64,000 nt of DNA from Verrucomicrobiota bacterium (GTDB taxonomy: Bacteria > Verrucomicrobiota > Verrucomicrobiia > JADLBR01), in assembly GCA_029560585.1 (NCBI GenBank), contig JAKQKQ010000335.1, positions 1 through 64,000 of the forward strand, read 5' to 3'. Below are positions 1-64,000 of this stretch, piece by piece. The notes beneath the pieces are model-generated. The model made no database searches and was not told where the DNA came from. It worked only from the letters and a program-made list of their open reading frames with translations. A program made the position numbers and the translations under genes. Positions within the stretch are counted from its first letter, which is position 1, and each line of letters begins with the position of its first letter.

Positions 1-141
1 GGCGCGGGACTCCGGTCGGCCTTCGCTACGCTCCGGCCTCCCTGCGTCCCGCACCCCCAGCCGGCACAAGAAGACAACAAACAAAGAAAGGGGACATTCT
101 CTCGTGAGTTAACAGGGGGACATTTCTAAAGAGTTTTGACA
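1..141 (+). mobile_element. 3' end of an IS element running off the left edge
   Basis: Two direct copies of a 25-27 nt motif lie at 90-115 and 115-141 (GGGGACATTCTCTCGTGAG... and GGGGGACATTTCTAAAGAG...), ending in TTAACA and TTGACA. Upstream, positions 16-39 carry on the minus strand GGCCGGAGCGTAGCG followed by AAGGCCGAC. This nearly matches 20686-20709, downstream of the transposase of the complete IS at 20584-22011. That element also has two direct copies of its end motif after the transposase, so the layout is the same although the motifs differ. The transposase of this copy would lie left of the window on the + strand. Inference from layout; the family name is not established. Confidence 0.5.
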
Positions 142-161
142 TCGCCCGCAAGCAAGCTCCC
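142..161 (-). repeat. Degenerate REP-like half element
   Basis: ATCGCCCGCAAGCAAGCTCC resembles the inverted half of the REPIN-like elements at 45558 and 55889 (AATCGCCTGCAAGCAGGCTCC) but lacks the terminal CTAC and the partner half. It may be a decayed copy or chance similarity. Confidence 0.35.
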
Positions 162-197
162 GCGGGATGCTTGCGCGGAATTGTCGAATTGGGTCGC

Positions 198-1595
198 TTA
201 CTGCGCGCGATGTTTCTTGCGCTGCTTGCGGGGCGCCGAGCCGGGTTCGGCGCCGTCGCTTTCCCTTTTCCCGCCGCCCCAGAGCGGTTTCACGAGCGTC
301 GCATTCCATGCGCCCCACTTGGCCTGCAGCTCCTTGGCCTTTTCGGGCATTTCTTGGGAGAGGTCTTTGGTTTCGCCGATATCGGTGGAGAGGTTGTAGA
401 GCCGGGGGGTTGTCACGGGCTGGTTGCGACCTCCCGATCGCGTGTCGGCGTTGCTATCGTATCGGACCAGTTTGTAGTCGCCGGTGCGGATGGCCATCTG
501 TTCTCCAAAGCGCCAATAGAGGGCATCGTGTGGGGGGCCAGATTTCTCGCCGGTGAGAAATGGCAGCAGGTTCACGCCGTCCAGTTTCCATTCTGGGCTC
601 ACCTCGACGCCCGCGACGGCCAGCGCGGTCGCGTGCAGGTCGAGCTGGATGGCTGGCTGTTCGAATACGCCCGGCTTCAGGTGGGTTGGCCACGATACGA
701 CGAAGGGAACGCGGATACCTCCCTCGAGCGTGGTGCGCTTGGACCCGCGCAACGGATCGTTGCGCGAGCCGTTGACGGTGACCCCAGGCATGGTGGGGCC
801 GCCATTGTCGCTGATGAACGTGATCAGCGTCCTGTTCTCGAGCCCGGCTTCGGCTATCGCTTTTTGGACGCGGCCGATGGCTTCGTCCATGGCGAGCATC
901 ATGGCGTCGTATGCGCGGCGCTCCTTGTCGGCGATCCCCTCAAACTTCGCGAGTCGATCATCGGTGGCGTGCATCGGCGTGTGGACGGCATTGAACGCCA
1001 GGTACAGGAACCACTGCTCGGCCTTATGCCGCTCGATGAACGAGACCGCCTCGCGGCCAAACGCGTCGGTTGTGTAATCCAGCTCATTGACCTGCTCGTT
1101 GCCCCGAAGGACTCCCGCGGCCTCGAAATAGCTGTGGGCGCCACCGAGGAAGCCGAAGAACTCGTCAAAGCCGCGTTTCTGCGGGTGCATCTCTGGCAAA
1201 GAGCCGAGGTGCCATTTGCCCACGATGCCGGTGACATATCCGGTCGACTTGAGGCGGTCGGCGATGGTGGTCTCGGTGAGCGGTAGGCCGTTCGAGCCCG
1301 ATGGATTGAATTCGTGCCCGAAGCGCGTCTGGTATCGACCCGTCATGAGTCCCGCGCGGCTCGGCGAGCAATAGGGACCCGAGACATAGCCGTTGGTAAA
1401 TCGAACGCCTCCGGCGGCGAGCCGGTCGAGATTCGGCGTGGGGATGTCCTTGCATCTGTGGAAGCCCACGTCCGCATAGCCCATGTCATCGCCGACGATG
1501 AAGAGGATGTTGGGCTTTTGCGGGGGGGCTGCTGTGATCGGGGCGGATGCGGCGGCGAGCAGCAGGGCGACGCGTGGGACGAGGGTGTGTTTCAT
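198..1595 (-). CDS. Exported type I sulfatase (CSPSR)
   Basis: A 465-residue formylglycine-dependent sulfatase that hydrolyses sulfate esters, probably on an exported glycan. Residues 1-22 form a signal peptide ending near TAA. Metal-site aspartates lie in VGDDMGYADVG (about 34-44). The formylglycine motif is CSPSR at 76-80, followed by AGLMTGR. The GKWHLG motif carries the catalytic Lys and His, and SDNGGP completes the calcium site, so all core motifs are intact. It is the last gene of the operon that starts with the sigma factor near 11366, and begins 18 bp after the preceding hydrolase ends (1614 to 1595). The basic C-terminus (PRKQRKKHRAQ) resembles that of the sulfatases ending at 5802 and 16775. 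The natural substrate cannot be read from sequence. Confidence 0.95.
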   Translation of the reverse strand: MKHTLVPRVALLLAAASAPITAAPPQKPNILFIVGDDMGYADVGFHRCKDIPTPNLDRLAAGGVRFTNGYVSGPYCSPSRAGLMTGRYQTRFGHEFNPSGSNGLPLTETTIADRLKSTGYVTGIVGKWHLGSLPEMHPQKRGFDEFFGFLGGAHSYFEAAGVLRGNEQVNELDYTTDAFGREAVSFIERHKAEQWFLYLAFNAVHTPMHATDDRLAKFEGIADKERRAYDAMMLAMDEAIGRVQKAIAEAGLENRTLITFISDNGGPTMPGVTVNGSRNDPLRGSKRTTLEGGIRVPFVVSWPTHLKPGVFEQPAIQLDLHATALAVAGVEVSPEWKLDGVNLLPFLTGEKSGPPHDALYWRFGEQMAIRTGDYKLVRYDSNADTRSGGRNQPVTTPRLYNLSTDIGETKDLSQEMPEKAKELQAKWGAWNATLVKPLWGGGKRESDGAEPGSAPRKQRKKHRAQ

Positions 1596-1613
1596 GGGTA
1601 AGTTACCTTTCCG

Positions 1614-4280
1614 TCATTCTGGAACGATCTCGTACCAGAGAGTCTTGTAGCGCGAATCGAGAACGAATCGCACGCCGCTGGCGGTGACATCGCCATTGAT
1701 CTGATCGAGCCGTCGCCCGTGGGAATCCAGCGGCCAGGCCGAGGCGCGTTTTGTTTTCAGTATCATTTCGAACGGGATTCCCTCGCACATCACCGGGCCA
1801 TCACCCCACTGGTCACCGACGGATGTCTTTTCGGCGTTCCAGCCCATGCCGCGATTCTCCACGTAGCCAGTGGCGGTCACCAGGATGCCCGCGCCGCGGG
1901 AATGGAAGTCGTCGCCCCGGATCGCGGAGGCGGTGATGACAGAGAAACCGCCCTGCATCGTCGGGCCGGGCCTGAGGGTCACGTCCCCCAACTCGAATGT
2001 CTTGCCCGCACCGAAACCGATCACGGCCTTGGCGCGCGGCGCATTGACCGTGAGCACGCCGCCGACCGCGTCGCTCAGATCGCAGGATAGCTCACTGGTG
2101 TCTGATTGAGCCCGCCTGAGTCCGGGGTCGGCGAGCGGCGCAGTTGCCCCTGAGCCAAGGTCGAGCCCGATCCGATGCGCGAATGCGTCGAGCCATGTCG
2201 CCCCTTTCCCTGCGGCGGCGTCGAACGATCGCCAAGATGAGCCGGACAGCCCGATCAGCGAACGTTTCTCTTCGTCCAGCGTCACGCCGATGGGCGTTTC
2301 CCCCCGCGCTGGTGCCACGTCGCCGCGTCGAAATGCGAGGGCGCCGAATGGGAGGGTGACGAGCTTGATCGGGTGACGGGCCATGTTGAACCAACCGTCG
2401 ATCTGATCGGGGGGGAGCTTTTGCGCCTCGCGACGTTGCCAGTCGTAGGTCATCTCCTGCCAGCAGTGGAAAACGATGCCGTCCCAGTCCTGCAGTGCCC
2501 CCAACGAGGCGATGGTGGGAACCTGCTCCGCGCAGTAGGTGCTCGGCGCGGGATGGCAGTACTCGCTGATATTATATGGCCTTCCGATCGTCCGGCGCCC
2601 GGCCAGTTCCACGACCTCCTCGCAGCCGCGGTTGACCATTGGGGAGTTGCCGATGGTCCAATCCTTCGGGTCCCAGGGTTTGTGGGGGAACGACGGATGT
2701 TGCCAGTAGCCGTGTGAGTCGAGGTAGTCACAACGTGCCTGGCTGAAATACGAGCTGTACTGGTCCACCTGAGTGCCCTTGATGGGATGCTTGCAGCCCA
2801 GCTCATTCCGGAGGAAGTCGCGCATCGTGTCGAAGTAGCGGGCGTCTTGCTCGTAGAGAAAATCCACGAAATCCGCGGCGACCTGCCGCGTGCGCCTCAC
2901 GCAGTCCTCTGGGGCCAATGGCATCGAGACGTTGCCTGCGTCGAGCGATTCGCCCGGGGGCAGTCCGATCACGTCCGCCTTGCGCAGGGAGAGCGCTGCC
3001 AGCGACACGCGGCTGGCGCCAAGCGGCGGCGTGATCATGAGTTTTGCGGCGGGCTCATCCTGGGCGCCCGCGAAGAACAATGTCACCTCTCCCCACTCGG
3101 GGCCGATCTCCGGCGATGCCGCCAGTCCCACGGTGCTCCATGGGGGATGATTCATGGAGACGATCACGCTGAGCTTCGCGGGCGCCTTGGTCGGGATGTC
3201 GGCCTTTGCGCAAAAGGAAAGCTGATATCGGCAGTCTTTTTCGATGACGAGGCCACCCTGGTTAAGGTTGACGAACGCCAGCCGTTCCTGCGCTCGATCG
3301 CTTTCGATGAGGACGCACGGCACCCGCCCCGGCCCGCCATCGGCGACGATCGCCATGGTGGCGGTTGACGGTTTGGCGCACTGCAAGCCCCATGGTGACG
3401 GACCGCCCGAAAAGTCGCCATTTTCCAGCATGTTTCGCGGCTCCGCGTGAATCTCTCCGGTCGACCAGGATTGGCGGAGACGGTCCGTCGTGGCGTGGCG
3501 CGTCTTCAGGAACTTGTTCCAGTGCGACTGGAGGTCGGCCACCATCGCGTCCGGCCATGCCTTGCGGAAGTGGCCGCCGCGCCAGGCGCAGATGAGGCCG
3601 TTCTCGTTGACGATTTCCAAAGAGGAGACCGCCGGTTCCTCGGTGTAGGCCTTGCCGGTGTAGGGATTGACGTGGCCGAAGAAATCTCGGGCGAACTGTT
3701 TCTCGGCCTCGACGAAGCGGTCGTTCCACAGGGGAATACCGCTGGCAAAGGGGGAGAATTTCTGAAAATCCGCGCCCGGATAGTCCGTCGGGCCCGAGAT
3801 GTTCCGCCAGTGATAGCCGTGTACCGGCAACTCGACGTAGATGCCGCATTTCTTGAGTTCGGAGATGAAGCAGTCGAGCCGGTCGAGCTGCGCGGGGTCG
3901 ATCTGCAACTTTCCCTTGTGGGCGGGATCGAAGAGGCCGAGGGGCGCGTGGTGTCCGTCGATCAGGTGGATTCGCACCTGATTCATGCCCCGGCTGGCCA
4001 GCCGTCGTGCCACGAGAGGTGCATCCTCGCGGGAGGGGAAACAGGCCACCCCTATGACACACGTGCCCCAGAAGCGGATGCGTTTGCCGCCTGCGAAGAA
4101 ATGGCCGTCGCGTACCGAGACGAGGTCGTTCGCGGGCGCGCCATTGAGAAAAGAAAGGTCGGTGATGCCTTCGGTGATGCAGTCGGCGGGGAGCGAAAAC
4201 GGAAAAAGGTTTTCGGCGGTGTCCGCGGCCGATGAGGTACCGGCGATGAGCAGAGCGGCGAGAGTGATGGGGTGTTTCAA
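1614..4280 (-). CDS. Exported clan GH-A glycoside hydrolase-like protein
   Basis: An 888-residue protein starting at TTG 4280. This start overlaps the upstream gene's stop as TTGA and has AAGGA about 8 nt upstream, so I prefer it to the longer frame from 4340. The signal peptide is LKHPITLAALLIAGTSSAA. A TIM-barrel-like part follows, with WGTCVIG, NQVRIHLIDGHHAP and LDCFISELKKCGIYVELPV. Likely acid/base Glu is in SLEIVNENG and likely nucleophile Glu in YNISEYCHPAP, the usual strand 4 and strand 7 positions of clan GH-A. An insertion around residues 300-440 looks like a carbohydrate-binding beta-sandwich. It shares this layout with the protein at 55977-58874. The exact GH family is not assigned. 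Its place between sulfatase genes suggests it cuts the desulfated backbone. Confidence 0.8.
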   Translation of the reverse strand: MKHPITLAALLIAGTSSAADTAENLFPFSLPADCITEGITDLSFLNGAPANDLVSVRDGHFFAGGKRIRFWGTCVIGVACFPSREDAPLVARRLASRGMNQVRIHLIDGHHAPLGLFDPAHKGKLQIDPAQLDRLDCFISELKKCGIYVELPVHGYHWRNISGPTDYPGADFQKFSPFASGIPLWNDRFVEAEKQFARDFFGHVNPYTGKAYTEEPAVSSLEIVNENGLICAWRGGHFRKAWPDAMVADLQSHWNKFLKTRHATTDRLRQSWSTGEIHAEPRNMLENGDFSGGPSPWGLQCAKPSTATMAIVADGGPGRVPCVLIESDRAQERLAFVNLNQGGLVIEKDCRYQLSFCAKADIPTKAPAKLSVIVSMNHPPWSTVGLAASPEIGPEWGEVTLFFAGAQDEPAAKLMITPPLGASRVSLAALSLRKADVIGLPPGESLDAGNVSMPLAPEDCVRRTRQVAADFVDFLYEQDARYFDTMRDFLRNELGCKHPIKGTQVDQYSSYFSQARCDYLDSHGYWQHPSFPHKPWDPKDWTIGNSPMVNRGCEEVVELAGRRTIGRPYNISEYCHPAPSTYCAEQVPTIASLGALQDWDGIVFHCWQEMTYDWQRREAQKLPPDQIDGWFNMARHPIKLVTLPFGALAFRRGDVAPARGETPIGVTLDEEKRSLIGLSGSSWRSFDAAAGKGATWLDAFAHRIGLDLGSGATAPLADPGLRRAQSDTSELSCDLSDAVGGVLTVNAPRAKAVIGFGAGKTFELGDVTLRPGPTMQGGFSVITASAIRGDDFHSRGAGILVTATGYVENRGMGWNAEKTSVGDQWGDGPVMCEGIPFEMILKTKRASAWPLDSHGRRLDQINGDVTASGVRFVLDSRYKTLWYEIVPE

Positions 4281-5740
4281 GGGTCGATCCTTGCGAGTTC
4301 CTGGACGGCGCGTATGGCCATGAGTTCGCAGTTGAACCACATCGGGCCCGAGGGTTGCATGACCCAGGTGAGATACCGGCCGGGGGCCGCTCGGTTGGAT
4401 TGTGTGCGGGCGAGGGTGGCGGCGAGTCCCTTGGCCTTCTCGAGATGCAGGCGGTCCCCCGTGGCGTCATAGGCGGCGAGGTACGTGCAGATCAGTTTGG
4501 CGGAACTGGCGCAAACCGGCGCGTAACAGCGGTACTGTTCCAGGACGCAGGGCAGCATCCAGCCGCGCCTCCTGGCGCCGGATTCGCCGTCGGGGTTTTG
4601 TTTCAGGGGTGTTTCGGCCGGCGGCTGCGCCCAGATCACGAATTGATCCTCGGCGAAGCGGAGCAGATCGAGCGCGAGTGCCCGGCGCGCCTGATCCTGA
4701 GGAGCCGTCTCCAGCAGGTGTATCGCAAAGTCGCAGGCCTCGTGTTTGGTGAGGTTCTGATAGGGCGGCTGGGGTTTCACGTCCTCGAACTGGCCCTGCC
4801 AATTCCATGTGCGCACGGGGTATTTTTCGATCCACGCGATGGCGTTGTCGCGCACGGGTTCGAAGCGGCGATCGCCGGTCACTCGCCCGAGCCGATCTAG
4901 GAAGGTGATGACCGACGTTAAGATGAGAACGTTGTCCGTGACTGGCTGGTTGTCCTTTGCGGTCACGAAGAGTGGCCAGCTTCCCTCTGGCGTTTGGCGC
5001 CGAGCGTAGGTTTCCGCGATGCGCACGGCGGCATCGAGGTACTTTCTGTCCCCGGTCGCGGCATGGACGTCGAGGTAATAGAGTCCGGTTTCCGCCCCGC
5101 AGAGGGTCATGTGGCGTTCGGCCACCATGTGTCCGCGGAGCCGATCTTGGAACATCGTGGGATGATAGGTGGGCGGATGGAACGCCCACGCGGCATCCTT
5201 CGGATGGCGGATCCCCAAGAGGTAGTCGGCCGCGCGGCGGGCCGCCAGAAGCGCCTGGACCGCATCCGGTGGCGGTGGGTGCTGTGAGGCATAGATGGCC
5301 AGCGCGGCTGCGGCGGAGAGCAGACCCGTGAGATGACACTTGCCGAATGCGCCGGTGGCGTAGCCTTTTTTCTGGAACAGTTTGGCCAGCGTCAAGCGGC
5401 TTAGATCGAACAGCAGCGGACCGCCGGGGGCATGGACTCCGGTGGGATGATGCCTTGGTTCGCGCCAGAAATAGCGGCCCGCCATCAATCCGTAACGGGT
5501 CGGCGAGCAGACGGATCCCGGCGTGTAGGCCTGGGTGAAGCGCACGCCCTCGCTGGCGAGCCGGTCGATGTTCGGCGTCTTGATTTTCGTCGCCCCGTAA
5601 CAACCGACGTCGCCGTAGCCGAGGTCGTCGGCCAGGATGAGCACGAAGTTGGGCGCGGCGGCGGCATGTGCCAAGAAAGGTGACGCCAAGAGAACCATCG
5701 GGAACTCGTGCCGGCGAGAGTTGGTCGTGGTTGTCGTCAT
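4277..5740 (-). CDS. Chimera: sulfatase N-terminus fused to an alpha/alpha-toroid-like domain
   Basis: Start chosen at ATG 5740 (487 aa; ATG 5698 is also possible). Residues 1-27 look like a signal peptide. Residues 30-137 are a clear sulfatase N-terminus: LILADDLGYGDVG, the formylglycine motif CSPTR (78-82), then GKCHL where sulfatases normally have GKWHL. From about residue 138 sulfatase similarity stops. The rest is helical, with repeats such as LLAARRAADYLLGI, TGLYYLDVHAATGDRKYLDAAV and LICTYLAAYDATGDRLHLEKA, typical of six-hairpin (alpha/alpha) toroid hydrolases and lyases. The missing sulfatase half includes the DNG calcium motif, so sulfatase activity is unlikely. The frame stays open across the join near 5338, and the stop overlaps the next gene's TTG start. 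It could be a real deletion fusion or an assembly error. Confidence 0.75.
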   Translation of the reverse strand: MTTTTTNSRRHEFPMVLLASPFLAHAAAAPNFVLILADDLGYGDVGCYGATKIKTPNIDRLASEGVRFTQAYTPGSVCSPTRYGLMAGRYFWREPRHHPTGVHAPGGPLLFDLSRLTLAKLFQKKGYATGAFGKCHLTGLLSAAAALAIYASQHPPPPDAVQALLAARRAADYLLGIRHPKDAAWAFHPPTYHPTMFQDRLRGHMVAERHMTLCGAETGLYYLDVHAATGDRKYLDAAVRIAETYARRQTPEGSWPLFVTAKDNQPVTDNVLILTSVITFLDRLGRVTGDRRFEPVRDNAIAWIEKYPVRTWNWQGQFEDVKPQPPYQNLTKHEACDFAIHLLETAPQDQARRALALDLLRFAEDQFVIWAQPPAETPLKQNPDGESGARRRGWMLPCVLEQYRCYAPVCASSAKLICTYLAAYDATGDRLHLEKAKGLAATLARTQSNRAAPGRYLTWVMQPSGPMWFNCELMAIRAVQELARIDP

Positions 5741-5801
5741 GTTGGTGGATGCGCCCTGCGGGTCCCATCTGGGACTGGGCGCCGGCTTGCGAACTGTGGC
5801 G

Positions 5802-7172
5802 TCAGGATTCCGCCCTTCGCTTCCTATGCTGTTTCCTCTTGCCTTTTGTTTGGGCCGCGCCCTCCCGCGGTTTGGGTTCGGGCAGCGATGCGAGGATGGC
5901 GGCAAAGCGCTCGCGGGCCGCCTTCACTTCCGGGTCCCCCGAGGTGGTCACGTCTTTGTAGCTGGTGCCATCGCGGCTTTCGCCGCAGTCAAAGAACCTC
6001 TCGGGCTTGCCGTCTTTGGGGATCTCGAGGAGCCAGCGCTCGTCGCGGAGGATGCGGCCATCGTCGAGATGGCTGTAGATCCAGTCTCGGTGTTTCGGTT
6101 TTTCGCCGCGGAGCACCGGTCCGAGGCTGTGGCCATCAAAGGGGATATCCTTGGGCAACTCGGCCCCGGCGTACTCCGCGAGGGTGGGCATGATGTCGGT
6201 GAGATCCGCAACGGCGCGGGAGACGACGCCGCGTTTCACGCCCGGTCCGCAGATGATGCAGGGGACGCGGGCTCCGAGTTCCGTCACGGTGCCCTTGCCC
6301 TCGCCGCCCGTGCCGTTATCACCGATGAAGATCACCAGCGTGTTTTCGTCGAGTCCCTCGGCCTTGAGCGCGGCGAACAGCCGACCCATGAGATAGTCGA
6401 GGTATTCGAGATTGGATTTCAGACCGGCCGGCCAGCGCGTGCCGGGTTTGGTGGGGTCGGGTGTTTCCACGCGCGGCTGGTGGGTGAGCACAGATGTGTA
6501 ATAGACAAAGAAAGGTCCGTCCTTATGGCGGCGCGCGAAGTCGATGACGAAGTCGTTGAAAAGATCCGGGCCAAAGTCGTCGGGAGTCGTGGGGCGATAT
6601 TTGCCATTCTCGACGATGCTGGGTTGCCAGTACCTGGAAGCATTGGATTTTTGGCCTTTGCCCTCGTGGGCGGGGTGCTTGATGCCGGCTGGCAGATTAT
6701 GGTCGTAGGCCCACATGCGATACTCATCGAAGCCGGAGTCTTGAATGAGGGTGGGGAGTTCGCCGGAAAGCTGCCATTTGCCCGCGAGCGCGGTCGCGTA
6801 GCCACGCGATTTCAACAGGTCGGCGTGCGTAAAATGCTCGGAGATCCTAGATTGTGGTGATTCTGGGGAGGGCTTGAAGGCGGGGTTTTGCATGCCGAGA
6901 AAACCGTTGTGGAATCCGTATTGTCCGGTCATCAGTGCGACGCGGGTGGGGGTACACAGGGGGTTGGCGTAGAATGTTTCGAAGCGCATTCCTTCCGCCG
7001 CCATGCGATCGAGGTTGGGCGTGCTGTGCCGTTGGCTGCCGTAGCAGGAGAGCTCTTTTGCGCCGAGGTCGTCCGCCAGGACGAGGATGATGTTGGTTCG
7101 TGACGGGTCGGCGGCGTGGCAAGCGACGGCGCCGGCGAAGAACGCCAGGCAGAGGAGGATCTTGTTTTGCAT
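5802..7172 (-). CDS. Exported type I sulfatase (CTPTR, GKWQL variant)
   Basis: A 456-residue sulfatase. Start taken at ATG 7172 (signal peptide MQNKILLCLAFFAGAVACHA), 8 nt downstream of the previous stop; ATG 7190 would overlap that gene. Metal motif VLADDLGAKE (31-40), formylglycine motif CTPTR (73-77), VALMTGQYG, and IFIGDNGTGGEG for the calcium site are visible. The GKWHLG motif reads GKWQLSGE, so the catalytic-site His is replaced by Gln. This may mark a subfamily rather than a loss of function. The C-terminal tail is very basic (TKGKRKQHRKRR). It sits fourth in the sigma-factor operon. The product is expected in the periplasm or outside. Confidence 0.93.
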   Translation of the reverse strand: MQNKILLCLAFFAGAVACHAADPSRTNIILVLADDLGAKELSCYGSQRHSTPNLDRMAAEGMRFETFYANPLCTPTRVALMTGQYGFHNGFLGMQNPAFKPSPESPQSRISEHFTHADLLKSRGYATALAGKWQLSGELPTLIQDSGFDEYRMWAYDHNLPAGIKHPAHEGKGQKSNASRYWQPSIVENGKYRPTTPDDFGPDLFNDFVIDFARRHKDGPFFVYYTSVLTHQPRVETPDPTKPGTRWPAGLKSNLEYLDYLMGRLFAALKAEGLDENTLVIFIGDNGTGGEGKGTVTELGARVPCIICGPGVKRGVVSRAVADLTDIMPTLAEYAGAELPKDIPFDGHSLGPVLRGEKPKHRDWIYSHLDDGRILRDERWLLEIPKDGKPERFFDCGESRDGTSYKDVTTSGDPEVKAARERFAAILASLPEPKPREGAAQTKGKRKQHRKRRAES

Positions 7173-7179
7173 GGTGGTG

Positions 7180-9159
7180 CTACTTCGCATCAAAATCCCA
7201 TCGGGTGGGTTTGGCGTCTGGAGAGGCGGGCTGGAGCTCGACCCAATCCAGAGCGACGGCCTTGCCCCTTGCGGGAAGATAGAGGCGGAGGTGGAGGAGC
7301 GACCCTTTGACCGGGAGCTGGGCGGTTGTTTCGGCGCCCTCGGCGCTTGCGGGTAGGGTGAACTCTTGGACCTGGCCCTCGTTGGGGAATGCATCTTGGT
7401 CGGCGGTTCGCCACTGAACTTTGGCTGGTCCGCCCTCGGACTTCGCGCGGAGGCGAAGGGTCACGGGGCCCATGAGTTTGAGGGCCGTCAAGCCGAGGAA
7501 TGGTGCAGGGCCCTCACCCGTCACGATGAGCCAGCCATCGCGTTCCTCGGCCCCGCAATTTTTCGGCACCCAGCCGCCGAGTGGCCTTGCGGCGCGGGCG
7601 GGGCTTCCTGTCCCCGGTTTGAATGCGGGATTGGGCCGCGGGTAGGTGGCGCCGGTATCGGAGAGGAAACCATCGATGAGCGCGTCCATCTCCTTCACGC
7701 GATTGGGTTCGGCGGGGGCCAGGTTCTTTGTCTCGCCGATGTCGTCGCGCAGGTTGTAGAGCTCGCGAAGGCTTGGGTCGGCTGGGGGAACGCCGAACCA
7801 GCGGATGAGTTTCCAGTCCCCAGATCGCACCCACACACCGCCCGCGTGTCCGGCGCTGCGGCCGTGGGGGAAGTAGTTGAAGAAAGCCTTGCGCTCGAGC
7901 GCACCGGTCTGCTTCAGCACGTTGGCGTAGCTTACTCCGTCGATCTTCTGCTGGGCGGGACGCGACAGGCCGACCATGTCGAGCAACGTGGGATACAGGT
8001 CTATGTGCCCGACCACCGCATTGCTGGTGGTGCCCGGCTTGATGCGTCCTGGCCACGACCACATCAGCGGGACGCGCGTGCCGCCCTCATAGAGCGAGCC
8101 CTTGCCGTCGCGGAGCGGTGCGTTGATCGTGGGCGGTTGCGTGCCGGCCCATTTGCGCCAATCGACCATAAAAGGATCGTCGGCCTTGCGGCGCTGGGCC
8201 CTCCCATCTTCCGCTGTGTTGCTGTGGGTGTTGCCGCCATTGTCAGAGTTGAAGACGACGATGGTGTTGTCCGCGATGCCGAGGCGGTTGAGGGTGTCGA
8301 GGACGCGTCCAAAACATTCGTCCACGCTCTTGAGCATCGAGGCCATGATGGGATTGCCCTGGACGCCCCGCGGATCTTTCTTGGGGGCGAACGCCTTGGT
8401 GTACTCCACCTTGTGGCCCCATGGGCCGTGGACTCCGTAATTCCAGAGATTCAGGAAAAACGGCCTGTCGCGGTTCGCCTCGATAAACCTTATGGCCTCG
8501 TCCGCGAGGCGATCGACAATGTACTCGCCGGGTGGGCCATCGGTGATAGTGCCGACTTTGTTTTTGCCGCCGGGAGTTCCTTCTGGGCTCACGCCATAAG
8601 GAGAGAAGTAGCTGCCGGGGGGGCCGGGGTCGGGGTGGCAGTGGAACGTTGTATCGAAGCCCTGCTGTTCCGGCCAGTATGGCTGCGTCAGGCCGAGGTG
8701 CCACTTGCCGATGTGGGCGGTACGATAGCCTGCGTTGCGCAGCGCCTCGGCGAGCGTATGCTCCGATGGCTCCATGAAGTTCTTGCTCTTGGGCGCGAGC
8801 ATTGGCTGGGAGGGCGGCGCGCTGTCGGGCAGGTATTTGTAGTTCGCGGGCTGCGGGGGCAGATGGCCGGAGGCGCTGGTGATGCCGTGGCGGGCGGAGT
8901 ATTTCCCGGTCAGGAGGCTTGCGCGCGTGGGCGAGCACAGCGGTTGCGCGTAGGCGTCCGTGAACCGCATCGCATCCTTGGCGAAGCGATCGATGTTGGG
9001 TGTCTCGTAGTATTTTGATCCATATACCCCGCAATCCATCCAACCCATGTCGTCCACGAGAAAGACGATGATGTTGGGTTTGGATGGTTTCGGCGCATCG
9101 GCGGCGCGGGGTGCCGCCGATGCACACATCAGGATGGCGAGGATTAGCATTCGTTTCAT
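7180..9159 (-). CDS. Exported type I sulfatase with C-terminal beta-sandwich extension
   Basis: A 659-residue protein, longer than the usual 450-550 aa. ATG 9159 is preceded by AGGTGG at good spacing. The signal peptide is MKRMLILAILMCASAAPRAA. Sulfatase motifs are FLVDDMGWMDCG (33-44), formylglycine motif CSPTR (75-79), GKWHLGLT and NSDNGGNTH. After the sulfatase fold ends near residue 540, a 110-120 residue segment rich in beta-type sequence (VTLRLRAKSEGGPAKVQWRT, LLHLRLYLPARG, VALDWVELQP) looks like a carbohydrate-binding or galactose-binding-like domain. That domain call is inference. It begins 12 bp after the FecR-LamG gene ends and is third in the operon. Confidence 0.95.
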   Translation of the reverse strand: MKRMLILAILMCASAAPRAADAPKPSKPNIIVFLVDDMGWMDCGVYGSKYYETPNIDRFAKDAMRFTDAYAQPLCSPTRASLLTGKYSARHGITSASGHLPPQPANYKYLPDSAPPSQPMLAPKSKNFMEPSEHTLAEALRNAGYRTAHIGKWHLGLTQPYWPEQQGFDTTFHCHPDPGPPGSYFSPYGVSPEGTPGGKNKVGTITDGPPGEYIVDRLADEAIRFIEANRDRPFFLNLWNYGVHGPWGHKVEYTKAFAPKKDPRGVQGNPIMASMLKSVDECFGRVLDTLNRLGIADNTIVVFNSDNGGNTHSNTAEDGRAQRRKADDPFMVDWRKWAGTQPPTINAPLRDGKGSLYEGGTRVPLMWSWPGRIKPGTTSNAVVGHIDLYPTLLDMVGLSRPAQQKIDGVSYANVLKQTGALERKAFFNYFPHGRSAGHAGGVWVRSGDWKLIRWFGVPPADPSLRELYNLRDDIGETKNLAPAEPNRVKEMDALIDGFLSDTGATYPRPNPAFKPGTGSPARAARPLGGWVPKNCGAEERDGWLIVTGEGPAPFLGLTALKLMGPVTLRLRAKSEGGPAKVQWRTADQDAFPNEGQVQEFTLPASAEGAETTAQLPVKGSLLHLRLYLPARGKAVALDWVELQPASPDAKPTRWDFDAK

Positions 9160-9171
9160 GATCCACCTCGT

Positions 9172-10806
9172 TCAAAGGGAGGTTGTCTTTGGATTTGGGT
9201 CTCCGCCTGTTTCTTCCTTCGGGGCGGACAGACTATTTGTCTTCATCAGCCGACGGATCTCTTGGGCGGTGAGGGCCCTGCCGGCGACTATGAGTTCGTC
9301 AATTTCGCCGCGGAAGCGCTCGCCACGGACGCGACCGCCGGGAGGGCGCCCGATCCAGAGGGTTTCGGCCGAGGGTGAGTCCTCGTGGGTGGCGGGAACA
9401 ATGGACGGGGGGGCTGGGCGCTTGGGTTTGGACACAGACGTGGCCTCGAGGCGGCCATCGACGTAGAGCCGGACGTGGAGGAGTTTGCGTGTTCGGCCCG
9501 CGGGCACGAAGGTGGCGGCGACATGGTGCCAGTTGCCATCGCGAAGGGGGGTGGTGCCGACGACGGCGTCAGGGCCGCGGTCGGCGCGCAAGGCGCCCAC
9601 CGTGCCTTGGCCGGGGCGGGCATTCCATCCGAGCAGTGTGGCGGGGTTGCCGGTCTTCCGGCCCTTGCCTTTCTCGCCCCAAGCGAGAATCGTCTGGCCG
9701 CTGGTGAGGGGCGCGTCCTGCGGGAGGCGCACCCAGAAGGCGACCGTGCGGCGCGCATCAGAGGCGATGCCTGGGAACGGCGCCGCGGCGGCGAAAGTAC
9801 CGTCGAGGCACAGCGCGCGGCCCCAGCGGCCCTCGGAGCCTGCCTTTTGGGTTGGGTGTTCGAAGTGGGCGATGGGACGAACGGTGGGCATGCCGACGAC
9901 GCTGGCGGTCGCGATGTCGCCCTCGGATTCATCGAAAGACCAGTGCGCATAGGCGAGGGGGGCGGGTGGAGTATCCAGGGTTAAAGTCTGGGCCAGTCGC
10001 TCCAGCTTTCTATCGCGGTCGCGGACATCCGACGCGCCGGTCTTTGCGAATCGTCGGCCCTCCTTTTCGCGCAAGACGAGGGGTTTGCCCTCTGAGGCGG
10101 TTTCGACCGAGCCCTTGAGCACGAGCACTTCGGCCGCGCCGTCCTCGTTGGCGACGACGGTGAATTCCGTGCCGAGGTCGACGACCTCCACAGCGGGGTT
10201 GGAGACACGAAAGCCCACCGCCTCGGGGGGCACTTGTGCGCGCAGCGTTCCGCGGCGCAGGGTGGCCGCCCATGCGGAATCCAATTCCAGGGATGCGGGT
10301 CCCTCGATGACCACGATTGCACCGCAATCGAACGCGATTTCCGCCAGTCCTCCGGAGATCGCGAGCACCTGTCCCCGGTTGAGGTGGTCGCCCGCGTTCG
10401 GGGCCGGGCTCCCCGGCGCCCACCGGCAATTCTTCGTTTGGAGCAGGACGGCCACGAAGCGGTCCGTGTCGAGCGCGCCGTCGTCGTTGTTTTGGGACCA
10501 CTGTTTTGCGAGGGTGAAGAATATGACGAGTGAGGCGGCAAGGGTTCCAATCGTCCACCATGAGGCGGGATGGCGAATGATCCGCGCAGGGGCTGGCATT
10601 GGTTCTGGGGCCTCGGTCTGCAATTCGCCTGCGTAGTGGCAGAGGCTCGCCGAGAGGCCCATGTATTGGACATAGAACCTGCGCGCGTCGTCGGATTCGA
10701 GCAGCCAACGGGCCAGTTTTTCGTGGCCCGCGTCGTCGATGGTTCCGTCGATCAGCGCATCGCAGAGCGCGGTGAGCTCGAGAGATTCAGAGTCGTCCGA
10801 GTTCAT
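9172..10806 (-). CDS. FecR-type anti-sigma regulator with extracytoplasmic LamG domain
   Basis: A 544-residue single-pass membrane protein. Residues 1-75 form a short cytoplasmic part with WLLESDDARRFYVQYM, as in anti-sigma N-termini of this group. A transmembrane helix lies at about 82-100 (WWTIGTLAASLVIFFTLA). A FecR domain follows (about 125-235, with AVEVVDLGTEFTVV), then a LamG/concanavalin-like domain (about 285-510, with RWGRALCLDG, TVAFWVRLP, WHHVAATFV, LYVDGRLEA, GEIDELIVAGRAL). The start codon overlaps the sigma-factor stop as ATGA, so the two are translationally coupled. By family knowledge FecR proteins transmit a signal to ECF sigma factors; that LamG binds the glycan attacked by the downstream sulfatases is inference. 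Confidence 0.92.
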   Translation of the reverse strand: MNSDDSESLELTALCDALIDGTIDDAGHEKLARWLLESDDARRFYVQYMGLSASLCHYAGELQTEAPEPMPAPARIIRHPASWWTIGTLAASLVIFFTLAKQWSQNNDDGALDTDRFVAVLLQTKNCRWAPGSPAPNAGDHLNRGQVLAISGGLAEIAFDCGAIVVIEGPASLELDSAWAATLRRGTLRAQVPPEAVGFRVSNPAVEVVDLGTEFTVVANEDGAAEVLVLKGSVETASEGKPLVLREKEGRRFAKTGASDVRDRDRKLERLAQTLTLDTPPAPLAYAHWSFDESEGDIATASVVGMPTVRPIAHFEHPTQKAGSEGRWGRALCLDGTFAAAAPFPGIASDARRTVAFWVRLPQDAPLTSGQTILAWGEKGKGRKTGNPATLLGWNARPGQGTVGALRADRGPDAVVGTTPLRDGNWHHVAATFVPAGRTRKLLHVRLYVDGRLEATSVSKPKRPAPPSIVPATHEDSPSAETLWIGRPPGGRVRGERFRGEIDELIVAGRALTAQEIRRLMKTNSLSAPKEETGGDPNPKTTSL

Positions 10807-11351
10807 GGCGCGCCCTCCCTTGCAAGCCGGGACGTCACGCAGTCAAAGAGAAGTTTGCGGATGCGGGCGAGGGCCTTGTATGCGGCCTGGAGCGAGCGAC
10901 CGGAGCGCTGGGCGGCCTCGGCGACGCCGCAGCCCGGCTCGTAGCGAGTGAGCATCATCTCCCGGTCGCGCGGGTGCAGACGGCCAAGGCAATGTTCGAG
11001 CGCCTCGTGGCGCGCGTCGAGTTCCTTGACCATGGACGAGGCGGTGGCCGCGATTGCGTCCACCACCTCCTGATTGAAGGTGACTTTGGATCTCGCGAAT
11101 TTCTGGCGCGCGTTGCGGACGCGCCAGTGGGCGATCTGACAGGCCCACGCCACGAAATCGGTGCCGGACCGGAAACTGGCGAATTTCTCGCAGATGATCA
11201 GGTTGGTTTCCTGAAGGAGATCTTCGGCGGCATGCCTATCGGGGACGAGCGCGTAGAGGTAGGAGAATATGCGCCGCTGGTGCCGCGTGATGAGCGAGAC
11301 CAATTCCTTTTGTCGGTCCGGATCGAGCGACTGGCTGGATGTCTCATCCAT
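10803..11351 (-). CDS. ECF-type RNA polymerase sigma factor
   Basis: About 182 residues from ATG 11351; GTG 11366 would add five residues and no strong ribosome site decides. Region 2 is visible in RRIFSYLYALVPDRHAAEDLLQET (early part) and FVAWACQIAHWRVRNARQKFAR. Region 4 is in LGRLHPRDREMMLTRYEPGC and GVAEAAQRSGRSLQAAYKAL. There is no C-terminal extension. The stop overlaps the FecR-LamG start (ATGA). As first gene of a seven-gene run, it probably drives expression of its own sulfatase operon when released by its partner, an inference from order and coupling. Confidence 0.95.
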   Translation of the reverse strand: MDETSSQSLDPDRQKELVSLITRHQRRIFSYLYALVPDRHAAEDLLQETNLIICEKFASFRSGTDFVAWACQIAHWRVRNARQKFARSKVTFNQEVVDAIAATASSMVKELDARHEALEHCLGRLHPRDREMMLTRYEPGCGVAEAAQRSGRSLQAAYKALARIRKLLFDCVTSRLAREGAP

Positions 11352-11440
11352 GCGATGCTTGGCCACGGACCCCGCCGGGCCGGGGCCGCGTTTGCAGCGC
11401 GGATCCCGGCCCGATTCAATTCAGGCGGGGAACGGATCTG

Positions 11441-11743
11441 TCACTTGTTCTTCTTTTTGCCTTTTGCGCCGGGCTTGATGGCATCGAGTTCGGCGTCGCT
11501 GAGTTTGCCATCGTTGTCGGCATCAAACCGCTTGAGCCTGCCATCGGGCTTCTTCGCGAAATCCTTGAGGATGGCGTCCTTCTCCTCTTTGTCCAAAGTC
11601 CCATTGGAGTTGGCATCGTACTGAGTGAACACGTCGGATTTCTTTACGCCTTTTTTGCCTTCGCCCTTCGCCGCGAGACTGGTTGCGGGCATCGCCAGGC
11701 CGATCGCAATCAGGCTCATTATAATTACGCACAGTCTCTTCAT
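11441..11743 (-). CDS. Small exported EF-hand protein
   Basis: A 100-residue protein. ATG 11743 is chosen because AGAAGG lies upstream and a signal peptide follows directly (MKRLCVIIMSLIAIGLAM, cleavage near SLAA). Two EF-hand loops are visible: DANSNGTLDKEE and DADNDGKLSDAE, each with Asp/Asn at positions 1, 3 and 5, Gly at 6 and Glu at 12. The tail is basic (KPGAKGKKKNK). It probably binds calcium outside the cytoplasm. It ends about 90 bp before the sigma factor start and could share its transcript. Sulfatases also carry calcium, so a link is possible but unproven. Confidence 0.9.
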   Translation of the reverse strand: MKRLCVIIMSLIAIGLAMPATSLAAKGEGKKGVKKSDVFTQYDANSNGTLDKEEKDAILKDFAKKPDGRLKRFDADNDGKLSDAELDAIKPGAKGKKKNK

Positions 11744-11905
11744 TGTCTTCAACCTTCTGTTTCGATTGCGCAAAACTCTTTCCAGCGCCGGGGTCGCAAT
11801 CGCCCCCCGGGCGGCCGGCGTGATGGCCGGTTCATTAATGGGATAGCGCGGGGCGCGGGTTTTGGGACACGGGGAGTGGGGCGACGGATGCCGTCCGGGC
11901 GGGGG

Positions 11906-13189
11906 TCAGGCTATCTCCTCTTTTTTGGGGTCCCAGCGGACCTCGCGTTTGAGCCGATAGGATTCGACGCTCATGAGGGCGGTGGCGATCTCGATGAAGG
12001 CCTCGTCGATGTGGCATTTGGGGCGACCGCCGGTCCGCACGCACTGGAGGAAATCATCCATATGGTTGGGCCATTTTTCGCCCTTGCTGGGGTCGTAGGC
12101 GAACGTGGGTTCCGGCATTTTGCCCATGTGGGGGAAGGCGGGTCCGTCTGGGTAGATCCAGAAGCGGCTGGCGTCCTGGCCGATGCCATTGAAGATCAAT
12201 CTCCCGTCTCGGCCGATGTATTCTGGGGGCTGCTGGCGTTTGGAATTCATGCAACCCTCGAACGTGAGGGAGCAGGAGTGCTTCTCGAAACGGTACGAGG
12301 CGAGCCAGGTGTCGGGCACTTCGCGGCCGTCATCGTAATAGGCGTTGAGGCCCGCGCACATGCATGTGTCGGGGATGCCCCATCCGAGGACGCACTGCAC
12401 GTGATCGGTCTCGTGGGTGAGGAGGTCGCCGGCCTGGCCGGTTCCGTACGGCCAATAGCATCGCCAGTGCCAGAAGTGTTTCTCGTTGAAATCGATCTTG
12501 GGTGCCGGGCCAAGCCATTTTTCCCAATCAAGGTCTTTGGCGACCTGCGCGGGATCGGGTCGGTCATACCACGTATAGTAGCCGTACCAGCGCCACGGGG
12601 CGCGTTCTTTGGACCCGTTGAAATACCTGCCGATGTGGATCAGCGTGACGGGGCCGATGCGGCCATCGCGGATGAGGCGACCGGCCTCGGCGGTCGCGGG
12701 GAGTTGGCGCCCCTGGTGGCCCAACTGGAAAACGGTGCCGGCCTTTTTCACGGCGGAGCGCATCCGTTTTGCGGAGGCGATTGATGTGGTCAGGCCTTTC
12801 TCGCAGTAGATCGCCTTTCCCGCTGCGACGGCGTCCAGGACCATCTGTTCGTGCCAATGGTCGGGGGCGGCGATGACGACGGCCTCGATCTTTGGATCGG
12901 CGAGGAGGTCGCGGTAATCCCTGTAGGCCTTGGCCTCCGGATTGCCGGACGCCTCGATGCCGCGTTTGAGGTGGGGGCCGTAGACGTCGCAGACCGCGAT
13001 GACTTTCGCCTCGGGCACCGCACCCGTGTATTTGATGAGATCCCATCCGCGCGTGCCGGTGCCGATATGGCCGATGCGAACGGGTTCCTTCGCGAGATCC
13101 GCGCCGCGCAATATGGCCGGGGCCGCGAGCGCCGCCGCGCCCGTGGCGAGGAAATCGCGCCGAGTGATCGAACTGCTGGTGGGCTTCAT
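11906..13189 (-). CDS. TAT-exported Gfo/Idh/MocA family oxidoreductase
   Basis: A 427-residue protein starting at ATG 13189, where the TAT signal SSITRRDFLATGAAALAAPAI begins. A Rossmann dinucleotide site follows (VRIGHIGTGTRGWD), then VIAAPDHWHEQM and the catalytic-type motif IYCEKGLTTS, where the Lys of the EKP motif is kept. The middle carries WHWRCYWPYGTGQAGDLLTHE, typical of exported family members in Planctomycetes and Verrucomicrobia. By family these are NAD(P)-dependent sugar dehydrogenases or redox-type glycosidases; the substrate is unknown. It begins 13 bp after the TerC gene ends and probably shares its transcript. Confidence 0.92.
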   Translation of the reverse strand: MKPTSSSITRRDFLATGAAALAAPAILRGADLAKEPVRIGHIGTGTRGWDLIKYTGAVPEAKVIAVCDVYGPHLKRGIEASGNPEAKAYRDYRDLLADPKIEAVVIAAPDHWHEQMVLDAVAAGKAIYCEKGLTTSIASAKRMRSAVKKAGTVFQLGHQGRQLPATAEAGRLIRDGRIGPVTLIHIGRYFNGSKERAPWRWYGYYTWYDRPDPAQVAKDLDWEKWLGPAPKIDFNEKHFWHWRCYWPYGTGQAGDLLTHETDHVQCVLGWGIPDTCMCAGLNAYYDDGREVPDTWLASYRFEKHSCSLTFEGCMNSKRQQPPEYIGRDGRLIFNGIGQDASRFWIYPDGPAFPHMGKMPEPTFAYDPSKGEKWPNHMDDFLQCVRTGGRPKCHIDEAFIEIATALMSVESYRLKREVRWDPKKEEIA

Positions 13190-13202
13190 GGGCCGGAGTT
13201 TC

Positions 13203-14165
13203 TCAGGACGGCGGGCTTTTGCGACAGTCAAATCCACGGGCCGGGGGGATACTGGACACCGGGCGGAGCAGCGAGAGCACGATGGATGTGGCCAGGATGA
13301 GGGCTACCACGAGGAGGGAGACGAGGCTGTCGATCTTGTAGGGCGAGTGGGCCAAGAGCATCTTGATACCCACGAACACCAGTATCACACCGAGGCCGAT
13401 CTTGAGGTAATGGAATTTGCCCATCATGCCGGCCAGCGCGAAATAGAGCGAGCGAAGGCCGAGGATGGCGAACACATTTGAGGTGTAGACGATGAAGGGG
13501 TCGGAGGTGATCGCGAAGACCGCGGGAATGGAATCGACCGCGAAGATCAGGTCGGTGAATTCGACCAGCAGGAGGACGACGAAAAGTGGCGTCGCGAAGC
13601 GGCGGCCTTGTTCCATGACGAAGAACCGGTCCTCCCGGTAATCCGCAGTGACGGGCATTATCCGCTTGAACCAGAGCACGACGGGATTTCGCTCGGGGTG
13701 GATCTCCTGTTCCCTTTTGATGATCATCTTGATGCCGGTCAGGATCAGGAAGCCGCCGAAGACATAGATGACCCAGGCGAATCGCTCGATGAGGATCGAT
13801 CCCAGGGCGATCATGACGGCGCGCATGACCAGGGCCCCGAGGATGCCCCAGAACAGGACCTTGTGCTGGTACTCCCGGGGGACGGCAAAGTAAGAGAATA
13901 GCAGGGCGAACACAAAGACGTTGTCCATGCTGAGCGACTTCTCAACGAGGTAGCCCGTCAGGAACTGGACGCCCATCTGCGGACCCCCGAGCCACCAGAC
14001 CCCGGCGTTGAAAAGCAGGGCGAGAAAGACCCAGGCCACCGTCCAGGCGATAGATTCCTTCAGGGAGATCACGTGCGCCTTGCGGTGGAAAACGCCGAGG
14101 TCGAGCGCGAGCATGGCGATGACGAAGAGGTTGAAGCCGATCCAGAGCCAGAGTCGTTCGGTCAT
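13203..14165 (-). CDS. TerC/Alx family integral membrane protein
   Basis: A 320-residue protein with about eight or nine membrane segments, beginning MTERLWLWIGFNLFVIAMLA. Family hallmarks are LDLGVFHRKAH, EKSLSMDNVFVFALLFSYF, LLLVEFTDLIFAVDSIPAVFAIT and NVFAILGLRSLYFAL, with conserved acidic residues inside the membrane. Alx and TerC relatives export manganese or act in metal loading of exported proteins; that role is family knowledge. It starts 8 bp after the aminotransferase stops, which leaves no room for the manganese riboswitch that often precedes alx genes. Confidence 0.94.
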   Translation of the reverse strand: MTERLWLWIGFNLFVIAMLALDLGVFHRKAHVISLKESIAWTVAWVFLALLFNAGVWWLGGPQMGVQFLTGYLVEKSLSMDNVFVFALLFSYFAVPREYQHKVLFWGILGALVMRAVMIALGSILIERFAWVIYVFGGFLILTGIKMIIKREQEIHPERNPVVLWFKRIMPVTADYREDRFFVMEQGRRFATPLFVVLLLVEFTDLIFAVDSIPAVFAITSDPFIVYTSNVFAILGLRSLYFALAGMMGKFHYLKIGLGVILVFVGIKMLLAHSPYKIDSLVSLLVVALILATSIVLSLLRPVSSIPPARGFDCRKSPPS

Positions 14166-14172
14166 GTGGACC

Positions 14173-15351
14173 TCAGCGGCGGATGATGCGCTCGCGGATT
14201 TCCGCCAGTCTTTGCAGGCGGCGGCCCGCCTCGCGGAGTGTATCCTCGCGTTTTGCGAAGTGGAAACGGATCAGGTGGCGCACCGGCTCGTGGAAGAAGC
14301 TCGAACCCGGCACCGCCGCGACGCCGATCTCGCGGGCCAGCCATTCGCTGAACCGCACGTCATCGTCGTCCGTTTCGAAGCCGGATATGTCGACCATGAC
14401 GTAGTAGGCACCCTGGGGGCGCGTGTATTTCAGGCCCGCCGCATCCAGGGCGCCGAGAAAGATGTCGCGCTTGCGGGCGTAGTCGGCCCGGAGGCCCTGG
14501 TAGTACGTGAGCGGCAGGTTCAGTCCCGCGATCGCGGTCTCCTGGAGTGGTGCGGCGGCCCCGACCGTGAGGAAGTCATGGACCTTGCGAATGCCGTCGA
14601 TGATCCGCGGTGGGGCGATGACGTGCCCGAGTCGCCAGCCGGTGATCGAATAGGTTTTTGAGAGTGAACCGCACGATATCGTGCGATCAAACATACCCGG
14701 GAGCGTGGCGAACGTGACGTGTTCGTGCGGGGCGTAGACGATATGTTCGTAGACCTCGTCGGTGATGACAAAGGCATCGAACTCCTCCGCCAGGGCCGCG
14801 AGGTGAAGCAGTTCCTCGCGCGCGAAAACCTTGCCGGTGGGATTGGAGGGGTTGCAGAGGATCAGCGCCTTCGGGCGCCGTTCGAAGGCCCGGCGCAACT
14901 CGTCGCGATCGAACGTGAAGTCCGGCGGGTGCAGTGGCACGTACAGCGGTTCTGCGCCGGTGAGGATCGTGTCGGCGACGTAGTTCTCGTAGAAAGGCGA
15001 GAAGACGATCACGCGGTCGCCCGGGTTGCACGCGGTCATCATCGCCGCCATCATCGCCTCCGTGCTGCCACACGTGACGACGATGTTGCGGTCGGGGTCC
15101 AGGTGCAGGCCGGTGAACCGCTCGTGCTTACGGGCCAGCGCCTCGCGGAATCCCGGGGAACCCCAAGTCACGGCATACTGGTGGGGCCCCTCTCGCGCGA
15201 CTCGTTCTAGAGACTCGCGAAGTTCCTGCGGTGGATCGAAATCGGGAAATCCTTGCGAGAGGTTGATGGCCCCGCACTCGTTGGCGACGCGGGTCATGCG
15301 CCGGATGACGGATTCGGTGAAGAGGCTGACTCGGTGGCTGGTTGCGGGCAT
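14173..15351 (-). CDS. PLP-dependent class I/II aminotransferase
   Basis: A 392-residue cytoplasmic aminotransferase, start at ATG 15351 (ATG 15390 would add 13 residues of low-complexity sequence). Visible motifs: INLSQGFPDFDPP, CGSTEAMMAAMMT, NPSNPTGKVF, ITDEVYEHIVY and the PLP-lysine motif SLSKTYSITGWRLGH, plus LIRFHFAK near the C-terminus with the carboxylate-binding Arg. It resembles the methionine/kynurenine aminotransferase branch (YbdL-like); the amino donor is not certain. It is the first gene of a three-gene run with the TerC protein and an oxidoreductase, and is divergent from ilvE. Confidence 0.93.
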   Translation of the reverse strand: MPATSHRVSLFTESVIRRMTRVANECGAINLSQGFPDFDPPQELRESLERVAREGPHQYAVTWGSPGFREALARKHERFTGLHLDPDRNIVVTCGSTEAMMAAMMTACNPGDRVIVFSPFYENYVADTILTGAEPLYVPLHPPDFTFDRDELRRAFERRPKALILCNPSNPTGKVFAREELLHLAALAEEFDAFVITDEVYEHIVYAPHEHVTFATLPGMFDRTISCGSLSKTYSITGWRLGHVIAPPRIIDGIRKVHDFLTVGAAAPLQETAIAGLNLPLTYYQGLRADYARKRDIFLGALDAAGLKYTRPQGAYYVMVDISGFETDDDDVRFSEWLAREIGVAAVPGSSFFHEPVRHLIRFHFAKREDTLREAGRRLQRLAEIRERIIRR

Positions 15352-15418
15352 AGGTTTGCGGGTCTGGGGTTTGGGTGTGTAGAATGCCATCGGTTGATCC
15401 GGGCGCAATCGCGATCCT

Positions 15419-15438
15419 CGAAGGGCTTGCGCCCTTCG
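15419..15438. repeat. 20-bp palindrome, copy 1
   Basis: CGAAGGGCTTGCGCCCTTCG, an 8-bp inverted repeat with a TTGC centre, identical to 61768-61787. Here it lies between two divergent genes and so cannot be their terminator, suggesting a dispersed element. Confidence 0.7.
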
Positions 15439-15509
15439 GCAGGCGGACCTTTGACGCGCCGGTCTTGACCGGCCCCGTCCCGGATCGCAGAGTAGAAACG
15501 GGTTCTGCG

Positions 15510-16412
15510 ATGGATGCCACCGAGCAGATTTGGATGAACGGCGAGTTTGTCCCGTGGGATGCGGCGAGGACGCACGTGCTCGCGCACACGCTGCACTATG
15601 GCGCGGGGGCGTTTGAGGGAGTGAGGGCGTACCGGACGGACGAGGGCACCGCGATATTCCGCCTCGACGCGCACCTCGACCGCCTCTTCTATTCCGCGGC
15701 GGCGATCCAGATGCCGATGCGTTTCGACAAGGGGGCGATGCGTGCTGCCGCGATTGATCTGGTGCGGCGCAATCGGCTGAGCGAGGGCTACCTGAGGCCG
15801 ATCGCGTTTTTTGGGTATGGGGTGATGTGTGTCAGTCCGGAGCAGGCGCCGGTGGATACGGTGATCGCGTGTTGGCCCTGGGGCGCGTACCTCCCGCACG
15901 AGATGGTCGATCTAAAGATCAGTCGCTATCCGCGCATCCCGGCCAACGCCACGGTGGCGGATGCCAAGCTGACGGGGAATTATCTGAACGGGATTTTGGC
16001 AGTAAACGAGATCCGGGGCACCCGGTACCATGAGGTGTTGCTCTTGGACACGAACGGGAACGTGGCCGAGGGTTCGGGCGAGAACATTTTCTTCGTGAAG
16101 GGCGGGGCCCTGCACACTCCGCAGCTGGGGATGATCCTGCCGGGGATCACGCGCGCGACGGTGATGGAGATCGCGCGCGACGAGGGCATACGCGTGGTCG
16201 AGCGCGATATTCGGCCAGAGGAGGCGTTCGCCGCCGAGGAGGCATTCTTCACCGGCACCGCGGCGGAGGTCACGCCGATCCGCTCCATCGATGACCATGT
16301 GATCGGCCCTGGCGAGGTGGGTCCCATCACGCGGCGGCTGCGCCAGATATATCTCGATGCCGTCCACGGTCGGAACGCGCGGTATCGGAGATTCCTGACG
16401 AGCGTGGGTTGA
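15510..16412 (+). CDS. ilvE: Branched-chain amino acid aminotransferase
   Basis: A 300-residue fold-type IV PLP enzyme, matching family length. ATG 15510 begins MDATEQIWMNGEFVPWDAA, the typical IlvE opening; the open frame continues upstream to 15375 but without family similarity. Motifs: HTLHYGAGAFEGVRAY, the PLP-lysine region DAKLTGNYLNGILAVNE, NVAEGSGENIFFV, PGITRATVMEIA and FFTGTAAEVTPI. It interconverts leucine, isoleucine and valine with their keto acids. No partner biosynthesis genes are adjacent. Confidence 0.95.
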   Translation: MDATEQIWMNGEFVPWDAARTHVLAHTLHYGAGAFEGVRAYRTDEGTAIFRLDAHLDRLFYSAAAIQMPMRFDKGAMRAAAIDLVRRNRLSEGYLRPIAFFGYGVMCVSPEQAPVDTVIACWPWGAYLPHEMVDLKISRYPRIPANATVADAKLTGNYLNGILAVNEIRGTRYHEVLLLDTNGNVAEGSGENIFFVKGGALHTPQLGMILPGITRATVMEIARDEGIRVVERDIRPEEAFAAEEAFFTGTAAEVTPIRSIDDHVIGPGEVGPITRRLRQIYLDAVHGRNARYRRFLTSVG

Positions 16413-16774
16413 GGCACAGTGGGCACCGGACGCGGATGTCGGGGTCAACTCTCGATTCTTGACATCGGCGATCCCGGGCGCTGGTGACGCGACGTTTCTG
16501 ATCGGATTTCGTGGCGTGAAGGGGTCAGGTTTGAATGGCACTGGTGCAGTGTTTCAGATGAATCTGAAATGCCCTTCGACCGAAATCCGGCGACATCCCG
16601 GGAAAATGTCGACACCCCATGACAGTGTGCCGTTTCGCGCGCACCGCTTTGCATCGCAAGAGGACCAGGCATTTTCATCCCCGCTGGTGTCGCCCTCGGA
16701 CGGCTAGGCCGACCCGGCCCGCGAGGCCGCGGGCTCTCCCGGCGAACGTGTCGGAATCAAACGAGATCCCGCGC
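16413..16774. other. Intergenic region with repeat remnants
   Basis: No convincing gene in 362 bp. It contains GGGGTCAACTCTCGATTCTTGACA-like and AAGGGGTCAGGTTTGAA-like tracts (about 16440-16535), an 8-bp palindrome TTTCAGAT-GA-ATCTGAAA at 16552-16569, and a 34-bp hairpin repeat at 16707-16740. The tract at 16690-16704 (CGCCCTCGGACGGC) recurs at about 61876. Confidence 0.6.
16707..16740 (+). repeat. 34-bp GGCC hairpin repeat, copy 1
   Basis: Core GGCCCGCG-AGGC-CGCGGGC gives a strong hairpin. It matches the reverse complement of 20350-20383 with two differences and 27754-27787 with a few more. Confidence 0.75.
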
Positions 16775-18211
16775 TCAGTTGGCGCGGCGTTTCTTCCCTT
16801 TGCCCTTGGGGGCGTCGGGGGGAGGCGTGCCCTTGGCCCATGTCCAATCGACGGTGTAGTCGTCGTCGGCGCCAGAGTCCTTGGTGGCGATGATCCAGTC
16901 ATCGGTGGCCTTGCGGAGGCGCCTGAGGGCGGCCTGGTGGTCGGGGTTGTCGGACGTGGCGAGGTTCACGGTCTCGTGCGGATCGTTGAGGGTATCGTAG
17001 AGTTCTTCGGCGGGCATCGTGGGGGCGGTGAGAAACTTTTGGGCAGGATTCGTGAGTTTGCCCTGGGCGTCGAGTTCCTTGAGGAGATTCCACGTCGGGT
17101 ATTGTTTGTTCTTGTAGTCGTTGCGGAGGAGGAAGGGGCGGTCGGGCGTGAAGTTGTGGATGTAGCGATATCGTGCGTCGCGTGCCGTGCGGAAGCGGAA
17201 GAGCGTCTCGTCGCAGCGGTCGCGCGCGCCGAAGACGACCTCGTGGGGGGGCTCGGCCTTTGGGCCGAGGAAGACCTGGCCCTGCATGTTGGTGGGTTTC
17301 TCGACGCCTGCGATGGCGAGCGAGGTGGCCGTCAGATCGATCGATAGCAGCAGGCGGTCGCTGACGGAGCCCGGTTTGAAATCGGGGGGCGGGGAAGCTT
17401 TCGCGGGCCAGCGGATGATAAGGGGCACGAGCAGGCCGCTGTCGTAACAGAACTGTTTGCCACGGACGTGGGCCTGGCCGTTATCGCCGAAGAAAACGAC
17501 GATGGTGTTGTCGGAAAGGCCGTCCTTCTCCAATTGCGTGAGGATGAGCCCAATCTTGCGGTCCAACTCGGATGCGGCGTTGAGGTATTGGGCCCAGTCT
17601 TCGCGGACGACGGGATGGTCGGGGTAGTACGGTGGGATCTCGACCTTGGCGGGGTCGGCGATGCGCGGGGCATGGAAGGCCCGGTGCGTTTCCTGAAAAT
17701 TGATCTGCGCGTAGAAGGGCTGATGAGCCTTGAGGTCGGCCCAGTCGTTCCCGTCGAATGGTTTGCCATCAACCTTGAAGTTCCAGTCGGTCTTGGCGGT
17801 GCCCTTGAAGCCGAATTCGGCGGGCAGGTCGCGGACGTTGGCGGTGAAGTAGCCGGCGTCGCGCATGTGGTCGGTGAGGAGCCGGACTCCCGCGGGCAGG
17901 CGGTAGTCGTCGTCGCGGTGCGAGCGGTGGTGGTGGGCATCGATGCTGGTCTGATACATGCCGGTCATGAATGCGGAGCGGCTGGAGGAACAGACGGGGG
18001 CTGTGGTGAAGAAGCGCGTGTAGCGGACGCCCTCGGACGCGAGACGGTCGAGGTTGGGGGAGCGGACTTCCCTGGTGCCATAGCAGCCGAGGTGCTGGCC
18101 GAAGTCCTCGGCGATGAGCCAGAGGATGTTGGGCCTGGGGGGTTCTGCGGCGGGCGCGGCGGGGGCGGCGAGCGCGAATGGCAGGGCGGCGAGCAGCAGG
18201 GAGGGTTTCAT
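16775..18211 (-). CDS. Exported type I sulfatase with CSSSR active-site motif
   Basis: A 478-residue sulfatase of the heparan N-sulfatase-like type. Signal peptide about 1-22 (MKPSLLLAALPFALAAPAAP). The first metal motif is LIAEDFGQHLGCYG, with Glu in place of the first Asp. The formylglycine motif is CSSSR at 74-78, with Ser where Pro or Ala is usual, followed by SAFMTGMYQTSIDAHHHRSHR. VFFGDNGQAH supplies the calcium site. GKWH is absent, but AKTDWNF carries a Lys, as seen in relatives. The basic tail is KGKGKKRR. The gene stands apart from the operon at 198-11351. Whether CSSSR is converted to formylglycine is uncertain. Confidence 0.93.
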   Translation of the reverse strand: MKPSLLLAALPFALAAPAAPAAEPPRPNILWLIAEDFGQHLGCYGTREVRSPNLDRLASEGVRYTRFFTTAPVCSSSRSAFMTGMYQTSIDAHHHRSHRDDDYRLPAGVRLLTDHMRDAGYFTANVRDLPAEFGFKGTAKTDWNFKVDGKPFDGNDWADLKAHQPFYAQINFQETHRAFHAPRIADPAKVEIPPYYPDHPVVREDWAQYLNAASELDRKIGLILTQLEKDGLSDNTIVVFFGDNGQAHVRGKQFCYDSGLLVPLIIRWPAKASPPPDFKPGSVSDRLLLSIDLTATSLAIAGVEKPTNMQGQVFLGPKAEPPHEVVFGARDRCDETLFRFRTARDARYRYIHNFTPDRPFLLRNDYKNKQYPTWNLLKELDAQGKLTNPAQKFLTAPTMPAEELYDTLNDPHETVNLATSDNPDHQAALRRLRKATDDWIIATKDSGADDDYTVDWTWAKGTPPPDAPKGKGKKRRAN

Positions 18212-18530
18212 CGCGCCGCATTCTGGCGTTGATTCTCCCGGCGCGTCAATACGGGCGTGTGCATGGGCACGAGACCTTGGGCCCCGAGACGCTCGCGCGT
18301 TTGGCTAAGCCCGGATATTTCACAGCCATCAGGCAGTGAAATTCCGGGCTCTGGGAAAGCCGCGCCATGAAAACGACTTCGGAAGCAGGAAGGGTAGATT
18401 CACGGATTTCTCGCAGATGCGAAGTGTGTCCTGCGGTCCGGTGGCCTTCGGGAACTCTAAAAGGCCCTTTATCTAAGCGCGGTTTTCCTCTGAGCCTGCA
18501 TGTTTCACGCGTTCGCGTGAAATATGGAGG
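18212..18530. other. Intergenic region with two hairpins
   Basis: No supported gene. It holds the inverted repeat at 18308-18350 and most of the hairpin at 18493-18532; the sequence between them is unremarkable. Confidence 0.6.
18308..18350. repeat. Imperfect inverted repeat, 16-bp arms
   Basis: AGCCCGGATATTTCAC and GTGAAATTCCGGGCT flank 12 nt; the arms pair with one bulged base. The TTTCAC/GTGAAA core also occurs in the hairpins at 18493 and 50863. It may terminate transcription or be a dispersed element. Confidence 0.6.
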
Positions 18531-18532
18531 CT
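18493..18532. terminator. Hairpin at the 3' end of the beta-propeller gene
   Basis: Core TTTCACGCG-TT-CGCGTGAAA with outer AGCCT/GGAGGCT pairing. It overlaps the stop codon of the gene ending at 18531, so it could act as a terminator, but the core recurs near 50863 and it may instead be a repeat. Confidence 0.45.
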
Positions 18533-20195
18533 AAGGGAGTTTCTGGGCAAGCGAGGTGCCGGGCAAAGAGAGAGCGGCGGTCCTTTGATTCTCGCCGCCG
18601 GACTTCCGGCAGGCGTAGAGCGTGCGTTCGGTGGCGATGTAGAGGGTGCCGTTGGCGGCGACGGGGGTGGTGTAGATGGCGCTGTCGAGCCGGTTGACCG
18701 CGAGGATCTTCTTTTCCTTGTCGAGGGCGAAGACGGTCACCCTGCCCTTGTCGTCGCCGATGTAGACCTTGCCATCGGCGACGAGGGTGGAGCCGAAGAC
18801 GCCGGCGTTCAGGGCGTGCTGCCAGTACAGCTTGCCGGTGAGGGCGTCGAGGCAATACACATTGCCCGGATAGTCGGCGAGGAATACGAGCCCACCCGAG
18901 ACCGATGCGCTGGAGAAGCTGCGCCGGGCCCCGAGAAACTGCCAGACGCGGCCGCTTTGCGTGATGTCGCCCTCGCCGGAGGGATCGATGCAGGAGAAGC
19001 AGCCAGGCCCATCGCCGTGCCGGCTGTCCTGTCCGACGGTGACGTACACCTTGCCGTTCACGAAAACGGGCGTGGCCATGAGTTCGCATGGCCCCTCGTG
19101 GTTTTTGTTGTAAGGGAGGGGCAGGCCATCTCGGAATCGGTTTTCCGGCGGGTTGCAGTCAAACCACCAGACGCGGTGCAGCACGCCCGGGGCCCCGTTC
19201 TTCCCCGGTTCGAATCGAGGGTCGAAGGCATAGCAGAGACCATCGCCGCCGCCCCACAGCACGAGCGGGCGATGGTTCACCACGGCCAGGGAGGGGGAGG
19301 ACCATTCGCCGTGGAAGATCGAGGTGCCGATGGGCCGGTCGTTGACCGCGAGAAGGCGGCCGGTCGCCTTGTCGAGCACGATGAGGTCCGGGGCGTGTGG
19401 CGATGGGATTTTCGTGTGGCTCTTGTCCACGCCGTTGGAGGTGCAGACGATCACGACCTTGTCGAGGACGAGGATGGAGCAGTCCACGGCATCTTGTGGC
19501 CAAACGTCGAGATCCTTGACGAAATCGTAGAGCCAGATGATGTCGCCGTCGGTGGGGCGCAGCGCGACGGGCGGTCTGGGCGGCGGGGCAGAGGCCGGAT
19601 CAAAACGACCGGGCTTGGCCGGGAGCAACCGATCATCGGCAAAGTAGGCCCCCTCATCCCGATAGGGTCCATCGTTGCCGTCGGCTTGGCCGCTCGCATC
19701 GAGGCACAGCACCTCGCCGCGGCTGCTGACCACGTAGATCCGGTCGCCTTCCACCGACGGCGAAGAGCAGACTCCGAGCCGGATGTTGTCGTAATTAAAC
19801 TGCTTGTCCTGAGTTTTCAGGCGCGGCATCGAAAGGCTCCAGATGAGGCGTCCGGTGACCTCGTCGAGGCACAGGAACAGGCCCCCGCCCGTGCTGGGGA
19901 TGCGGGGATCGTTGAGCCTCTGGTCGTTCGTCCCGATGAAGATGCGGCCGCGGGTGACCGCGGGCGTACTGTAGGTCATGAGTCCCAAGGGGGCGGACCA
20001 GCGGATGTTTTGGGGTGGTCGAAAGGCGACGCCCTCCGCGATATTGGTGCCGCTGCCACCGTCAAATGACTTGGGGAGGGCGGCCTCGCGGGCGATGAAA
20101 TTCCGCTCGTTGTGCCCGCCCCATTGGGGCCAGTCGGCCGCGCCACACGTGAGGGTCGCGGAGAGCGAGCACGCCAAGGCCATGCGGCGACTCAT
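18531..20195 (-). CDS. Exported PQQ-type beta-propeller protein
   Basis: A 554-residue protein from ATG 20195, where a signal peptide starts (MSRRMALACSLSATLTCGAA). After WPQWGGHNERNF, the usual opening of these proteins, repeated blades appear: GRIFIGTNDQ, GDRIYVVSSRGEVLCLDAS, GKVYVTVGQD, GLVFLADYPGNVYCLDALTG, GKVYIGDDKGRVTVFALD and GTLYIATERTLYAC. These fit a PQQ-binding-like propeller of about seven or eight blades. No catalytic quinoprotein dehydrogenase residues could be singled out, so it may be structural or bind a ligand. It is not clearly co-transcribed with the sulfatase at 16775, since about 320 bp separates them. Confidence 0.88.
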   Translation of the reverse strand: MSRRMALACSLSATLTCGAADWPQWGGHNERNFIAREAALPKSFDGGSGTNIAEGVAFRPPQNIRWSAPLGLMTYSTPAVTRGRIFIGTNDQRLNDPRIPSTGGGLFLCLDEVTGRLIWSLSMPRLKTQDKQFNYDNIRLGVCSSPSVEGDRIYVVSSRGEVLCLDASGQADGNDGPYRDEGAYFADDRLLPAKPGRFDPASAPPPRPPVALRPTDGDIIWLYDFVKDLDVWPQDAVDCSILVLDKVVIVCTSNGVDKSHTKIPSPHAPDLIVLDKATGRLLAVNDRPIGTSIFHGEWSSPSLAVVNHRPLVLWGGGDGLCYAFDPRFEPGKNGAPGVLHRVWWFDCNPPENRFRDGLPLPYNKNHEGPCELMATPVFVNGKVYVTVGQDSRHGDGPGCFSCIDPSGEGDITQSGRVWQFLGARRSFSSASVSGGLVFLADYPGNVYCLDALTGKLYWQHALNAGVFGSTLVADGKVYIGDDKGRVTVFALDKEKKILAVNRLDSAIYTTPVAANGTLYIATERTLYACRKSGGENQRTAALSLPGTSLAQKLP

Positions 20196-20583
20196 GGCGC
20201 GGACAATAGCTTGGGCCGAGTGCGCGTCAAAGGTGGAATGACGTCTCACTGGACCCTTCGCCCGGGGGCGCGTGACGCCAAAGTTGTCTATTGCCCGTTC
20301 TGTGGCGCGTTTCGACAAACGAAGTGAATCGACCGCGATATGAGGTTAGGGGAGGGCCCGCGGCCTCGCGGGCCGGGTTGGCCCGGGTGTCGCGCGGCTG
20401 GTGAATCGCGGACGCCGGGGCCGACGTCCCTCCCAACTGAGACTGAGACGCCAGCCTGGAGGTAATGGTCTGGTGTTTTGAGACAGGTTCGGGTCGATGT
20501 CCCTCCCAGCGGTGGAATGTTGATCTGATCGGCTCTCCCCTCCGCGCGTGTCCCTGATTTGCCCGTTGGGTCTTGGGTCCGTG
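20196..20583. other. Intergenic region left of the IS
   Basis: No gene supported in 388 bp. It includes the hairpin repeat at 20350-20383 and two similar tracts, CCGACGTCCCTCCCA and TCGATGTCCCTCCCA (near 20421 and 20492). Confidence 0.55.
20350..20383 (-). repeat. 34-bp GGCC hairpin repeat, copy 2 (inverted)
   Basis: Its reverse complement matches 16707-16740 at all but two positions. Confidence 0.75.
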
Positions 20584-20660
20584 TTGACTCAAGCAAAGAC
20601 GACACCGGGGCGTGATTTTCTTGGGCATTCGTTGACTCATAACTGACGACACCGGAGCGG
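20584..20660 (+). repeat. Left IS end: two direct transposase-site copies
   Basis: Copy 1 at 20584-20612 begins TTGACTCAAGCAAAGACGAC; copy 2 at 20632-20660 begins TTGACTCATAACTGACGAC. Both continue ACCGG(A/G)GCG. They are 48 bp apart and lie downstream of the transposase. Confidence 0.8.
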
Positions 20661-20742
20661 CGGTGGTTTTGGCCCCGGCGAGGAGGCCGGAGCGCAGCGC
20701 AGGCCGACGAGGCGGGGCCAAGGGTTGGGAGGCCGCAAGCCT

Positions 20743-21926
20743 TCACGCCGCCATCCTGTTCTGGTGGGCTGGGGTCCATCGCAGGATGGCCCGTAACCGC
20801 GCTTCGATCTGGCGCTTCATCTCGAATGGATCCAGGGCGTCCATCTGGCGTTGCAGTGTGGCTATCTTGTGCGGCTCGACCGTGCCGCTGGCCTTGAGTC
20901 GGTCAAAGGGGGTTTGCGGCCTGTCGTAACGACGCAGGAGCCTGCTGCCCTCCCGGCGCTTCTCCACGAGCCGCATGGCCGGGCAGAAGAAGTTGCGCCA
21001 CGGGTTCCAGATCTCGCGGTAGAGCGCGTCGAGCAACTCGGCCTGCCGCGGATCGCCCAGGCGGCAGTAGCCGACCAACTGGCGCACGTGGGTCCAGTTC
21101 TTCTGCTCGACCCGCGCATTGTCGTTCTTGCGGTAGGGCCGGGAGCGGGTGAAGGCCACCTTGCGCTCCCGCCGGTGGAAGTAGGCCACCAGATGGTGGT
21201 TGAGAAACTCGCTGCCGTTGTCGCAGTCAAAGCCCAGGATCGGGAACGGCAGATCGGCTTCCACCGCCGCCACCCGCTCGCAGACGGCGTGCCCGCCCTT
21301 GTTGAAACAGGCCCGGTTCTCGGTCCACTGGCTCAGCACGTCGGTGAAGGTCAGGCTCCAGACGTGGTCCCCGGCAGTGCTATCGCCGCAGTGGGCCACC
21401 GAATCGGCCTCTATCCAACCGGGGGCCTGGATGTCGCGGTGCTCCACCAGCACCGGGATCTGGGAGCGCAAAAGCGTGCCCGGCCGGGTGCCGCAGCGGG
21501 CCCGTCTGCCGGCCGCGGCCCGGTGTGGCGCCAGCAGCCGGTCGATGCTCGATGGGCTCATGCCCAGCAACCGGTCCCGCAGCCCGCCATCCAGCCGGCC
21601 CTTGCGGGCCTCGTAATGGGGCAGCCATAAAGGCAGCGCCGCCGCCAGGCGCTTGCCGCAGGGTTGCTCGGCGGCAAACCAGATATCCTTGAGAACCCGG
21701 GCCTCCTCCGGCCCGTAGCGCCGCCGTGGACCGCCGCGCCGCGAGCCCGCGCCCCAAGGCCCATCTGGCCCCCCATCAGTTTGATCGCGTGTTTGCGGCT
21801 CACACCGCAGACCTCGCACACTTCATCCAAGAGCCGGCCCCGACCTTGCCGGCCCCGACCCGCATACCGCTGCCGGGCCACCTTCAGAAACTCGTACCGG
21901 CTCGATTGGCTCATCTGAAATGACAT
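20743..21926 (-). pseudogene. IS transposase (DDE integrase type) split by a frameshift
   Basis: The N-terminal part (about 21926 to 21775) reads MSFQMSQSSRYEFLKVARQ and a helix-turn-helix-like region, CEVCGVSRKHAIKLMGG. Translation must then shift by -1 at a run of six G (minus strand, 21769-21774) to enter the frame with RRRYGPEEARVLKDIW, AAEQPCGKRLAAALPLWLP and the catalytic domain. The DDE residues are visible: Asp in GWIEADSVAHCG, Asp in LGFDCDNGSEFL, Glu in KNDNARVEQKNW. The joined product would be about 393 aa, a normal length. The slip run could give programmed -1 frameshifting, or an indel may have broken the gene. Everything after the shift is intact. Confidence 0.8.
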
Positions 21927-21927
21927 C

Positions 21928-22011
21928 CTCCCGGTGTCGCCAGTTGTGAGGCAACGATCCAGAATGACCGCCTCCAGCACCCCGGCTCCGGTGTCGTTTC
22001 ATTTGAGTCAA
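21928..22011 (-). repeat. Right IS end: two transposase-site copies
   Basis: On the minus strand, outer copy 22011-21984 begins TTGACTCAAATGAAACGAC and inner copy 21954-21928 begins TTGCCTCACAACTGGCGAC; both continue ACCGG. The inner copy ends just before the transposase start at 21926, so bound transposase could block its own expression. Confidence 0.78.
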
Positions 22012-22032
22012 TTCGGGGTCTGGTAGGGGCGA

Positions 22033-22061
22033 TTGACAATGGTGGCACAGGCATTTAAGAA
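22033..22061 (+). promoter_or_regulatory. Candidate sigma70-type promoter
   Basis: TTGACA at 22033-22038, a 17-bp spacer, then TAAGAA at 22056-22061. The expected start of transcription falls at or next to the ATG at 22068, which would make the mRNA leaderless. The -10 match is weak. Confidence 0.35.
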
Positions 22062-22067
22062 GATACG

Positions 22068-22559
22068 ATGATGTCGTGGAGTCGGCAGGTGGCGGTGTGC
22101 GCAGTGGTGGCCGCATGGTGGGTCTTGGCCTCGCCCCAGGGGTTGGCCGCGGGGCCAAATTTCGAGCTCGGGAAAGTGACTGAGTATGTCAACGATCCGG
22201 AATACACCCGGACGCGCAACCTCGAGGACGACAGCCTCAAGTTCGAGAAGAAATACCACGAGTATGGCGCCGTGACGTCCGCGCAGAGGAAGGCCAAGCG
22301 GGGGCACTATTTTTACGTGAAGTGGCTGGCGAGGCAGCCATCGAAGGACATCAAGGTGCGGTTCGAGTATCGCCAAAAGGAGACGAAGGCCAAGGTGTAC
22401 GCGCTCGAGGTCGATTATCCCGAGGCCAAGGGATGGAAGAGGAGCGTTTTCAGCGTCGTGGGCGACGCTTATGAGAAGCAGGGTCTGGTGACGTGCTGGC
22501 GGGTGCTGCTGATGCAGGCCGGGCAGGTCGTGGCGGAGAAGCGCTCGTTCATCTGGTGA
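22068..22559 (+). CDS. Small exported protein of unknown function
   Basis: 163 residues, start at ATG 22068 (ATG 22071 is equally possible). Signal peptide about 1-28 (VAVCAVVAAWWVLASPQGLAA). The mature part begins GPNFELGKVTEYVNDPEYTR and is rich in Lys, Glu and Tyr (KFEKKYHEYGAV, VKWLARQPSKDIKVRFEYRQ), suggesting a small beta-rich domain. I do not recognise the family. It is first in a run leading into exbB (40 bp gap), so it may belong to the same envelope function. Confidence 0.8.
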   Translation: MMSWSRQVAVCAVVAAWWVLASPQGLAAGPNFELGKVTEYVNDPEYTRTRNLEDDSLKFEKKYHEYGAVTSAQRKAKRGHYFYVKWLARQPSKDIKVRFEYRQKETKAKVYALEVDYPEAKGWKRSVFSVVGDAYEKQGLVTCWRVLLMQAGQVVAEKRSFIW

Positions 22560-22599
22560 TGATGCGTGCGGGCCTAGGCTCGGCGTACCGGGATTCGCG

Positions 22600-23286
22600 A
22601 TGTTCAGCCTGATGCAGCGTGGCGGCCTACTGATGTGGCCGATCCTGATCGGCAGCGTGCTGGCGCTGGCGATTTTCCTGGAGCGCCTGATTCACTATCG
22701 TCGGCAGACGCTGAACGTGGGTGAATTCCTCAAGGGGGTGTGCCATCTGGTGCGGCGTCGGCGATTTCCCGAGGCCCTCGATCGCTGCGAGGAGGCCCAT
22801 GGGCCGGTGGTGCAGGTGGCGCATGCGGCGATACGCCACCACAGGTTGCCCCGGGCGGAGCTGAGGGAACTGGTGCAGGAGGTCGCGCAGTTGCAGGTGC
22901 CGCGGCTGGAGCAGCACCTGGGCGTGCTGGCGACGATTGGGCACGTGACGCCGCTGTTGGGATTGCTGGGCACGGTGACCGGCATGATACAGGCTTTCGC
23001 GCAGGTGCAGGCGAAGGCCGGGACCGTGACCGTGGCGGATTTGGCGGGCGGAATCTGGGAGGCGCTGATCACCACGGCGGCGGGGTTGGCCGTGGGCATC
23101 CCAGCATACATAGCGTACAATTATCTGGTGACGCGAATGCACGGGTTGGTGCGCGACATGGAGCGGGCCGGGATCGAGATCGTGCAGGCGCTGGGCGAGC
23201 ATGCCCAGATCATCGATTTCGAGGAGGCGGCGGGCGAAACGGCGCGCTCGGTGGAGGGCACGGCGAAGTCGGGAGGCGCGTCGTGA
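22600..23286 (+). CDS. exbB: ExbB/TolQ/MotA-type proton channel protein
   Basis: A 228-residue inner-membrane protein. First membrane helix at about 11-30 (LLMWPILIGSVLALAIFLER), then a cytoplasmic domain, then two helices with LGVLATIGHVTPLLGLLGTV (about 107-126) and GGIWEALITTAAGLAVGIPA (about 150-169), the conserved core of the family. Together with ExbD it forms the proton-driven motor that energises TonB. Its TGA stop overlaps the GTG start of exbD (GTGA), so the two are coupled. Confidence 0.95.
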   Translation: MFSLMQRGGLLMWPILIGSVLALAIFLERLIHYRRQTLNVGEFLKGVCHLVRRRRFPEALDRCEEAHGPVVQVAHAAIRHHRLPRAELRELVQEVAQLQVPRLEQHLGVLATIGHVTPLLGLLGTVTGMIQAFAQVQAKAGTVTVADLAGGIWEALITTAAGLAVGIPAYIAYNYLVTRMHGLVRDMERAGIEIVQALGEHAQIIDFEEAAGETARSVEGTAKSGGAS

Positions 23287-23687
23287 AGGTGCAGTCCTCC
23301 GTGCGGCTGCTGGACGGCCCATTCAGCCTCGCGCCGCTCATCGACGTGGTGCTGCTGCTGTTGATATTCTTTCTGCTCAGTTCGACATTCGTGATGCAGC
23401 CCGGCGTGAGGATCGATCTGCCCACGGGTTTGACGGGACTTGGCAGCCCGCATGCGAGGCGGGTGCTGACGATAACGTCGGCCGGGGAAATCTATTTTGA
23501 CGAGCAGGTGACGGACCTCGGGGCGCTGCCCGCGAGCCTCGAGGCATTTGCGCGCAAGGCGGTGGACCAGACGGTGGTCATCAAGGCGGACGTTCGGGTG
23601 CCGCATGGCACGGTGATGGAGGTATTGCGACGGGTGTTGGCCAGCGGCCTCGATGCGGTGGTGGCCTCGCGGGAGGGCGAGGACTAG
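23283..23687 (+). CDS. exbD: ExbD/TolR-type motor protein
   Basis: 134 residues from GTG 23283, overlapping the exbB stop by GTGA. The single N-terminal membrane helix LAPLIDVVLLLLIFFLLSST holds the conserved proton-carrying Asp in PLIDVV. The periplasmic part VRIDLPTGLTG, VLTITSAGEIYFDEQVTDL and QTVVIKADVRVPHGTVMEVL matches ExbD/TolR. This is a different frame from the longer open frame covering exbB. Normal family length. Confidence 0.94.
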   Translation: MKVQSSVRLLDGPFSLAPLIDVVLLLLIFFLLSSTFVMQPGVRIDLPTGLTGLGSPHARRVLTITSAGEIYFDEQVTDLGALPASLEAFARKAVDQTVVIKADVRVPHGTVMEVLRRVLASGLDAVVASREGED

Positions 23688-23688
23688 G

Positions 23689-23715
23689 AATCTGTCGGGC
23701 TTAGGCCGACAGATT
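23689..23715 (+). terminator. Terminator-like hairpin after exbD
   Basis: AATCTGTCGG and CCGACAGATT form a 10-bp stem with a 7-nt loop, followed by TTCTCT. It starts directly after the exbD stop. Its CTGTCGG arm resembles part of the palindrome at 23854-23895, so it could also be a repeat. Confidence 0.55.
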
Positions 23716-23853
23716 TCTCTGGCAAAATCGCCTGTTTGTTTGAAGGTGAACGAGTTAGACGAAATGGCAGGGCCCGAGGTCAGGGTGGTGATCGGACGAT
23801 CCCTCTTGTTCCGCATGTGTCGCAAGCAATTAAGTGCCAGGCGGTTTTGCTTA

Positions 23854-23895
23854 CTAGCAGCCTGGCGGACTTTCCAAAGTCCGACAGGCTGCTAG
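23854..23895. repeat. 42-bp near-perfect palindrome
   Basis: Arms CTAGCAGCCTGGCGGACTTT and AAAGTCCGACAGGCTGCTAG pair over 20 bp with one mismatch around a CC centre. It ends 10 bp before the GTG start of the TonB-like gene, so it could affect translation. A related half copy lies at 47795-47818. Confidence 0.8.
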
Positions 23896-23905
23896 GGGGT
23901 GCGCC

Positions 23906-24694
23906 GTGGTGGGCATTCATCCGCTGGAGATGGTCTGGGGCTGGTGGGCGCCCCTAGAGAGATTCATTGGTCCCGAGAGGCGCCTGTTCAGCCTGTTGCT
24001 CATCTTATCGTTGGTGATCCATGGGGCGGGTCTGGCGCTGGTGGGTGTCGAGACTCCGCCGGGATCCACGTCGTTCCTCGTGGGTCCGACGGTGACGGTG
24101 TTGCCCCTTGCAGAGGCGGCAGGGGCTGGTCCTGAATCGCTTCGTCTGAGCCTTCGGCTCGAGGATCCGAGCGATATCGCCCTGCCCAGATTAGTCTCGC
24201 TGTTTGCTCACGCGAATCCGCCGGCGGCCGTGGCCGCGCCATTGGAACCGGCACAACCGGAGGTGCTTGCTGCCCGGCCTGTGCTGCCGGCAGAGATTGG
24301 TGGCCTTGACGCGATGGCCGCGCGGATGGCATTTGGGCGCCCCCATCCGGCGCAGGTGCCGCTGAGTGACCCGACGCCATCTGGGGCAGAGGCGCGAGTG
24401 CTGGTCGGATCCCTTCTTGCGACGAGGTTCGTGGGTGGTGCGCCGCGCCTGGAAGCCCTCCGCAGGGAGCGGCCATTGGATGGGCCGACGGTCTTGAGCG
24501 TTGGCGTCGGCCCCGAAGGGATGGTGCGGGAGGCCGTGGTCGTGACGTCGTGTGGGGCGCCCGAGCAGGACGCGGTAGCCCTCCGATTGATTCGGGGATT
24601 GAGATTCGCCCCGGTTGAAGACCGGGACACGGTTTGGTCGCCGGTGGCGTTCTACTGGTCTGAGGGGGGATCGGCCTCCGTGGGGGGCCCATGA
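23906..24694 (+). CDS. TonB-like energy transducer
   Basis: 262 residues from GTG 23906. A membrane anchor lies at about 27-48 (LFSLLLILSLVIHGAGLALVGV). The middle is rich in Pro and Ala (ANPPAAVAAPLEPAQPEVLAARP), which could span the periplasm. The C-terminus has VLSVGVGPEGMVREAVVVTSCGAPEQ, AVALRLIRGLRFAP and PVAFYW, matching the TonB C-terminal fold pattern. It follows exbB-exbD after 218 bp with hairpins between. The start codon is somewhat uncertain. The stop overlaps the next start (ATGA). Confidence 0.8.
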   Translation: MVGIHPLEMVWGWWAPLERFIGPERRLFSLLLILSLVIHGAGLALVGVETPPGSTSFLVGPTVTVLPLAEAAGAGPESLRLSLRLEDPSDIALPRLVSLFAHANPPAAVAAPLEPAQPEVLAARPVLPAEIGGLDAMAARMAFGRPHPAQVPLSDPTPSGAEARVLVGSLLATRFVGGAPRLEALRRERPLDGPTVLSVGVGPEGMVREAVVVTSCGAPEQDAVALRLIRGLRFAPVEDRDTVWSPVAFYWSEGGSASVGGP

Positions 24695-24921
24695 CCTTGG
24701 CGCCGCAGGATGCCTTTCATGTTTACGTGATCGGTTTCACGTCCCTAATAATACTCCCTTGGCTGGCGGGCGCGGTCCGTGCCAGGCGCCTCCGGTTCGA
24801 GGCCCGGCGGAAGGCGGAATGCCCGTTGTGCGGCAGGGTTGCAAACCCGGAGCCCGCTGTGTCGCGGGTGAAGTGCCGGGGTTGCGGCGTGTCGTTCGAG
24901 CTGAAGCCAGAGCAGATGTAG
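24691..24921 (+). CDS. Small membrane protein with a zinc-ribbon
   Basis: 76 residues. ATG 24691 overlaps the stop of the TonB-like gene (ATGA), which supports translation. One hydrophobic segment at about 12-29 (YVIGFTSLIILPWLAGAV) is followed by a basic stretch (RARRLRFEARRKAE) and two CxxC knuckles, CPLCGR and CRGCGV, likely holding one zinc. The basic side suggests the ribbon faces the cytoplasm. No known family recognised. Confidence 0.82.
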   Translation: MTLAPQDAFHVYVIGFTSLIILPWLAGAVRARRLRFEARRKAECPLCGRVANPEPAVSRVKCRGCGVSFELKPEQM

Positions 24922-24935
24922 AGGGAGAGCGAAGT

Positions 24936-26114
24936 ATGGCAGAGTGGATCGGGATAAACAGAAAGGCGCGGGTCACCTACGGGTTCGATGAGATCGCGCT
25001 GGTGCCGGGCGACGAGACGATCAACCCAAACGAGGTCGATACCTCGTTCCGCATCCCGCGCAAGAATGGCGACCACATCGAGCTTTCCATACCGATCTTG
25101 GCCAGCGCGATGGACGGTGTCACCGACGTCCGTTTCTGCATTGAGATGGGCAAGCACGGGGGCCTCGGCGTCATCAATCTCGAGGGCGTCCAGACCCGCT
25201 ACGAGAATCCGTCCGATGCGCTCGATCAGATCGTCAAGGCCGATCCCGATCAGGTGACCTCGCTGATCCAGAAAATCTACACGCAGCCGATCCAGGAGGA
25301 CCTGATCGCGAAGCGCGTCCGCGAGCTGAAGGCGGGGGGCGTGATCGCGGCGGTCAGTTCCATCCCGCAGAAGGCGGAGCGCTTTGCGGCGATCGCGCAG
25401 GAGGCGGGGGCGGATATCTTCGTGGTGCAGTCGACGGTCTCGACGGTTCGGCACATCTCCAGCGAATACAAGTCGCTGGACCTCGAGGCGTTCTGCCGCG
25501 ACGTGTCGATGCCAGTGATCATCGGCAATGCGGTGACCCATGACGTGACCCTCGAGCTGATGGAGTGCGGGGTGGCCGGAGTATTGATTGGCGTGGGTCC
25601 TGGGGCGGCGTGCACTTCTCGTGGTGTCCTGGGCCTGGGCGTGCCGCAGGTCACCGCGACGGTGGACTGTGCCGCGGCGCGCGATTATTACTTCAAGCAG
25701 TCGGGGCGGTACATCCCGATCATCACTGACGGCGGCATGTCGAAGGGTGGGGACGTGTGCAAAGCGCTTGCGTGCGGGTCGGACGCGGTGATGGTGGGTT
25801 CGGCGTTCGCGCGGGCCGAGGAGGCCCCGGGCAAGGGCTTCCACTGGGGCATGGCGACGCCCCACGCCAACCTCCCGCGTGGCACGCGGATCCGCGTGGG
25901 TGTGAGCGGTACGCTCAAGCAGATACTCTTTGGGCCCGCGACACAAGATGACGGGTCGCAGAACCTCGTGGGCGCCATCACGACGTGCATGGGCAACGTC
26001 GGGGCGAGCGACATCCGGGAGTTCCAAGAGACCGAGATCATCATCGCGCCCGCCATCAAGACGGAGGGCAAGCTGTTCCAGACCGTCCAGGGCGTCGGCA
26101 TGGCGCGGCGATAG
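24936..26114 (+). CDS. guaB3: GuaB3-type IMP dehydrogenase family protein
   Basis: 392 residues from ATG 24936, preceded by GAGGGAG. It has one TIM barrel and no CBS domains, which with the length fits the GuaB3 branch. Matches: [90 protein letters not shown] and the C-terminal [10 protein letters not shown]...EFQETE. A Cys is present in the active-site loop [10 protein letters not shown] (C226), as in true IMP dehydrogenases. It probably acts in guanine nucleotide synthesis or recycling. guaA follows after 40 bp, which supports the role. Confidence 0.92.
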
Positions 26115-26154
26115 GTATCCGACGGGCGTCGGGCGACAAGCGTCTCAAGGGATC

Positions 26155-27693
26155 ATGGAAGTCATCGGCATCCTGGATTTCGGGTCGCAGTACACCCAGG
26201 TGATCGCGCGGCGGGTGCGCGAGTGCGGTGTCTACACGGAGATTTTTCACCACGCGACGAAGGCGCGGGTGCTGCGCGAGCGGGGCGTGAGGGGGATCAT
26301 CCTGTCGGGCGGGCCGGCGAGCGTCTACGCGAGGCGTGCGCCGAAGATGGATCCCGCGGTGCTGGGCCTCGGAGTGCCGGTGCTCGGGATCTGCTATGGG
26401 TTGCAGATGATAGGCAAGCTGTTGGGCGGCGCGGTCGCGCGGAGCGACCACCGCGAGTACGGCAAGGGCACGATCAAGTTCCGGGGCCGGCGGTCGGAGT
26501 TGTTGGTGGGGGTGACCGCTGGGTCTCAGATCTGGAACAGCCACGGGGATCGCCTTGAGCGGTTGCCGGAGGGGTTCCGGGTGGCGGCGGTCTCGGAGAA
26601 TTCGCCGTATGCTGCGGTCGAGGACACCGGGCGGCGGATCTTCGGGCTCCAGTTTCACCCGGAGGTGTCGCACACCCCCGAGGGGAAAAGAATTCTATCG
26701 AATTTCGCGCACCGGATCTGCGGGTGCCGGTCGGAGTGGACGATGCGCAACTTCATCGAGCACACGTGCGAGTCGGTGCGCGCGCAGGTCGGTCGGGGCC
26801 GCGTCATCCTTGGTCTGAGCGGCGGCGTGGACTCAAGCGTGGCCGCGGCGCTGCTGCACGAGGCCATCGGCGACCAGCTGCACTGCATTTTCGTGGACAA
26901 CGGGCTCCTGCGCAAGAACGAGGCGCGGCTAGTGGAGCAGCTGTTTGGCAAACACATGCGCATCCGCCTCAAGTGCGTGGATGCTTCGAAAGGGTTTCTG
27001 CGGTTGCTTCGGGGGGTCACCGACCCCGAGCGCAAGCGCAAGATCATCGGCAACGAATTCATCAGGGTATTCGAACGTGCGAAACGTTCGGTGGGCAGGG
27101 CGAGGTTCCTCGCGCAGGGCACCCTCTACCCCGATGTCATCGAGAGCGTGTCGATCGGCGGCAATCCTGCCGCGCTTATCAAAAGCCACCACAATGTCGG
27201 CGGGCTACCGAAGGACATGGACTTCGAACTGGTCGAACCCCTGCGGCAACTTTTCAAAGATGAGGTCCGGCGGGTGGGCGAGGAACTGGGTCTTCCCAGA
27301 GAGATCGTGTGGCGGCAACCGTTTCCCGGCCCGGGGCTCGCCGTCCGCTGCCTCGGGGAAATCACCCCGGAAAAGCTGGAGATCCTACGCAACGCGGACT
27401 GGGTGGTCATCGACGAGATGAAGTCGAGCGGTTGGTACGGCAAGGTCTGGCAGTCGTTTGCGGTGCTGTTGCCCGTCCGCAGTGTCGGGGTTATGGGCGA
27501 CGAGCGTTCTTATGACTACACCATTGCGGTCCGTGTCGTAGAGAGCCAGGACGGCATGACTGCGGATTGGGTCAAGCTGCCCTATGAGCTTTTGGGGCGG
27601 ATCTCCAGCCGCATCATCAACGAGGTCAAGGGCGTCAACCGCGTGACCTTCGACATCACATCCAAGCCCCCGGGCACCATCGAGTGGGAGTAA
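26155..27693 (+). CDS. guaA: GMP synthase (glutamine-hydrolysing)
   Basis: 512 residues from ATG 26155 with AAGGGA upstream; normal length. The N-terminal class I glutaminase has [16 protein letters not shown], the nucleophile C80 in VLGICYGLQ and its partners in [15 protein letters not shown]. The ATP pyrophosphatase domain has the loop [16 protein letters not shown]. The C-terminal dimerisation domain ends [17 protein letters not shown]. It aminates XMP to GMP using glutamine and ATP. Probably one operon with guaB3. Confidence 0.98.
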
Positions 27694-27753
27694 TCGGGGA
27701 GGCTCCGCCGCGTCGGCAACGCCACCGCCTCCCGCCAGGAATCGCGGTGGCAT

Positions 27754-27787
27754 GGCCGATCCGGCCCGCGGGGCCGCGGGCCCTCCC
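27754..27787 (+). repeat. 34-bp GGCC hairpin repeat, copy 3
   Basis: GGCCGATCCGGCCCGCGGGG followed by CCGCGGGCCCTCCC. It ends 8 bp before the open frame of the domain remnant at 27796. Confidence 0.7.
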
Positions 27788-27795
27788 GGGAGGCG

Positions 27796-27984
27796 ATGGT
27801 CGAACGCGTGCGGGTCGTCTGCAGCCGAAGCCTGCCCAACGTGAAAGTCGAGATCGGCCTCGACGGAAAACATTTTGTCGAGGTGTGTGACTCGGGTGGT
27901 TATCCCGCGACCGAGGACGTGCTCGATGCCGGTCTGAAGTTCCTTCCGCAGAAAGCTCGCTATGCGCGCCTGATGATCGGCTGA
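27796..27984 (+). pseudogene. Possible remnant of a discoidin (F5/8 type C)-like domain
   Basis: A 62-residue frame reading VKVEIGLDGKHFVEVCDSGG and ending KARYARLMIG. This resembles the end of F5/8 type C carbohydrate-binding domains (V-E-V-S-x-DGK-x-F and ARYVRL). It has no start-site support, no signal peptide and is too short for the whole domain. Its 5' side abuts the repeat at 27754. It is probably a fragment left from a larger exported protein; a real small gene is less likely. The rest of 27694-28094 shows nothing else. Confidence 0.35.
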
Positions 27985-28094
27985 GGGGTAGCAATCCGTT
28001 GCGACTCCGTGCATTGCCCGCACGCCGCACACCATCGGGCGCCTGTCGGGGTGACGCCTTGTGCCGCCGCGGCGTGCGATCTAGCATGCTCGCC

Positions 28095-29042
28095 ATGGGA
28101 AAGATCCTGCCGCTGGTTGCCGCGTGCCTTTGGGGACTGTTGCCGGCGTTGCGTGGCGCGGTGGAGCCCAAGGGCGCCGATTCCGCGGCCCGGATCGTGA
28201 GGATCGGGCACTATCAGTGCGCCTGCCATCAGGGCGACTTCGAGGCAAATCTCGCCACCGTCCGGAGGGGCCTGGACCAGGCCGACGACGCGAAACTGGA
28301 CATCGTCTCATTTCCCGAATGTTTTCTCACTGGGTACTACCTGAAGGAGGCGGATGCCCGGGCGAACGCCTTCGCGGTGAACTCTCCCAGCATGAAGAGG
28401 GTTCTGGCGATGAGCGTTGGCCGGGATGTCGTGATCCTGGTTGGTTTCAACGAACTCCGCGGCGACAAGCTCTACAACACGGTGGCGGTCCTCGAGCGTG
28501 GCGAGTTGCTCGGCCGATACAGCAAGGCGCTGCCGTACGAGGGCTACTTTGAGCCCGGGAGAGAGTTTCCCGTTTTCGAGAAAAAGGGTCTGAAGTTTGG
28601 CGTCGTTATCTGTTCCGATGGTGGTTACATCGAGCCGGCGCGCATCCTGGCCCTGAAGGGCGCGCGGCTGATCTTTGCGCCGCACTTCAATTTTGTCTCA
28701 GATCCCGTGGCACACTATGTGACGGTGCGGCACGATCACATCGCCCGTGCCGTGGAGAACGGCGTCTATTTCCTGCGCGGCAACAACATCGTCGATGGCG
28801 CTCGGCTCGAGGGACTACGCGACGCGGGCACCGGCTACGGCGACAGCTATCTGTTGGATCCCAACGGCGATATCGTCGCGGCCGCGGGCCTTTCCCACGA
28901 GCGTCTGATGACTTACCAGCTGGACTTGGATCAGAAGTATCGCGCCCCGTGGAACCGCCGGAGCATCAAGTCCGGCGTCGAATTGATGGAGCCGCTACAG
29001 AAGGCGCTCGAGTCGCATCGGGTCTCTCCGAAAAAGGATTGA
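28095..29042 (+). CDS. Exported carbon-nitrogen hydrolase (nitrilase superfamily)
   Basis: 315 residues from ATG 28095 (ATG 28086 also possible). An N-terminal hydrophobic stretch, ILPLVAACLWGLLPALRGA, looks like a signal peptide. The catalytic triad is complete: E75 in SFPECFLTGYY, K144 in RYSKALPYEG, C173 in GVVICSDGGY. The core fits an amidase or N-carbamoyl hydrolase; the substrate is unknown. Most family members are cytoplasmic, so an exported form suggests attack on an extracellular amide. The C-terminus after DLDQKYRAPWN is short and polar. Confidence 0.9.
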   Translation: MGKILPLVAACLWGLLPALRGAVEPKGADSAARIVRIGHYQCACHQGDFEANLATVRRGLDQADDAKLDIVSFPECFLTGYYLKEADARANAFAVNSPSMKRVLAMSVGRDVVILVGFNELRGDKLYNTVAVLERGELLGRYSKALPYEGYFEPGREFPVFEKKGLKFGVVICSDGGYIEPARILALKGARLIFAPHFNFVSDPVAHYVTVRHDHIARAVENGVYFLRGNNIVDGARLEGLRDAGTGYGDSYLLDPNGDIVAAAGLSHERLMTYQLDLDQKYRAPWNRRSIKSGVELMEPLQKALESHRVSPKKD

Positions 29043-29078
29043 GCGGCGATGCTGGTGTTCGGACGAGCGTGAGCCGTC

Positions 29079-30413
29079 TCAAAGGTCTGGGCGCGGCAGT
29101 GCCCATGGGTCGCGCATCGGGCGCCACTCGAGCAGCCGGTTCGCCGCCTCATCGTTGAGGAAGTGCTCGGAGGCCGGATCCCATGCGAGTTTCCGCCCGA
29201 GCCTCACGGCTATGAGCGCGAGTTGGCAGAGGGTGTCGGAGCGGACGGCGGTCTCGATGTCGCAGATGGCGCGCGCGCGGTTACGTATCGCGTCGATGAA
29301 GTTGCGGGTATGATCATTGCTGGCCGGCAACGTGATGGGCATGGTGCCGCACCTATTCCCCGGATCGCGCAGGAGATTCTCGTCGCTGGCCTCGATCAGG
29401 CCGCGTTTGACGTGAACCCACCCGGATTCGCCGACAAAGCGTATGCCGTGAGCGAATCCCGGGGTGCCTTCGCTGGCAAAGATGACTGGCGTGGCCCGCG
29501 CAAATTCGAATCGGACTCGCCATCGCTGGACCGCGTCAAAGGCACCCTCTTTGGGGAACTCGCCGTTGCCCTCAATCGTGCGGGGGCCGGTCGCGTCGGT
29601 GCCGTTGCCCCACTGCGCGATATCCATGTGGTGGATGCCCCAGCAGGAGATCATGCCCAGAGAAAAGTTGGTGATGTTCTCGTGGTTGTCCCGCTTGAGC
29701 TTCTCTTCACAGAACGGGGTCATCGGCGCCGGCCCGACCCAGCGGTCCCAGTCCACCCAGTCGGGCACGGGTTGCTCGGCGAACGTGGGGCCGCTCTTGC
29801 CGCCAGGCGCACAGACGAGGATCTCCCTCATTTCGCCCAGTCGCCCATTGAGGGCCAGTTCACTCGCCCAGCGGAATTTCAGGTCGGAGCGCTGCTGCGT
29901 CCCAAACTGGAAGACGGCGCCCTTCTTCCGGACCGCATCCCGGACGATCGAGGCCTCGCGAAAAGACATGGCCATCGGCTTCTCATGGAAGATGTGCTTG
30001 CCGCGCAGGATGGCGTCGGCCGACGGGATGCTGTGCCAGTGGACGGGCAGGGCCATGAGCACCGCGTCGATAGAGGGGTCGGCGTTGAGTTCCCTGAAGT
30101 CGGCATGGATCTTGACGTCGGCGCTGCCGTAGCGTTCCGCGATGATCCTCGAGGCCCTCTCGATGTTGCGGCGGTTGACATCGCAGATGGCGGTGACGCG
30201 CACGTCGTCCTGTGCGAGGAAATTGCCCATGTCGCCCCGGCCCTGCGCGCCGACGCCGATGACGCCGACGGTGATCTTGTTCGAGGGCGGTGTCTTGCCG
30301 GGGCCGCCGAGGGCCCGTCCGGGGATGACATGGGGCGCGACGCCGGTCGCGAGAAGGCTTTTGAGAAACGAACGGCGCGTCGGGCTGCGCGGTGCAAAGA
30401 CTGATGCGCTCAT
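29079..30413 (-). CDS. TAT-exported Gfo/Idh/MocA family oxidoreductase
   Basis: 444 residues from ATG 30413, directly at the TAT signal (SPTRRSFLKSLLATGVAPHV). Rossmann motif VGVIGVGAQGRGDMGNF, then VLMALPVHWHS and the intact catalytic-type motif HIFHEKPMAMSF. C-terminal domain includes WGIHHMDIAQWG with His and Asp residues typical of these enzymes. Probably an exported NAD(P)-linked sugar oxidoreductase or redox-cofactor glycosidase. It starts 10 bp after the partner oxidoreductase ends, in one transcript. Confidence 0.93.
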   Translation of the reverse strand: MSASVFAPRSPTRRSFLKSLLATGVAPHVIPGRALGGPGKTPPSNKITVGVIGVGAQGRGDMGNFLAQDDVRVTAICDVNRRNIERASRIIAERYGSADVKIHADFRELNADPSIDAVLMALPVHWHSIPSADAILRGKHIFHEKPMAMSFREASIVRDAVRKKGAVFQFGTQQRSDLKFRWASELALNGRLGEMREILVCAPGGKSGPTFAEQPVPDWVDWDRWVGPAPMTPFCEEKLKRDNHENITNFSLGMISCWGIHHMDIAQWGNGTDATGPRTIEGNGEFPKEGAFDAVQRWRVRFEFARATPVIFASEGTPGFAHGIRFVGESGWVHVKRGLIEASDENLLRDPGNRCGTMPITLPASNDHTRNFIDAIRNRARAICDIETAVRSDTLCQLALIAVRLGRKLAWDPASEHFLNDEAANRLLEWRPMRDPWALPRPDL

Positions 30414-30423
30414 CGGGTGATTC

Positions 30424-31563
30424 CTATTTGCCGAGCGTGAAGTCCGGGAGCCTGACGATCCTGCCACCGCGCAGCGCGGACTGGTGCGCGCAGAGGCCGA
30501 CGCAGGTCCAGTTGGCCGACTGTCGCGCGCTCGGGAACGGATCGCGGTCCTCGGCCACGGCCGTGGCGAACTCGTGGGCCAGGTGCGGGTGGCTGCCGCC
30601 ATGGCCGCTGCCCTGCGTGAAGCTCAGGTGCGTCTTTTTGCTGGCGTCGTAGACGCCGCGTGTCGTGTACCTCGCGATGGCGGAGGGCAGGAGCCGTGCG
30701 TAATCCGGGCATTTGACTCTTTTCGGGATCTTGGGCTCGGGGCGCTTGGCCGTGTGGATGATCAGGGGCTCGTGTTCGATCAGCGGCCATTCGACGGATT
30801 TCTTGCTGCCATAGACATCGAAGCTTTCGCGGTATTGCCGCGCGGTGTCGAAGAGCGAGCGGTAGATGCGGGCGCTGAGGTCGGAGTCCCGAAATCTGAT
30901 ATGCGTCGTCTCCACTGCGAATGGCGAGTCATATTGGCCGATGAGTTCCTTGCGGATCGTGCCCGAACCGAAGCAACTCACGTACTCGGCATCCTGCCGG
31001 AGCAGGCCCGCGACAGGGCCGACGCAATGCGTGGCGTACCACATCGGCGGCAGGCCGGGCCAGTAATTCGGCCAGCCATCCATGTCCTGCTGGTGGCTGG
31101 CCTGAAGGAATTGGATCTTGCCGAGTTCGTCTCTCTCGTGGAGTTCCTTGATGAAGAGGAACTCGCGTGAATACACCACCGTCTCCATCATCATGTATTT
31201 GAGGCCGGTCGCCCTCACTAGCTCTACGATTCTTCTGCAGTCCGCTATGCTCGTGGCCATGGGCACCGTGCACGCCACATGTTTGCCGGCTTTCAGCGCT
31301 GCGATGGACATCGGCGCATGGTCGGGGATGGGCGTATTGATGTGGACCGCGTCGACGTCGGGGTCTCTGAGTAGGCGTCGGAAATCGGTGTGGCGGCGCG
31401 CGACCTCGAAATAGTCGCCCACGGCGTCGAGCTTCCGCGGGTTTCGCTGGCAGATGGCAGCGCAGCGGGTGCGGGGATGCTTTTGCCAGATGGGGATAAA
31501 TTCGGCCCCGAAGCCTAATCCGACGACGGCCACGTTGATCTTGTTCCCGGAGGTTTTTGCCAT
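30424..31563 (-). CDS. Gfo/Idh/MocA family oxidoreductase without the EKP lysine
   Basis: 379 residues from ATG 31563. There is no signal peptide, so it is cytoplasmic. Dinucleotide motif NVAVVGLGFGAEFIP, then VHINTPIPDHAPMS. Where relatives have EKP, this reads HVACTVPMATSI, so the Glu and Lys are missing. C-terminal part includes GSGHGGSHPHLAHEFATAV. It is divergent from the XylR/AraC regulator across about 140 bp and likely under its control. The missing Lys may mean a non-oxidoreductase or altered role. Confidence 0.9.
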   Translation of the reverse strand: MAKTSGNKINVAVVGLGFGAEFIPIWQKHPRTRCAAICQRNPRKLDAVGDYFEVARRHTDFRRLLRDPDVDAVHINTPIPDHAPMSIAALKAGKHVACTVPMATSIADCRRIVELVRATGLKYMMMETVVYSREFLFIKELHERDELGKIQFLQASHQQDMDGWPNYWPGLPPMWYATHCVGPVAGLLRQDAEYVSCFGSGTIRKELIGQYDSPFAVETTHIRFRDSDLSARIYRSLFDTARQYRESFDVYGSKKSVEWPLIEHEPLIIHTAKRPEPKIPKRVKCPDYARLLPSAIARYTTRGVYDASKKTHLSFTQGSGHGGSHPHLAHEFATAVAEDRDPFPSARQSANWTCVGLCAHQSALRGGRIVRLPDFTLGK

Positions 31564-31703
31564 GCGAGCAGTCTCGCCGTCCGCGGAGGGTGCGGCCATG
31601 AGGTCTTGCGCATTTCGATTGAGGTTTTTTGAGGCGTGGCGTGGCCATTGCCGAAGGGAGAGCGCGCGCTTATGCTATCGGCGTGGGTCGTGCGCCCGGC
31701 TCC

Positions 31704-32885
31704 ATGAAGAAGGTCGCCCTGCTGATCGAGACGTCCAACGCGTACGCCCGGGGGCTGCTCCGGGGAATCGTGGCGTACATTCGAGAGCACCGACCGTGGT
31801 CCCTCTATCTGGCGGAGCACGGGCGGGGCGACCATCCTCCAAAGTGGCTCAGGGGCTGGCGGGGCGATGGCATCATCGCGCGCATCGAGACGCCCGCCAT
31901 GGCCAACGCCCTGCGCCCGATGAAGGTCCCGGTCGTGGACGTCAGTGCCGCGCGTCTGATCCCCTCTCTGCCATGGTTCGAGACCGATGATCCCGCGTTC
32001 TCGCAAGCGGCCTTCGAGCACCTGCGCGAGCGGGGCTTCACCCGGTTTGGCTACTGCGGCGATCCTCGCTTCAACTGGTCGCGCTGGCGCGAGGAGCATT
32101 TCCGGCGCGCGGCCGAAGTGGAGGGAGCCCAGTATTTCGCGTACCGGCCCGCGCGGCGGTTTCCGCGCGATGACGCCGCGCAGGTGGAGGACATCGCGCG
32201 TTGGCTGCGCAAGCTGCCGCGGCCGATCGGGATCATGGCCTGCTATGACCTGCGGGGGCAGCAGGTGCTTGACGCGTGCCGACGCTGTGCCATCGCGGTG
32301 CCGGACGAGGTCGCGGTCATAGGCGTGGACAATGATGAATTGCTTTGCGAGCTGTCACACCCGCCGCTGACCAGCGTGATCCCCAACACCTATCACACGG
32401 GCTACGGCGCCGCAGCCTTGCTGGACGAGCTGATGTCGGGAAAGAGGCTGCGCGCCGAGACGCACCTCGTGCCCCCGGTTGGCATCGCGACACGCCAGAG
32501 CACCGACGTGGTTGCCATCGAGGACCGCCCGGTGGCGATGGCGATGCGGCACATCCGGGAGCACGCCTGCGATGGCATCAACGTCCGGGACGTGCTGCGT
32601 GCGGCACCCCAATCCAGGAGGCGCCTGGAGGGGGCTTTCCGGCGCCTGTTCGGCCGCACACCCCACGAGGAGATCCTCCGGCTGCAGCTCGACCGCGTGA
32701 AGCAGCTGTTGGTCGAAAGCGATCTGGCCTTAACGGAGGTTGCCGAGCGGGCCGGGTTTGCCCACGTCGAGTATCTGAGCGTCGTATTCAAGAAGCGGTT
32801 CGGGATGCCCCCGAGCCGCTATCGTGAACGAAACAGGCCCGGCCGATCGGGCAGGGGATTGTATGCTCTGGGCGATGGGCCTTGA
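31704..32885 (+). CDS. XylR/AraC-type transcriptional regulator
   Basis: 393 residues from ATG 31704 (MKKVALLIETSNAYARGLLR), the typical start of XylR-like proteins. Residues about 1-275 form a LacI/periplasmic-binding-like sensor (VPVVDVSAAR, RGFTRFGYCG, DEVAVIGVDNDELLCELSHPPLTSV). The C-terminus has an AraC helix-turn-helix (SRRRLEGAFRRLFGRTPHEE, LTEVAERAGFAHVEYLSVVF, FGMPPSRYRE). It should bind a sugar and activate catabolic genes. It faces away from the two oxidoreductase genes and converges on the GH106-like gene. Confidence 0.95.
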   Translation: MKKVALLIETSNAYARGLLRGIVAYIREHRPWSLYLAEHGRGDHPPKWLRGWRGDGIIARIETPAMANALRPMKVPVVDVSAARLIPSLPWFETDDPAFSQAAFEHLRERGFTRFGYCGDPRFNWSRWREEHFRRAAEVEGAQYFAYRPARRFPRDDAAQVEDIARWLRKLPRPIGIMACYDLRGQQVLDACRRCAIAVPDEVAVIGVDNDELLCELSHPPLTSVIPNTYHTGYGAAALLDELMSGKRLRAETHLVPPVGIATRQSTDVVAIEDRPVAMAMRHIREHACDGINVRDVLRAAPQSRRRLEGAFRRLFGRTPHEEILRLQLDRVKQLLVESDLALTEVAERAGFAHVEYLSVVFKKRFGMPPSRYRERNRPGRSGRGLYALGDGP

Positions 32886-32948
32886 TTCTCCGATCGCAAA
32901 ATGGGGGGCGGCGGACCAAGCCGACTCTGGGGCAACGGCTGGGGAGCC

Positions 32949-35762
32949 TCAGGGCGTGATGATCGTCGGCCTTCTTGCTTTCAGCGTGACGGGCCCCATC
33001 AGGCCGGAAGGGAGGGGTGGCTCGCTGGGTCCCCTGAGGCAGTTGAAGAGCGTGGTGACCGCCTTCACCTCCAGTTGATTTTCTCCGTGCTTGAGGGCGG
33101 ACCGCAGAGAATACTCATGGCGGCCATACCACCGGACTCCCAGGGGCACCCCGTTGATCGAGGCCTCGGTGAGGCACTTGGGCGCGTCGCCCAGATCCAA
33201 GAGAAGAGAATCGTCCTCGGACTTGTCCCACGCGAAGCGGGCGCGGTACACGGCCTCGCCGGCGAACCGGTTGAGGCGTTCCTCTTTGATCTGGTGCAAG
33301 TCGGTCAATTCGAAAGGCGCCACCTCAAACGCGTCGCCGTTGGCCGGGTCGAAAGACGCGGACCACGGCCCGGCGATGTGCTGGATCACGATCGGCTCGA
33401 CCGGCATCTGTGGGCTGGGGCCGCGCCATGCGCTTCCTTCGCCGGTCACCAGGAGCAACGAACCCGCCGGCGGCAGAAGAACGAGCACCCGGCCTCGGCC
33501 GTCAGCCGGGAACTCGCTCCTGCAGCCGCTCTCCGGATCCCAGCGTTCGACTCGCCTCAAGCCGGATGGAAGCGCGGCGTGGGCTGTGACGTCGGATGTT
33601 GTCGTGTTGACAAAAAAATACAGTTCGCGCCCATCCTCGTGGCGGTAGTGGATCTGGTAGAGGCCCGCCCGGGGGTTCTCGTATTGCACCGATCGCGAGA
33701 TTCTGAGGTCCGCCAGCAGCCTGTCGGCCCATGCGAGACATTGCTCGGTGCTTGTGCTGCTGCGCCACTGATTCATGAGATTCACCCAGGACACCTCCCC
33801 GTCAGCGCCCAGCGATCTGCCGGGCGCATTGCGGGCAAAGACGTTCGCGGGATGCTCCCGCAATAGATTCTGGACGATCCCTCGGATCTTCCGGTCATTG
33901 GCAGGGGCGTCTTGCATGCCTGGACTGCGTTCTGGGACGCCACCAGCGAACACGATCCTGCCGCCGGCCCTGGCGTAGCGATCCAGGGCGTCGGCCGTCG
34001 CCGGGATGAGCGTCCGCGCCCCCAGCACCACGAGCGCATCGTAGCGCATGGGTCCGAAGGAGATCTTCCCATCAGAATACGTGGCTTGCTGGAGAACCTG
34101 ATCGCTCACGTAATCCGCGTTGGCCCCGCACTGGTTGATCCACCGCCAGACCTGATGCGCCCAGGGCGGATCGAGCTGGAAGGGGTTCCGGTCAAGGCCG
34201 GCCCGGCCCCACACATCCGATGTCCGGAACAGCAGCGCCACCTGCGCCACGGGTCGCGAGGATTGAAACACCGCCGAGAGCCGGGCGTTGTAATCCATCC
34301 ACCGGCGCATGTAGGGCCACCAGGGATTATGCTCGCTGAAGTAGGTGCCGTACTGGCTTCGTCCGGGGAAAGGCTCGTTGGCCGGCGAGTAGCAGAATCC
34401 ATGCAGGAAGCTGTGATTGATGCCGCAGACGAAGTTGAAGTCGTCGGCGCGCTTGAGCATGTCGAGCGTCTCCTGGAACATGCCCTCCACGACGGTTGCC
34501 GCCTCAGTGCTGGCGATCCGTCGGCCGGCCTGGTGCGCGCCGGATGAAGTGTACTTCTGCCAGACGGGCCAGCCGTGGACGTCGGGGTCGCGGCCGGCGG
34601 CGGGCCGGGAGAAAAGCCAGTTATTTCCCTCCGGAATGTCCGGAATGCGGTAGCCGTCCTCGATGCCATAAAACCACGGTGAGCCGTAGGCCTGCCATCG
34701 GCAGAGGACACGATTCTCGTGACACCAGCGATAGAATGGATGGGCCAGCCCATCGAGAAACAGGTCGGTCAGCGTCCGACAGTAATCGTAGCGGACCCGG
34801 GCGATGGTCTCGTCGAGAGGTCTGGCGGCGGCGGTTGGCGGCGCCTTCCGGCCGCCCGGCATGTCGAGCACGAGCGGCAGGTAGGGCATCAGGTCGTAGC
34901 CGCATCGGCGCTCGAACTCTTCCGGTAGGTTCGGGGTCCAGTTGGCCTCGCTGATCTCGATGCTGTCGCAGTACATCGCCCGGAGGCCGTTGTCGAGCCG
35001 GCCGCCAAGCGCCGGCGACACGCGGTCGGCGAAACCCTTGAGATAGTTCTCGATTGCCCGCGGATCGAAGTGGTCGGGCACCCTCCCGAATTCGGGCTGG
35101 CTCTTCACGCCGGCCGAAAGCCGGACGATGTATAGGATGTGTCTGCCCGCGGGCACGTCCACCCCGGGCGATCCGTCGCCCGCAACTGCGGCGGTGACGT
35201 CCCTGGCTTCTTCGATTTCATCGATCGGCTCGGGTGCGAGCTGGGCCAGCAGTATTCGCGAGACCACCTTCTTTTCCGCGTTGCGACGCCCGCCCCTGGC
35301 GGCTTTCCCCCCGGTCGGCCCTGGAAGCGCAAACTTCGCGGGTCCATCGATGTGATGGATCTCAAGGTTGACCTTGTGCAGGCTTTGCTCCAGCGGGACC
35401 CAGTCGCCGCGAAACGGCCACGTGGCGTTGGCACTCAGATCCAAGAACATGGTCTCCCGCCGCGCCGCATCGGCCGCCGCGCGCAGCAGCACCAGCCATT
35501 CCGGGCTGAGATAGGCCGGATCGCTACGCCAAGGGATGATGTGGGCGCCGCCCAGCCCCGCCTCCTTCAGCACGCGAATTTGGCGGCCCATCTCCGCCGC
35601 CGTGAGCCCGCCCTTCCACCACCAATAGCACGAGGCCCTGGCCTCGGGCGGTGGATTCCGGAACGAATCCCACAGCACGTCGGTGCCCGGTCCGGTGGCC
35701 TGGGCGGACACGGCAGCCGCCAGCGCAGCCAGCGGCGCGGTCGCGATCCGAAACTGCTTCAT
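32949..35762 (-). CDS. GH106-like alpha-L-rhamnosidase, exported
   Basis: 937 residues from ATG 35762, chosen because CGGAG lies 8 nt upstream; ATG 35768 is too close to it. Signal peptide FRIATAPLAALAAAVSAQA. The N-terminal FRNPPPEARASCYWWWKGG, MGRQIRVLKEAGLGGAHI and CDSIEISEANWTPNLPEEF...RRCGYDLMPYLPLV are hallmarks of the GH106 group. The C-terminus has a GH2-like sugar-binding sandwich (WYGRHEYSLRSALKHGENQL). It should release terminal L-rhamnose from an exported glycan. I assign the family from motifs; the exact specificity is not visible. Confidence 0.87.
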   Translation of the reverse strand: MKQFRIATAPLAALAAAVSAQATGPGTDVLWDSFRNPPPEARASCYWWWKGGLTAAEMGRQIRVLKEAGLGGAHIIPWRSDPAYLSPEWLVLLRAAADAARRETMFLDLSANATWPFRGDWVPLEQSLHKVNLEIHHIDGPAKFALPGPTGGKAARGGRRNAEKKVVSRILLAQLAPEPIDEIEEARDVTAAVAGDGSPGVDVPAGRHILYIVRLSAGVKSQPEFGRVPDHFDPRAIENYLKGFADRVSPALGGRLDNGLRAMYCDSIEISEANWTPNLPEEFERRCGYDLMPYLPLVLDMPGGRKAPPTAAARPLDETIARVRYDYCRTLTDLFLDGLAHPFYRWCHENRVLCRWQAYGSPWFYGIEDGYRIPDIPEGNNWLFSRPAAGRDPDVHGWPVWQKYTSSGAHQAGRRIASTEAATVVEGMFQETLDMLKRADDFNFVCGINHSFLHGFCYSPANEPFPGRSQYGTYFSEHNPWWPYMRRWMDYNARLSAVFQSSRPVAQVALLFRTSDVWGRAGLDRNPFQLDPPWAHQVWRWINQCGANADYVSDQVLQQATYSDGKISFGPMRYDALVVLGARTLIPATADALDRYARAGGRIVFAGGVPERSPGMQDAPANDRKIRGIVQNLLREHPANVFARNAPGRSLGADGEVSWVNLMNQWRSSTSTEQCLAWADRLLADLRISRSVQYENPRAGLYQIHYRHEDGRELYFFVNTTTSDVTAHAALPSGLRRVERWDPESGCRSEFPADGRGRVLVLLPPAGSLLLVTGEGSAWRGPSPQMPVEPIVIQHIAGPWSASFDPANGDAFEVAPFELTDLHQIKEERLNRFAGEAVYRARFAWDKSEDDSLLLDLGDAPKCLTEASINGVPLGVRWYGRHEYSLRSALKHGENQLEVKAVTTLFNCLRGPSEPPLPSGLMGPVTLKARRPTIITP

Positions 35763-35897
35763 GGTCATGACTCCGGCAATGGATTCAGTCGGCGGCGTGT
35801 TTTGGCGGCGGCACCAAATCCGGGCGAAAGGGCTGCATTTGGTGATGCCCTCGTTGGGATGTGCTCGGAGGTACATCCATCGTTCCGAATGTCCGTT

Positions 35898-36452
35898 CTA
35901 CTGAAGCTGGCGCCCGCCCAGCTTGCGGTAGTTTTCGATGGGGTAGACCGCATAGGCGCAGCAACGGAGTTTCATTTTGGCATCCTCGCCGAAGCGCAGG
36001 ATCGACGAGGGCGACAGGGTTCCCGTCGTGCCGTGAAAATAGAAGTGCGTCTTCCATTTCTTGGGGATGCGGTAATCGTCGATGCGGATGGTTGTGCCGT
36101 CCTTGAACCTCATGCTGATGGCGTACGTGGTGTCGAGGTCCACGATGAAATCGGCGGTGTGGTGGCCGTCGCCCTTGCCGCCGGTGCGGGAGAAGGGCTC
36201 GGTCTTCTTCTCGACGACGGTGCCGTCTGCCGCGGTCAACTTGACCGTGGCGCCCTCGGCGACGGAGAGGTCCACCCTGTAGTCCGACGGATCCTCGTTC
36301 AGCCGCATGCCCGTGACGACGATCACCGCGCGGTCCTCTTTGTAGGCGGCCTCGCGAGACTTCTTGGGAGGGGCGGGGTGGAGCAAGGCGGCGGCCAGCG
36401 ACATCGTGACCGCGAGGCAGATTGCATGACGCATCCTCATGGGTTTCCTCAT
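35898..36452 (-). CDS. Exported protein of unknown function
   Basis: 184 residues. ATG 36452 overlaps the stop of the upstream gene as ATGA, so translation is probably coupled. Signal peptide MRMRHAICLAVTMSLAAALL. The mature part is beta-rich with charged turns (YRVDLSVAEGATVKLTAADG, TYAISMRFKDGTTIRIDDYR, YFHGTTGTLSPSSILRFG). No known family recognised. As it follows a pectinase-like gene, it may bind or modify the same substrate. Confidence 0.8.
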   Translation of the reverse strand: MRKPMRMRHAICLAVTMSLAAALLHPAPPKKSREAAYKEDRAVIVVTGMRLNEDPSDYRVDLSVAEGATVKLTAADGTVVEKKTEPFSRTGGKGDGHHTADFIVDLDTTYAISMRFKDGTTIRIDDYRIPKKWKTHFYFHGTTGTLSPSSILRFGEDAKMKLRCCAYAVYPIENYRKLGGRQLQ

Positions 36453-38059
36453 TCGAAGACGATCTCCCTGCCGACGGTAACACCCTTCAGAAAATCGAAA
36501 TAGTTGTTGCAGTTTTGGCTGGTGATCCGGGAGCCGTTGATGATCAGGTTGCGAAACGTCACTCGGCCGATGGGTGCGTTGGCGTCGCCTTCGAGCCCGA
36601 ATGTGGATTTTCTGGCGATGTGGGGGGTGGTCACCGTGACGTTCTCGAAGAGGACGTTCTCGTATGCCGGGCCACCGCCCTCGGCGCGGACTGGCATCAG
36701 GAATAGGAGGGGGACAAAGGGGGCCTCGATCAGGAAGTTCCTGAAGACGGAGTTCCTCACGCTCCCGCGCGAGATGTTCACCGTCTGCCTGCTGGCGGGG
36801 TTATTGAACGCGATCACCCGAAGGCCATCGACGACGCAGCCGTCGGGCTCGCGGATCCAGAGCGGCTCGGCGTTGTTCAATTGCCAGACGGTATAGTTGC
36901 GCACGCGGGCTGGGCCACCGACCTTGAGGTTCGTGTCGGCGGCCATGACGAAGCAGTCGTCGATGTGCCAGCCGTCGTACGGCTCGGATTTTGGCACTTC
37001 GCGGGTGAACCCGTCCGTGTTGCCGTGCCAGGCGCCGACGACGGCCACGTCCTTCACCGGCGCGGTCGAGTGGCTGATGTGGTTGTGCGGGTCCGAGATC
37101 TGAATTCCCTCCATCCGGACGCCCTTCTCCAGCGTGGTGAAGTAGGGCTCATCGCCCCAGCGCTGCTTGGCGCCCGACATCGTCCCGCGCCCGCGCAGGA
37201 GGGCCATTTCGGCAATGGGCGGGCGCCGCCTGTCGGCGCTGAAGATGCCGTAGACGTAGGACCCGCCGGCCAGGTAGGCTGTCTGCCCGCTCTTGAGCAC
37301 GATGTAGTGGTTTGAGTCCTCCGGGTTGAACTTCGAGTAGTCGTGCACACCGGGTTCGAAATAGATGACCTTGGCTCTGGCGAAATCGTCAATGCCGCGG
37401 GGCTGGCCCGGTTTGAGTACGAGCGTGCCGGGCGCGCCTTTGTCAGGAACGCCGGTCTCGGGCGCCCGGGCGAATAGGAAAAGCGGGTTGCGATAGCCCT
37501 CAAACGCCTGTTTGGGATCGGCGGCCTTGAGCCTTTCCAGAGCCTGCAGGTGGTTTGGGACGATCGCGATCTTGGCGGGTTTGGCGAGCGTGAAGCGTAT
37601 CGTATCGCTTCCCGCCAGCCGACAGTTGATCCCCAGGCCCGATGGAAAGATCCCGCAGCTTTTCAGGGGCAGGCCCAGGCCGTCGAGGGGCCGCTTGACC
37701 TTTACCTCGACCTCGACCGGCCCTCCGGAGAAATCGAAGTGCGTCCACGAGTGCGCGTAGGTGTCGCGGTTATCTTCGGGGCGCTTGTACTCGTTCGAGT
37801 GGGTGGTCAAAAAAGAGAGTTTGATGTACCTCCCCTCGGGATCCAACAACTTATCCACGGGGCGGTTATAGGAATGGTACGTGAACGGCTTCCACGCCTT
37901 GCCGTCGGCCGTGACGCTCACCTCGTAGTCGGGGGATGGGGCAATCTCGCCGCCCGGACCATTCCAGACGATAATCCGGTCGCCCGCGATGGCCGCGCCG
38001 CCGATGGCAGCGACTGCAATGAGCGTGACGATTCCTCTTCGGCCGAGGGTTGTTTTCAT
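36449..38059 (-). CDS. Exported right-handed beta-helix glycosidase (GH28/GH49-like)
   Basis: 536 residues, signal peptide about 1-26 (IVTLIAVAAIGGAAIAG). An N-terminal beta-sandwich (about 27-190) precedes a beta-helix with AYLAGGSYVYGIFSA, LLRGRGTMSG, VRMEGIQISD, GNTDGF, HIDDCFVMAAD and FENVTVTT. NTDG and DD correspond to the catalytic Asp positions of polygalacturonase-type enzymes. It probably cleaves a uronic-acid-rich chain. The RIK motif of classic GH28 is not visible, so GH49-like or another helix family is possible. The stop overlaps the next gene (ATGA). Confidence 0.85.
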   Translation of the reverse strand: MKTTLGRRGIVTLIAVAAIGGAAIAGDRIIVWNGPGGEIAPSPDYEVSVTADGKAWKPFTYHSYNRPVDKLLDPEGRYIKLSFLTTHSNEYKRPEDNRDTYAHSWTHFDFSGGPVEVEVKVKRPLDGLGLPLKSCGIFPSGLGINCRLAGSDTIRFTLAKPAKIAIVPNHLQALERLKAADPKQAFEGYRNPLFLFARAPETGVPDKGAPGTLVLKPGQPRGIDDFARAKVIYFEPGVHDYSKFNPEDSNHYIVLKSGQTAYLAGGSYVYGIFSADRRRPPIAEMALLRGRGTMSGAKQRWGDEPYFTTLEKGVRMEGIQISDPHNHISHSTAPVKDVAVVGAWHGNTDGFTREVPKSEPYDGWHIDDCFVMAADTNLKVGGPARVRNYTVWQLNNAEPLWIREPDGCVVDGLRVIAFNNPASRQTVNISRGSVRNSVFRNFLIEAPFVPLLFLMPVRAEGGGPAYENVLFENVTVTTPHIARKSTFGLEGDANAPIGRVTFRNLIINGSRITSQNCNNYFDFLKGVTVGREIVFE

Positions 38060-38084
38060 GGGTTCTCGTTTGGAAGGGAGGCTT

Positions 38085-40703
38085 TCACGGCGGTACGGCC
38101 CGGTAGAAACGGCGGGGGACGGTGGGTGCGTCGGGGTCGATCAATTGGAGCGCGCACCCGGTTGCGGCGACGGATTCCCATGGGGCCCAGTCTAGGAGGT
38201 TGGTGGAGGTTTCTATAGTGTACCGGTAGCCGGGCGTCCCGCGGAAGTATAGTACCAACCCGTCGGGGGTGGAGGCTGAGGCGGAGAGTTCCGGGTGGGC
38301 GATAGGAATGCCTATTTGCATGACGCCGTCGGCAATGGTGCCGCGTTTGTAGAGCGAGACGCCCTGGGGATACGTGATGGTATTCGTCGGTTGGCCTGGG
38401 AGGGCTTCCACCAGCGTCCAGGACTGGGCGTTGGTTCCTTCGTCCGCCTGCACGAGCGCGTTGGCCATGAGGAGGTTGGCGCAGTCGCCGTTGATTTCGA
38501 TGTGGCCTTCCCCCATTGGGAGCGCGTCGCGCATAGCACCCGCGCCGTAGAGCGCGAAGTTCGTCGCGTTGTCGAGGAGCAGCATGGAGCACCCGCCCTC
38601 GCGCTTCCATCCGAGCCAGCGGATATTGGCGGAGTTGCGAATCTCGGCGTCATATCGTCGCTGGTCCCTCAAGCCACCTTCGAGGTTGAATCCGTAGAAC
38701 CAGAGGGGCCGGGTGGTGCCGGTGACTCGGAGCGAGCGGTTCTGGCCGCCAGAGGGATAATCGTTCTTAACGTTCTCACGCCCGAGGCCCTCCGGGAAAA
38801 AGAAGTGTCGACCGCCAGCGTTTCCGCTGTAGCGCACGCAGGTGTAGAAGTTCGAGTTGATAGGCGGGCTGTGGTCGTACGGCCATTTGCCGCGCAGGTT
38901 GAATGTTTCGGAGGATGGACCTGCTCTCCAATGATAGAAGGTGAAGGGGTTCCGGTACAGGCTGATATCAGTGGTGATCGAGAGGTTGCCCAGGTAGGTC
39001 GTGGCATCGGCGTTGTCCTCGGTGCGGATGATATCGGTGGCGGCCGTCGGACGCCATGTCGGGTGGGTGCGTAATTCGCTCACGTAGGCTTTGGCAGCGC
39101 CGAAGAGCATCGTGTTGTGCCGCAGGGTGAGCGTATTCGTCAGCAGGAAGGCGCCGTATGACGTGCCGGCCGTGTTGAATTTCGGGATGAAGACACGCCC
39201 GTGGCCGGCGGCGCTGGCGTCGTCGATGGCCTGCTGGATGGCTGAGGTGTCGTCGAGAGTGTCGCCGGGGACGGCGCCGTAGGGCGGATCGGTCACGACG
39301 AGGGTGGGGGGGCTTCCAACGCCCTCGTAGGTTGGCATCCCGTGCCATGGCAGGTGGCGAGAGAGCAAACCGTGTGGTGGTGGGCCACTGTTGGGAATTA
39401 CCATCTGTGCGCGTTCGGCATTCCTGTTGGTGACCCCGTCAATCATGCTGAGGGTCGTGAATGTCCATTTCCCGCCGCTTGTGGTCCGCTGGTCGGTGTA
39501 TGAGTATTCGTCGATGCGGCTCCATGGGCCTGAGCCGGTGATCGAGGGCAGGGTCGTGCTCTTGACCAGGCTGGTTACGCTGCCCACGTACACATTTCGC
39601 AGGTAGAGGTTCTTGCCACCGGGGTTGGTGATGGCGGCGTTGGTTGACGGGCCTCCGGCGATCTCGATGCTGCCATCCAAGAGGGTCATGATATTCCAGC
39701 CGGTGTTGTTCGGTGCAGTGGAGTCCTTCACCTTAAACGCGGGCGCGTCGGCCTTCGTGATCTGGAAACCCGCCATGACCAGTGGCACAAAGTCGTCGTA
39801 TTCGATGGCGGCGATCGACTGACCCGACAGCCGGGCGCCAAACACCGCCGAGCCGGAGCTGCCCACTGAGGGACTGGTGTTGATTCCGTAGCGACCGCCA
39901 TCGACCTCGATGTTGACCGCGCCCCAATGAGCGCCTGGCAGTCCGTAGAATCCGGCGAACGCATTCGTTGCGCTGATCCGGACGTTGGCGATCAGTGAGC
40001 CCTGACACGCGGGAAAAGATACCCCCACCGTGCCGGGGTGGCCGTTGCAGTCGATGTCCAGATTGCGGAGTTCCCAGTTGAAGAGGTAGTCGGAGTTCAC
40101 CACGTAGCCCGTGGGCGCCCCCAGCGGAGTCGAGTCGGGCGGATCCACCTGAGGAGCATTTGGGTAGTTTGTGGACTGGTAGAGGCGGTAGAGCAGCATC
40201 GGCCGTGGGATGCTTGTGTTGTCGAAATCTTTCGCGGGCGCGGATGCCAGCTTGATGAGCGGACGCGGTCCGATGCTGGACCCCTGAAGGATGTAGATGT
40301 GCGACTGGCACGGGTTGGCGCCGAGGGTGACACCCCCGAATCCGTTCGTGCTGCTGGCCAGGTGGAACGCCCGGCAGCGAAGCGAGTCCGAGATGACATA
40401 GGTGCCCGAGGGAAACAGGGCCACGAGATTGTTGCTGTAGGCATCGTCCACGGCGGCCTGGAGGCCCGCCAGCGAATCGCCCGTGCCGTTGGTGTCCACG
40501 CCAGGATAGTGGGTGACCACCAGAAAGCCGAGCCTATACCGCGGGTCGTCTTTCGCCGACTGGGGGATCACGGCCATGACCGGAATTGAAAGGCACGCCA
40601 GTCCGAATTGGATGCTAAGCAGCAGCGGGGAAAGGTGCGCGATTCCGACCGTGGAAGGCGGTCGCGCTCTTGGCTCAAAGTCTGCGCGTGAGGGGCGTGT
40701 CAT
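38085..40703 (-). CDS. Exported pectate-lyase-fold / GH55-like protein
   Basis: 872 residues from ATG 40703; the longer open frame to 41138 overlaps the next gene and shows no family sequence. Membrane-targeting stretch at about 23-46 (LSPLLLSIQFGLACLSIPVMA). Two beta-helix halves each open with a 'pectate lyase 3'-type motif: DSLAGLQAAVDDAYSNNLVA with FPSGTYVIS, and DTSAIQQAIDDASAAGHGRV with FIPKF. This duplication is as in GH55 enzymes. The C-terminus (GYRYTIETSTNLLDWAPW ending RRFYRAVPP) is a small domain typical of exported verrucomicrobial proteins. Activity is not certain. Confidence 0.85.
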   Translation of the reverse strand: MTRPSRADFEPRARPPSTVGIAHLSPLLLSIQFGLACLSIPVMAVIPQSAKDDPRYRLGFLVVTHYPGVDTNGTGDSLAGLQAAVDDAYSNNLVALFPSGTYVISDSLRCRAFHLASSTNGFGGVTLGANPCQSHIYILQGSSIGPRPLIKLASAPAKDFDNTSIPRPMLLYRLYQSTNYPNAPQVDPPDSTPLGAPTGYVVNSDYLFNWELRNLDIDCNGHPGTVGVSFPACQGSLIANVRISATNAFAGFYGLPGAHWGAVNIEVDGGRYGINTSPSVGSSGSAVFGARLSGQSIAAIEYDDFVPLVMAGFQITKADAPAFKVKDSTAPNNTGWNIMTLLDGSIEIAGGPSTNAAITNPGGKNLYLRNVYVGSVTSLVKSTTLPSITGSGPWSRIDEYSYTDQRTTSGGKWTFTTLSMIDGVTNRNAERAQMVIPNSGPPPHGLLSRHLPWHGMPTYEGVGSPPTLVVTDPPYGAVPGDTLDDTSAIQQAIDDASAAGHGRVFIPKFNTAGTSYGAFLLTNTLTLRHNTMLFGAAKAYVSELRTHPTWRPTAATDIIRTEDNADATTYLGNLSITTDISLYRNPFTFYHWRAGPSSETFNLRGKWPYDHSPPINSNFYTCVRYSGNAGGRHFFFPEGLGRENVKNDYPSGGQNRSLRVTGTTRPLWFYGFNLEGGLRDQRRYDAEIRNSANIRWLGWKREGGCSMLLLDNATNFALYGAGAMRDALPMGEGHIEINGDCANLLMANALVQADEGTNAQSWTLVEALPGQPTNTITYPQGVSLYKRGTIADGVMQIGIPIAHPELSASASTPDGLVLYFRGTPGYRYTIETSTNLLDWAPWESVAATGCALQLIDPDAPTVPRRFYRAVPP

Positions 40704-40858
40704 TTTCGAACCAGATGGTGATGTTCCACAAGTTCCTGGATGGCGCCGGGTATGCTCGGGTGCCGACCGTGCGCACGCCATGAGGTTTTGCGCCTTTTGC
40801 TTGATGTTTTTGACCGCGATTGGCCGCGGCGTGCCCCCATCGGGTCGGTCCGATTCGA

Positions 40859-42040
40859 TCAGGGGGATGGGAGGGCGGACTGCGCCCATGCGGAGGTCTC
40901 GCGATTGGCTTCGCCGATGATGGCGATGTTCTCCTGATCGGGGTGTTCCGAGGCATCGCGGAGGCCGCGGTTGCGGGCGCGGTTGCGTAGGTAGGCGCCA
41001 CAGAGATGGGCCCCCACGCAACCGGGATTGGCTCGGAGCGCGCGCAGGGATTCGGCATACCATCGCCCGTCGTTGCGGAGGATCGGTTCGCCCGTGGCGA
41101 GATCCTTGGCCGGGGCGGTTTTCGCGCCGTCGGCCCACAGCACGGGCATCCCGGTGCGCGTGTGCCAGTCGGCGAGGTTCTTGGCGGGATCTTTGAAATC
41201 CTGGAAGCAGAGGATGGCCACAAAGGGTCTTGCCGCGTTGACGACCTCAATGGGCAGAGGCGCGTTGGCCTCGTATCGGTCGCCGAGGATCAGATGGTGC
41301 GGATCGTAGCGCCGGATCGCATCGTGCGTTACCTGATAATAGCGCGTGGCGAGCGCAGACAGCCCCTGGCGGCCCATGTCGGTCTTTAGCTTTTCGGGGT
41401 CGAAAAGCGGGCCCTTCCAGTGGTTGTCGGGCCGCGTGTGGACCCACATGGGGCAGTCGGTGTAGAAGTAGCCGATCAGTTTCGGGTCATCGGCGAATCG
41501 GGCGCATTGGCTGCGGGCGACGTAGTCGCACCATTCCTCGAAATCCTTGGAGAAGAAGTCCGGGTGGCGCGTCTCGTTTTCCCACTGGTGGATTTCCGCG
41601 AACGGCAGCAGATGGCAATAGGGGATGCCGAGCCACTGGTATTCCTCGAAGGTGAAAGAGGGCGAGTGGCGATGGATTTCGTGGCCCCGGGTGACGACCT
41701 CCTGAGTCCAGCCGACGGTGTTGAATCCCCACGCGCGCAGGTCGGGCGCCACGGACTCCCTCAGCCAGCGCTCCCGCGAATTGCCATATTTCTTTCGCCA
41801 GATATCGCCGTTGGGGGCATAGCGCAATGGCGAATCGTCGATGTGATTCAGGCCGAGCGAGAAGAACGGTGCGCCCTCTGGCGAGAACAACCACCAGCGG
41901 CCGCCGCGTTGCTCCAAGGTGAAAAAGGCGCTCGGTGCAGGCGCTCCGCCGCGGCCGGCGGTGGGACGCGTCAGGCAGGATGTCAGGAGGGACGATGCCG
42001 CAATGAAGCGCCGGCGGGTGATGGGGCGGCGGAGGTTCAT
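40859..42040 (-). CDS. TAT-exported agarase-like glycoside hydrolase (clan GH-A)
   Basis: 393 residues from ATG 42040, at a TAT-type signal (PITRRRFIAASSLLTSC). The barrel shows GGRWWLFSPEGAPFFSLGLN with HIDD, then RAWGFNTVGWTQE, DDPKLIGYFYTDCPMW and HHLILGDRYEA. These match agarase-like proteins of Planctomycetes and Verrucomicrobia. The position of YTDCP corresponds to a beta-4 acid/base site that usually holds Asn-Glu, so catalysis may differ. It overlaps no neighbour when the downstream gene starts at 40703. Confidence 0.82.
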   Translation of the reverse strand: MNLRRPITRRRFIAASSLLTSCLTRPTAGRGGAPAPSAFFTLEQRGGRWWLFSPEGAPFFSLGLNHIDDSPLRYAPNGDIWRKKYGNSRERWLRESVAPDLRAWGFNTVGWTQEVVTRGHEIHRHSPSFTFEEYQWLGIPYCHLLPFAEIHQWENETRHPDFFSKDFEEWCDYVARSQCARFADDPKLIGYFYTDCPMWVHTRPDNHWKGPLFDPEKLKTDMGRQGLSALATRYYQVTHDAIRRYDPHHLILGDRYEANAPLPIEVVNAARPFVAILCFQDFKDPAKNLADWHTRTGMPVLWADGAKTAPAKDLATGEPILRNDGRWYAESLRALRANPGCVGAHLCGAYLRNRARNRGLRDASEHPDQENIAIIGEANRETSAWAQSALPSP

Positions 42041-42226
42041 GCTTTGATTCCAGCCTAGAGGCTGAACCCCAACACGGTGCCTCGGCAAAACAAAAAACCA
42101 CGGCTGGCGGCCCGGGCGTTCGCGACCGACCTTGACCGGGAACCGTGCAACGGGTAACGGGTTACACGTGAGATCGATAGAGAGACCTGCGACATTTGGC
42201 GCGGGTCGTTGACAGGAGATTATGCA

Positions 42227-45200
42227 ATGATATTCTCAGTGACCGTTCGGATGTCTGGGGTGCTTGCGGCGATGGTGTGGGCGGCGCTGTTGAGCAGTTG
42301 CGGCGTGGGGAGCGGGGCCGGATCACCGATGGATCTTACGTGCGAGCACCGGAGGGATCCGATCGGTTTGGATGATGCTGCTCCGAGGCTTTCGTGGCGC
42401 CTGGATGACGCCCGACGCGGGGCAAAGCAGACGGCGTACCGGCTTCTGGTGGCGACGACGGCCGCGGCGTTGGCGAAGGACTCTGGGGATCTGTGGGACA
42501 GCGGGCGGGTCGCGTCGGACCAGTCCGTGCTGGTGCCCTACGGGGGGAAGGCGCTCGCGAGTCGGCAGCGCTCGTATTGGAAGGTGATGGTTTGGGATGG
42601 GGAGGGGAAACCTTCCCCCTGGTCGGATGTGGCCTTCTGGGAGATGGGACTGTTGGGGTTTGGTGATTGGCGCGCGAAGTGGGTGACGCCGCCTGATCTT
42701 GAGATCGTGGACCGGCCGATCCCGACCGGAAACTGGTTGCGGCTGCCGGTGGGTACGATGTTCTTGCGCGCGGCGGTAGACTTTCGAAAGGATCCGGAGC
42801 CGCACCATGGCCGAGTGGCGTTGGCCGCTGACGCACCGTGTGAAGTTTTTTTGAATGGCAGACCCGTTGGGCGGCTGGATGATGTTTCGAAGGTGGCTTG
42901 GGTGGTGATGCCGAACGGATTGCGGCAGGGTGAGAACGTGGTCGGGATCCGGGCGACGGCGGGCGCGCTCTCGCGCGTGGCGACGGGCTTTCGGGTGACG
43001 CGATTCGGGGGCGACCGCTTCGAGTTGGGTGCCCCGAAATGGGCGTGCGCGACCGAGGCGCCGAAGAACTGGGCGCAGCCGGCTTTCAACGCGTCCGCCT
43101 GGGCGACCGCAGAGGACAGCGGCGAGGCCTGTGCGTTGAAGCAAGAATTTGACGGGCCGCGGCGGTCGCAGTTGATGCGGCGAGACTTCGAGATCTCCTC
43201 GAAGCCCGTGCGGGCGCGGGCCTACGTGACGGGTCTGGGCGGATACGAGATGCAGATCAACGGCGAACGGGTGGGGCAGGACATCTTCACGCCCGGGTGG
43301 ACGCTCTATGACAAGCGCATCCAGTACCAGACCTATGACGTGACAGGCTTGGTGAGGCAGGGGCGAAACGCGATCGGCGCGTGGCTCGGCAACGTCTGGT
43401 GGTCCAGCGGCCTAGGCTGGCTGGGCGGCGAACGTCATTCCAAACCGGGCGAGAACCTCCGGCTCCTGCTGCAACTGGAAGTGGAGTGCGAGGATGGATC
43501 GAAGCAGGTTGTGGTGTCCGATGGCGAGTGGCAGTGCGCGCCGTCGCCCATTCTTGAGGACACCCTTTACCATGGGGAGACATACGACGCGCGCCTGGAG
43601 CAAAAGGGCTGGGACCTGATCGGTTTTCGCGGCGACGGCTGGAGGCCGGTGCTGATCGCGGGAGACCCTGACGCGCGGCTTTGCGCGGAGCGGGGCCCGT
43701 CGATCCGCGTGACGCAGGAACTCGAGCCGGAGAAGATCACCGAGCCTAAGTCCGGCGTGTACGTGCTGGATTTTGGCCAGAACCATCCGGGGCGTCCGCG
43801 GCTCACGGTACGGGCGCCTGCCGGCACGAGAATCACGATGCGGCATGCGGAACTCCTCGCGCCAGACGGTCGGATCGACACGATCAACTATCGTTCGGCG
43901 CGCGCGACGGACGCCTACGTGTGCAAGGGAAATGGCGAGGAGGTGTGGGAACCGCGATTCACGTATAGGGGATTCCGGTACATGGAAGTGACGGGCCTGC
44001 CGAAGGCCCCGGGCAAGCGGACGATCGTCTCGCGCGTGCTGCACACCGCGGGGCAGATGGCCGGTGAGTTCGAATGCGGGGACGCGCTGATCAATCGCAT
44101 CTTGGGCAACGTCCGATGGGGGCTGCGCTCCAACCTGCACTCGGTGCCGACCGATTGCCCGCAGCGCGACGAACGCCTCGGGTGGATGGGCGACGCGCAG
44201 GCCTTTGCGCCCACATCGATGTGGTTGATGGATCTCGCGGGATTCTATGGGAAATGGATGCGCGACGTGGCCGATTCGCAACAGCCGAACGGGGCGACGA
44301 CGGGCGTCTGCCCCATCATCGTTATCGGGCGCGATACGGACGCGCGCTCGGCTTGGGCCGACGCGGTTTCGATCATCCCGTGGCGAGTGTACGAGTACGC
44401 CGGCGACAGGAGGATTCTCGAGGAGAATTACGGCGCGGTCCGGCGATGGGTAGAATACATGCGCGGCAATCTGACCGGCGGCCTGTACGAGAAGCCGACG
44501 TGGGGCGATTGGGTGCCCGTGCGCGATCTGAAGGCGAACAAGGAGATCAAGACACCGCATGAGCCCGTGAGCGCGGCATACGGTTATCTCTCAACCCGCC
44601 TTTTGGCGCGGATGGCCGAGATACTGGGCAAGGCCGATGACGCCAAGACATATGGGGCACTGGCCGACGACATGGCCGAGAAATACAATGCCAAGTACCT
44701 GAAACCCGACGGTGGCTACAGGGCCGAGACGCAGGCGGCCGACGTGTTGCCCCTGTACTTTGGCATCACGCCACCGGATAAGCGCGCGACGGTGGCAAAG
44801 AGCATCGCGGATGATGTCGTCAGGCGCGGTGGACATCACACGACCGGGTTTCTCGGGACACCGCTGATTCTGCCGCTGTTGGCCGACGCAGGCTATCCCG
44901 ATCTGGCCTGGCGGATCGTGAGCACCGACGAGTACCCGTCTCTTGGTTACATGGTGAAGAAGGGGGCGACCACGATCTGGGAGCGTTGGAATACCGATCG
45001 CGAGGGGCCGGCGATGAATTCGCACAATCATTTTGCCTTTGGCTCGATGGCCCAGTGGTTTTTCGAGGGCCTCGCGGGGTTGCGTCCCGATGACGCGCAG
45101 CCGGGATTCAAGCACACGATCATCCGGCCGTATGTCGTGGGTGACCTGAAATGGGCGAAGGCGAAATACCCGTCGCCATATGGGCGATTGCTCAGCCACT

Positions 45201-45442
45201 GGGAGCGGCAGGGCGATGATTTGCACCTGCACGTCCTGGTTCCACCGAATGCGACTGCAACCGTCCTGCTGCCGACCTTTGGAAAGCAGGGCCTGAAGAT
45301 TACCGAGAGCGACAAACCCATCGATGGCACCGCCGAAGCCGACCGCATCAGGGTCGAGATCGGCGCCGGGGAGTACCGGTTTATCGTCCACGGGCTCGGA
45401 TCGCCGCCTCAGCCCGATCGCGGGATCGCGAAGGCGGAGTGA
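42227..45442 (+). CDS. GH78 alpha-L-rhamnosidase, lipoprotein
   Basis: 1071 residues from ATG 42227, with GGAG 8 nt upstream. The N-terminus ends in a lipobox (AALLSSC, Cys about 25), so the enzyme is probably lipid-anchored. A fibronectin-like start (LTCEHRRDPIGLDDAAPRLS) leads into N-terminal rhamnosidase domains (AYVTGLGGYEMQINGERVGQ, YDKRIQYQTYDVT). The catalytic (alpha/alpha)6 barrel has VPTDCPQRDERLGWMGDAQA and GATTIWERWNT, giving the general-acid and general-base Glu. The C-terminal sandwich follows ALIRPYV-like sequence (HTIIRPYV). It hydrolyses terminal alpha-L-rhamnose. Confidence 0.95.
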   Translation: MIFSVTVRMSGVLAAMVWAALLSSCGVGSGAGSPMDLTCEHRRDPIGLDDAAPRLSWRLDDARRGAKQTAYRLLVATTAAALAKDSGDLWDSGRVASDQSVLVPYGGKALASRQRSYWKVMVWDGEGKPSPWSDVAFWEMGLLGFGDWRAKWVTPPDLEIVDRPIPTGNWLRLPVGTMFLRAAVDFRKDPEPHHGRVALAADAPCEVFLNGRPVGRLDDVSKVAWVVMPNGLRQGENVVGIRATAGALSRVATGFRVTRFGGDRFELGAPKWACATEAPKNWAQPAFNASAWATAEDSGEACALKQEFDGPRRSQLMRRDFEISSKPVRARAYVTGLGGYEMQINGERVGQDIFTPGWTLYDKRIQYQTYDVTGLVRQGRNAIGAWLGNVWWSSGLGWLGGERHSKPGENLRLLLQLEVECEDGSKQVVVSDGEWQCAPSPILEDTLYHGETYDARLEQKGWDLIGFRGDGWRPVLIAGDPDARLCAERGPSIRVTQELEPEKITEPKSGVYVLDFGQNHPGRPRLTVRAPAGTRITMRHAELLAPDGRIDTINYRSARATDAYVCKGNGEEVWEPRFTYRGFRYMEVTGLPKAPGKRTIVSRVLHTAGQMAGEFECGDALINRILGNVRWGLRSNLHSVPTDCPQRDERLGWMGDAQAFAPTSMWLMDLAGFYGKWMRDVADSQQPNGATTGVCPIIVIGRDTDARSAWADAVSIIPWRVYEYAGDRRILEENYGAVRRWVEYMRGNLTGGLYEKPTWGDWVPVRDLKANKEIKTPHEPVSAAYGYLSTRLLARMAEILGKADDAKTYGALADDMAEKYNAKYLKPDGGYRAETQAADVLPLYFGITPPDKRATVAKSIADDVVRRGGHHTTGFLGTPLILPLLADAGYPDLAWRIVSTDEYPSLGYMVKKGATTIWERWNTDREGPAMNSHNHFAFGSMAQWFFEGLAGLRPDDAQPGFKHTIIRPYVVGDLKWAKAKYPSPYGRLLSHWERQGDDLHLHVLVPPNATATVLLPTFGKQGLKITESDKPIDGTAEADRIRVEIGAGEYRFIVHGLGSPPQPDRGIAKAE

Positions 45443-45557
45443 CACTGCCGAGAACGAATCCTGTGGGGTGGTCGGCCTTGGCCGCCACCCGCTGCAGCGA
45501 CGCCGATCGGGATACTCATTCGTAGCGGCGAGTACCGCGGGTGGCTGAAAATGGGAC

Positions 45558-45607
45558 GTAGGAGCGCGCTTGCGCGCGATTCAAATCGCCTGCAAGCAGG
45601 CTCCTAC
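45558..45607. repeat. 50-bp REPIN-like element
   Basis: GTAGGAGCGCGCTTGCGCGC starts one REP-type unit and ...CTGCAAGCAGGCTCCTAC ends an inverted second unit. Each has its own internal palindrome (GCGCGC-TT-GCGCGC and CCTGC-TT-GCAGG). The same 50-bp layout recurs at 55889-55938. Confidence 0.85.
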
Positions 45608-45647
45608 GGCCGGTGTACTGGAATTCTTAAGCTGGCCATCCACACGC

Positions 45648-46118
45648 TCACGCGTCCGGTTTTCTGATCAGATACCGCGATGTCCAGCGGCGGTCGCGGC
45701 GTTGGATCTCGGCTGGGAGTCTTTCGTAGGGGATGATCAGGCCGCGACAGTTTGCTTGGCCGCAGGCGCATTCCATGTCCCAGGTGGGGTGGGACGTGAA
45801 CAGGGAGTAATCCGCGGTGATCTCGTCGCCGGGGAGGATGTTGGTGCGGGCGAACAGGTCACTGCCATCGACATGCGCGCTCGGCGCGCAGCTGTGATTC
45901 AGGTAGTGGCCGAGGGAGAACCTCCTGGGTTCGATGAAGAGCGCGCGGCCATACTGGATCGCGCGATGGGTGAGGCGCTGATCCGACGCCCGGATGCGGA
46001 TGCCCTCGATATGAAACAGAAGGGTGCCCGGGGCGTATCGTTTCGTCGCGAAGATCCCGCGGCCATCCGAGGGGGATTCCTCTATGACGAAATCACCGAG
46101 CTGTCTTGGGAATCTCAC
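45648..46118 (-). CDS. SET-domain protein methyltransferase
   Basis: 156 residues from GTG 46118, which overlaps the sulfatase stop as GTGA. SET motifs are present: GRGIFATKRYAPGTLLFH (SET-N), SLGHYLNHSCAPSAHV with the NHS(C) motif, and LPGDEITADYS with the catalytic-site Tyr. A post-SET Cys cluster follows (CACGQANCRG). It should transfer methyl from S-adenosylmethionine to a lysine. No signal peptide, so cytoplasmic. Its coupling to an exported sulfatase is unexplained. Confidence 0.92.
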   Translation of the reverse strand: MRFPRQLGDFVIEESPSDGRGIFATKRYAPGTLLFHIEGIRIRASDQRLTHRAIQYGRALFIEPRRFSLGHYLNHSCAPSAHVDGSDLFARTNILPGDEITADYSLFTSHPTWDMECACGQANCRGLIIPYERLPAEIQRRDRRWTSRYLIRKPDA

Positions 46119-47695
46119 GGTGTGGCGTAGCGATCGGGCTTTGGGAAATCCTCTGGGCTCTCTCCTGGCCAGGGGACCGGCTGTCCGGTGGAGCGCACCA
46201 CCGGCATCGTCGCGTTGGCTTCCTTCAGCAAGGATGCCAGTTCCTTGGCCATGGCCGTGCGGCGTGCGGGTTCCGCGTCGGCGAGGTTCGTGTTTTCTCC
46301 CAGATCGCTGGCGATGTTGAAGAGATCGTAGCTGCGATCGGTGTGGTAATAGATCAGTTTCCAGTCGCCTTTCCGGAGGGTGCTGGACGGTCCGATGCCC
46401 GGCCCTTTGGGGCCCCAGCTATTTGGGAAATGCCAGAGCAGGCTTCGCTCGGATGTCGGTGTGTGGCCCCGGAGGAGGGGGACGAGGCTCAGGCCGTCGA
46501 TTCGCCCCACGCGATCATGCCAGTTCTTCGCGCCCGCCAATTCGAGAACCGTGGGGAAGATATCTTCGATGATCACTGGGTGCGGGCAGGATGAGCCGGG
46601 GGCGGTGACGCTGGGCCATCTCACGATCCATGGGACGCGGATGCCACCCTCGCGGGCGGAACCTTTGCCGCTGGAGAGGGGGCCGTTGTGCTTGTGCGGC
46701 GTGCCCCCGCGTCCGTGGGCCGACAGGCCTCCGTTATCCGACAGGAAGATCACGACGGTCTGTTCCGCGATCCCGTGAAATTCCAAGCGATGCATGATGT
46801 CACCCAGGCTTTTATCCATGCCCTCGACCATCGCCGCGTACATGGCTTCGATCTCGCCGAGGCCGGCCGCGCGGTATCTTTCAACAAATCTCCGGTCTGC
46901 GGCGAAGGGCACGTGTACGGCATAGTGGGCCATGTATAGGAAAAATGGCTTGCGGTCTGCGATCGCGCGATCGATCTGGGCCATGGCCTCGATCGTGAGC
47001 GCCTCGGTCAGGAAAATGTCCTTTCCGTGGTACGCTTCGAGGCCGGGCACATCCCAGATCCTGTCGGCCTTTCGCCACGCCCCGCTGAAGTTCTGCTCCC
47101 CGAGGTAACTGCCGGGCCCGCCCGCCGCGTGGCCGGCGATGTTCACGTCGAAACCCAGATTGCGCGGGTCGGCGCCTGGGGTTCCCGCAGCTCCGAAATG
47201 GGCCTTGCCCACATGAATGGTCCGATAGCCCGCCTGTTTCAACAATTCGGGGAGGGGCGTCGCCTGGACCGTGCGAGCGATCCCCGGTCGCGGGCTTAGA
47301 CCGTTCACGTTCCAGCCGGGGAAATCGAGGGTGGGGTGTTTGGCATCAGTGCCCGTGTCCATGCGCAGCGTCCAATTGGTGACGCGGTGGCGCGCGGCAT
47401 TGAGGCCGGTCACGAGGCTGATGCGGCTAGGCGAACATACGCATGAGGCGTAGGCCTGCGTGAACTTCATGCCCGTCGCAGCAAGCCGCTCCATGTTGGG
47501 CGTGCGGAATTTCTTATTCTGCGGTGTGCGCGACGCGTGGAATGCCACGCTCGTGTCTTGCCATCCCATGTCATCGACCAGGAAGACGACGATGTTTGGC
47601 CTGTCGGATGGCCCGGTTTCCGCGGGCGAGGCGGTTGTAAGCGCACCGAAGAGCATGAGTACGAGCGCGATAACTCGTCGGGAACCACGCATCAT
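46115..47695 (-). CDS. Exported type I sulfatase (CSPSR)
   Basis: 526 residues, start ATG 47695 or 47692. Signal peptide about 1-25 (VIALVLMLFGALTTASPA). Motifs: FLVDDMGWQDTSVAF (39-53), formylglycine motif CSPSR at 87-91, SLVTGLNAARHRVTNW, GKAHFGAAGT with catalytic Lys and His, and FLSDNGGLSAHG for the calcium site. Upstream it is divergent from the ABC-F gene by 135 bp. Its TGA overlaps the GTG of the SET gene. The glycan substrate is not known. Confidence 0.95.
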   Translation of the reverse strand: MMRGSRRVIALVLMLFGALTTASPAETGPSDRPNIVVFLVDDMGWQDTSVAFHASRTPQNKKFRTPNMERLAATGMKFTQAYASCVCSPSRISLVTGLNAARHRVTNWTLRMDTGTDAKHPTLDFPGWNVNGLSPRPGIARTVQATPLPELLKQAGYRTIHVGKAHFGAAGTPGADPRNLGFDVNIAGHAAGGPGSYLGEQNFSGAWRKADRIWDVPGLEAYHGKDIFLTEALTIEAMAQIDRAIADRKPFFLYMAHYAVHVPFAADRRFVERYRAAGLGEIEAMYAAMVEGMDKSLGDIMHRLEFHGIAEQTVVIFLSDNGGLSAHGRGGTPHKHNGPLSSGKGSAREGGIRVPWIVRWPSVTAPGSSCPHPVIIEDIFPTVLELAGAKNWHDRVGRIDGLSLVPLLRGHTPTSERSLLWHFPNSWGPKGPGIGPSSTLRKGDWKLIYYHTDRSYDLFNIASDLGENTNLADAEPARRTAMAKELASLLKEANATMPVVRSTGQPVPWPGESPEDFPKPDRYATP

Positions 47696-47794
47696 TTCAT
47701 TTTATTCTGAACAGCCGACCATGTCACGGTCTCAGCGGGGGGTGGCGATATCCGCGTCATCCGCGGTTGACGTCTCGGGTCGAGCTGTCGGGCT

Positions 47795-47818
47795 TCCCAA
47801 AGTCTGGCGGGCTGCTAG
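47795..47818. repeat. Half copy of the 23854 palindrome
   Basis: CCCAAAGTCTGGCGGGCTGC then TAG matches 23873-23895 with a few changes. It also ends just before a start codon (ATG 47831). Confidence 0.55.
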
Positions 47819-47830
47819 TGTCCCGCGGCC

Positions 47831-49774
47831 ATGCTCACGTTGACCCAGATCGGAAAGCGCTATGGGGCGCGCGTCCTTTTCGAGGACGTGAGCCTGGCGG
47901 TGAATTCTGGTGACCGGGTGGCGGTGGTCGGACCCAATGGGGCGGGCAAGTCAACCCTCTGCTCGATCATATTGGGTCACGAGACCCCAGACTCGGGTAC
48001 GGTCGCCCTGGACCGGCGGGCTTCGGTGGGCTATCTGCCGCAGGAGACGTTCGCGAGCAGCGACGAGTCGGTGCTGGATCTCGCCATCGGTGTCTCGCCC
48101 GAGCTGGTGACCCTGCGCGGGATTTTGACGGCTTGTGAGCGCCGGGGGGACACCGAGGGTGCGGCCTATCACGAGGCCCATACGCGCTATGTGGAACTGG
48201 GCGGATTCGGACTCGAACCCAAGGCCAAGCGCGTACTGAAGGGCCTGGCCTTCCGCGAGAGCGATTTCTCGCGATCTGCGAGGGAACTGAGCGGTGGCTG
48301 GGTGATGCGGGCGCACATGGCGCGATTGCTCGTAATGGAACCAGACCTGCTGATGCTGGATGAGCCGACCAACCATCTTGACCTCGAGTCATTGGTCTGG
48401 TTTCAGAGTTACTTGGCCTCGTATCCTGGGGCGATCCTGATGATATCCCATGACCGCGCCTTTCTGAATGGGTTGGCGGATACGGTGGTGGAGATCCGGG
48501 GGGGGCGCATGCGGCGCTACCGGGGCAATTACGACTCGTATCTGGAGCAGCGGGCCGCGCGCGAGGAACAGCTGATCGCGGCCTACAAAAACCAGCAGGC
48601 CGAGATCGCCCGGCTGCAGCGGTTCGTGGATCGCTTTGGCGCCAAGAACACCAAGGCGACGCAGGCGAAGAGCAAGGCGAAGCAGATAGAGCGCATGGAG
48701 AAGATCGATGCGCCCGAGGAGGAGGACAGGGTCATCCGGATTCGGTTCCCGCAGCCACCGCGCAGCGGCCTGAAGGTCGTGGCCCTGAAGGGCGTGCACC
48801 ACGCATATGGTGACGCCGTGGTGTATCGGGGGATCGATTATGCTGCGGAGCGCGGACAGCGGACGGTGTTCGTGGGTCCCAATGGCGCGGGCAAATCCAC
48901 GCTCTTGAAGATATTGGCGGGCGTATTGCCCGTGCAGAGGGGCACGCGCACCCTGGGGCACAACGTGGTGGTGGGCTATTACTCCCAGAACAGGGTGGAG
49001 ACGCTCGACCCCGCCAACACCGTGCTGGAAGAGGTGCAAGGAATCGCCCGTCCCGTGCCCGAGGTGGAGGCCCGCACGGTGCTCGGGTCCTTCCTTTTCC
49101 GTCGCGATGATGTCTTCAAGAGGGTCGGGGTTCTGTCCGGGGGCGAAAAGTCCCGTCTCGCGCTCGTCAAGTTACTGCTTGATCCACCGAATCTGTTACT
49201 CATGGATGAACCGACCACCCACTTGGACATGGCGAGCATCGATGCGCTGATCCATGCGCTGGGCCAATACAAGGGGACCCTCCTATTCATCAGCCACGAT
49301 GTCTATTTCATCCGCTCCCTGGCAACGTCGGTGCTCCACGTCAGCGGCGGCGAACTGAGGCCGTACCCGGGGGGCTACGACTACTACCTCGACCGGGTGG
49401 GATCGGCATCGGCCCGCGCGGGCCTGATCGCGGGAGGTGGCGCACGCGATGGCGCAGTGGGTGGCGTTGGGGCCACGGCCGGAGGTGGAAAAGAAACGGG
49501 CCGGGAGCGCCGGCGTCGGGAGGCGGCGGAGCGCCAGGTGCGTTCGATGGCCCGCAAGGGAGCCCAGGACGAGCTGCACCGCGTGGAGGGAGAGATCATG
49601 CGACTCGAGGCGCGCCAGAAGGAACTCGCCGGGATCCTGGCACAACCCGAGACTTATCAGGCGGGGACCGATGTCGTCGGGATCAACCGGGAATTGGGGA
49701 CGATCACGGCGCGGCTCGTGGAATTGGGTGCGGAGTGGCACCTGGCGGCCGAGGCCGTCGAGAACTTGGGCTGA
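47831..49774 (+). CDS. ABC-F family ATPase
   Basis: 647 residues, two ATP-binding cassettes and no membrane segments. Cassette 1: Walker A GPNGAGKST, signature ELSGGWVMRAHMARLL, Walker B LLMLDEPTNHLD. Linker with basic coiled coil (GAKNTKATQAKSKAKQIERM). Cassette 2: GPNGAGKSTLLKIL, LSGGEKSRLALVKLL, LLLMDEPTTHLD. A C-terminal extension (about 545-647) forms a coiled coil rich in Arg and Glu. ABC-F proteins act on the ribosome, in translation control or antibiotic resistance; Uup/YheS-type housekeeping role is more likely here. Confidence 0.96.
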   Translation: MLTLTQIGKRYGARVLFEDVSLAVNSGDRVAVVGPNGAGKSTLCSIILGHETPDSGTVALDRRASVGYLPQETFASSDESVLDLAIGVSPELVTLRGILTACERRGDTEGAAYHEAHTRYVELGGFGLEPKAKRVLKGLAFRESDFSRSARELSGGWVMRAHMARLLVMEPDLLMLDEPTNHLDLESLVWFQSYLASYPGAILMISHDRAFLNGLADTVVEIRGGRMRRYRGNYDSYLEQRAAREEQLIAAYKNQQAEIARLQRFVDRFGAKNTKATQAKSKAKQIERMEKIDAPEEEDRVIRIRFPQPPRSGLKVVALKGVHHAYGDAVVYRGIDYAAERGQRTVFVGPNGAGKSTLLKILAGVLPVQRGTRTLGHNVVVGYYSQNRVETLDPANTVLEEVQGIARPVPEVEARTVLGSFLFRRDDVFKRVGVLSGGEKSRLALVKLLLDPPNLLLMDEPTTHLDMASIDALIHALGQYKGTLLFISHDVYFIRSLATSVLHVSGGELRPYPGGYDYYLDRVGSASARAGLIAGGGARDGAVGGVGATAGGGKETGRERRRREAAERQVRSMARKGAQDELHRVEGEIMRLEARQKELAGILAQPETYQAGTDVVGINRELGTITARLVELGAEWHLAAEAVENLG

Positions 49775-49814
49775 TGCCGCATTTGAATCTAGGGGCGCTG
49801 GGGGCAATCTTGCG

Positions 49815-50789
49815 ATGATGTCGCCAGATCTGAGAGTCTGTGTGGCGCAGTGTGGCGCGTACGAACCGGGATTGCTGGACGCGGCCGTGCGGGAGTGCCT
49901 TGAGCCGATTGGCGGAATGGGTGCGTTCGTGCGCCCGGGCCAGCGCGTCTTGCTCAAGCCAAATTTCGTGGTGGCGAGGCCTGTCGAGGAACCGTGCAAC
50001 ACGCACCCGGAATTCATCCTTGCGGTGGCGCGCGGCGTGCACGAGGCCGGGGGTGAGCCGATCGTGGGGGACAGCCCCGCCATTGGAACGGTCGGTGCCG
50101 TTGCTCGGAAGCTGGGCCTCTGCGAGCGCCTCGGTGCGGCGGGTGTGCCCCTGGTGGAATTCTCGAGAGGGCGGCATTTTCATTCGGGCTTGGGCAAGTG
50201 CACCGTGACGATCGCGCGCGAGGTGAGCGAGGCGGACGCCGTCATCAACCTGCCGAAGCTCAAAACGCATCAGCAGGTCGGAATGACCTGCTGCGTGAAG
50301 AACCTGTATGGCTGTGTGGTGGGGCGCAGAAAGGCATTCCTGCATCTTGTCGGCGGCGGCGACGGCGCACGTTTCGGCGGCATGCTTTTGGATGTGGCGC
50401 AGCTTGTCAGGCCGAGGTTGAACATAGTGGATGGTATCGTCGCGATGCATCGGGGCGGGCCGATCCGGGGAGAGGCCATCGATTTTGGCGCGGTGTTGGC
50501 GGGAGCTGATCCCGTCGCCGTGGACACCGTCGCTTTCCATCTTGCGGGGGCGGATGCCGGCGCTGTGTACAGCCATCGGGCGGCCCGGTGCTCGGGCGCA
50601 AGAGGGGCGTGTCTGGAGGAGGTCGATCTGCGAGGGGTGCGGCTGGGTGAGTTGCGTTGCCCGAGGCTTGAACCGCCGGCGATCATGGTGCCGTTGAACT
50701 TTTCCCCGTGGCACATCCTGTGGGGCTGGTTGAGGCACCGGTGGCGAACGCGATTTCGACGGGCCGCGGGGGCGGGGAATCCGACATAG
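49815..50789 (+). CDS. DUF362 domain protein
   Basis: 324 residues from ATG 49815 (ATG 49818 also possible). DUF362 features: VRPGQRVLLKPNFVVARPVE, THPEFILAVARGVHEAGGEP, INLPKLKTHQQVGMTCCVKN and LYGCVVGRRKAFLH, with conserved Lys and Cys. No ferredoxin domain is attached. The C-terminus is basic (RHRWRTRFRRAAG). Function of the family is unclear. It follows the ABC-F gene after 40 bp and may share its transcript. Confidence 0.88.
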   Translation: MMSPDLRVCVAQCGAYEPGLLDAAVRECLEPIGGMGAFVRPGQRVLLKPNFVVARPVEEPCNTHPEFILAVARGVHEAGGEPIVGDSPAIGTVGAVARKLGLCERLGAAGVPLVEFSRGRHFHSGLGKCTVTIAREVSEADAVINLPKLKTHQQVGMTCCVKNLYGCVVGRRKAFLHLVGGGDGARFGGMLLDVAQLVRPRLNIVDGIVAMHRGGPIRGEAIDFGAVLAGADPVAVDTVAFHLAGADAGAVYSHRAARCSGARGACLEEVDLRGVRLGELRCPRLEPPAIMVPLNFSPWHILWGWLRHRWRTRFRRAAGAGNPT

Positions 50790-50862
50790 CTGCCGGACCG
50801 TCCAACGACTTCCCTTCTTCGCGCCGTTCTGGCCGGGCCTTGCTTGTGCGCGTGGTTGCATA

Positions 50863-50882
50863 TTCCACGCGAACGCGTGAAA
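50863..50882. repeat. Short hairpin related to 18493-18532
   Basis: TTCCACGCG-AA-CGCGTGAAA, flanked by GCATA and CATT as in the hairpin at 18493. Lies upstream of the start at 50940. Confidence 0.5.
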
Positions 50883-50939
50883 CATTCAGATTACCGGGAG
50901 AGGGTTGCGGCTCCAGACATCGTGGGGCATTATGGTGCG

Positions 50940-53243
50940 ATGTTGAGGGAACGGCTGGCGCTCTTGGTTCTATTTGGCGTGGCATGCGCGGCGTATTCCG
51001 ATCCGTGGTGGCACACGCCAACGGCGGTCGTCTCACAACCGCAGGGCGTCAATTTTGTGGCTGCCGGGGCCGGGGCCACGCGCGGCGCGGGTTATCCTTC
51101 GGGCTGGTATGGCTATTGGGCCATCGATGACCAGGATCGGATGGGGCAGTCGCGACGCGTGTTTGAGCGCGTTGGGAAGGCGGGCCTCAAGCGGCTGATC
51201 TACTTTGATTCTGGGGAGGTCGGCGATTACGCGGGATTCTTCGGGGCCGACGGCAAGATGCTCTACAACGGGTGGAGCATACCGTGGTGGAAGGGCGAAC
51301 CGGTGACCGCGCGATGGTTTGGCCTTGAGGCGTTCATGGCGAATGTGCCCTGGTCGCCGTGGCCCACCGCACAGGCCTACGGTCTTCCGACTTTCACATT
51401 TCCGGATGGGCGTCCCGCCGCCGACCATCTCTACGACGCGCTCGCGCACCGCGGGCTCGATGGAAACTGGGAATTCGATTTCTTTGCGAACAAGGGGGTG
51501 ACCGATGACATTGCGCGGAAGACCGGCCTGGACCAGATCAGCACCTCGCAATCAGGCCGCGAGGACATGCAGGGGAAGAGCGGGTGGCGAACGACCCGGC
51601 TGGTGCACGTGGACTTGACCAACCCACAGCTTCGCGACTACCGCCGCGCGGAACTCACGCGCATGATCGAGCGCGTCCGCCCGGAGGGGGTCCATATCGA
51701 TAACCACGGTGACGTGCATATCCTATATCCATCGAGGACGGCCTTCGGCACATGGGCGACCCATCGTTTTCCCGACTGGCTCAAGGCGAATGCGACACCG
51801 GAGCGCTTGCGTGGACTGGGCATCGACGATCCGGACAAGTTCGACATCCGGCAGTATGTGATCGCGAAGTCGGCCGATGCGTCCGACAAACCGGCACAGC
51901 GCGCCGGCCGGCTCCGTGATCCGTCTTGGACCGAAGACCCTATTTGGCTCGCCTTCCTCATTAGCCATGTGGACGCATCGCTGGATTACCACCGAGGCGT
52001 TTTTCGGGCGGGCAAAGAGGCCGCCGCGCGGGCCGGACTGGACCTCTTGATCTGCGGAAACGTGGTGCCCTGTTTTCCAGGCCGGGCGCTGATGCGCGGC
52101 GCCTGTGACATCGTGCATTTTGAATGCCGCAGCGAAGGCCGGTATGGGCCGTACCGCGCCACGGGTCTTCCCCCATGGGGTCGGATCGGCGGCCTGGCGC
52201 GGCTGGGCGCAGCCATCTCCGAGGCCGGTTACTGTTGGCCCAGCCAGTACGTCCCCAAGCACCTTTCCGGTGCAGGGCACGAAAAGCTTCACGGGGTGCT
52301 CGCCTTCGACTGCCTGGCCAATCGCGGCATCATGGACTACGGCCACTGGTACCTCGACGGTTACTCGCCCGGCACGGAGGCGAGCGCGGCCCACGTCAAT
52401 AGGTTCGTGCGCGCCAACGCCGGTCTGCTCAAGGGTCGTCACTACCTCGCCGACGTGGGCCTCGTCTATTGCACTTGGAGCGAAATCGCAACCATAACGC
52501 CCACGATGCCGATCACGGCGCGCTATGCGGATGAGTATTTTGGATGGGCCGCGTTTCTCGATCACCACCATGCCCAGTGGGATCTGATCTTGGCCCAGGA
52601 TATTGCGCAAGGGGGACTCGCGAGGTTTCCTATCATCCTGCTGCCTTCCGTCTCGGTCCTCACAGATGCGCAGGTGGCGGCGCTGAGGCAGTACGTGGAT
52701 GGGGGCGGGCGGCTCATCGCGACCGGATTGTCCGGGACGCGCGGCGGTCCCGGTGATTGGTTGATGCTCCGCTCGACTGGCGCGCTCGAGGCCCTGCGCC
52801 CCAATGCCCGGGTGCGCATTGACGGGGGCCTGCCCGGCGCAGACTACTGGAACAAGGATCGCAATCCCGCCGCATCGAAGAAGATGATGGACTTGGTTTC
52901 GACCGATGACGGGTCCGGGCGGCTCCAGACTGACGCGCCCGCCACGGTCTCCGCGCAACTCAACATGCTGGAGGGCGAGAAGGCCCTCGCGCTCGACCTG
53001 ACGAATTTCGATGTGGATCCCGCGACCGACGCGCGGCGCCCTGCGGCCCCGTGTCGTGTGACGCTGCGGTTGCCGAAACCCTTTGCGGGGCGCGCGCTAC
53101 GGGCGCGAGGGCTCGCGCCGGGCAGCCAGATGGGGTCCCGCGAGGTGACGATTGCTCCCCCGACGAGCCCCGGTCCCGACCTCGCGACTCTGGAGATTCC
53201 GCGCTTCGATGATTTTCTAATGGTGCTCATCGAGCCGCGATGA
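50940..53243 (+). CDS. Exported TIM-barrel hydrolase-like protein
   Basis: 767 residues from ATG 50940 at a signal peptide (MLRERLALLVLFGVACAAYS). The N-terminal barrel has AGLKRLIYFDSGEVGDYAGF, ARWFGLEAFMANVPW, HVDLTNPQL, ERVRPEGVHIDNHGDVH and GACDIVHFECRSE. The middle segment (ARFPIILLPSVSVLTDAQVA, LRQYVDGGGRLIATGLSGT) matches the glutaminase-like fold found after barrels in beta-galactosidase-type enzymes. The end is a beta-sandwich. Family not assigned; the catalytic residues are not clear. Confidence 0.82.
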   Translation: MLRERLALLVLFGVACAAYSDPWWHTPTAVVSQPQGVNFVAAGAGATRGAGYPSGWYGYWAIDDQDRMGQSRRVFERVGKAGLKRLIYFDSGEVGDYAGFFGADGKMLYNGWSIPWWKGEPVTARWFGLEAFMANVPWSPWPTAQAYGLPTFTFPDGRPAADHLYDALAHRGLDGNWEFDFFANKGVTDDIARKTGLDQISTSQSGREDMQGKSGWRTTRLVHVDLTNPQLRDYRRAELTRMIERVRPEGVHIDNHGDVHILYPSRTAFGTWATHRFPDWLKANATPERLRGLGIDDPDKFDIRQYVIAKSADASDKPAQRAGRLRDPSWTEDPIWLAFLISHVDASLDYHRGVFRAGKEAAARAGLDLLICGNVVPCFPGRALMRGACDIVHFECRSEGRYGPYRATGLPPWGRIGGLARLGAAISEAGYCWPSQYVPKHLSGAGHEKLHGVLAFDCLANRGIMDYGHWYLDGYSPGTEASAAHVNRFVRANAGLLKGRHYLADVGLVYCTWSEIATITPTMPITARYADEYFGWAAFLDHHHAQWDLILAQDIAQGGLARFPIILLPSVSVLTDAQVAALRQYVDGGGRLIATGLSGTRGGPGDWLMLRSTGALEALRPNARVRIDGGLPGADYWNKDRNPAASKKMMDLVSTDDGSGRLQTDAPATVSAQLNMLEGEKALALDLTNFDVDPATDARRPAAPCRVTLRLPKPFAGRALRARGLAPGSQMGSREVTIAPPTSPGPDLATLEIPRFDDFLMVLIEPR

Positions 53244-53328
53244 TGCCGTTGGGGTGCCGCGATCTTATCGTTGGCCCGAAGTGGCGGATCCTAATGGCAG
53301 CAAGAGTCTGATTTTCGAGTTGAGCATG

Positions 53329-55683
53329 TTATTTCGCCGGCGGAGTCGCGGTGGGCTTTGCGGTGAGAAAAAGTGAATCGAGTTTGGTGCCCTTTTCGCG
53401 CCCGCGAATTTCTAGGCGCAGCATGCCCTCGGCGAGATTGATGCCTTGCGGTTGCCCTTTCTTGGGACCCTGGGGTTCGATGCGGGCCCACTCCCATTTC
53501 GGGTGTATGCCGGTGTGCCATTCGATTGTTGCGGGTGGTTGTCCGGAGCGGGGCTGCTCCAAATAGACGGAGAACGAGTCATCCTTGGAAGTTGGAGCCA
53601 GAACGCGGCCCCAAAGGAAATAGCGACCGGCCTTGGGGACGTGGATCAGATAATTGGCGCGACCGCCGCCGCTTTGGTCGGCGCCCTTGGGCTCCGGCAC
53701 CCAGATGAATCGCCCACCGGAGGCAGAGCTGTCGGCATCGGTGCGGATTTCACCCACGAGCAGTTGCGCCGCCTCCGCTTCGATGGGTGTCTCTGGCACA
53801 AGGGCTGTAGTCCCCCCGCGCTCGGCATCCTCGAGGAGTTTGCGATAGCGCGCGACGGGACCTGCAGAGCCGACCAGTTCGCGACCGATGTCGCGCCCAT
53901 CGACGGCCAGCAGGGCAGCCTCCGCGCCCGGTTCCGCGCCCTCGATCGCAGTCCGCTCCTCCTTCGCGACACCGACCGCAACGCGCAGGGGGCATTGGAG
54001 TCCCTGCACCCGAGCATCGAGTCGTTCGCCATCGTGCCGGACATCGACCTTTGATGAAGCGAATGCCGCGCGGAATCTAGCGAAGGCCGCATCGTCTAGG
54101 CCCTCGGCGGCGCGGATCCAGATTCCGATGATGCCGCGGGCCGCGGGCTTGGATGCCGCGTGCTCGACAGTGAGCCTCGCGGCACCGAATTTGTCGCCAT
54201 CGGCAATCAGGGCCAGGGGAGCGGACTTTCCATCTGATGCAGTCCGGACGATGAAACGGATGCCCGCCGCCACGTCGCCGGAGCGGAGGAACACGGGCCG
54301 TTCGCCGTCGAGTTCATGGCGGCCCTTGAGCGGGAGGGGAGCGGCCGAGGTGGCGTCCCAGACGCTGGCATTGGTCGGAAAGAAGAAGTGCGAGAACAGG
54401 CCGTCGATCTGTTCGTGGTGCATGAAATGTTTCGGGTTTGATGGATCGGCGGTGGCGAAGAGCAGCACCTCGGGTCCGCGCTGGACGCTGGCGAGGAATG
54501 GGTTTAGGTGCAGGGATTTCTTGTGGCCGCTGGTGCCCTCTGCGATTTTAGATTTGCCGTAGGGGTCATTTCGTGCGTCCATTAGGAAACTGGCGACGGG
54601 CGTGTTGATGTCTCCGGGAAGATTCAGGACGAGGGGTTTGTCCATGTTCCAGTAGGTGGCGGCGGCAGAGCCGAGGCTGAAGTTGTGCCCTATGTGTTGG
54701 GCGGCCATCTCCCAGGGTTGCTGGCCCCAGCGCTGGCGCACGAAACGCGGGGTCCGATCGGCGAGCGCGCGCATCTCGGCGGGGGGCGTCCACGAGGCCA
54801 GTTCGTCATAAGGGTCGGTCGCGATAGGCTTGCCATCTTTGAGCCAGCCCTGGCGACGGAGTGCGATATCGAGATGGCCGCGGCCGGTGAGATAGTCGTA
54901 GTCGCGGCTATGCGCTCCGCCCAGGCGCTGGGCCGGGGCAAACCAATTGGCGGCGATGTCGGTCCAGAAAAGCCGGAGCGCGACGTCGGCGAGTTTCTTG
55001 CCCTCATCGCGCTGCGCGAATCGGGCGATGAGCCCGAGGCAGTGGACGTCAACGCCATAGTATGTGGGGCTGAGGTATTCGTGGATGCCCGATTCCCAGA
55101 CATGCATGAGCCACCGCTCCAGCATCTGGTAACCTTCCGCCGCCAGGTCCGCACGGCCGGTGGCCTCGCCGATGGCGATGCAGTTCCACGTCTTCATGAG
55201 GAAGATGTTCGTGTAAGACTCCGACACCCGGTGGAGGCGAATCCCTTCTATCGACAGGGTGATAAGCCTCTCCAGTTGTTCCCGGGCCTTGGGAGTGAGA
55301 CGGTCCCGATACAGTTTCCAGATCAGCACGCCGCGCTCCATGCTAAACTCGACGGCGTTGCGATCCCCCGGTTTCTCGTTGAACCAATACCACCGGAAAT
55401 TGCCATAGGTGGGGCTGGCGGGATCCCGGTCCTGCATCTGCTCCGCGACCGCGAAAGCGCGCTCGATCATCTCGGGCCGGTAGCCCGCCGCAACGGCATC
55501 CAGGGCGAAATCGAACAGCTCGCGAACACCGGTCTGATCCCGGGGTGGATCGAAACGCCGGATGGAGGCCTCGAATTGTTTCTCCAGTTCTGGGTCGATC
55601 TTGGCGGTCATGGCTGGGGTCGCAGACGCGATAGCGGCAGGGGTCCACAGCAATGCTAGGAGATAGGCCGGGCAAGATCTCAT
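53329..55683 (-). CDS. Large exported protein, helical N-terminal domain and beta-type C-terminus
   Basis: 784 residues from ATG 55683 (signal peptide MRSCPAYLLALLWTPAAIA). Residues about 30-330 are helical (VRELFDFALDAVAAGYRPEM, LITLSIEGIRLHRVSESYTN, MLERWLMHVWESGIHEYLSP), like an (alpha/alpha) toroid of polysaccharide lyases. A beta-rich part follows. The last part (YLIHVPKAGRYFLWGRVLAP and LEIRGREKGTKLDSLFLT) is a typical carbohydrate-binding sandwich. YLSPTYYGVD holds candidate catalytic Tyr. No named lyase family can be assigned with confidence. Confidence 0.8.
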   Translation of the reverse strand: MRSCPAYLLALLWTPAAIASATPAMTAKIDPELEKQFEASIRRFDPPRDQTGVRELFDFALDAVAAGYRPEMIERAFAVAEQMQDRDPASPTYGNFRWYWFNEKPGDRNAVEFSMERGVLIWKLYRDRLTPKAREQLERLITLSIEGIRLHRVSESYTNIFLMKTWNCIAIGEATGRADLAAEGYQMLERWLMHVWESGIHEYLSPTYYGVDVHCLGLIARFAQRDEGKKLADVALRLFWTDIAANWFAPAQRLGGAHSRDYDYLTGRGHLDIALRRQGWLKDGKPIATDPYDELASWTPPAEMRALADRTPRFVRQRWGQQPWEMAAQHIGHNFSLGSAAATYWNMDKPLVLNLPGDINTPVASFLMDARNDPYGKSKIAEGTSGHKKSLHLNPFLASVQRGPEVLLFATADPSNPKHFMHHEQIDGLFSHFFFPTNASVWDATSAAPLPLKGRHELDGERPVFLRSGDVAAGIRFIVRTASDGKSAPLALIADGDKFGAARLTVEHAASKPAARGIIGIWIRAAEGLDDAAFARFRAAFASSKVDVRHDGERLDARVQGLQCPLRVAVGVAKEERTAIEGAEPGAEAALLAVDGRDIGRELVGSAGPVARYRKLLEDAERGGTTALVPETPIEAEAAQLLVGEIRTDADSSASGGRFIWVPEPKGADQSGGGRANYLIHVPKAGRYFLWGRVLAPTSKDDSFSVYLEQPRSGQPPATIEWHTGIHPKWEWARIEPQGPKKGQPQGINLAEGMLRLEIRGREKGTKLDSLFLTAKPTATPPAK

Positions 55684-55846
55684 GGGGCAAAGGCTAATCG
55701 CACCGCGTTGTGACGGGCAAGGCGCGAGATTTGAGCGCGGAGAACTCGCCGCCCTCGGGCCGGGGGATATTGGGCGCCGGTGGCCCGAGAATCTGAGGCA
55801 GGGGGAACGCGTCGGCGGGGGGCACCATCGGGGGCGAAAATGAGAC

Positions 55847-55938
55847 GTAGGGGCGCGCTTGCGCGCGATTGGCGCATGGAATCGCCTCGTAGGAGCGCGC
55901 TTGCGCGCGGTTCGAATCGCCTGCAAGCAGGTTCCTAC
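55847..55938. repeat. REP unit plus 50-bp REPIN-like element
   Basis: A single REP-type unit, GTAGGGGCGCGCTTGCGCGC..., lies at 55847-55870. After 18 bp a full REPIN-like element of 50 bp follows at 55889-55938, close to that at 45558-45607. It sits between two genes of the same strand. Confidence 0.85.
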
Positions 55939-55976
55939 TGCCCGGCATCTGAACTTTCGAGGCAGCCCACCTCGGG

Positions 55977-58874
55977 TTATTGGGCCGCGATCTCGTAGAG
56001 CATGATGGCGCCGTGCTTTGGCGCGAGGGCGGCGACATCGGCGGTGAAGGCGAGGGTGGCGCCATCGAGGGTTGTGGGGATTTCGGCGAGGCGTCGGCCG
56101 CCGTTAGAGAGTGCCCAGACTTTGAGGTTGGCCGATGAGGTGTGTTTCAATGTGACGGCGGCATTGCCGTTGCGGATTAGGTGGGGGAGTGCGCCCCAGG
56201 CAAGGAGCGTTTGACGGGATTTCTCGCCATAGCGGATGCCAGAATTCTGCAGGTCCGTGAGGTGGGAGAGAAGCAACCGCGCGCTCTCGCGAATGGGTTT
56301 GCCGTCGAGGGAATTAATCCAGACGGTGGCGTCGGAGCCCCCGATGGTGATCTGGAGGGCGCCGCCCAGGCTGGAGATCGTTTTTCCCGTCGGGGCGTAG
56401 CCACCCGCGGTGCGCGGGGTGTCGATGGTCAAGACGTCGTTTTGGCCGTCGATGGTGATTTCGCCGGTCGGGCACTGGAACTGGCGCTTCGCGGGATCGG
56501 TGAAGTCGCCATTTTGAGGCGCGCCTTTTGACCGGAGCAGTAAGGCGATGTCGGCATCCTTCAGCTCGTACGCGGGGGTGGTGGCAGCCGCCCTTGTGCC
56601 GAGAAACCGCAAGGAAGCGTCTCCGATTGGCAGGGGGATGCTTTCGGCGGGGATGCACCTTGGGTCTTGGGCGGCGATGGTGCCGACGCGCATGATCCAC
56701 GCGAGCCACGACCACGGGGGGGTGATCCGCTTCTGGGGGCGAAGCGAGAGAGCCTCGTCCTCGGTTGCGACGAACGCGACGGTGCCGTGGGCCGATTTCA
56801 TATCGCCGCGAAGAAAGAGGCAGAGCGACGCGCGTTCGGCGGCCTGCCCGAGGGGATCGGTCGCCATGTCGAAATAGTTGAGGGCCGAGGGTCGGAGGAG
56901 GCCTTCGCGGGTGTGGCTGTAGGAGTATCGCCATATGCCATCCCAATCCTGGAGCGCCCCGAGGGCCCCGGTGAGGATGCCGCCGACGCCACGGAATCTG
57001 CCGGGTGCCGCGTAATTGTATTCCGTGATTGTGAATGGTTTGCCGGGGACGCGGGTGAAGGCGTTAGCCCTGCCGCCGGCGGCCCCGCCGAGGATGGGGC
57101 TCCTATTGTCGCAGCGGCTGGGGAGTTGCCACGGGCGCTCGATGAACACGGGGTGGTCCACGTAGAAGTGATCATCGACGTAATCGAAGACGTTGCGGGC
57201 CGCCTGCATCGCGAGAAAATTGGTCCACGCGTTTGCGTTCGTCAGCAAGGCCCTGCAGCCGAGTTCGTCGCGCAGGAATGCGCGCATGCGGGCCAGCGTG
57301 TCGCGCTCCATTTCCGCGAGGAACTGGATGCAGTCGCCGGCCCTTGGGTTGGCGGAGTCGAGGCCATCGGGGAATGCGACCTTGCCCAGGGCGGGGTCTT
57401 CGCCATCGCGGAGTTCCTTGCCCCAGGCGGAGCGCAGGGCCCCGGCCCCCGGATAGCGCTTGGCCAGCCAAGCGTTCCATGCGGTCTGCCATTCGGGGAT
57501 GTCGCGGAGTTTGCCGAGGAAGTTGCCGTAGGTGCCCTCGTTGACCATCGAGAGCCAGGCGAGCGCAGGGTCGTCCGCGTATCGGGTCTTGCGGTACGGA
57601 TTCGTATGGGTGAGGAAATTTCTGGCGAACGCCTTCCAGTTCTCCCAAGCGCGGGGCACGACCGGGATGAGGATCTTGAAGGTGTCCATCTCGACATTGT
57701 CGGGCTTTTCTATGCCGATCTCTTTCCATGGTATTGGGCGGGACACGAAAAGGTCCGTGGTGACGTAGATGCCGCGCTGGGCGCAGGCCGCGATGAAGTA
57801 GTCGAGGCGATCGAATTTCTCGGGATCCGGGGTCACCGAATCCGTCTGGCCGGCGATGAGATCCATCTCGTAATGGTGGACGCGGATGGCGTTGTAGCCG
57901 AGGCGCTGCAGACGATCGGCCATGCGGTCGGCTTCGGGGTGATCCATATACTGCGACCCGAAGCTAAAATTGACGCCATAGAAGCGCCTTGGCGTCTTCT
58001 TGGGATCCTTTTCGAAAACGAAGTGTCCCTGAGGCGAGGCGATGACTCGACCGTGTTTGCCTGCGGGTGCATCGTGAAAACCCTGGCCGGAGAAATCCGC
58101 GGCGGATCCTGACTCGATGTCGAGCTCTGTTTTGAGCGGGATCCATTCGGGGCCTGCGGCGAGGGTGATGGGGGTATCGCGCTCCAGGCGGATCCCGGAG
58201 GACGAGCTGAGCGTGAATCCGAGTTCGTTCCGCTGGCCCTGCGCTATCCGGAATCCCTGACCTTGGCGGCCCATGCGGACTGAGAAGCTCGGATCCTGCC
58301 ACTGTCGATTGTCTTGGATGAGCACGCGCGTCGGTTCTTTGAAAACAAGGCGGAGGGTGGCGCCTTTCGCCGTGGCGATTTCCAGAGAAGAAACGTCGCC
58401 AGAGAAGAGTCCCCCGTTGCCGATGGCGATGGGGAACGAGCCGCCTTTGGCGCCGTCGGCACCCGTGACTTTCCATTTGCCGCCGCCGATCGCGGAGGCG
58501 GGCAGGTCCATGCTGACATGTAGAGAGTTGAGGGTGACCTCTGCGCCGGGGGCGAATGCGTAGCGGGCCACGACGGTGTCGCCCGATGTGGCCATGAGCG
58601 ATTCGACGGCGATCTTGGGACAGTTCGGCATCCGGATGGCGAATGCGTGGCTGTGCGCGGGCGCATCGGGCCGAAGGGCCGTGCGATCGGGTGCCGCTCC
58701 GGCCCATTGCCAGCCGGTGTCGAAGGCGCCGATGCGGAAGTCGGCCAATTCTTCGGATCCCGCCATGAGGCGCAAGTTCCCATCAGTGTTCACGATTCCG
58801 TCGATGGGGGCGGCACGGCCGAGCGCCAGCGCGGCCATCAGCGTGGCTATGGTAATAGGAAGCAGGGTGCGCAT
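55977..58874 (-). CDS. Exported clan GH-A glycoside hydrolase-like protein
   Basis: 965 residues, signal peptide MRTLLPITIATLMAALALGR. An N-terminal beta-sandwich region (about 25-280) precedes a TIM barrel with RRFYGVNFSFGSQY, LGYNAIRVHHYEMD, LDYFIAACAQRGIYVTTDLF. Probable acid/base Glu is in LSMVNEGTYG and nucleophile Glu in FTITEYNYAAPGRF. GALQDWDGIWRY follows, as in its relative at 1614-4280. The C-terminal part is beta-rich. It probably cuts a polysaccharide backbone. The family is not assigned. Confidence 0.85.
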   Translation of the reverse strand: MRTLLPITIATLMAALALGRAAPIDGIVNTDGNLRLMAGSEELADFRIGAFDTGWQWAGAAPDRTALRPDAPAHSHAFAIRMPNCPKIAVESLMATSGDTVVARYAFAPGAEVTLNSLHVSMDLPASAIGGGKWKVTGADGAKGGSFPIAIGNGGLFSGDVSSLEIATAKGATLRLVFKEPTRVLIQDNRQWQDPSFSVRMGRQGQGFRIAQGQRNELGFTLSSSSGIRLERDTPITLAAGPEWIPLKTELDIESGSAADFSGQGFHDAPAGKHGRVIASPQGHFVFEKDPKKTPRRFYGVNFSFGSQYMDHPEADRMADRLQRLGYNAIRVHHYEMDLIAGQTDSVTPDPEKFDRLDYFIAACAQRGIYVTTDLFVSRPIPWKEIGIEKPDNVEMDTFKILIPVVPRAWENWKAFARNFLTHTNPYRKTRYADDPALAWLSMVNEGTYGNFLGKLRDIPEWQTAWNAWLAKRYPGAGALRSAWGKELRDGEDPALGKVAFPDGLDSANPRAGDCIQFLAEMERDTLARMRAFLRDELGCRALLTNANAWTNFLAMQAARNVFDYVDDHFYVDHPVFIERPWQLPSRCDNRSPILGGAAGGRANAFTRVPGKPFTITEYNYAAPGRFRGVGGILTGALGALQDWDGIWRYSYSHTREGLLRPSALNYFDMATDPLGQAAERASLCLFLRGDMKSAHGTVAFVATEDEALSLRPQKRITPPWSWLAWIMRVGTIAAQDPRCIPAESIPLPIGDASLRFLGTRAAATTPAYELKDADIALLLRSKGAPQNGDFTDPAKRQFQCPTGEITIDGQNDVLTIDTPRTAGGYAPTGKTISSLGGALQITIGGSDATVWINSLDGKPIRESARLLLSHLTDLQNSGIRYGEKSRQTLLAWGALPHLIRNGNAAVTLKHTSSANLKVWALSNGGRRLAEIPTTLDGATLAFTADVAALAPKHGAIMLYEIAAQ

Positions 58875-59067
58875 GGTGAGAGAGGTTGGGAGAGAGGAGG
58901 GGCGAGATCAATAGTGCAACCGGTCGCGATAGAAAACGTGTCGCTCGGCCTGGGCGGGGCCGAAGACTGTTGACGGTTCGAATGAGGCCTTCGGCGAAAA
59001 TCGGACTCGTGGTGTTTTGGGCTTGCCGGGCGCGCTTGCCGGGACGAAGAAAGCGGTGGCAGGATCC

Positions 59068-59802
59068 ATGGCGAAGAATGTTTTGAGGCGAGGGCGATCT
59101 GCTGCTCCTGAGGCGGGGGTCGTGTGTGATATCCTTCGGGCGCGATATCGCGACTGGGATCATCACAACAGGAGCAATCCGCTGGATGAACTGCTCTTTA
59201 TATTGTGCAGCACCCGCACGCAGGAGAATGGCTATCGGGGGACGTATTCGGCCCTGAAGCAGGAATTTCCGACGTTTGGCTCATTGGCCGAAGCCCCCGC
59301 GCGATATATCGCCAAGCCACTGGAACCGGGGGGCCTGCAGCGGCAGAAGTCCAAGGCGATTCGCGAGATCTGCGATCAGATCACCGCCCGATTTGGGCGG
59401 CTTTCGCTGGCGCCATTGCGAGAATCATCCGACGCAGAATGCGAGGCATTCTTGACCTCGCTCCCGCTGGTGGGGAAGAAGGTGGCGCGCTGCGTGATGA
59501 TGTATTCTCTGGGGCGCGAGGTGTTCCCCGTGGATACGCACTGCTGGCGCATCGCGCGACGCTTGGGCTGGATCCGGCCCACGCAGAAAGATGGGCACTG
59601 TGCCGATCGCGACATGGATCGGCTCCAGGATAAGATCCCTCCGGCGATGCGATTCTCGCTGCACGTCAACTTCGTGTCGCTGGGGCGCGAGCATTGCATT
59701 GGCCAAGGCCCGCGCTGCGATGGATGCCCCTTGGACACGGTTTGTCCGAAGATCGGTGTCGGCACCGCGCGCTATGGTCCCCCGAGGCGGCGGAAGAGAT
59801 AA
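59068..59802 (+). CDS. Endonuclease III-like DNA glycosylase (HhH-GPD, iron-sulfur)
   Basis: 244 residues from ATG 59068 with AGGA upstream. Helix-hairpin-helix and catalytic region: LPLVGKKVARCVMMYSLG with the Lys, and FPVDTHCWRIARRLGW with the Asp. The C-terminus carries a [4Fe-4S] pattern C-x6-C-x2-C-x5-C (HCIGQGPRCDGCPLDTVC). It should excise damaged bases in repair. The early region (LLFILCSTRTQENGYRGTYS) differs from classic Nth, so it is a divergent relative. Confidence 0.93.
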   Translation: MAKNVLRRGRSAAPEAGVVCDILRARYRDWDHHNRSNPLDELLFILCSTRTQENGYRGTYSALKQEFPTFGSLAEAPARYIAKPLEPGGLQRQKSKAIREICDQITARFGRLSLAPLRESSDAECEAFLTSLPLVGKKVARCVMMYSLGREVFPVDTHCWRIARRLGWIRPTQKDGHCADRDMDRLQDKIPPAMRFSLHVNFVSLGREHCIGQGPRCDGCPLDTVCPKIGVGTARYGPPRRRKR

Positions 59803-59834
59803 ATCGTCTTTTCGTTGATCCGTGGGGGGGTAAC

Positions 59835-60758
59835 ATGGCCGCCATGAAATGGGTGATTGGGTTTATTGCGGGGCTATTGGTGGGCGTGCTTCTGATGTTG
59901 GTCATCCGGCCGGATCATTCGGCGGAATTGGCCACGGTGCGCCAGGAAGTGGCGGTGACGGCAAAGCAGCTTGATGTCCTCAAGGCGCAACTGACGAAGG
60001 CGCAGGCCGGGTCCACGCCAGTGGGTCTTTCGACGGGGGATGCCAGGCGTGCGGCCGCAGGGAAAGCCGCTGCTGCGAAAGGCGCGAAGGGCCCGGCGGG
60101 GATGTTTGGCGAGAAGTTCGCCAAGGCGATCGGCGAGATGGCCCAGTCGCAGGTGAAGGCACAGATTGAGGCGAAGCTCGGCCAGATCGTCGAACGGTTG
60201 GGGCTGACGCCGGAGCAGGAGAAGAAGCTGCGCGCGTTGGTCGAACCGCAGATCGAAGGGCTGGTGGGCCAGGTGCAGGGCGCGATGGAAGGCAAGACGA
60301 TCAAGTCGGGCGACCTCGCGCATGCGACCGCGATCCAGCTTGGGATGTTGCCGGCTGACGTCGAGTCAACGCTGACCCCGGAACAGAAGACGGCCTACGA
60401 GGCATTCAAGCAGGAGGAGAAGACCAGCCGCATCGAGACGCGGGCCAGCGCAGAGCTGATGGGGCTTCAGGGGATCGGGCTGACGCAGGATCAGAAGGAC
60501 CAGGCATTCGAGGCATTCTGTCGGCTCGCGCAGGAAGACGAGGAGACCATGTCGAACATGTCAAAGGCTGGGTCTGCCGGGAGCGGGGTGAACCCGAAGG
60601 AGCAGATGGACCGCATGTTCTCGCGGCGCGTCGAGGCGCTGCGGGCGGTATTGACCGAGCCACAGATGAAGGGTTACGAGGCGCAGGTTGAGATGCAGCG
60701 CAGGATCATGTCCGAGATGGGCGTCGGGGTGGAGGTTGCCCCGGGTTCGGGCAAGTGA
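59835..60758 (+). CDS. Membrane-anchored protein with LTPEQ motifs
   Basis: 307 residues; ATG 59835 follows GGGGGG at good distance. N-terminal anchor WVIGFIAGLLVGVLLMLVI, then a short coiled coil (ELATVRQEVAVTAKQLDVLK). The rest is helical with repeated motifs LGLTPEQEKKLRAL, LTPEQKTAYEAF, IGLTQDQKDQAFEAF and LTEPQMKGYEA, reminiscent of Spy/CpxP-type LTxxQ helices. A role in the periplasm as a chaperone or stress sensor is only a guess. Confidence 0.85.
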   Translation: MAAMKWVIGFIAGLLVGVLLMLVIRPDHSAELATVRQEVAVTAKQLDVLKAQLTKAQAGSTPVGLSTGDARRAAAGKAAAAKGAKGPAGMFGEKFAKAIGEMAQSQVKAQIEAKLGQIVERLGLTPEQEKKLRALVEPQIEGLVGQVQGAMEGKTIKSGDLAHATAIQLGMLPADVESTLTPEQKTAYEAFKQEEKTSRIETRASAELMGLQGIGLTQDQKDQAFEAFCRLAQEDEETMSNMSKAGSAGSGVNPKEQMDRMFSRRVEALRAVLTEPQMKGYEAQVEMQRRIMSEMGVGVEVAPGSGK

Positions 60759-60801
60759 GGCGCCGCTGACGCCTCGTGTCGAAGATGGCGGGGGTGTAAT
60801 C

Positions 60802-61767
60802 GTGGGAGGACACCGCATCCGCGAGGGTTTCGAGGGCCAGCGGCTTTTTGTGCTGCCGCCGGCGGTGCAGGCCCGATGCCGGAAACTGCCGGTCGTCCGT
60901 CAACTGCACGCGACCGATCTGGGACATTTCCCCGAGGCGCCAGGCCATTATGTGCAGCGGGCCAGGGGCCGACCGGAAGTGATCCTGATCTACTGCCCGC
61001 AGGGGGCGGGCTGGTGCCGGATGCGTGGGCGGCGCTGGATCGTTGGGGAAGGCGACGCGCTGTTCATCTCGTCCGGCACACCGCACACGTACGGTGCGGA
61101 CGCGCTCTCTCCGTGGTCGATCTACTGGGTCCATTTTGCGGGTCGCGAGACCAGCGAGTTTCTTGACGCACTCGGTGTGAGTTCGTCTTCGCCGATCCTC
61201 CACGCGCCCGATGCCCCGATCATCGTGGAGGCATTCGAGGAGATGCTCCGGTTCGTTCCACACGGCTATTCCGATGCCAGTCTGCTGGGGGTTTCGGCCG
61301 CCCTGGTGCGATTGCTGGGGCTGTTGCGCTGGCACCAGCGCGCCCCGGGACGGCGGGCGCGACATGGCGAGGAGAAAGTGCGCCGAAGCATCGAGCTGAT
61401 GCGAGAGCATATCGGGGGGCGCATGTCCGTAGCGGACCTCGCCCGACACGCCAAGCTGTCGCCCTCCCGGTATGCCCATCTGTTCCGCAGATTCGCGGCA
61501 TCCAGCCCCCTGGCCTTTTTTGCGCGCCTTAAGTTCCAACAGGCATGTCACTGGCTCGCGACGGGGGACGACAGCATCGGGGAAGTCGCGACGCGTCTGG
61601 GGTTTGATGATCCGTTGTACTTCTCGCGCGCGTTCCACCGGGTCGTCGGGATCTCGCCCAGCAAGTATCGGGAACATGCGATCGAGAGATCCGGGACGAC
61701 TAAGCCCGATGGGTCCCGGAAGAAGCGCCGATCACTGACTCGAAAACAGGGCGTAACGACCGAGTAG
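60802..61767 (+). CDS. AraC family transcriptional regulator
   Basis: 321 residues from GTG 60802, with a G-rich site upstream; the frame is open further 5' but overlaps the preceding gene. N-terminal cupin-like sugar-sensing domain (HYVQRARGRPEVILIYCPQG, GEGDALFISSGTPHTYGA, WSIYWVHFAG). C-terminal two helix-turn-helix units: MSVADLARHAKLSPSRYAHL and IGEVATRLGFDDPLYFSRAF, then GISPSKYREH. It likely controls nearby carbohydrate genes, such as the DUF5107 gene downstream. Confidence 0.93.
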   Translation: MGGHRIREGFEGQRLFVLPPAVQARCRKLPVVRQLHATDLGHFPEAPGHYVQRARGRPEVILIYCPQGAGWCRMRGRRWIVGEGDALFISSGTPHTYGADALSPWSIYWVHFAGRETSEFLDALGVSSSSPILHAPDAPIIVEAFEEMLRFVPHGYSDASLLGVSAALVRLLGLLRWHQRAPGRRARHGEEKVRRSIELMREHIGGRMSVADLARHAKLSPSRYAHLFRRFAASSPLAFFARLKFQQACHWLATGDDSIGEVATRLGFDDPLYFSRAFHRVVGISPSKYREHAIERSGTTKPDGSRKKRRSLTRKQGVTTE

Positions 61768-61787
61768 CGAAGGGCTTGCGCCCTTCG
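61768..61787. repeat. 20-bp palindrome, copy 2
   Basis: CGAAGGGCTTGCGCCCTTCG, identical to 15419-15438. It begins right after the AraC stop codon and may serve as a terminator there. Confidence 0.7.
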
Positions 61788-61923
61788 GTGTGGGCCGGGC
61801 GTTCGCCGAAGCCAGAATGTTGGCAAAATCGCCTCTGGCGATCGGCTTCGCCACGACTTTCCGCCCCGGTGGTGCCGCCCTCGGACGGCGTGGGATCTAG
61901 CCCGCCAATATCAGTCGCCGTGA

Positions 61924-61943
61924 GGCAGGCAATGCTGCCTGCC
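61924..61943. repeat. Perfect 8-bp hairpin
   Basis: GGCAGGCA-ATGC-TGCCTGCC. No T-run follows. It lies between the AraC gene and the DUF5107 gene. Confidence 0.55.
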
Positions 61944-62048
61944 GCGGCGCGCCCTGGCCGACAGCGCAGTCAGACGCAGCAGTTTTGTCCATATAATTGG
62001 CAATCGCGTCCATTCCCGAGGTCGCGTGGCGCGGTTACGATTTGCAAG

Positions 62049-64000
62049 ATGGATGGCGGTGCCAAGGCTGTGCGTGCTTGGGAGGAGGAGGTTGTCCTGC
62101 CGACCTACGAGCCATCCGCGCCCGACCGGAATCCGATGTTCTTGGAGAGGCGCGTGTACCAGGGCAGCAGTGGGCGCGTATATCCGCTTCCGTTCATTGA
62201 TCGCATCGCTGAGGAAAAGGTGCCGAGGCGATGGCGTGCGGTATGGCTGGAGAACGAGTACCTCCGCGTCATGATTCTGCCCGAGATCGGGGGACGGATC
62301 CACAGGATGGTGGATAAGACCAACGGGTATGATCTCATCTACTACCAGTCGGTGATAAAGCCGGCGCTGGTTGGGTTGGCGGGCCCATGGATCTCGGGGG
62401 GTATCGAGTTCAACTGGCCGCAGCACCATCGGCCGGCGACGTTCATGCCGGTGGATTTCCAGATCGAGCGGCACGGGGACGGCGCGGCGACGGTCTGGTG
62501 CTCGGACCATGATCCGATGGCGCGGATGAAAGGCATGCACGGCGTGTGCCTGCATCAGGGGCGGGCCATCGTGGAACTGAAGGTCCGTGCCTACAACCGC
62601 ACCCCCCACGTCCAGACGTTTCTCTGGTGGGCTAATGTCGCCACCCGTGTCCACGAGGCCTACCAGTCATTCTTTCCACCCGACGTGCGCTATGTCGCCG
62701 ATCACGCGCGGCGCGCGACCAGCGCGTACCCACTGTGCCGTGGGCGGTACTACGGTGTGGACTATGGGGGCCGGGCTCGTCGGGGCGTTCCGTTGTCGGA
62801 AAGGCCCGCGAGGTTCATCCCGCCGCATTCCGGGAGCAAGGATGGGAATCGAACGGCGAAAGCGATGCCGGGTTCGGCAGGGACGGGGCCATCGATATTC
62901 CAATCGGGCAATGGGGAGGGGGCCCCGATGTACGCGCCCAACGATCTTTCCTGGTACGCGAACATCCCCGTGCCGACCTCGTACATGTGCATGGGATCGG
63001 CGGAAGATTTCTTTGGCGGGTATGACCATGCGGCGGGCGCGGGGATCATCCATATTGCCAATCATCACATCTCTCCCGGCAAGAAGCAGTGGACCTGGGG
63101 CAATCATGAATTTGGCTACGCCTGGGACAGGAATCTGTCGGATGACGAGGGGCCATATATCGAGATCATGGCAGGGGTGTACACGGACAATCAGCCAGAT
63201 TTTTCGTTCCTGATGCCGGGCGAGACGAAATCGTGGAGCCAGTACTGGTATCCGATTCGAGGGACTGGGCCGGCGCAGGCCGCAAACCTGAATGGCGCCG
63301 CGAGCCTGAATGTCGGCTCGGCGCGGATTCGGGTGGGCGTTTCGGTGACCTCCGAGTGCGTCGGCGCGAAGGTGAGGCTCGAGCGCCCGGGAGGCGCGAC
63401 CATGGAGTGGGACGCGGATCTGGCGCCGGGGCGACCTTTTTTGGTCGAATGCCCACAACCCAAGAAACGATGGCCGAACACAGGGGTGACGCTCCGCGTT
63501 CTCGATCGGACCGGGAAAGAGATCCTTTCGCACGAGAGCAAGAAACGTGCAGCGGGGCGTGTGCCTCCCGGCGCCGAGGAACCGCCGTCGCCCAGGGCGG
63601 TGGCGAGCGCGGATGAGCTGTACCTGATCGGTCTCCACCTCGCGCAGTACCGGCATGCGACGCGCTGCCCCACGCACTATTGGCGAGAGGCGCTACGGCG
63701 CGATCCGGGGGATGCGCGCTGCAACAACGCGGTCGGGGCGTGGCATCTTCGGCGCGGTGAATTTCTGGAGGCCGAGGGATATCTCCGGGCGGCGATCGCG
63801 CGGCTGACTGCGCGAAACGCGAACCCTTACAATGGGGAGCCATACTATAACTTGGGTTTGTGCCTCAGGTACCTGATCGACCTTGCGCCCGCGTCCAGGG
63901 AGGATGGATCCTGTGACCTCTTTGATGAGGCCTATGCGGCGTTTTATAAGGCCACTTGGAACAACGCCTGGCGAGCCGCGGGATTCCACGCGCTCGCGGA
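62049..64000 (+). CDS. DUF5107 domain protein, cut by the window end
   Basis: 650 residues visible from ATG 62049, no stop before the end of the window. DUF5107 sequence: YPLPFIDRIAEEKVPRRWRA, LENEYLRVMILPEIGGRIHR, GLAGPWISGGIEFNWPQHHR, FLWWANVATRVHEAYQSFFP and WGNHEFGYAWDRNLSDDEGP. After about residue 510 the sequence becomes helical (ADELYLIGLHLAQYRHATRC, ALRRDPGDARCNNAVGAWHL, EPYYNLGLCLRYL), consistent with tetratricopeptide repeats. No signal peptide. The N-terminal fold is like that of aldose-epimerase-type sugar-binding proteins; the reaction is unknown. It follows an AraC regulator. Confidence 0.9.
   Translation, partial: MDGGAKAVRAWEEEVVLPTYEPSAPDRNPMFLERRVYQGSSGRVYPLPFIDRIAEEKVPRRWRAVWLENEYLRVMILPEIGGRIHRMVDKTNGYDLIYYQSVIKPALVGLAGPWISGGIEFNWPQHHRPATFMPVDFQIERHGDGAATVWCSDHDPMARMKGMHGVCLHQGRAIVELKVRAYNRTPHVQTFLWWANVATRVHEAYQSFFPPDVRYVADHARRATSAYPLCRGRYYGVDYGGRARRGVPLSERPARFIPPHSGSKDGNRTAKAMPGSAGTGPSIFQSGNGEGAPMYAPNDLSWYANIPVPTSYMCMGSAEDFFGGYDHAAGAGIIHIANHHISPGKKQWTWGNHEFGYAWDRNLSDDEGPYIEIMAGVYTDNQPDFSFLMPGETKSWSQYWYPIRGTGPAQAANLNGAASLNVGSARIRVGVSVTSECVGAKVRLERPGGATMEWDADLAPGRPFLVECPQPKKRWPNTGVTLRVLDRTGKEILSHESKKRAAGRVPPGAEEPPSPRAVASADELYLIGLHLAQYRHATRCPTHYWREALRRDPGDARCNNAVGAWHLRRGEFLEAEGYLRAAIARLTARNANPYNGEPYYNLGLCLRYLIDLAPASREDGSCDLFDEAYAAFYKATWNNAWRAAGFHALA

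Follow-up and report, generated by a model that had tools for sequence, protein, structure and literature searches.

Control of glycan-degrading enzymes by ECF sigma factors and anti-sigma factors is accepted for the polysaccharide utilisation loci of Bacteroidota, where it operates via SusC-type TonB transducers. The FecI/FecR/FecA system of E. coli likewise comprises an ECF sigma factor followed by a membrane FecR regulator. In Clostridium thermocellum, the SigI/RsgI systems control polysaccharide-degrading enzymes through anti-sigma factors that bear an extracellular domain of carbohydrate-binding type (PMC4711584, PMC12203970). In R. baltica, the DUF1549/DUF1553 gene RB10051 has been put forward as a target of the ECF sigma factor RB10049 (Studholme et al., as cited in PMC2754498).

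Verrucomicrobiota and Planctomycetota are very rich in sulfatases (116 in the genome described here). The locus presented below carries an ECF sigma factor and a FecR-LamG protein in front of a sulfatase operon. What this computational analysis adds is an EF-hand cassette, its predicted promoter motif, and a cis/trans contrast between two congeners; among the papers searched, none dealt with such a cassette, with the motif, or with ECF/FecR/LamG in combination with sulfatases or EF-hands.

Gene Content of the Locus

The window (the whole stretch of DNA analyzed) covers the opening 64 kb of contig C9; the genome it belongs to (G000) totals 7.06 Mb in 336 contigs. The closest relative compared, G001, belongs to the same genus. 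The features at the beginning of the window are the following:

1..141, strand undefined (.): multicopy repeat; six further contigs of this genome hold copies at 95-100%, starting at base 1 in five cases
198..1595, minus strand: sulfatase SUL3 (PF00884, 1.3e-59; exo-4S-kappa-carrageenan sulfatase 6prm, E 1.1e-100, nearly full length)
1614..4280, minus strand: probable GH-A clan glycoside hydrolase (GHA) with a CBM4/9-like insert (5-sequence profile search)
4277..5740, minus strand: chimeric ORF SULTOR, sulfatase part plus alpha/alpha toroid (the halves match separate genes in relatives)
5802..7190, minus strand: sulfatase SUL2 (PF00884, 9.6e-43; CTPTR motif)
7180..9159, minus strand: sulfatase SUL1 (PF00884, 3.8e-54; closest solved relative kappa-carrageenan sulfatase S1_16, 9fo1, E 1.3e-98)
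9172..10806, minus strand: membrane anti-sigma candidate FecR-LamG (PF04773 and PF13385; hydropathy)
9217..9969, minus strand: LamG (concanavalin A-like lectin) domain, about residues 280-530 (PF13385/Laminin_G_3, E 9e-17, residues 350-517)
10803..11351, minus strand: ECF sigma factor, TIGR02989 family (170.9 bits against a cut-off of 124.55, positions 2-158)
11441..11743, minus strand: gene for a small secreted EF-hand protein, at the head of the cassette (EF-hand Pfam matches)

The initial annotation had described seven closely spaced minus-strand genes between 198 and 11366, with ATGA and TTGA overlaps; all seven are present, and measurement of the junctions bore out their spacing. The sigma and FecR genes share an ATGA overlap, FecR and SUL1 are 12 bp apart, and the SUL1/SUL2 junction ranges from -11 to +7 bp with the start chosen. 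The gap between SUL2 and SULTOR measures 61 bp, and is followed by a TTGA overlap of SULTOR with GHA and by 18 bp between GHA and SUL3. The sigma factor probably starts at ATG 11351, not at GTG 11366. The EF-hand gene at 11743-11441, which lies 74-89 bp upstream of the sigma gene and heads the unit, had been missed.

The downstream end of the operon is uncertain because window base 1 is the end of the contig, where bases 1-141 form a repeat that recurs at the ends of other contigs. This repeat probably marks the border of a mobile element that broke the assembly, and the operon may either continue past base 1 or stop at this element. Elsewhere in the window (32949-45442), GH106 and GH78-type rhamnosidases together with a pectate-lyase-like protein make up a likely rhamnogalacturonan locus.

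A Pfam scan placed the PF00884 sulfatase domain in four ORFs of the operon, and the S1 formylglycine sulfatase signature (C-x-P-x-R plus the downstream DN metal site) is complete in SUL1, SUL2, and SUL3. Since the nearest solved structures of both SUL1 and SUL3 are kappa-carrageenan sulfatases, a sulfated-galactan-like substrate is suggested, though not proven, for these two enzymes. The best solved relative of SUL2 is arylsulfatase A, and none is close.

Most of the gene identities first assigned (sigma factor, FecR-LamG, sulfatase ORFs, GH-A enzyme) were retained, but the presumed sulfatase-toroid fusion turned out to be a chimera of two truncated genes. SULTOR holds the N-terminal third (~110 aa) of a sulfatase domain, with a CSPTR motif alone and without the C-terminal part, joined in-frame at a GK[WC]HL motif to a toroid that lacks ~190 N-terminal aa. 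The sulfatase part is 86% identical to a complete sulfatase from a genome of a different family (G047:C17), and the toroid part is 71% and 70% identical to G001:C421 and G010:C25, respectively. An interpretation as a new bifunctional enzyme was rejected, as both halves are truncated and the fusion is absent from all 57 genomes compared. Either a recent deletion produced SULTOR or the MAG was misassembled at this point, and the protein should be dead as a sulfatase.

The 908-aa protein encoded at 1614-4280, for which the Pfam scan gave no match, is probably a GH-A clan hydrolase. In a search with a 5-sequence profile, GH5 mannanases came up at E 6e-6 and the CBM4-type insert at E 1e-11, and the invariant residues N245/E246 and E593 would fit the acid/base and the nucleophile of this clan. 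Acquisition by horizontal transfer is suggested because GHA is 73-75% identical to proteins from another family (in G007 and G015), whereas its best match in the same-genus G001 reaches only about 34%. The G007 and G015 homologs have no sulfatases nearby.

The EF-Hand/Sigma/FecR-LamG Cassette

The EF-hand protein carries a signal peptide, and its homologs (34-74% identical) are encoded immediately 5′ of the sigma gene in L177-L181, of which L177 is the cassette locus of G001; in L137, an EF-hand gene occupies the same place relative to sigma. The sigma factor of the window is the top scorer among 11 TIGR02989 matches in its genome, two of which exceed the cut-off, and has FecR directly 3′ of it, as is usual for TIGR02989 sigma factors in the phylum.

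The FecR-LamG protein is laid out as an N-terminal domain of ~75 aa, a hydrophobic segment at about residues 82-100, the FecR domain (PF04773, 29.6 bits against 24), and LamG. The Pfam scan of this protein returned FecR and Laminin_G_3 only, with no RsgI N-terminal anti-sigma domain. Relative to G001, identity amounts to 69% in the N-terminal domain, 38% in the TM/linker, 79% in FecR, and 64% in LamG, making FecR the part best conserved between the congeners and LamG somewhat less so. LamG is kept in most cassettes and is degenerate in L181. The conservation of the FecR domain, along with the report that ECF activity in E. coli requires N-terminal residues of FecR (PMC7406223), would agree with FecR activating the sigma factor as in E. 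coli, the signal arriving from a separate outer-membrane transducer and LamG serving only to anchor the protein or to bind cell-wall material. No TonB-dependent transducer was seen among the window genes scanned around the cassette, which counts against such an arrangement, and we regard it as improbable.

The three-gene cassette occurs in seven Verrucomicrobiota genomes (that of the window, L177-L181, and L137) with differing genes downstream. Its members in G001 are 74% (EF-hand), 85% (sigma), and 67% (FecR) identical to those of the window; past FecR, ~350 bp lead to a convergent gene, and the SUL1 ortholog (65% identical) is found on a separate contig (C258), unlinked from sigma. In L178 and L179, the cassette is followed by DUF1549/1553 and DUF1501 genes with an ATGA-type overlap, and in L180 and L181 by other genes. 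The initial annotation had proposed a self-contained sulfatase circuit, to be abandoned if the pair were found next to unrelated genes in close relatives. This is what the relatives display: sulfatases do not adjoin the pair in G001, and elsewhere it precedes DUF1549/1553-DUF1501 or unrelated genes, so that gene order is not conserved. Because the genes downstream of the pair differ among lineages, the locus is better described as a portable cassette, in which, by these comparisons, EF-hand/sigma/FecR-LamG is the conserved unit and the cargo is variable.

In a 104-tip tree, the cassette sigma factors cluster and group with those of L134 and L136, neither of which shows the EF-hand gene or the motif described below; a monophyletic EF-hand sigma clade was not accepted, as support at the joining node was 0.02. 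Both congeners also have GFO/IDH/MocA and TerC genes flanking the cassette, in swapped order (window 11906-14165; L027 3866-7336), and in G001 an ion-channel-like gene sits between TerC and the EF-hand gene.

The special character first attributed to the layout was overstated. Two phylum surveys of strong TIGR02989 matches found FecR directly behind the sigma gene in 26/30 and 40/40 loci (together 66/70), and the tails of 31 surveyed FecR proteins comprised LamG in 13 cases, NPCBM in 2, and CBM96 in 1; the window is one instance of a widespread ECF/FecR-LamG layout. Genes directly behind the surveyed pairs include a GH5-type cellulase, an alpha-L-fucosidase, an alginate/polysaccharide lyase, a GH76-type enzyme, and a GDSL esterase, with DUF1549/1553 behind 12 of 30 surveyed loci, in agreement with what was proposed for RB10049/RB10051 (PMC2754498); none of these enzyme or DUF1549/1553 types was seen downstream of control ECFs. 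Sulfatases lay within ~10 kb of ECF-FecR at 4/30 loci of the first survey, downstream at 10/40 of the second, and at 0/20 control ECFs. With sulfatases near a minority of ECF-FecR loci and the pair not specific to them, adjacency was rejected as proof of coupling and, since sulfatases are so common in this genome, is weak evidence on its own. A second ECF/FecR-LamG pair is present in both congeners (L029 12416-16338 in G000:C98; L028 8117-14645 in G001:C153), where a sulfatase gene lies directly 5′ of sigma and the gene for an ~830-aa protein without Pfam matches overlaps the FecR end.

The neighbourhood of cassette and sulfatases could be opportunistic or due to chance, a general regulator behind which a sulfatase block with promoters of its own was recently inserted without functional coupling. 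The bare pair in G001, the differing cargo in L178-L181, and the sheer number of sulfatases in the genome speak for this, as does the mosaic look of the block, with GHA homologs away from sulfatases, SULTOR parts of two sources, and a flanking repeat. On the other side are the overlapping starts and stops within the block and a simple scan that found no sigma-70-like (housekeeping) promoter in the region, a scan that is weak and uninformative in a GC-rich genome, together with the cassette motif in front of five sulfatases of G001, the SUL1 ortholog among them (see below). Chance or opportunistic adjacency is for us an unlikely account.

A Shared Predicted Promoter Motif

Two non-coding features precede the EF-hand gene:

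11785..11806, minus strand: conserved non-coding block GGGGCGATTGCGACCCCGGCGC, 22 bp, within the predicted 5′ leader, after the putative promoter and ahead of the EF-hand start
11843..11869, minus strand: predicted promoter, TGTCCCAA-N14-GCTAT (same motif and 22-nt spacing 5′ of the EF-hand gene in relatives)

The motif was first spotted by eye in aligned EF-hand leaders and then tested. TGTCC-N17-GCTAT precedes the EF-hand gene in the cassettes of the window, G001/L177, L178, L179, L180, and L137 (six of seven), mostly as TGTCCnAA-N14-GCTAT, with L137 having the TGTCC-N17-GCTAT form; it was not seen in the L181 cassette. Its two blocks are 22 nt apart (first base to first base) in all six, and its distance to the EF-hand start is 94-127 nt in the window, L177, L178, L179, and L180. 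Among surveyed loci, it was found 5′ of 1/70 TIGR02989 genes (L137 only) and 0/20 control ECFs. G000, at 7.06 Mb, has a single exact 12-base match to the motif (11869-11843) and G001 has three, against none for the backward control. Two short blocks at this spacing are what an ECF promoter should look like, and we infer that the motif is read by the cassette's own sigma factor. One-mismatch matches in G000 (C317 and C130) have no long ORFs behind them and were taken as chance. The block GGGGCGATTGCGACCCCGGCGC is identical in G001, where it lies inside a longer conserved stretch, and has one exact copy per genome in G000 and G001. A structured RNA in the EF-hand leader was considered and dropped (fold z-scores of -0.15 and -0.76).

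The three exact copies in G001 lie 5′ of the cassette, of a sulfatase (C227, 9 nt before its start), and of a DUF1549/1553-DUF1501 operon (C190), and the SUL1 ortholog (C258) has a one-mismatch copy 45 nt before its start. Allowing at most 2/12 mismatches, sites were found at 5 of 46 sampled sulfatases in G001 and at 0 of 65 in G000; the G001 sample (46 of 131) was not random and included C227, fetched for its motif, without which the count is 4/45. One of the five sites is exact, two have one mismatch and two have two, and all lie 90-129 nt before the sulfatase domain. Letter-shuffled decoys gave a mean of 0.37 for G000 and G001 together, with 0/300 reaching five, and the one-sided hypergeometric probability of 0/65 versus 5/46 is near 0.01. 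Gene order, from which the coupling of sigma factor and sulfatases was first read, varies; a single regulon nevertheless appears to unite them, as indicated not by adjacency alone but also by the cassette motif that the unlinked SUL1 ortholog of G001 bears.

In L180, five exact TGTCC-N17-GCTAT copies fall within 20 kb, adjoining the starts of heparinase II/III-type, PEP-CTERM, Ig-domain, and AP_endonuc_2/3-keto-disaccharide hydrolase genes as well as the cassette. The copies at L180 3230-9487 form two divergent pairs and a single site. The sulfatase of G001:C227 (L187 12588-14315), which has the exact cassette motif in front, ends in two EF-hand motifs.

These targets bear on whether the cassette answers envelope or calcium stress instead of a glycan, with the sulfatases and DUF1501-type enzymes acting in surface remodelling. 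The EF-hand gene at the cassette head, the C-terminal EF-hands of one G001 target sulfatase, the PEP-CTERM and Ig surface proteins among the L180 targets, and the heat, cold, and salt stress response reported for R. baltica sulfatases in minimal medium (PMC2754498) would all suit a stress role. A glycan signal is instead favoured by the retention of LamG in most cassettes, by the often carbohydrate-active enzymes encoded next after other such pairs in the phylum, and by the heparinase II/III-type and 3-keto-disaccharide hydrolase genes that L180 targets also include. We hold a stress role to be less likely.

Proposed Regulatory Circuit

We consider it likely that an autoregulated three-gene cassette drives a sulfated-polysaccharide operon, by cis read-through in the window's genome and through trans promoters in G001; the conservation of the cassette, the motif, and its placement are read directly from the sequences. 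Briefly, the FecR protein would hold the sigma factor through its cytoplasmic N-terminus of ~75 residues, and the sigma factor would be released or activated once a polymer or its product touches the extracytoplasmic FecR-LamG portion, a step in which calcium and the EF-hand protein may take part. The sigma factor would then read TGTCCnAA-N14-GCTAT at 11869-11843 and have its own cassette transcribed in positive feedback, and assumed read-through past FecR would carry transcription from SUL1 to SUL3. None of the sulfatases sampled in G000 has its own motif site. The same sigma factor in G001 would reach sulfatases, including the SUL1 ortholog, and the DUF1549/1553-DUF1501 operon in trans via promoter copies. 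A bolder reading, in which the EF-hand protein is a true third component that gates the LamG-FecR anti-sigma factor in a calcium- and glycan-dependent manner, and in which the regulon was rewired from trans to cis between the sister species, strikes us as rather unlikely.

Taken together, a readable motif tied to one sigma/anti-sigma cassette provides a testable regulon in uncultured bacteria, the cis/trans contrast of two congeners illustrates how such regulons can be rebuilt, and with the EF-hand gene comes a new candidate for a signalling partner.

Comparison with Known Systems

The locus shares with FecI/FecR/FecA the succession of ECF sigma factor and membrane FecR regulator, but differs in that its FecR has a LamG tail, its putative targets are enzymes and not iron transport, and no FecA-type transducer was seen nearby. 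The Bacteroidota loci differ likewise by their SusC-type TonB transducer, which was not seen in the window operon; the SusC/SusD families gave no match in a scan covering genes of the operon and adjacent genes. The resemblance to SigI/RsgI is one of outline, the ligand in the window being putative: here the sigma and anti-sigma factors belong to different families, the Pfam scan matched no RsgI domain, and the envelope is Gram-negative. The TIGR02989/FecR pairs of Rhodopirellula and Verrucomicrobium, RB10049 among them, are alike in linking an ECF sigma factor to cargo, and L178/L179 and the G001 motif display the DUF1549/1553-DUF1501 cargo as well. The window departs from RB10049/RB10051 in its sulfatase/GH cargo, in the EF-hand gene at the head of the unit, and in the specific predicted promoter motif that can be read in front of it.

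Follow-up and report, generated by a model that had tools for sequence, protein, structure and literature searches.

A single open reading frame in the window (the whole 64,000-nt stretch of Verrucomicrobiota DNA analysed here) joins the N-terminus of a sulfatase to the C-terminal part of a helical toroid enzyme. It runs on the minus strand from an ATG to a TGA (5740-4277) and encodes 487 aa, with no internal stop. We infer, with some confidence, that the organism rather than the assembler brought about this join, a real and recent deletion having made one non-functional ORF from two enzyme genes. The sequence-only reading had offered a natural deletion or an assembly join as the candidates, and these are indeed the two to be weighed; we lean toward the deletion and regard the assembly join as a possible but less probable account. 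The fused ORF is really in the assembly, yet no functional fusion enzyme is supported, and under deletion or artefact alike the evidence gathered here points to no working enzyme.

The join is confirmed, at the level of the sequence, to be real in the assembly because independent DNA alignments place both breakpoints and a protein alignment agrees on the toroid side. In separate blastn alignments to four other genomes (G047, G462, G427 and G528), sulfatase similarity ends at window position 5330, while toroid similarity begins at 5314-5316 in five genomes (G462, G391, G001, G010 and G528) and the protein alignment to the toroids starts from residue 142, equivalent to position 5317. The sulfatase fragment therefore comprises residues 1-137 (5330..5740, minus strand), with the leader region, a metal-binding DD, CSPTR and the terminal GKCHL. 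It is followed by 12 bases, ACGGGTCTGCTC (5318..5329, minus strand; residues TGLL), which resemble neither parent when compared codon by codon with sulfatase and toroid relatives. The toroid part (4277..5317, minus strand) then begins with the codons SAAAALAIYASQ, as located by the same kind of comparison, and holds 346 C-terminal residues plus the stop codon, the first ~198 residues of the toroid being absent. The junction lies at a GK(W/C)HL motif (residues 133-137), which reads GKCHL here and GKWHL in relatives. An in-frame fusion joined at the GKWH motif was precisely what the sequence-only reading had described, and both points stand, one ORF having a PF00884 match on one side of the join and toroid homology on the other. 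The source assembly is a draft of apparently metagenomic origin (336 contigs, 7.06 Mb, 4.2% contamination). Throughout the 7.06-Mb assembly, the 24-base words that span the junction are unique even when three mismatches are allowed, and hence there is no genomic repeat to mislead an assembler; no fitting repeat flanks the junction and no step in base composition occurs across it.

Only the beginning of an S1 sulfatase is present. Residues 30-138 match PF00884 (4.2e-21) over profile positions 1-103 of 301, and the C-x-P-x-R formylglycine motif is found as CSPTR. The whole S1 catalytic domain with its later metal-binding DNG segment is not found: TSDNGG, located in the second half of a complete sulfatase relative, is absent from the ORF. 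The closest sulfatases to the fragment (86% identity in G047, 84% in L054 and 81% in L058) are all complete enzymes of ~500 aa, from which it follows that ~360 residues including the later metal site, or ~70% of the enzyme, are missing here. This bears out the earlier view that the sulfatase part could not work alone. A sulfatase fragment of ~110 residues is not known to have a stable fold. The parent subtype finds its best PDB matches in, among others, 6s20 (N-acetylgalactosamine-6-O-sulfatase), 7oze and two S1_15 entries, 9bau and 9bas.

On the toroid side, residues 142-486 are ~70-74% identical to stand-alone helical-barrel proteins of Verrucomicrobiota and Lentisphaerae, which measure 520-580 aa in most relatives (549 aa for L012 of the same-genus genome G001) and start with signal-like leaders of their own, as read directly from their sequences. 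In the AlphaFold2 model of one full-length relative, L026 (mean pLDDT 91), an all-beta N-terminal domain with strands at ~28-150 precedes helices at 156-168, 192-207, 216-233 and onward. The toroid part of the window ORF begins at the equivalent of L026 residue 199; it thus lacks the leader, the beta domain, helix 156-168 and half of the next helix, and the beta domain plus complete 12-helix barrel that characterise the family are missing. Thirty-two columns are invariant in an alignment of 30 stand-alone toroids. The window ORF keeps every one of those that fall in the retained part (27/27), and the other five lie in the deleted part, among them P192 and K194 of a Y-P-x-K motif. An AF2 model of the fusion, for which only toroid rows were used, keeps the remaining helices and drops to pLDDT ~53 around NWQGQFED and ~43-45 around 370-389, two conserved loops. 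Sulfatase rows were misplaced in alignments that mixed sulfatase and toroid fragments, and nothing is concluded from the model on the sulfatase stretch. The helical domain of ~350 residues noted earlier is thus a toroid, as proposed, but an incomplete one whose ~198 N-terminal residues, including part of the barrel, are gone.

On the strength of sequence and fold comparisons, the toroid is an uncharacterised (alpha/alpha)6 family without a Pfam model. It reaches no family cut-off in Pfam or NCBIfam, sequence profiles return weak GH76-like matches only, and its Foldseek neighbours, GH76 and AGE-type 2-epimerases, align at TM ~0.4-0.5 only. Family members span Verrucomicrobiota, Lentisphaerae, Bacteroidota and Clostridia. 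Four toroid genes lie within 11 kb at a Sphingobacteriaceae locus (L051:2120-12854), which suggests an expansion of the family in Bacteroidota. Another Bacteroidetes toroid gene (L055:5407-7032) is split into two adjacent ORFs of 310 and 229 aa, perhaps by a frameshift.

We sampled ~740 relatives across the class and phylum for a second case of the sulfatase-N/toroid fusion. Neither the 384 genomes from the class nor the 388 from the phylum, two samples that overlap, yielded one, and a genome_contigs scan covering 84,980 species gave none among its 77 best loci. Several genomes in the genome_contigs list had seemed to carry the same fusion (matches 3-486, 21-486 and similar); piece-by-piece tblastn resolved them into toroid-first fusions or into cases where a separate sulfatase gene lies downstream of the toroid gene. 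The search for the fusion or for separate genes in relatives, suggested by the sequence-only reading, turned up two separate complete genes and no such fusion. The reading had named this outcome as its refutation, but the result shows only that the fusion is not conserved and leaves a recent event in one lineage standing. The missing pieces were also sought among the 336 contigs of the genome itself. The toroid N-terminus has zero matches elsewhere, the sulfatase C-terminus has no close copy (the best match to a relative's C-terminus is 44%), and neither lost half lies at a contig end. Because the lost pieces exist nowhere else in the genome assembly, an internal deletion is favoured over a misjoin of distant loci.

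Sulfatases and toroids are frequent neighbours in relatives. We compared 23 loci of close toroids (L025-L047). A same-strand sulfatase adjoins the toroid or is fused to it in 13 of them, and in seven of the 23 (L030, L032, L035, L036, L039, L042 and L046) it stands directly upstream on the same strand, several of these pairs overlapping by 4 nt. Since such sulfatase-then-toroid pairs exist, a single in-frame deletion of at least ~1.7 kb would suffice to make the join. The toroid-adjacent sulfatases of relatives are of different subtypes and share 32-47% identity with the window fragment, so that the exact ancestral pair is not seen there. In the window, the genes beside the fusion are all on its strand. 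Upstream are complete sulfatase genes with PF00884 matches at 5802..7394 and, further away, 7180..9159; downstream are a glycoside-hydrolase-like gene (1614..4280, weak PF00150 match), whose likely TTG start overlaps the fusion's TGA, and another complete sulfatase gene (198..1595, PF00884). The DNA of the nearest upstream sulfatase gene is 78% identical to G391 and G001 and ~77% to G528, and a search for an intact pair at the syntenic place found no toroid beside its orthologs in these three genomes. The genes of the window map by blastn to scattered contigs in relatives, and synteny is accordingly low.

An integrase-core transposase-like ORF was recognised by eye at 20743-21819, and a mobile element may therefore lie at a distance of ~15 kb from the join. 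A comparable stump, which speaks for the deletion reading, stands on contig C327 of the same-genus genome G001 (L133:11385-11759). It is a sulfatase N-terminus of ~113 aa that includes a leader and CSPTR; its stop overlaps the start ATG of the complete sulfatase gene that follows, and it resembles another product of deletion within a sulfatase array.

We propose that the ancestor of this lineage had a same-strand gene pair, a complete S1 sulfatase followed by a complete toroid. One internal deletion of at least ~1.7 kb (~1.07 kb of sulfatase, 0.59 kb of toroid and any spacer) would have taken out sulfatase codons ~138-500 and the first ~198 codons of the toroid, together with whatever lay between the two genes, and 12 extra bases would have come to stand between the ends. 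A search for Ku (PF02735) gave no match, and we therefore do not explain these filler bases by Ku-dependent end joining. Simple microhomology joining at CATCTC, a word that occurs in codons of both parents, was considered and rejected because the 12 bases that follow match neither parent. Preservation of the reading frame may be a matter of chance (one in three) or may have been favoured by translational coupling to the gene that follows. What is left would be a remnant of 487 codons with essential parts of both enzymes missing, from which probably neither an active sulfatase nor a correctly folded toroid is made. With the join in frame and the TTG start overlapping the fusion's TGA, coupling to the downstream gene would be kept and the remnant could keep translation running into that gene. 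Both halves appear undecayed, all retained toroid invariants being intact, and the event would therefore be very recent, unless it is an artefact.

According to the artefact explanation, which we consider a real though lesser possibility, both genes are intact in the organism, and the DNA between the two retained ends was dropped or bridged during assembly or scaffolding; the lost piece would then reside in a short contig left out of the bin, or in a variant strain. That the fusion is unique to one draft, metagenome-like genome and that neither half has decayed fits this account, as do the W-to-C change beside the junction and the difficulty of assembling sulfatase arrays, the genome having 86 sulfatase-like matches. 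The details of the junction are less easily accommodated: its words are unique in the genome, and its 12 bases match neither parent, whereas assembler joins normally pass through a shared word. The lost halves are moreover found at no contig end, and the preserved reading frame also speaks for the organism. Recombination between two distant loci, a translocation instead of the deletion of one adjacent segment, seems to us the least credible of all. It would agree with the low synteny and with the fact that this sulfatase subtype never adjoins a toroid in the relatives seen, but the genome contains no reciprocal pieces and sulfatase-toroid adjacency is common.

We also give very little credence to a functional chimera in which the sulfatase leader exports a working toroid enzyme. 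Such a protein would be in frame, with a start, a leader and intact retained invariants, and natural two-domain toroid-sulfatase proteins exist. These natural fusions, however, have complete domains in the opposite order, whereas from the window ORF the beta domain, the first 1.5 helices of the barrel and the invariant P-x-K motif are gone, and the fold of its short sulfatase fragment is a further difficulty. Purifying selection should have kept a functional fusion in several genomes, and this one is in none of the others sampled. The earlier suggestion of a useful export signal in the sulfatase part is not supported, given that stand-alone toroids have leaders already and that the toroid core is damaged; from the sequences compared, it is unlikely that the sulfatase leader exports a working toroid. 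Slightly less credible again is the specific version in which an expressed fusion protein still has a folded, working toroid remnant, with the leader and last helix of the sulfatase replacing the lost N-terminus. If true, deletion would here have created a new chimeric enzyme, secreted and acting on glycans. As a gene, the window ORF matters little; it serves mainly to caution that a good sulfatase match in an in-frame ORF can come from the remnant of two enzymes.

The natural toroid-sulfatase fusions are more useful than the window ORF, as they offer ready-made two-domain proteins to test. One is a single 1001-aa ORF from Kiritimatiellales (JAIPJC010000139.1, L027:1433-4438) and the other a single 1044-aa ORF from Verrucomicrobiaceae (JAIBCL010000018.1, L043:5296-8430). 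In each, a complete toroid is followed by a complete PF00884 domain (profile positions 1-301 and 1-300, respectively), with a linker of ~10-30 residues and no second leader. Directly upstream of the Kiritimatiellales fusion is a further toroid gene, overlapping it by 4 nt. Other architectures were met as well, namely a toroid-toroid tandem in one ORF of 1127 aa (L131:4744-8127) and, in a more distant relative, a LamG-toroid-GH43 ORF of 1092 aa (L132:5704-8982). This genomic context of sulfatase, GH43 and LamG partners supports the idea that the toroid is glycan-active together with sulfatases. The adjoining or fused sulfatase in 13 of the 23 loci suggests, in addition, that toroid and sulfatase have the same sulfated polysaccharides as substrates. 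The group is indicated in a published source to be known for very high sulfatase numbers (PMC6388578).

Four known systems come closest to the window ORF. Like the S1 formylglycine sulfatases (PF00884), its residues 1-137 carry CSPTR and the first metal-binding DD at 81-86% identity to the complete relatives of their subtype, but the later active-site half with the DNG metal site and the C-terminal domain are lacking. Its residues 142-487 share all 27 retained invariant residues with the stand-alone toroid family and differ from it in having no leader, no N-terminal beta domain, no first 1.5 helices and no invariant P-x-K motif. The fusions of Kiritimatiellales and Verrucomicrobiaceae unite the same two enzyme families in one polypeptide; in these the toroid comes first and both domains are complete, whereas in the window ORF the order is reversed and both are truncated. 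A sulfatase joined to a glycan-active partner has a precedent in the alpha-L-rhamnosidase/sulfatase (GH78) of PDB 6hr5, which, judging by the entry's name, is as a whole protein a complete bifunctional enzyme, and whose partner is of another family.
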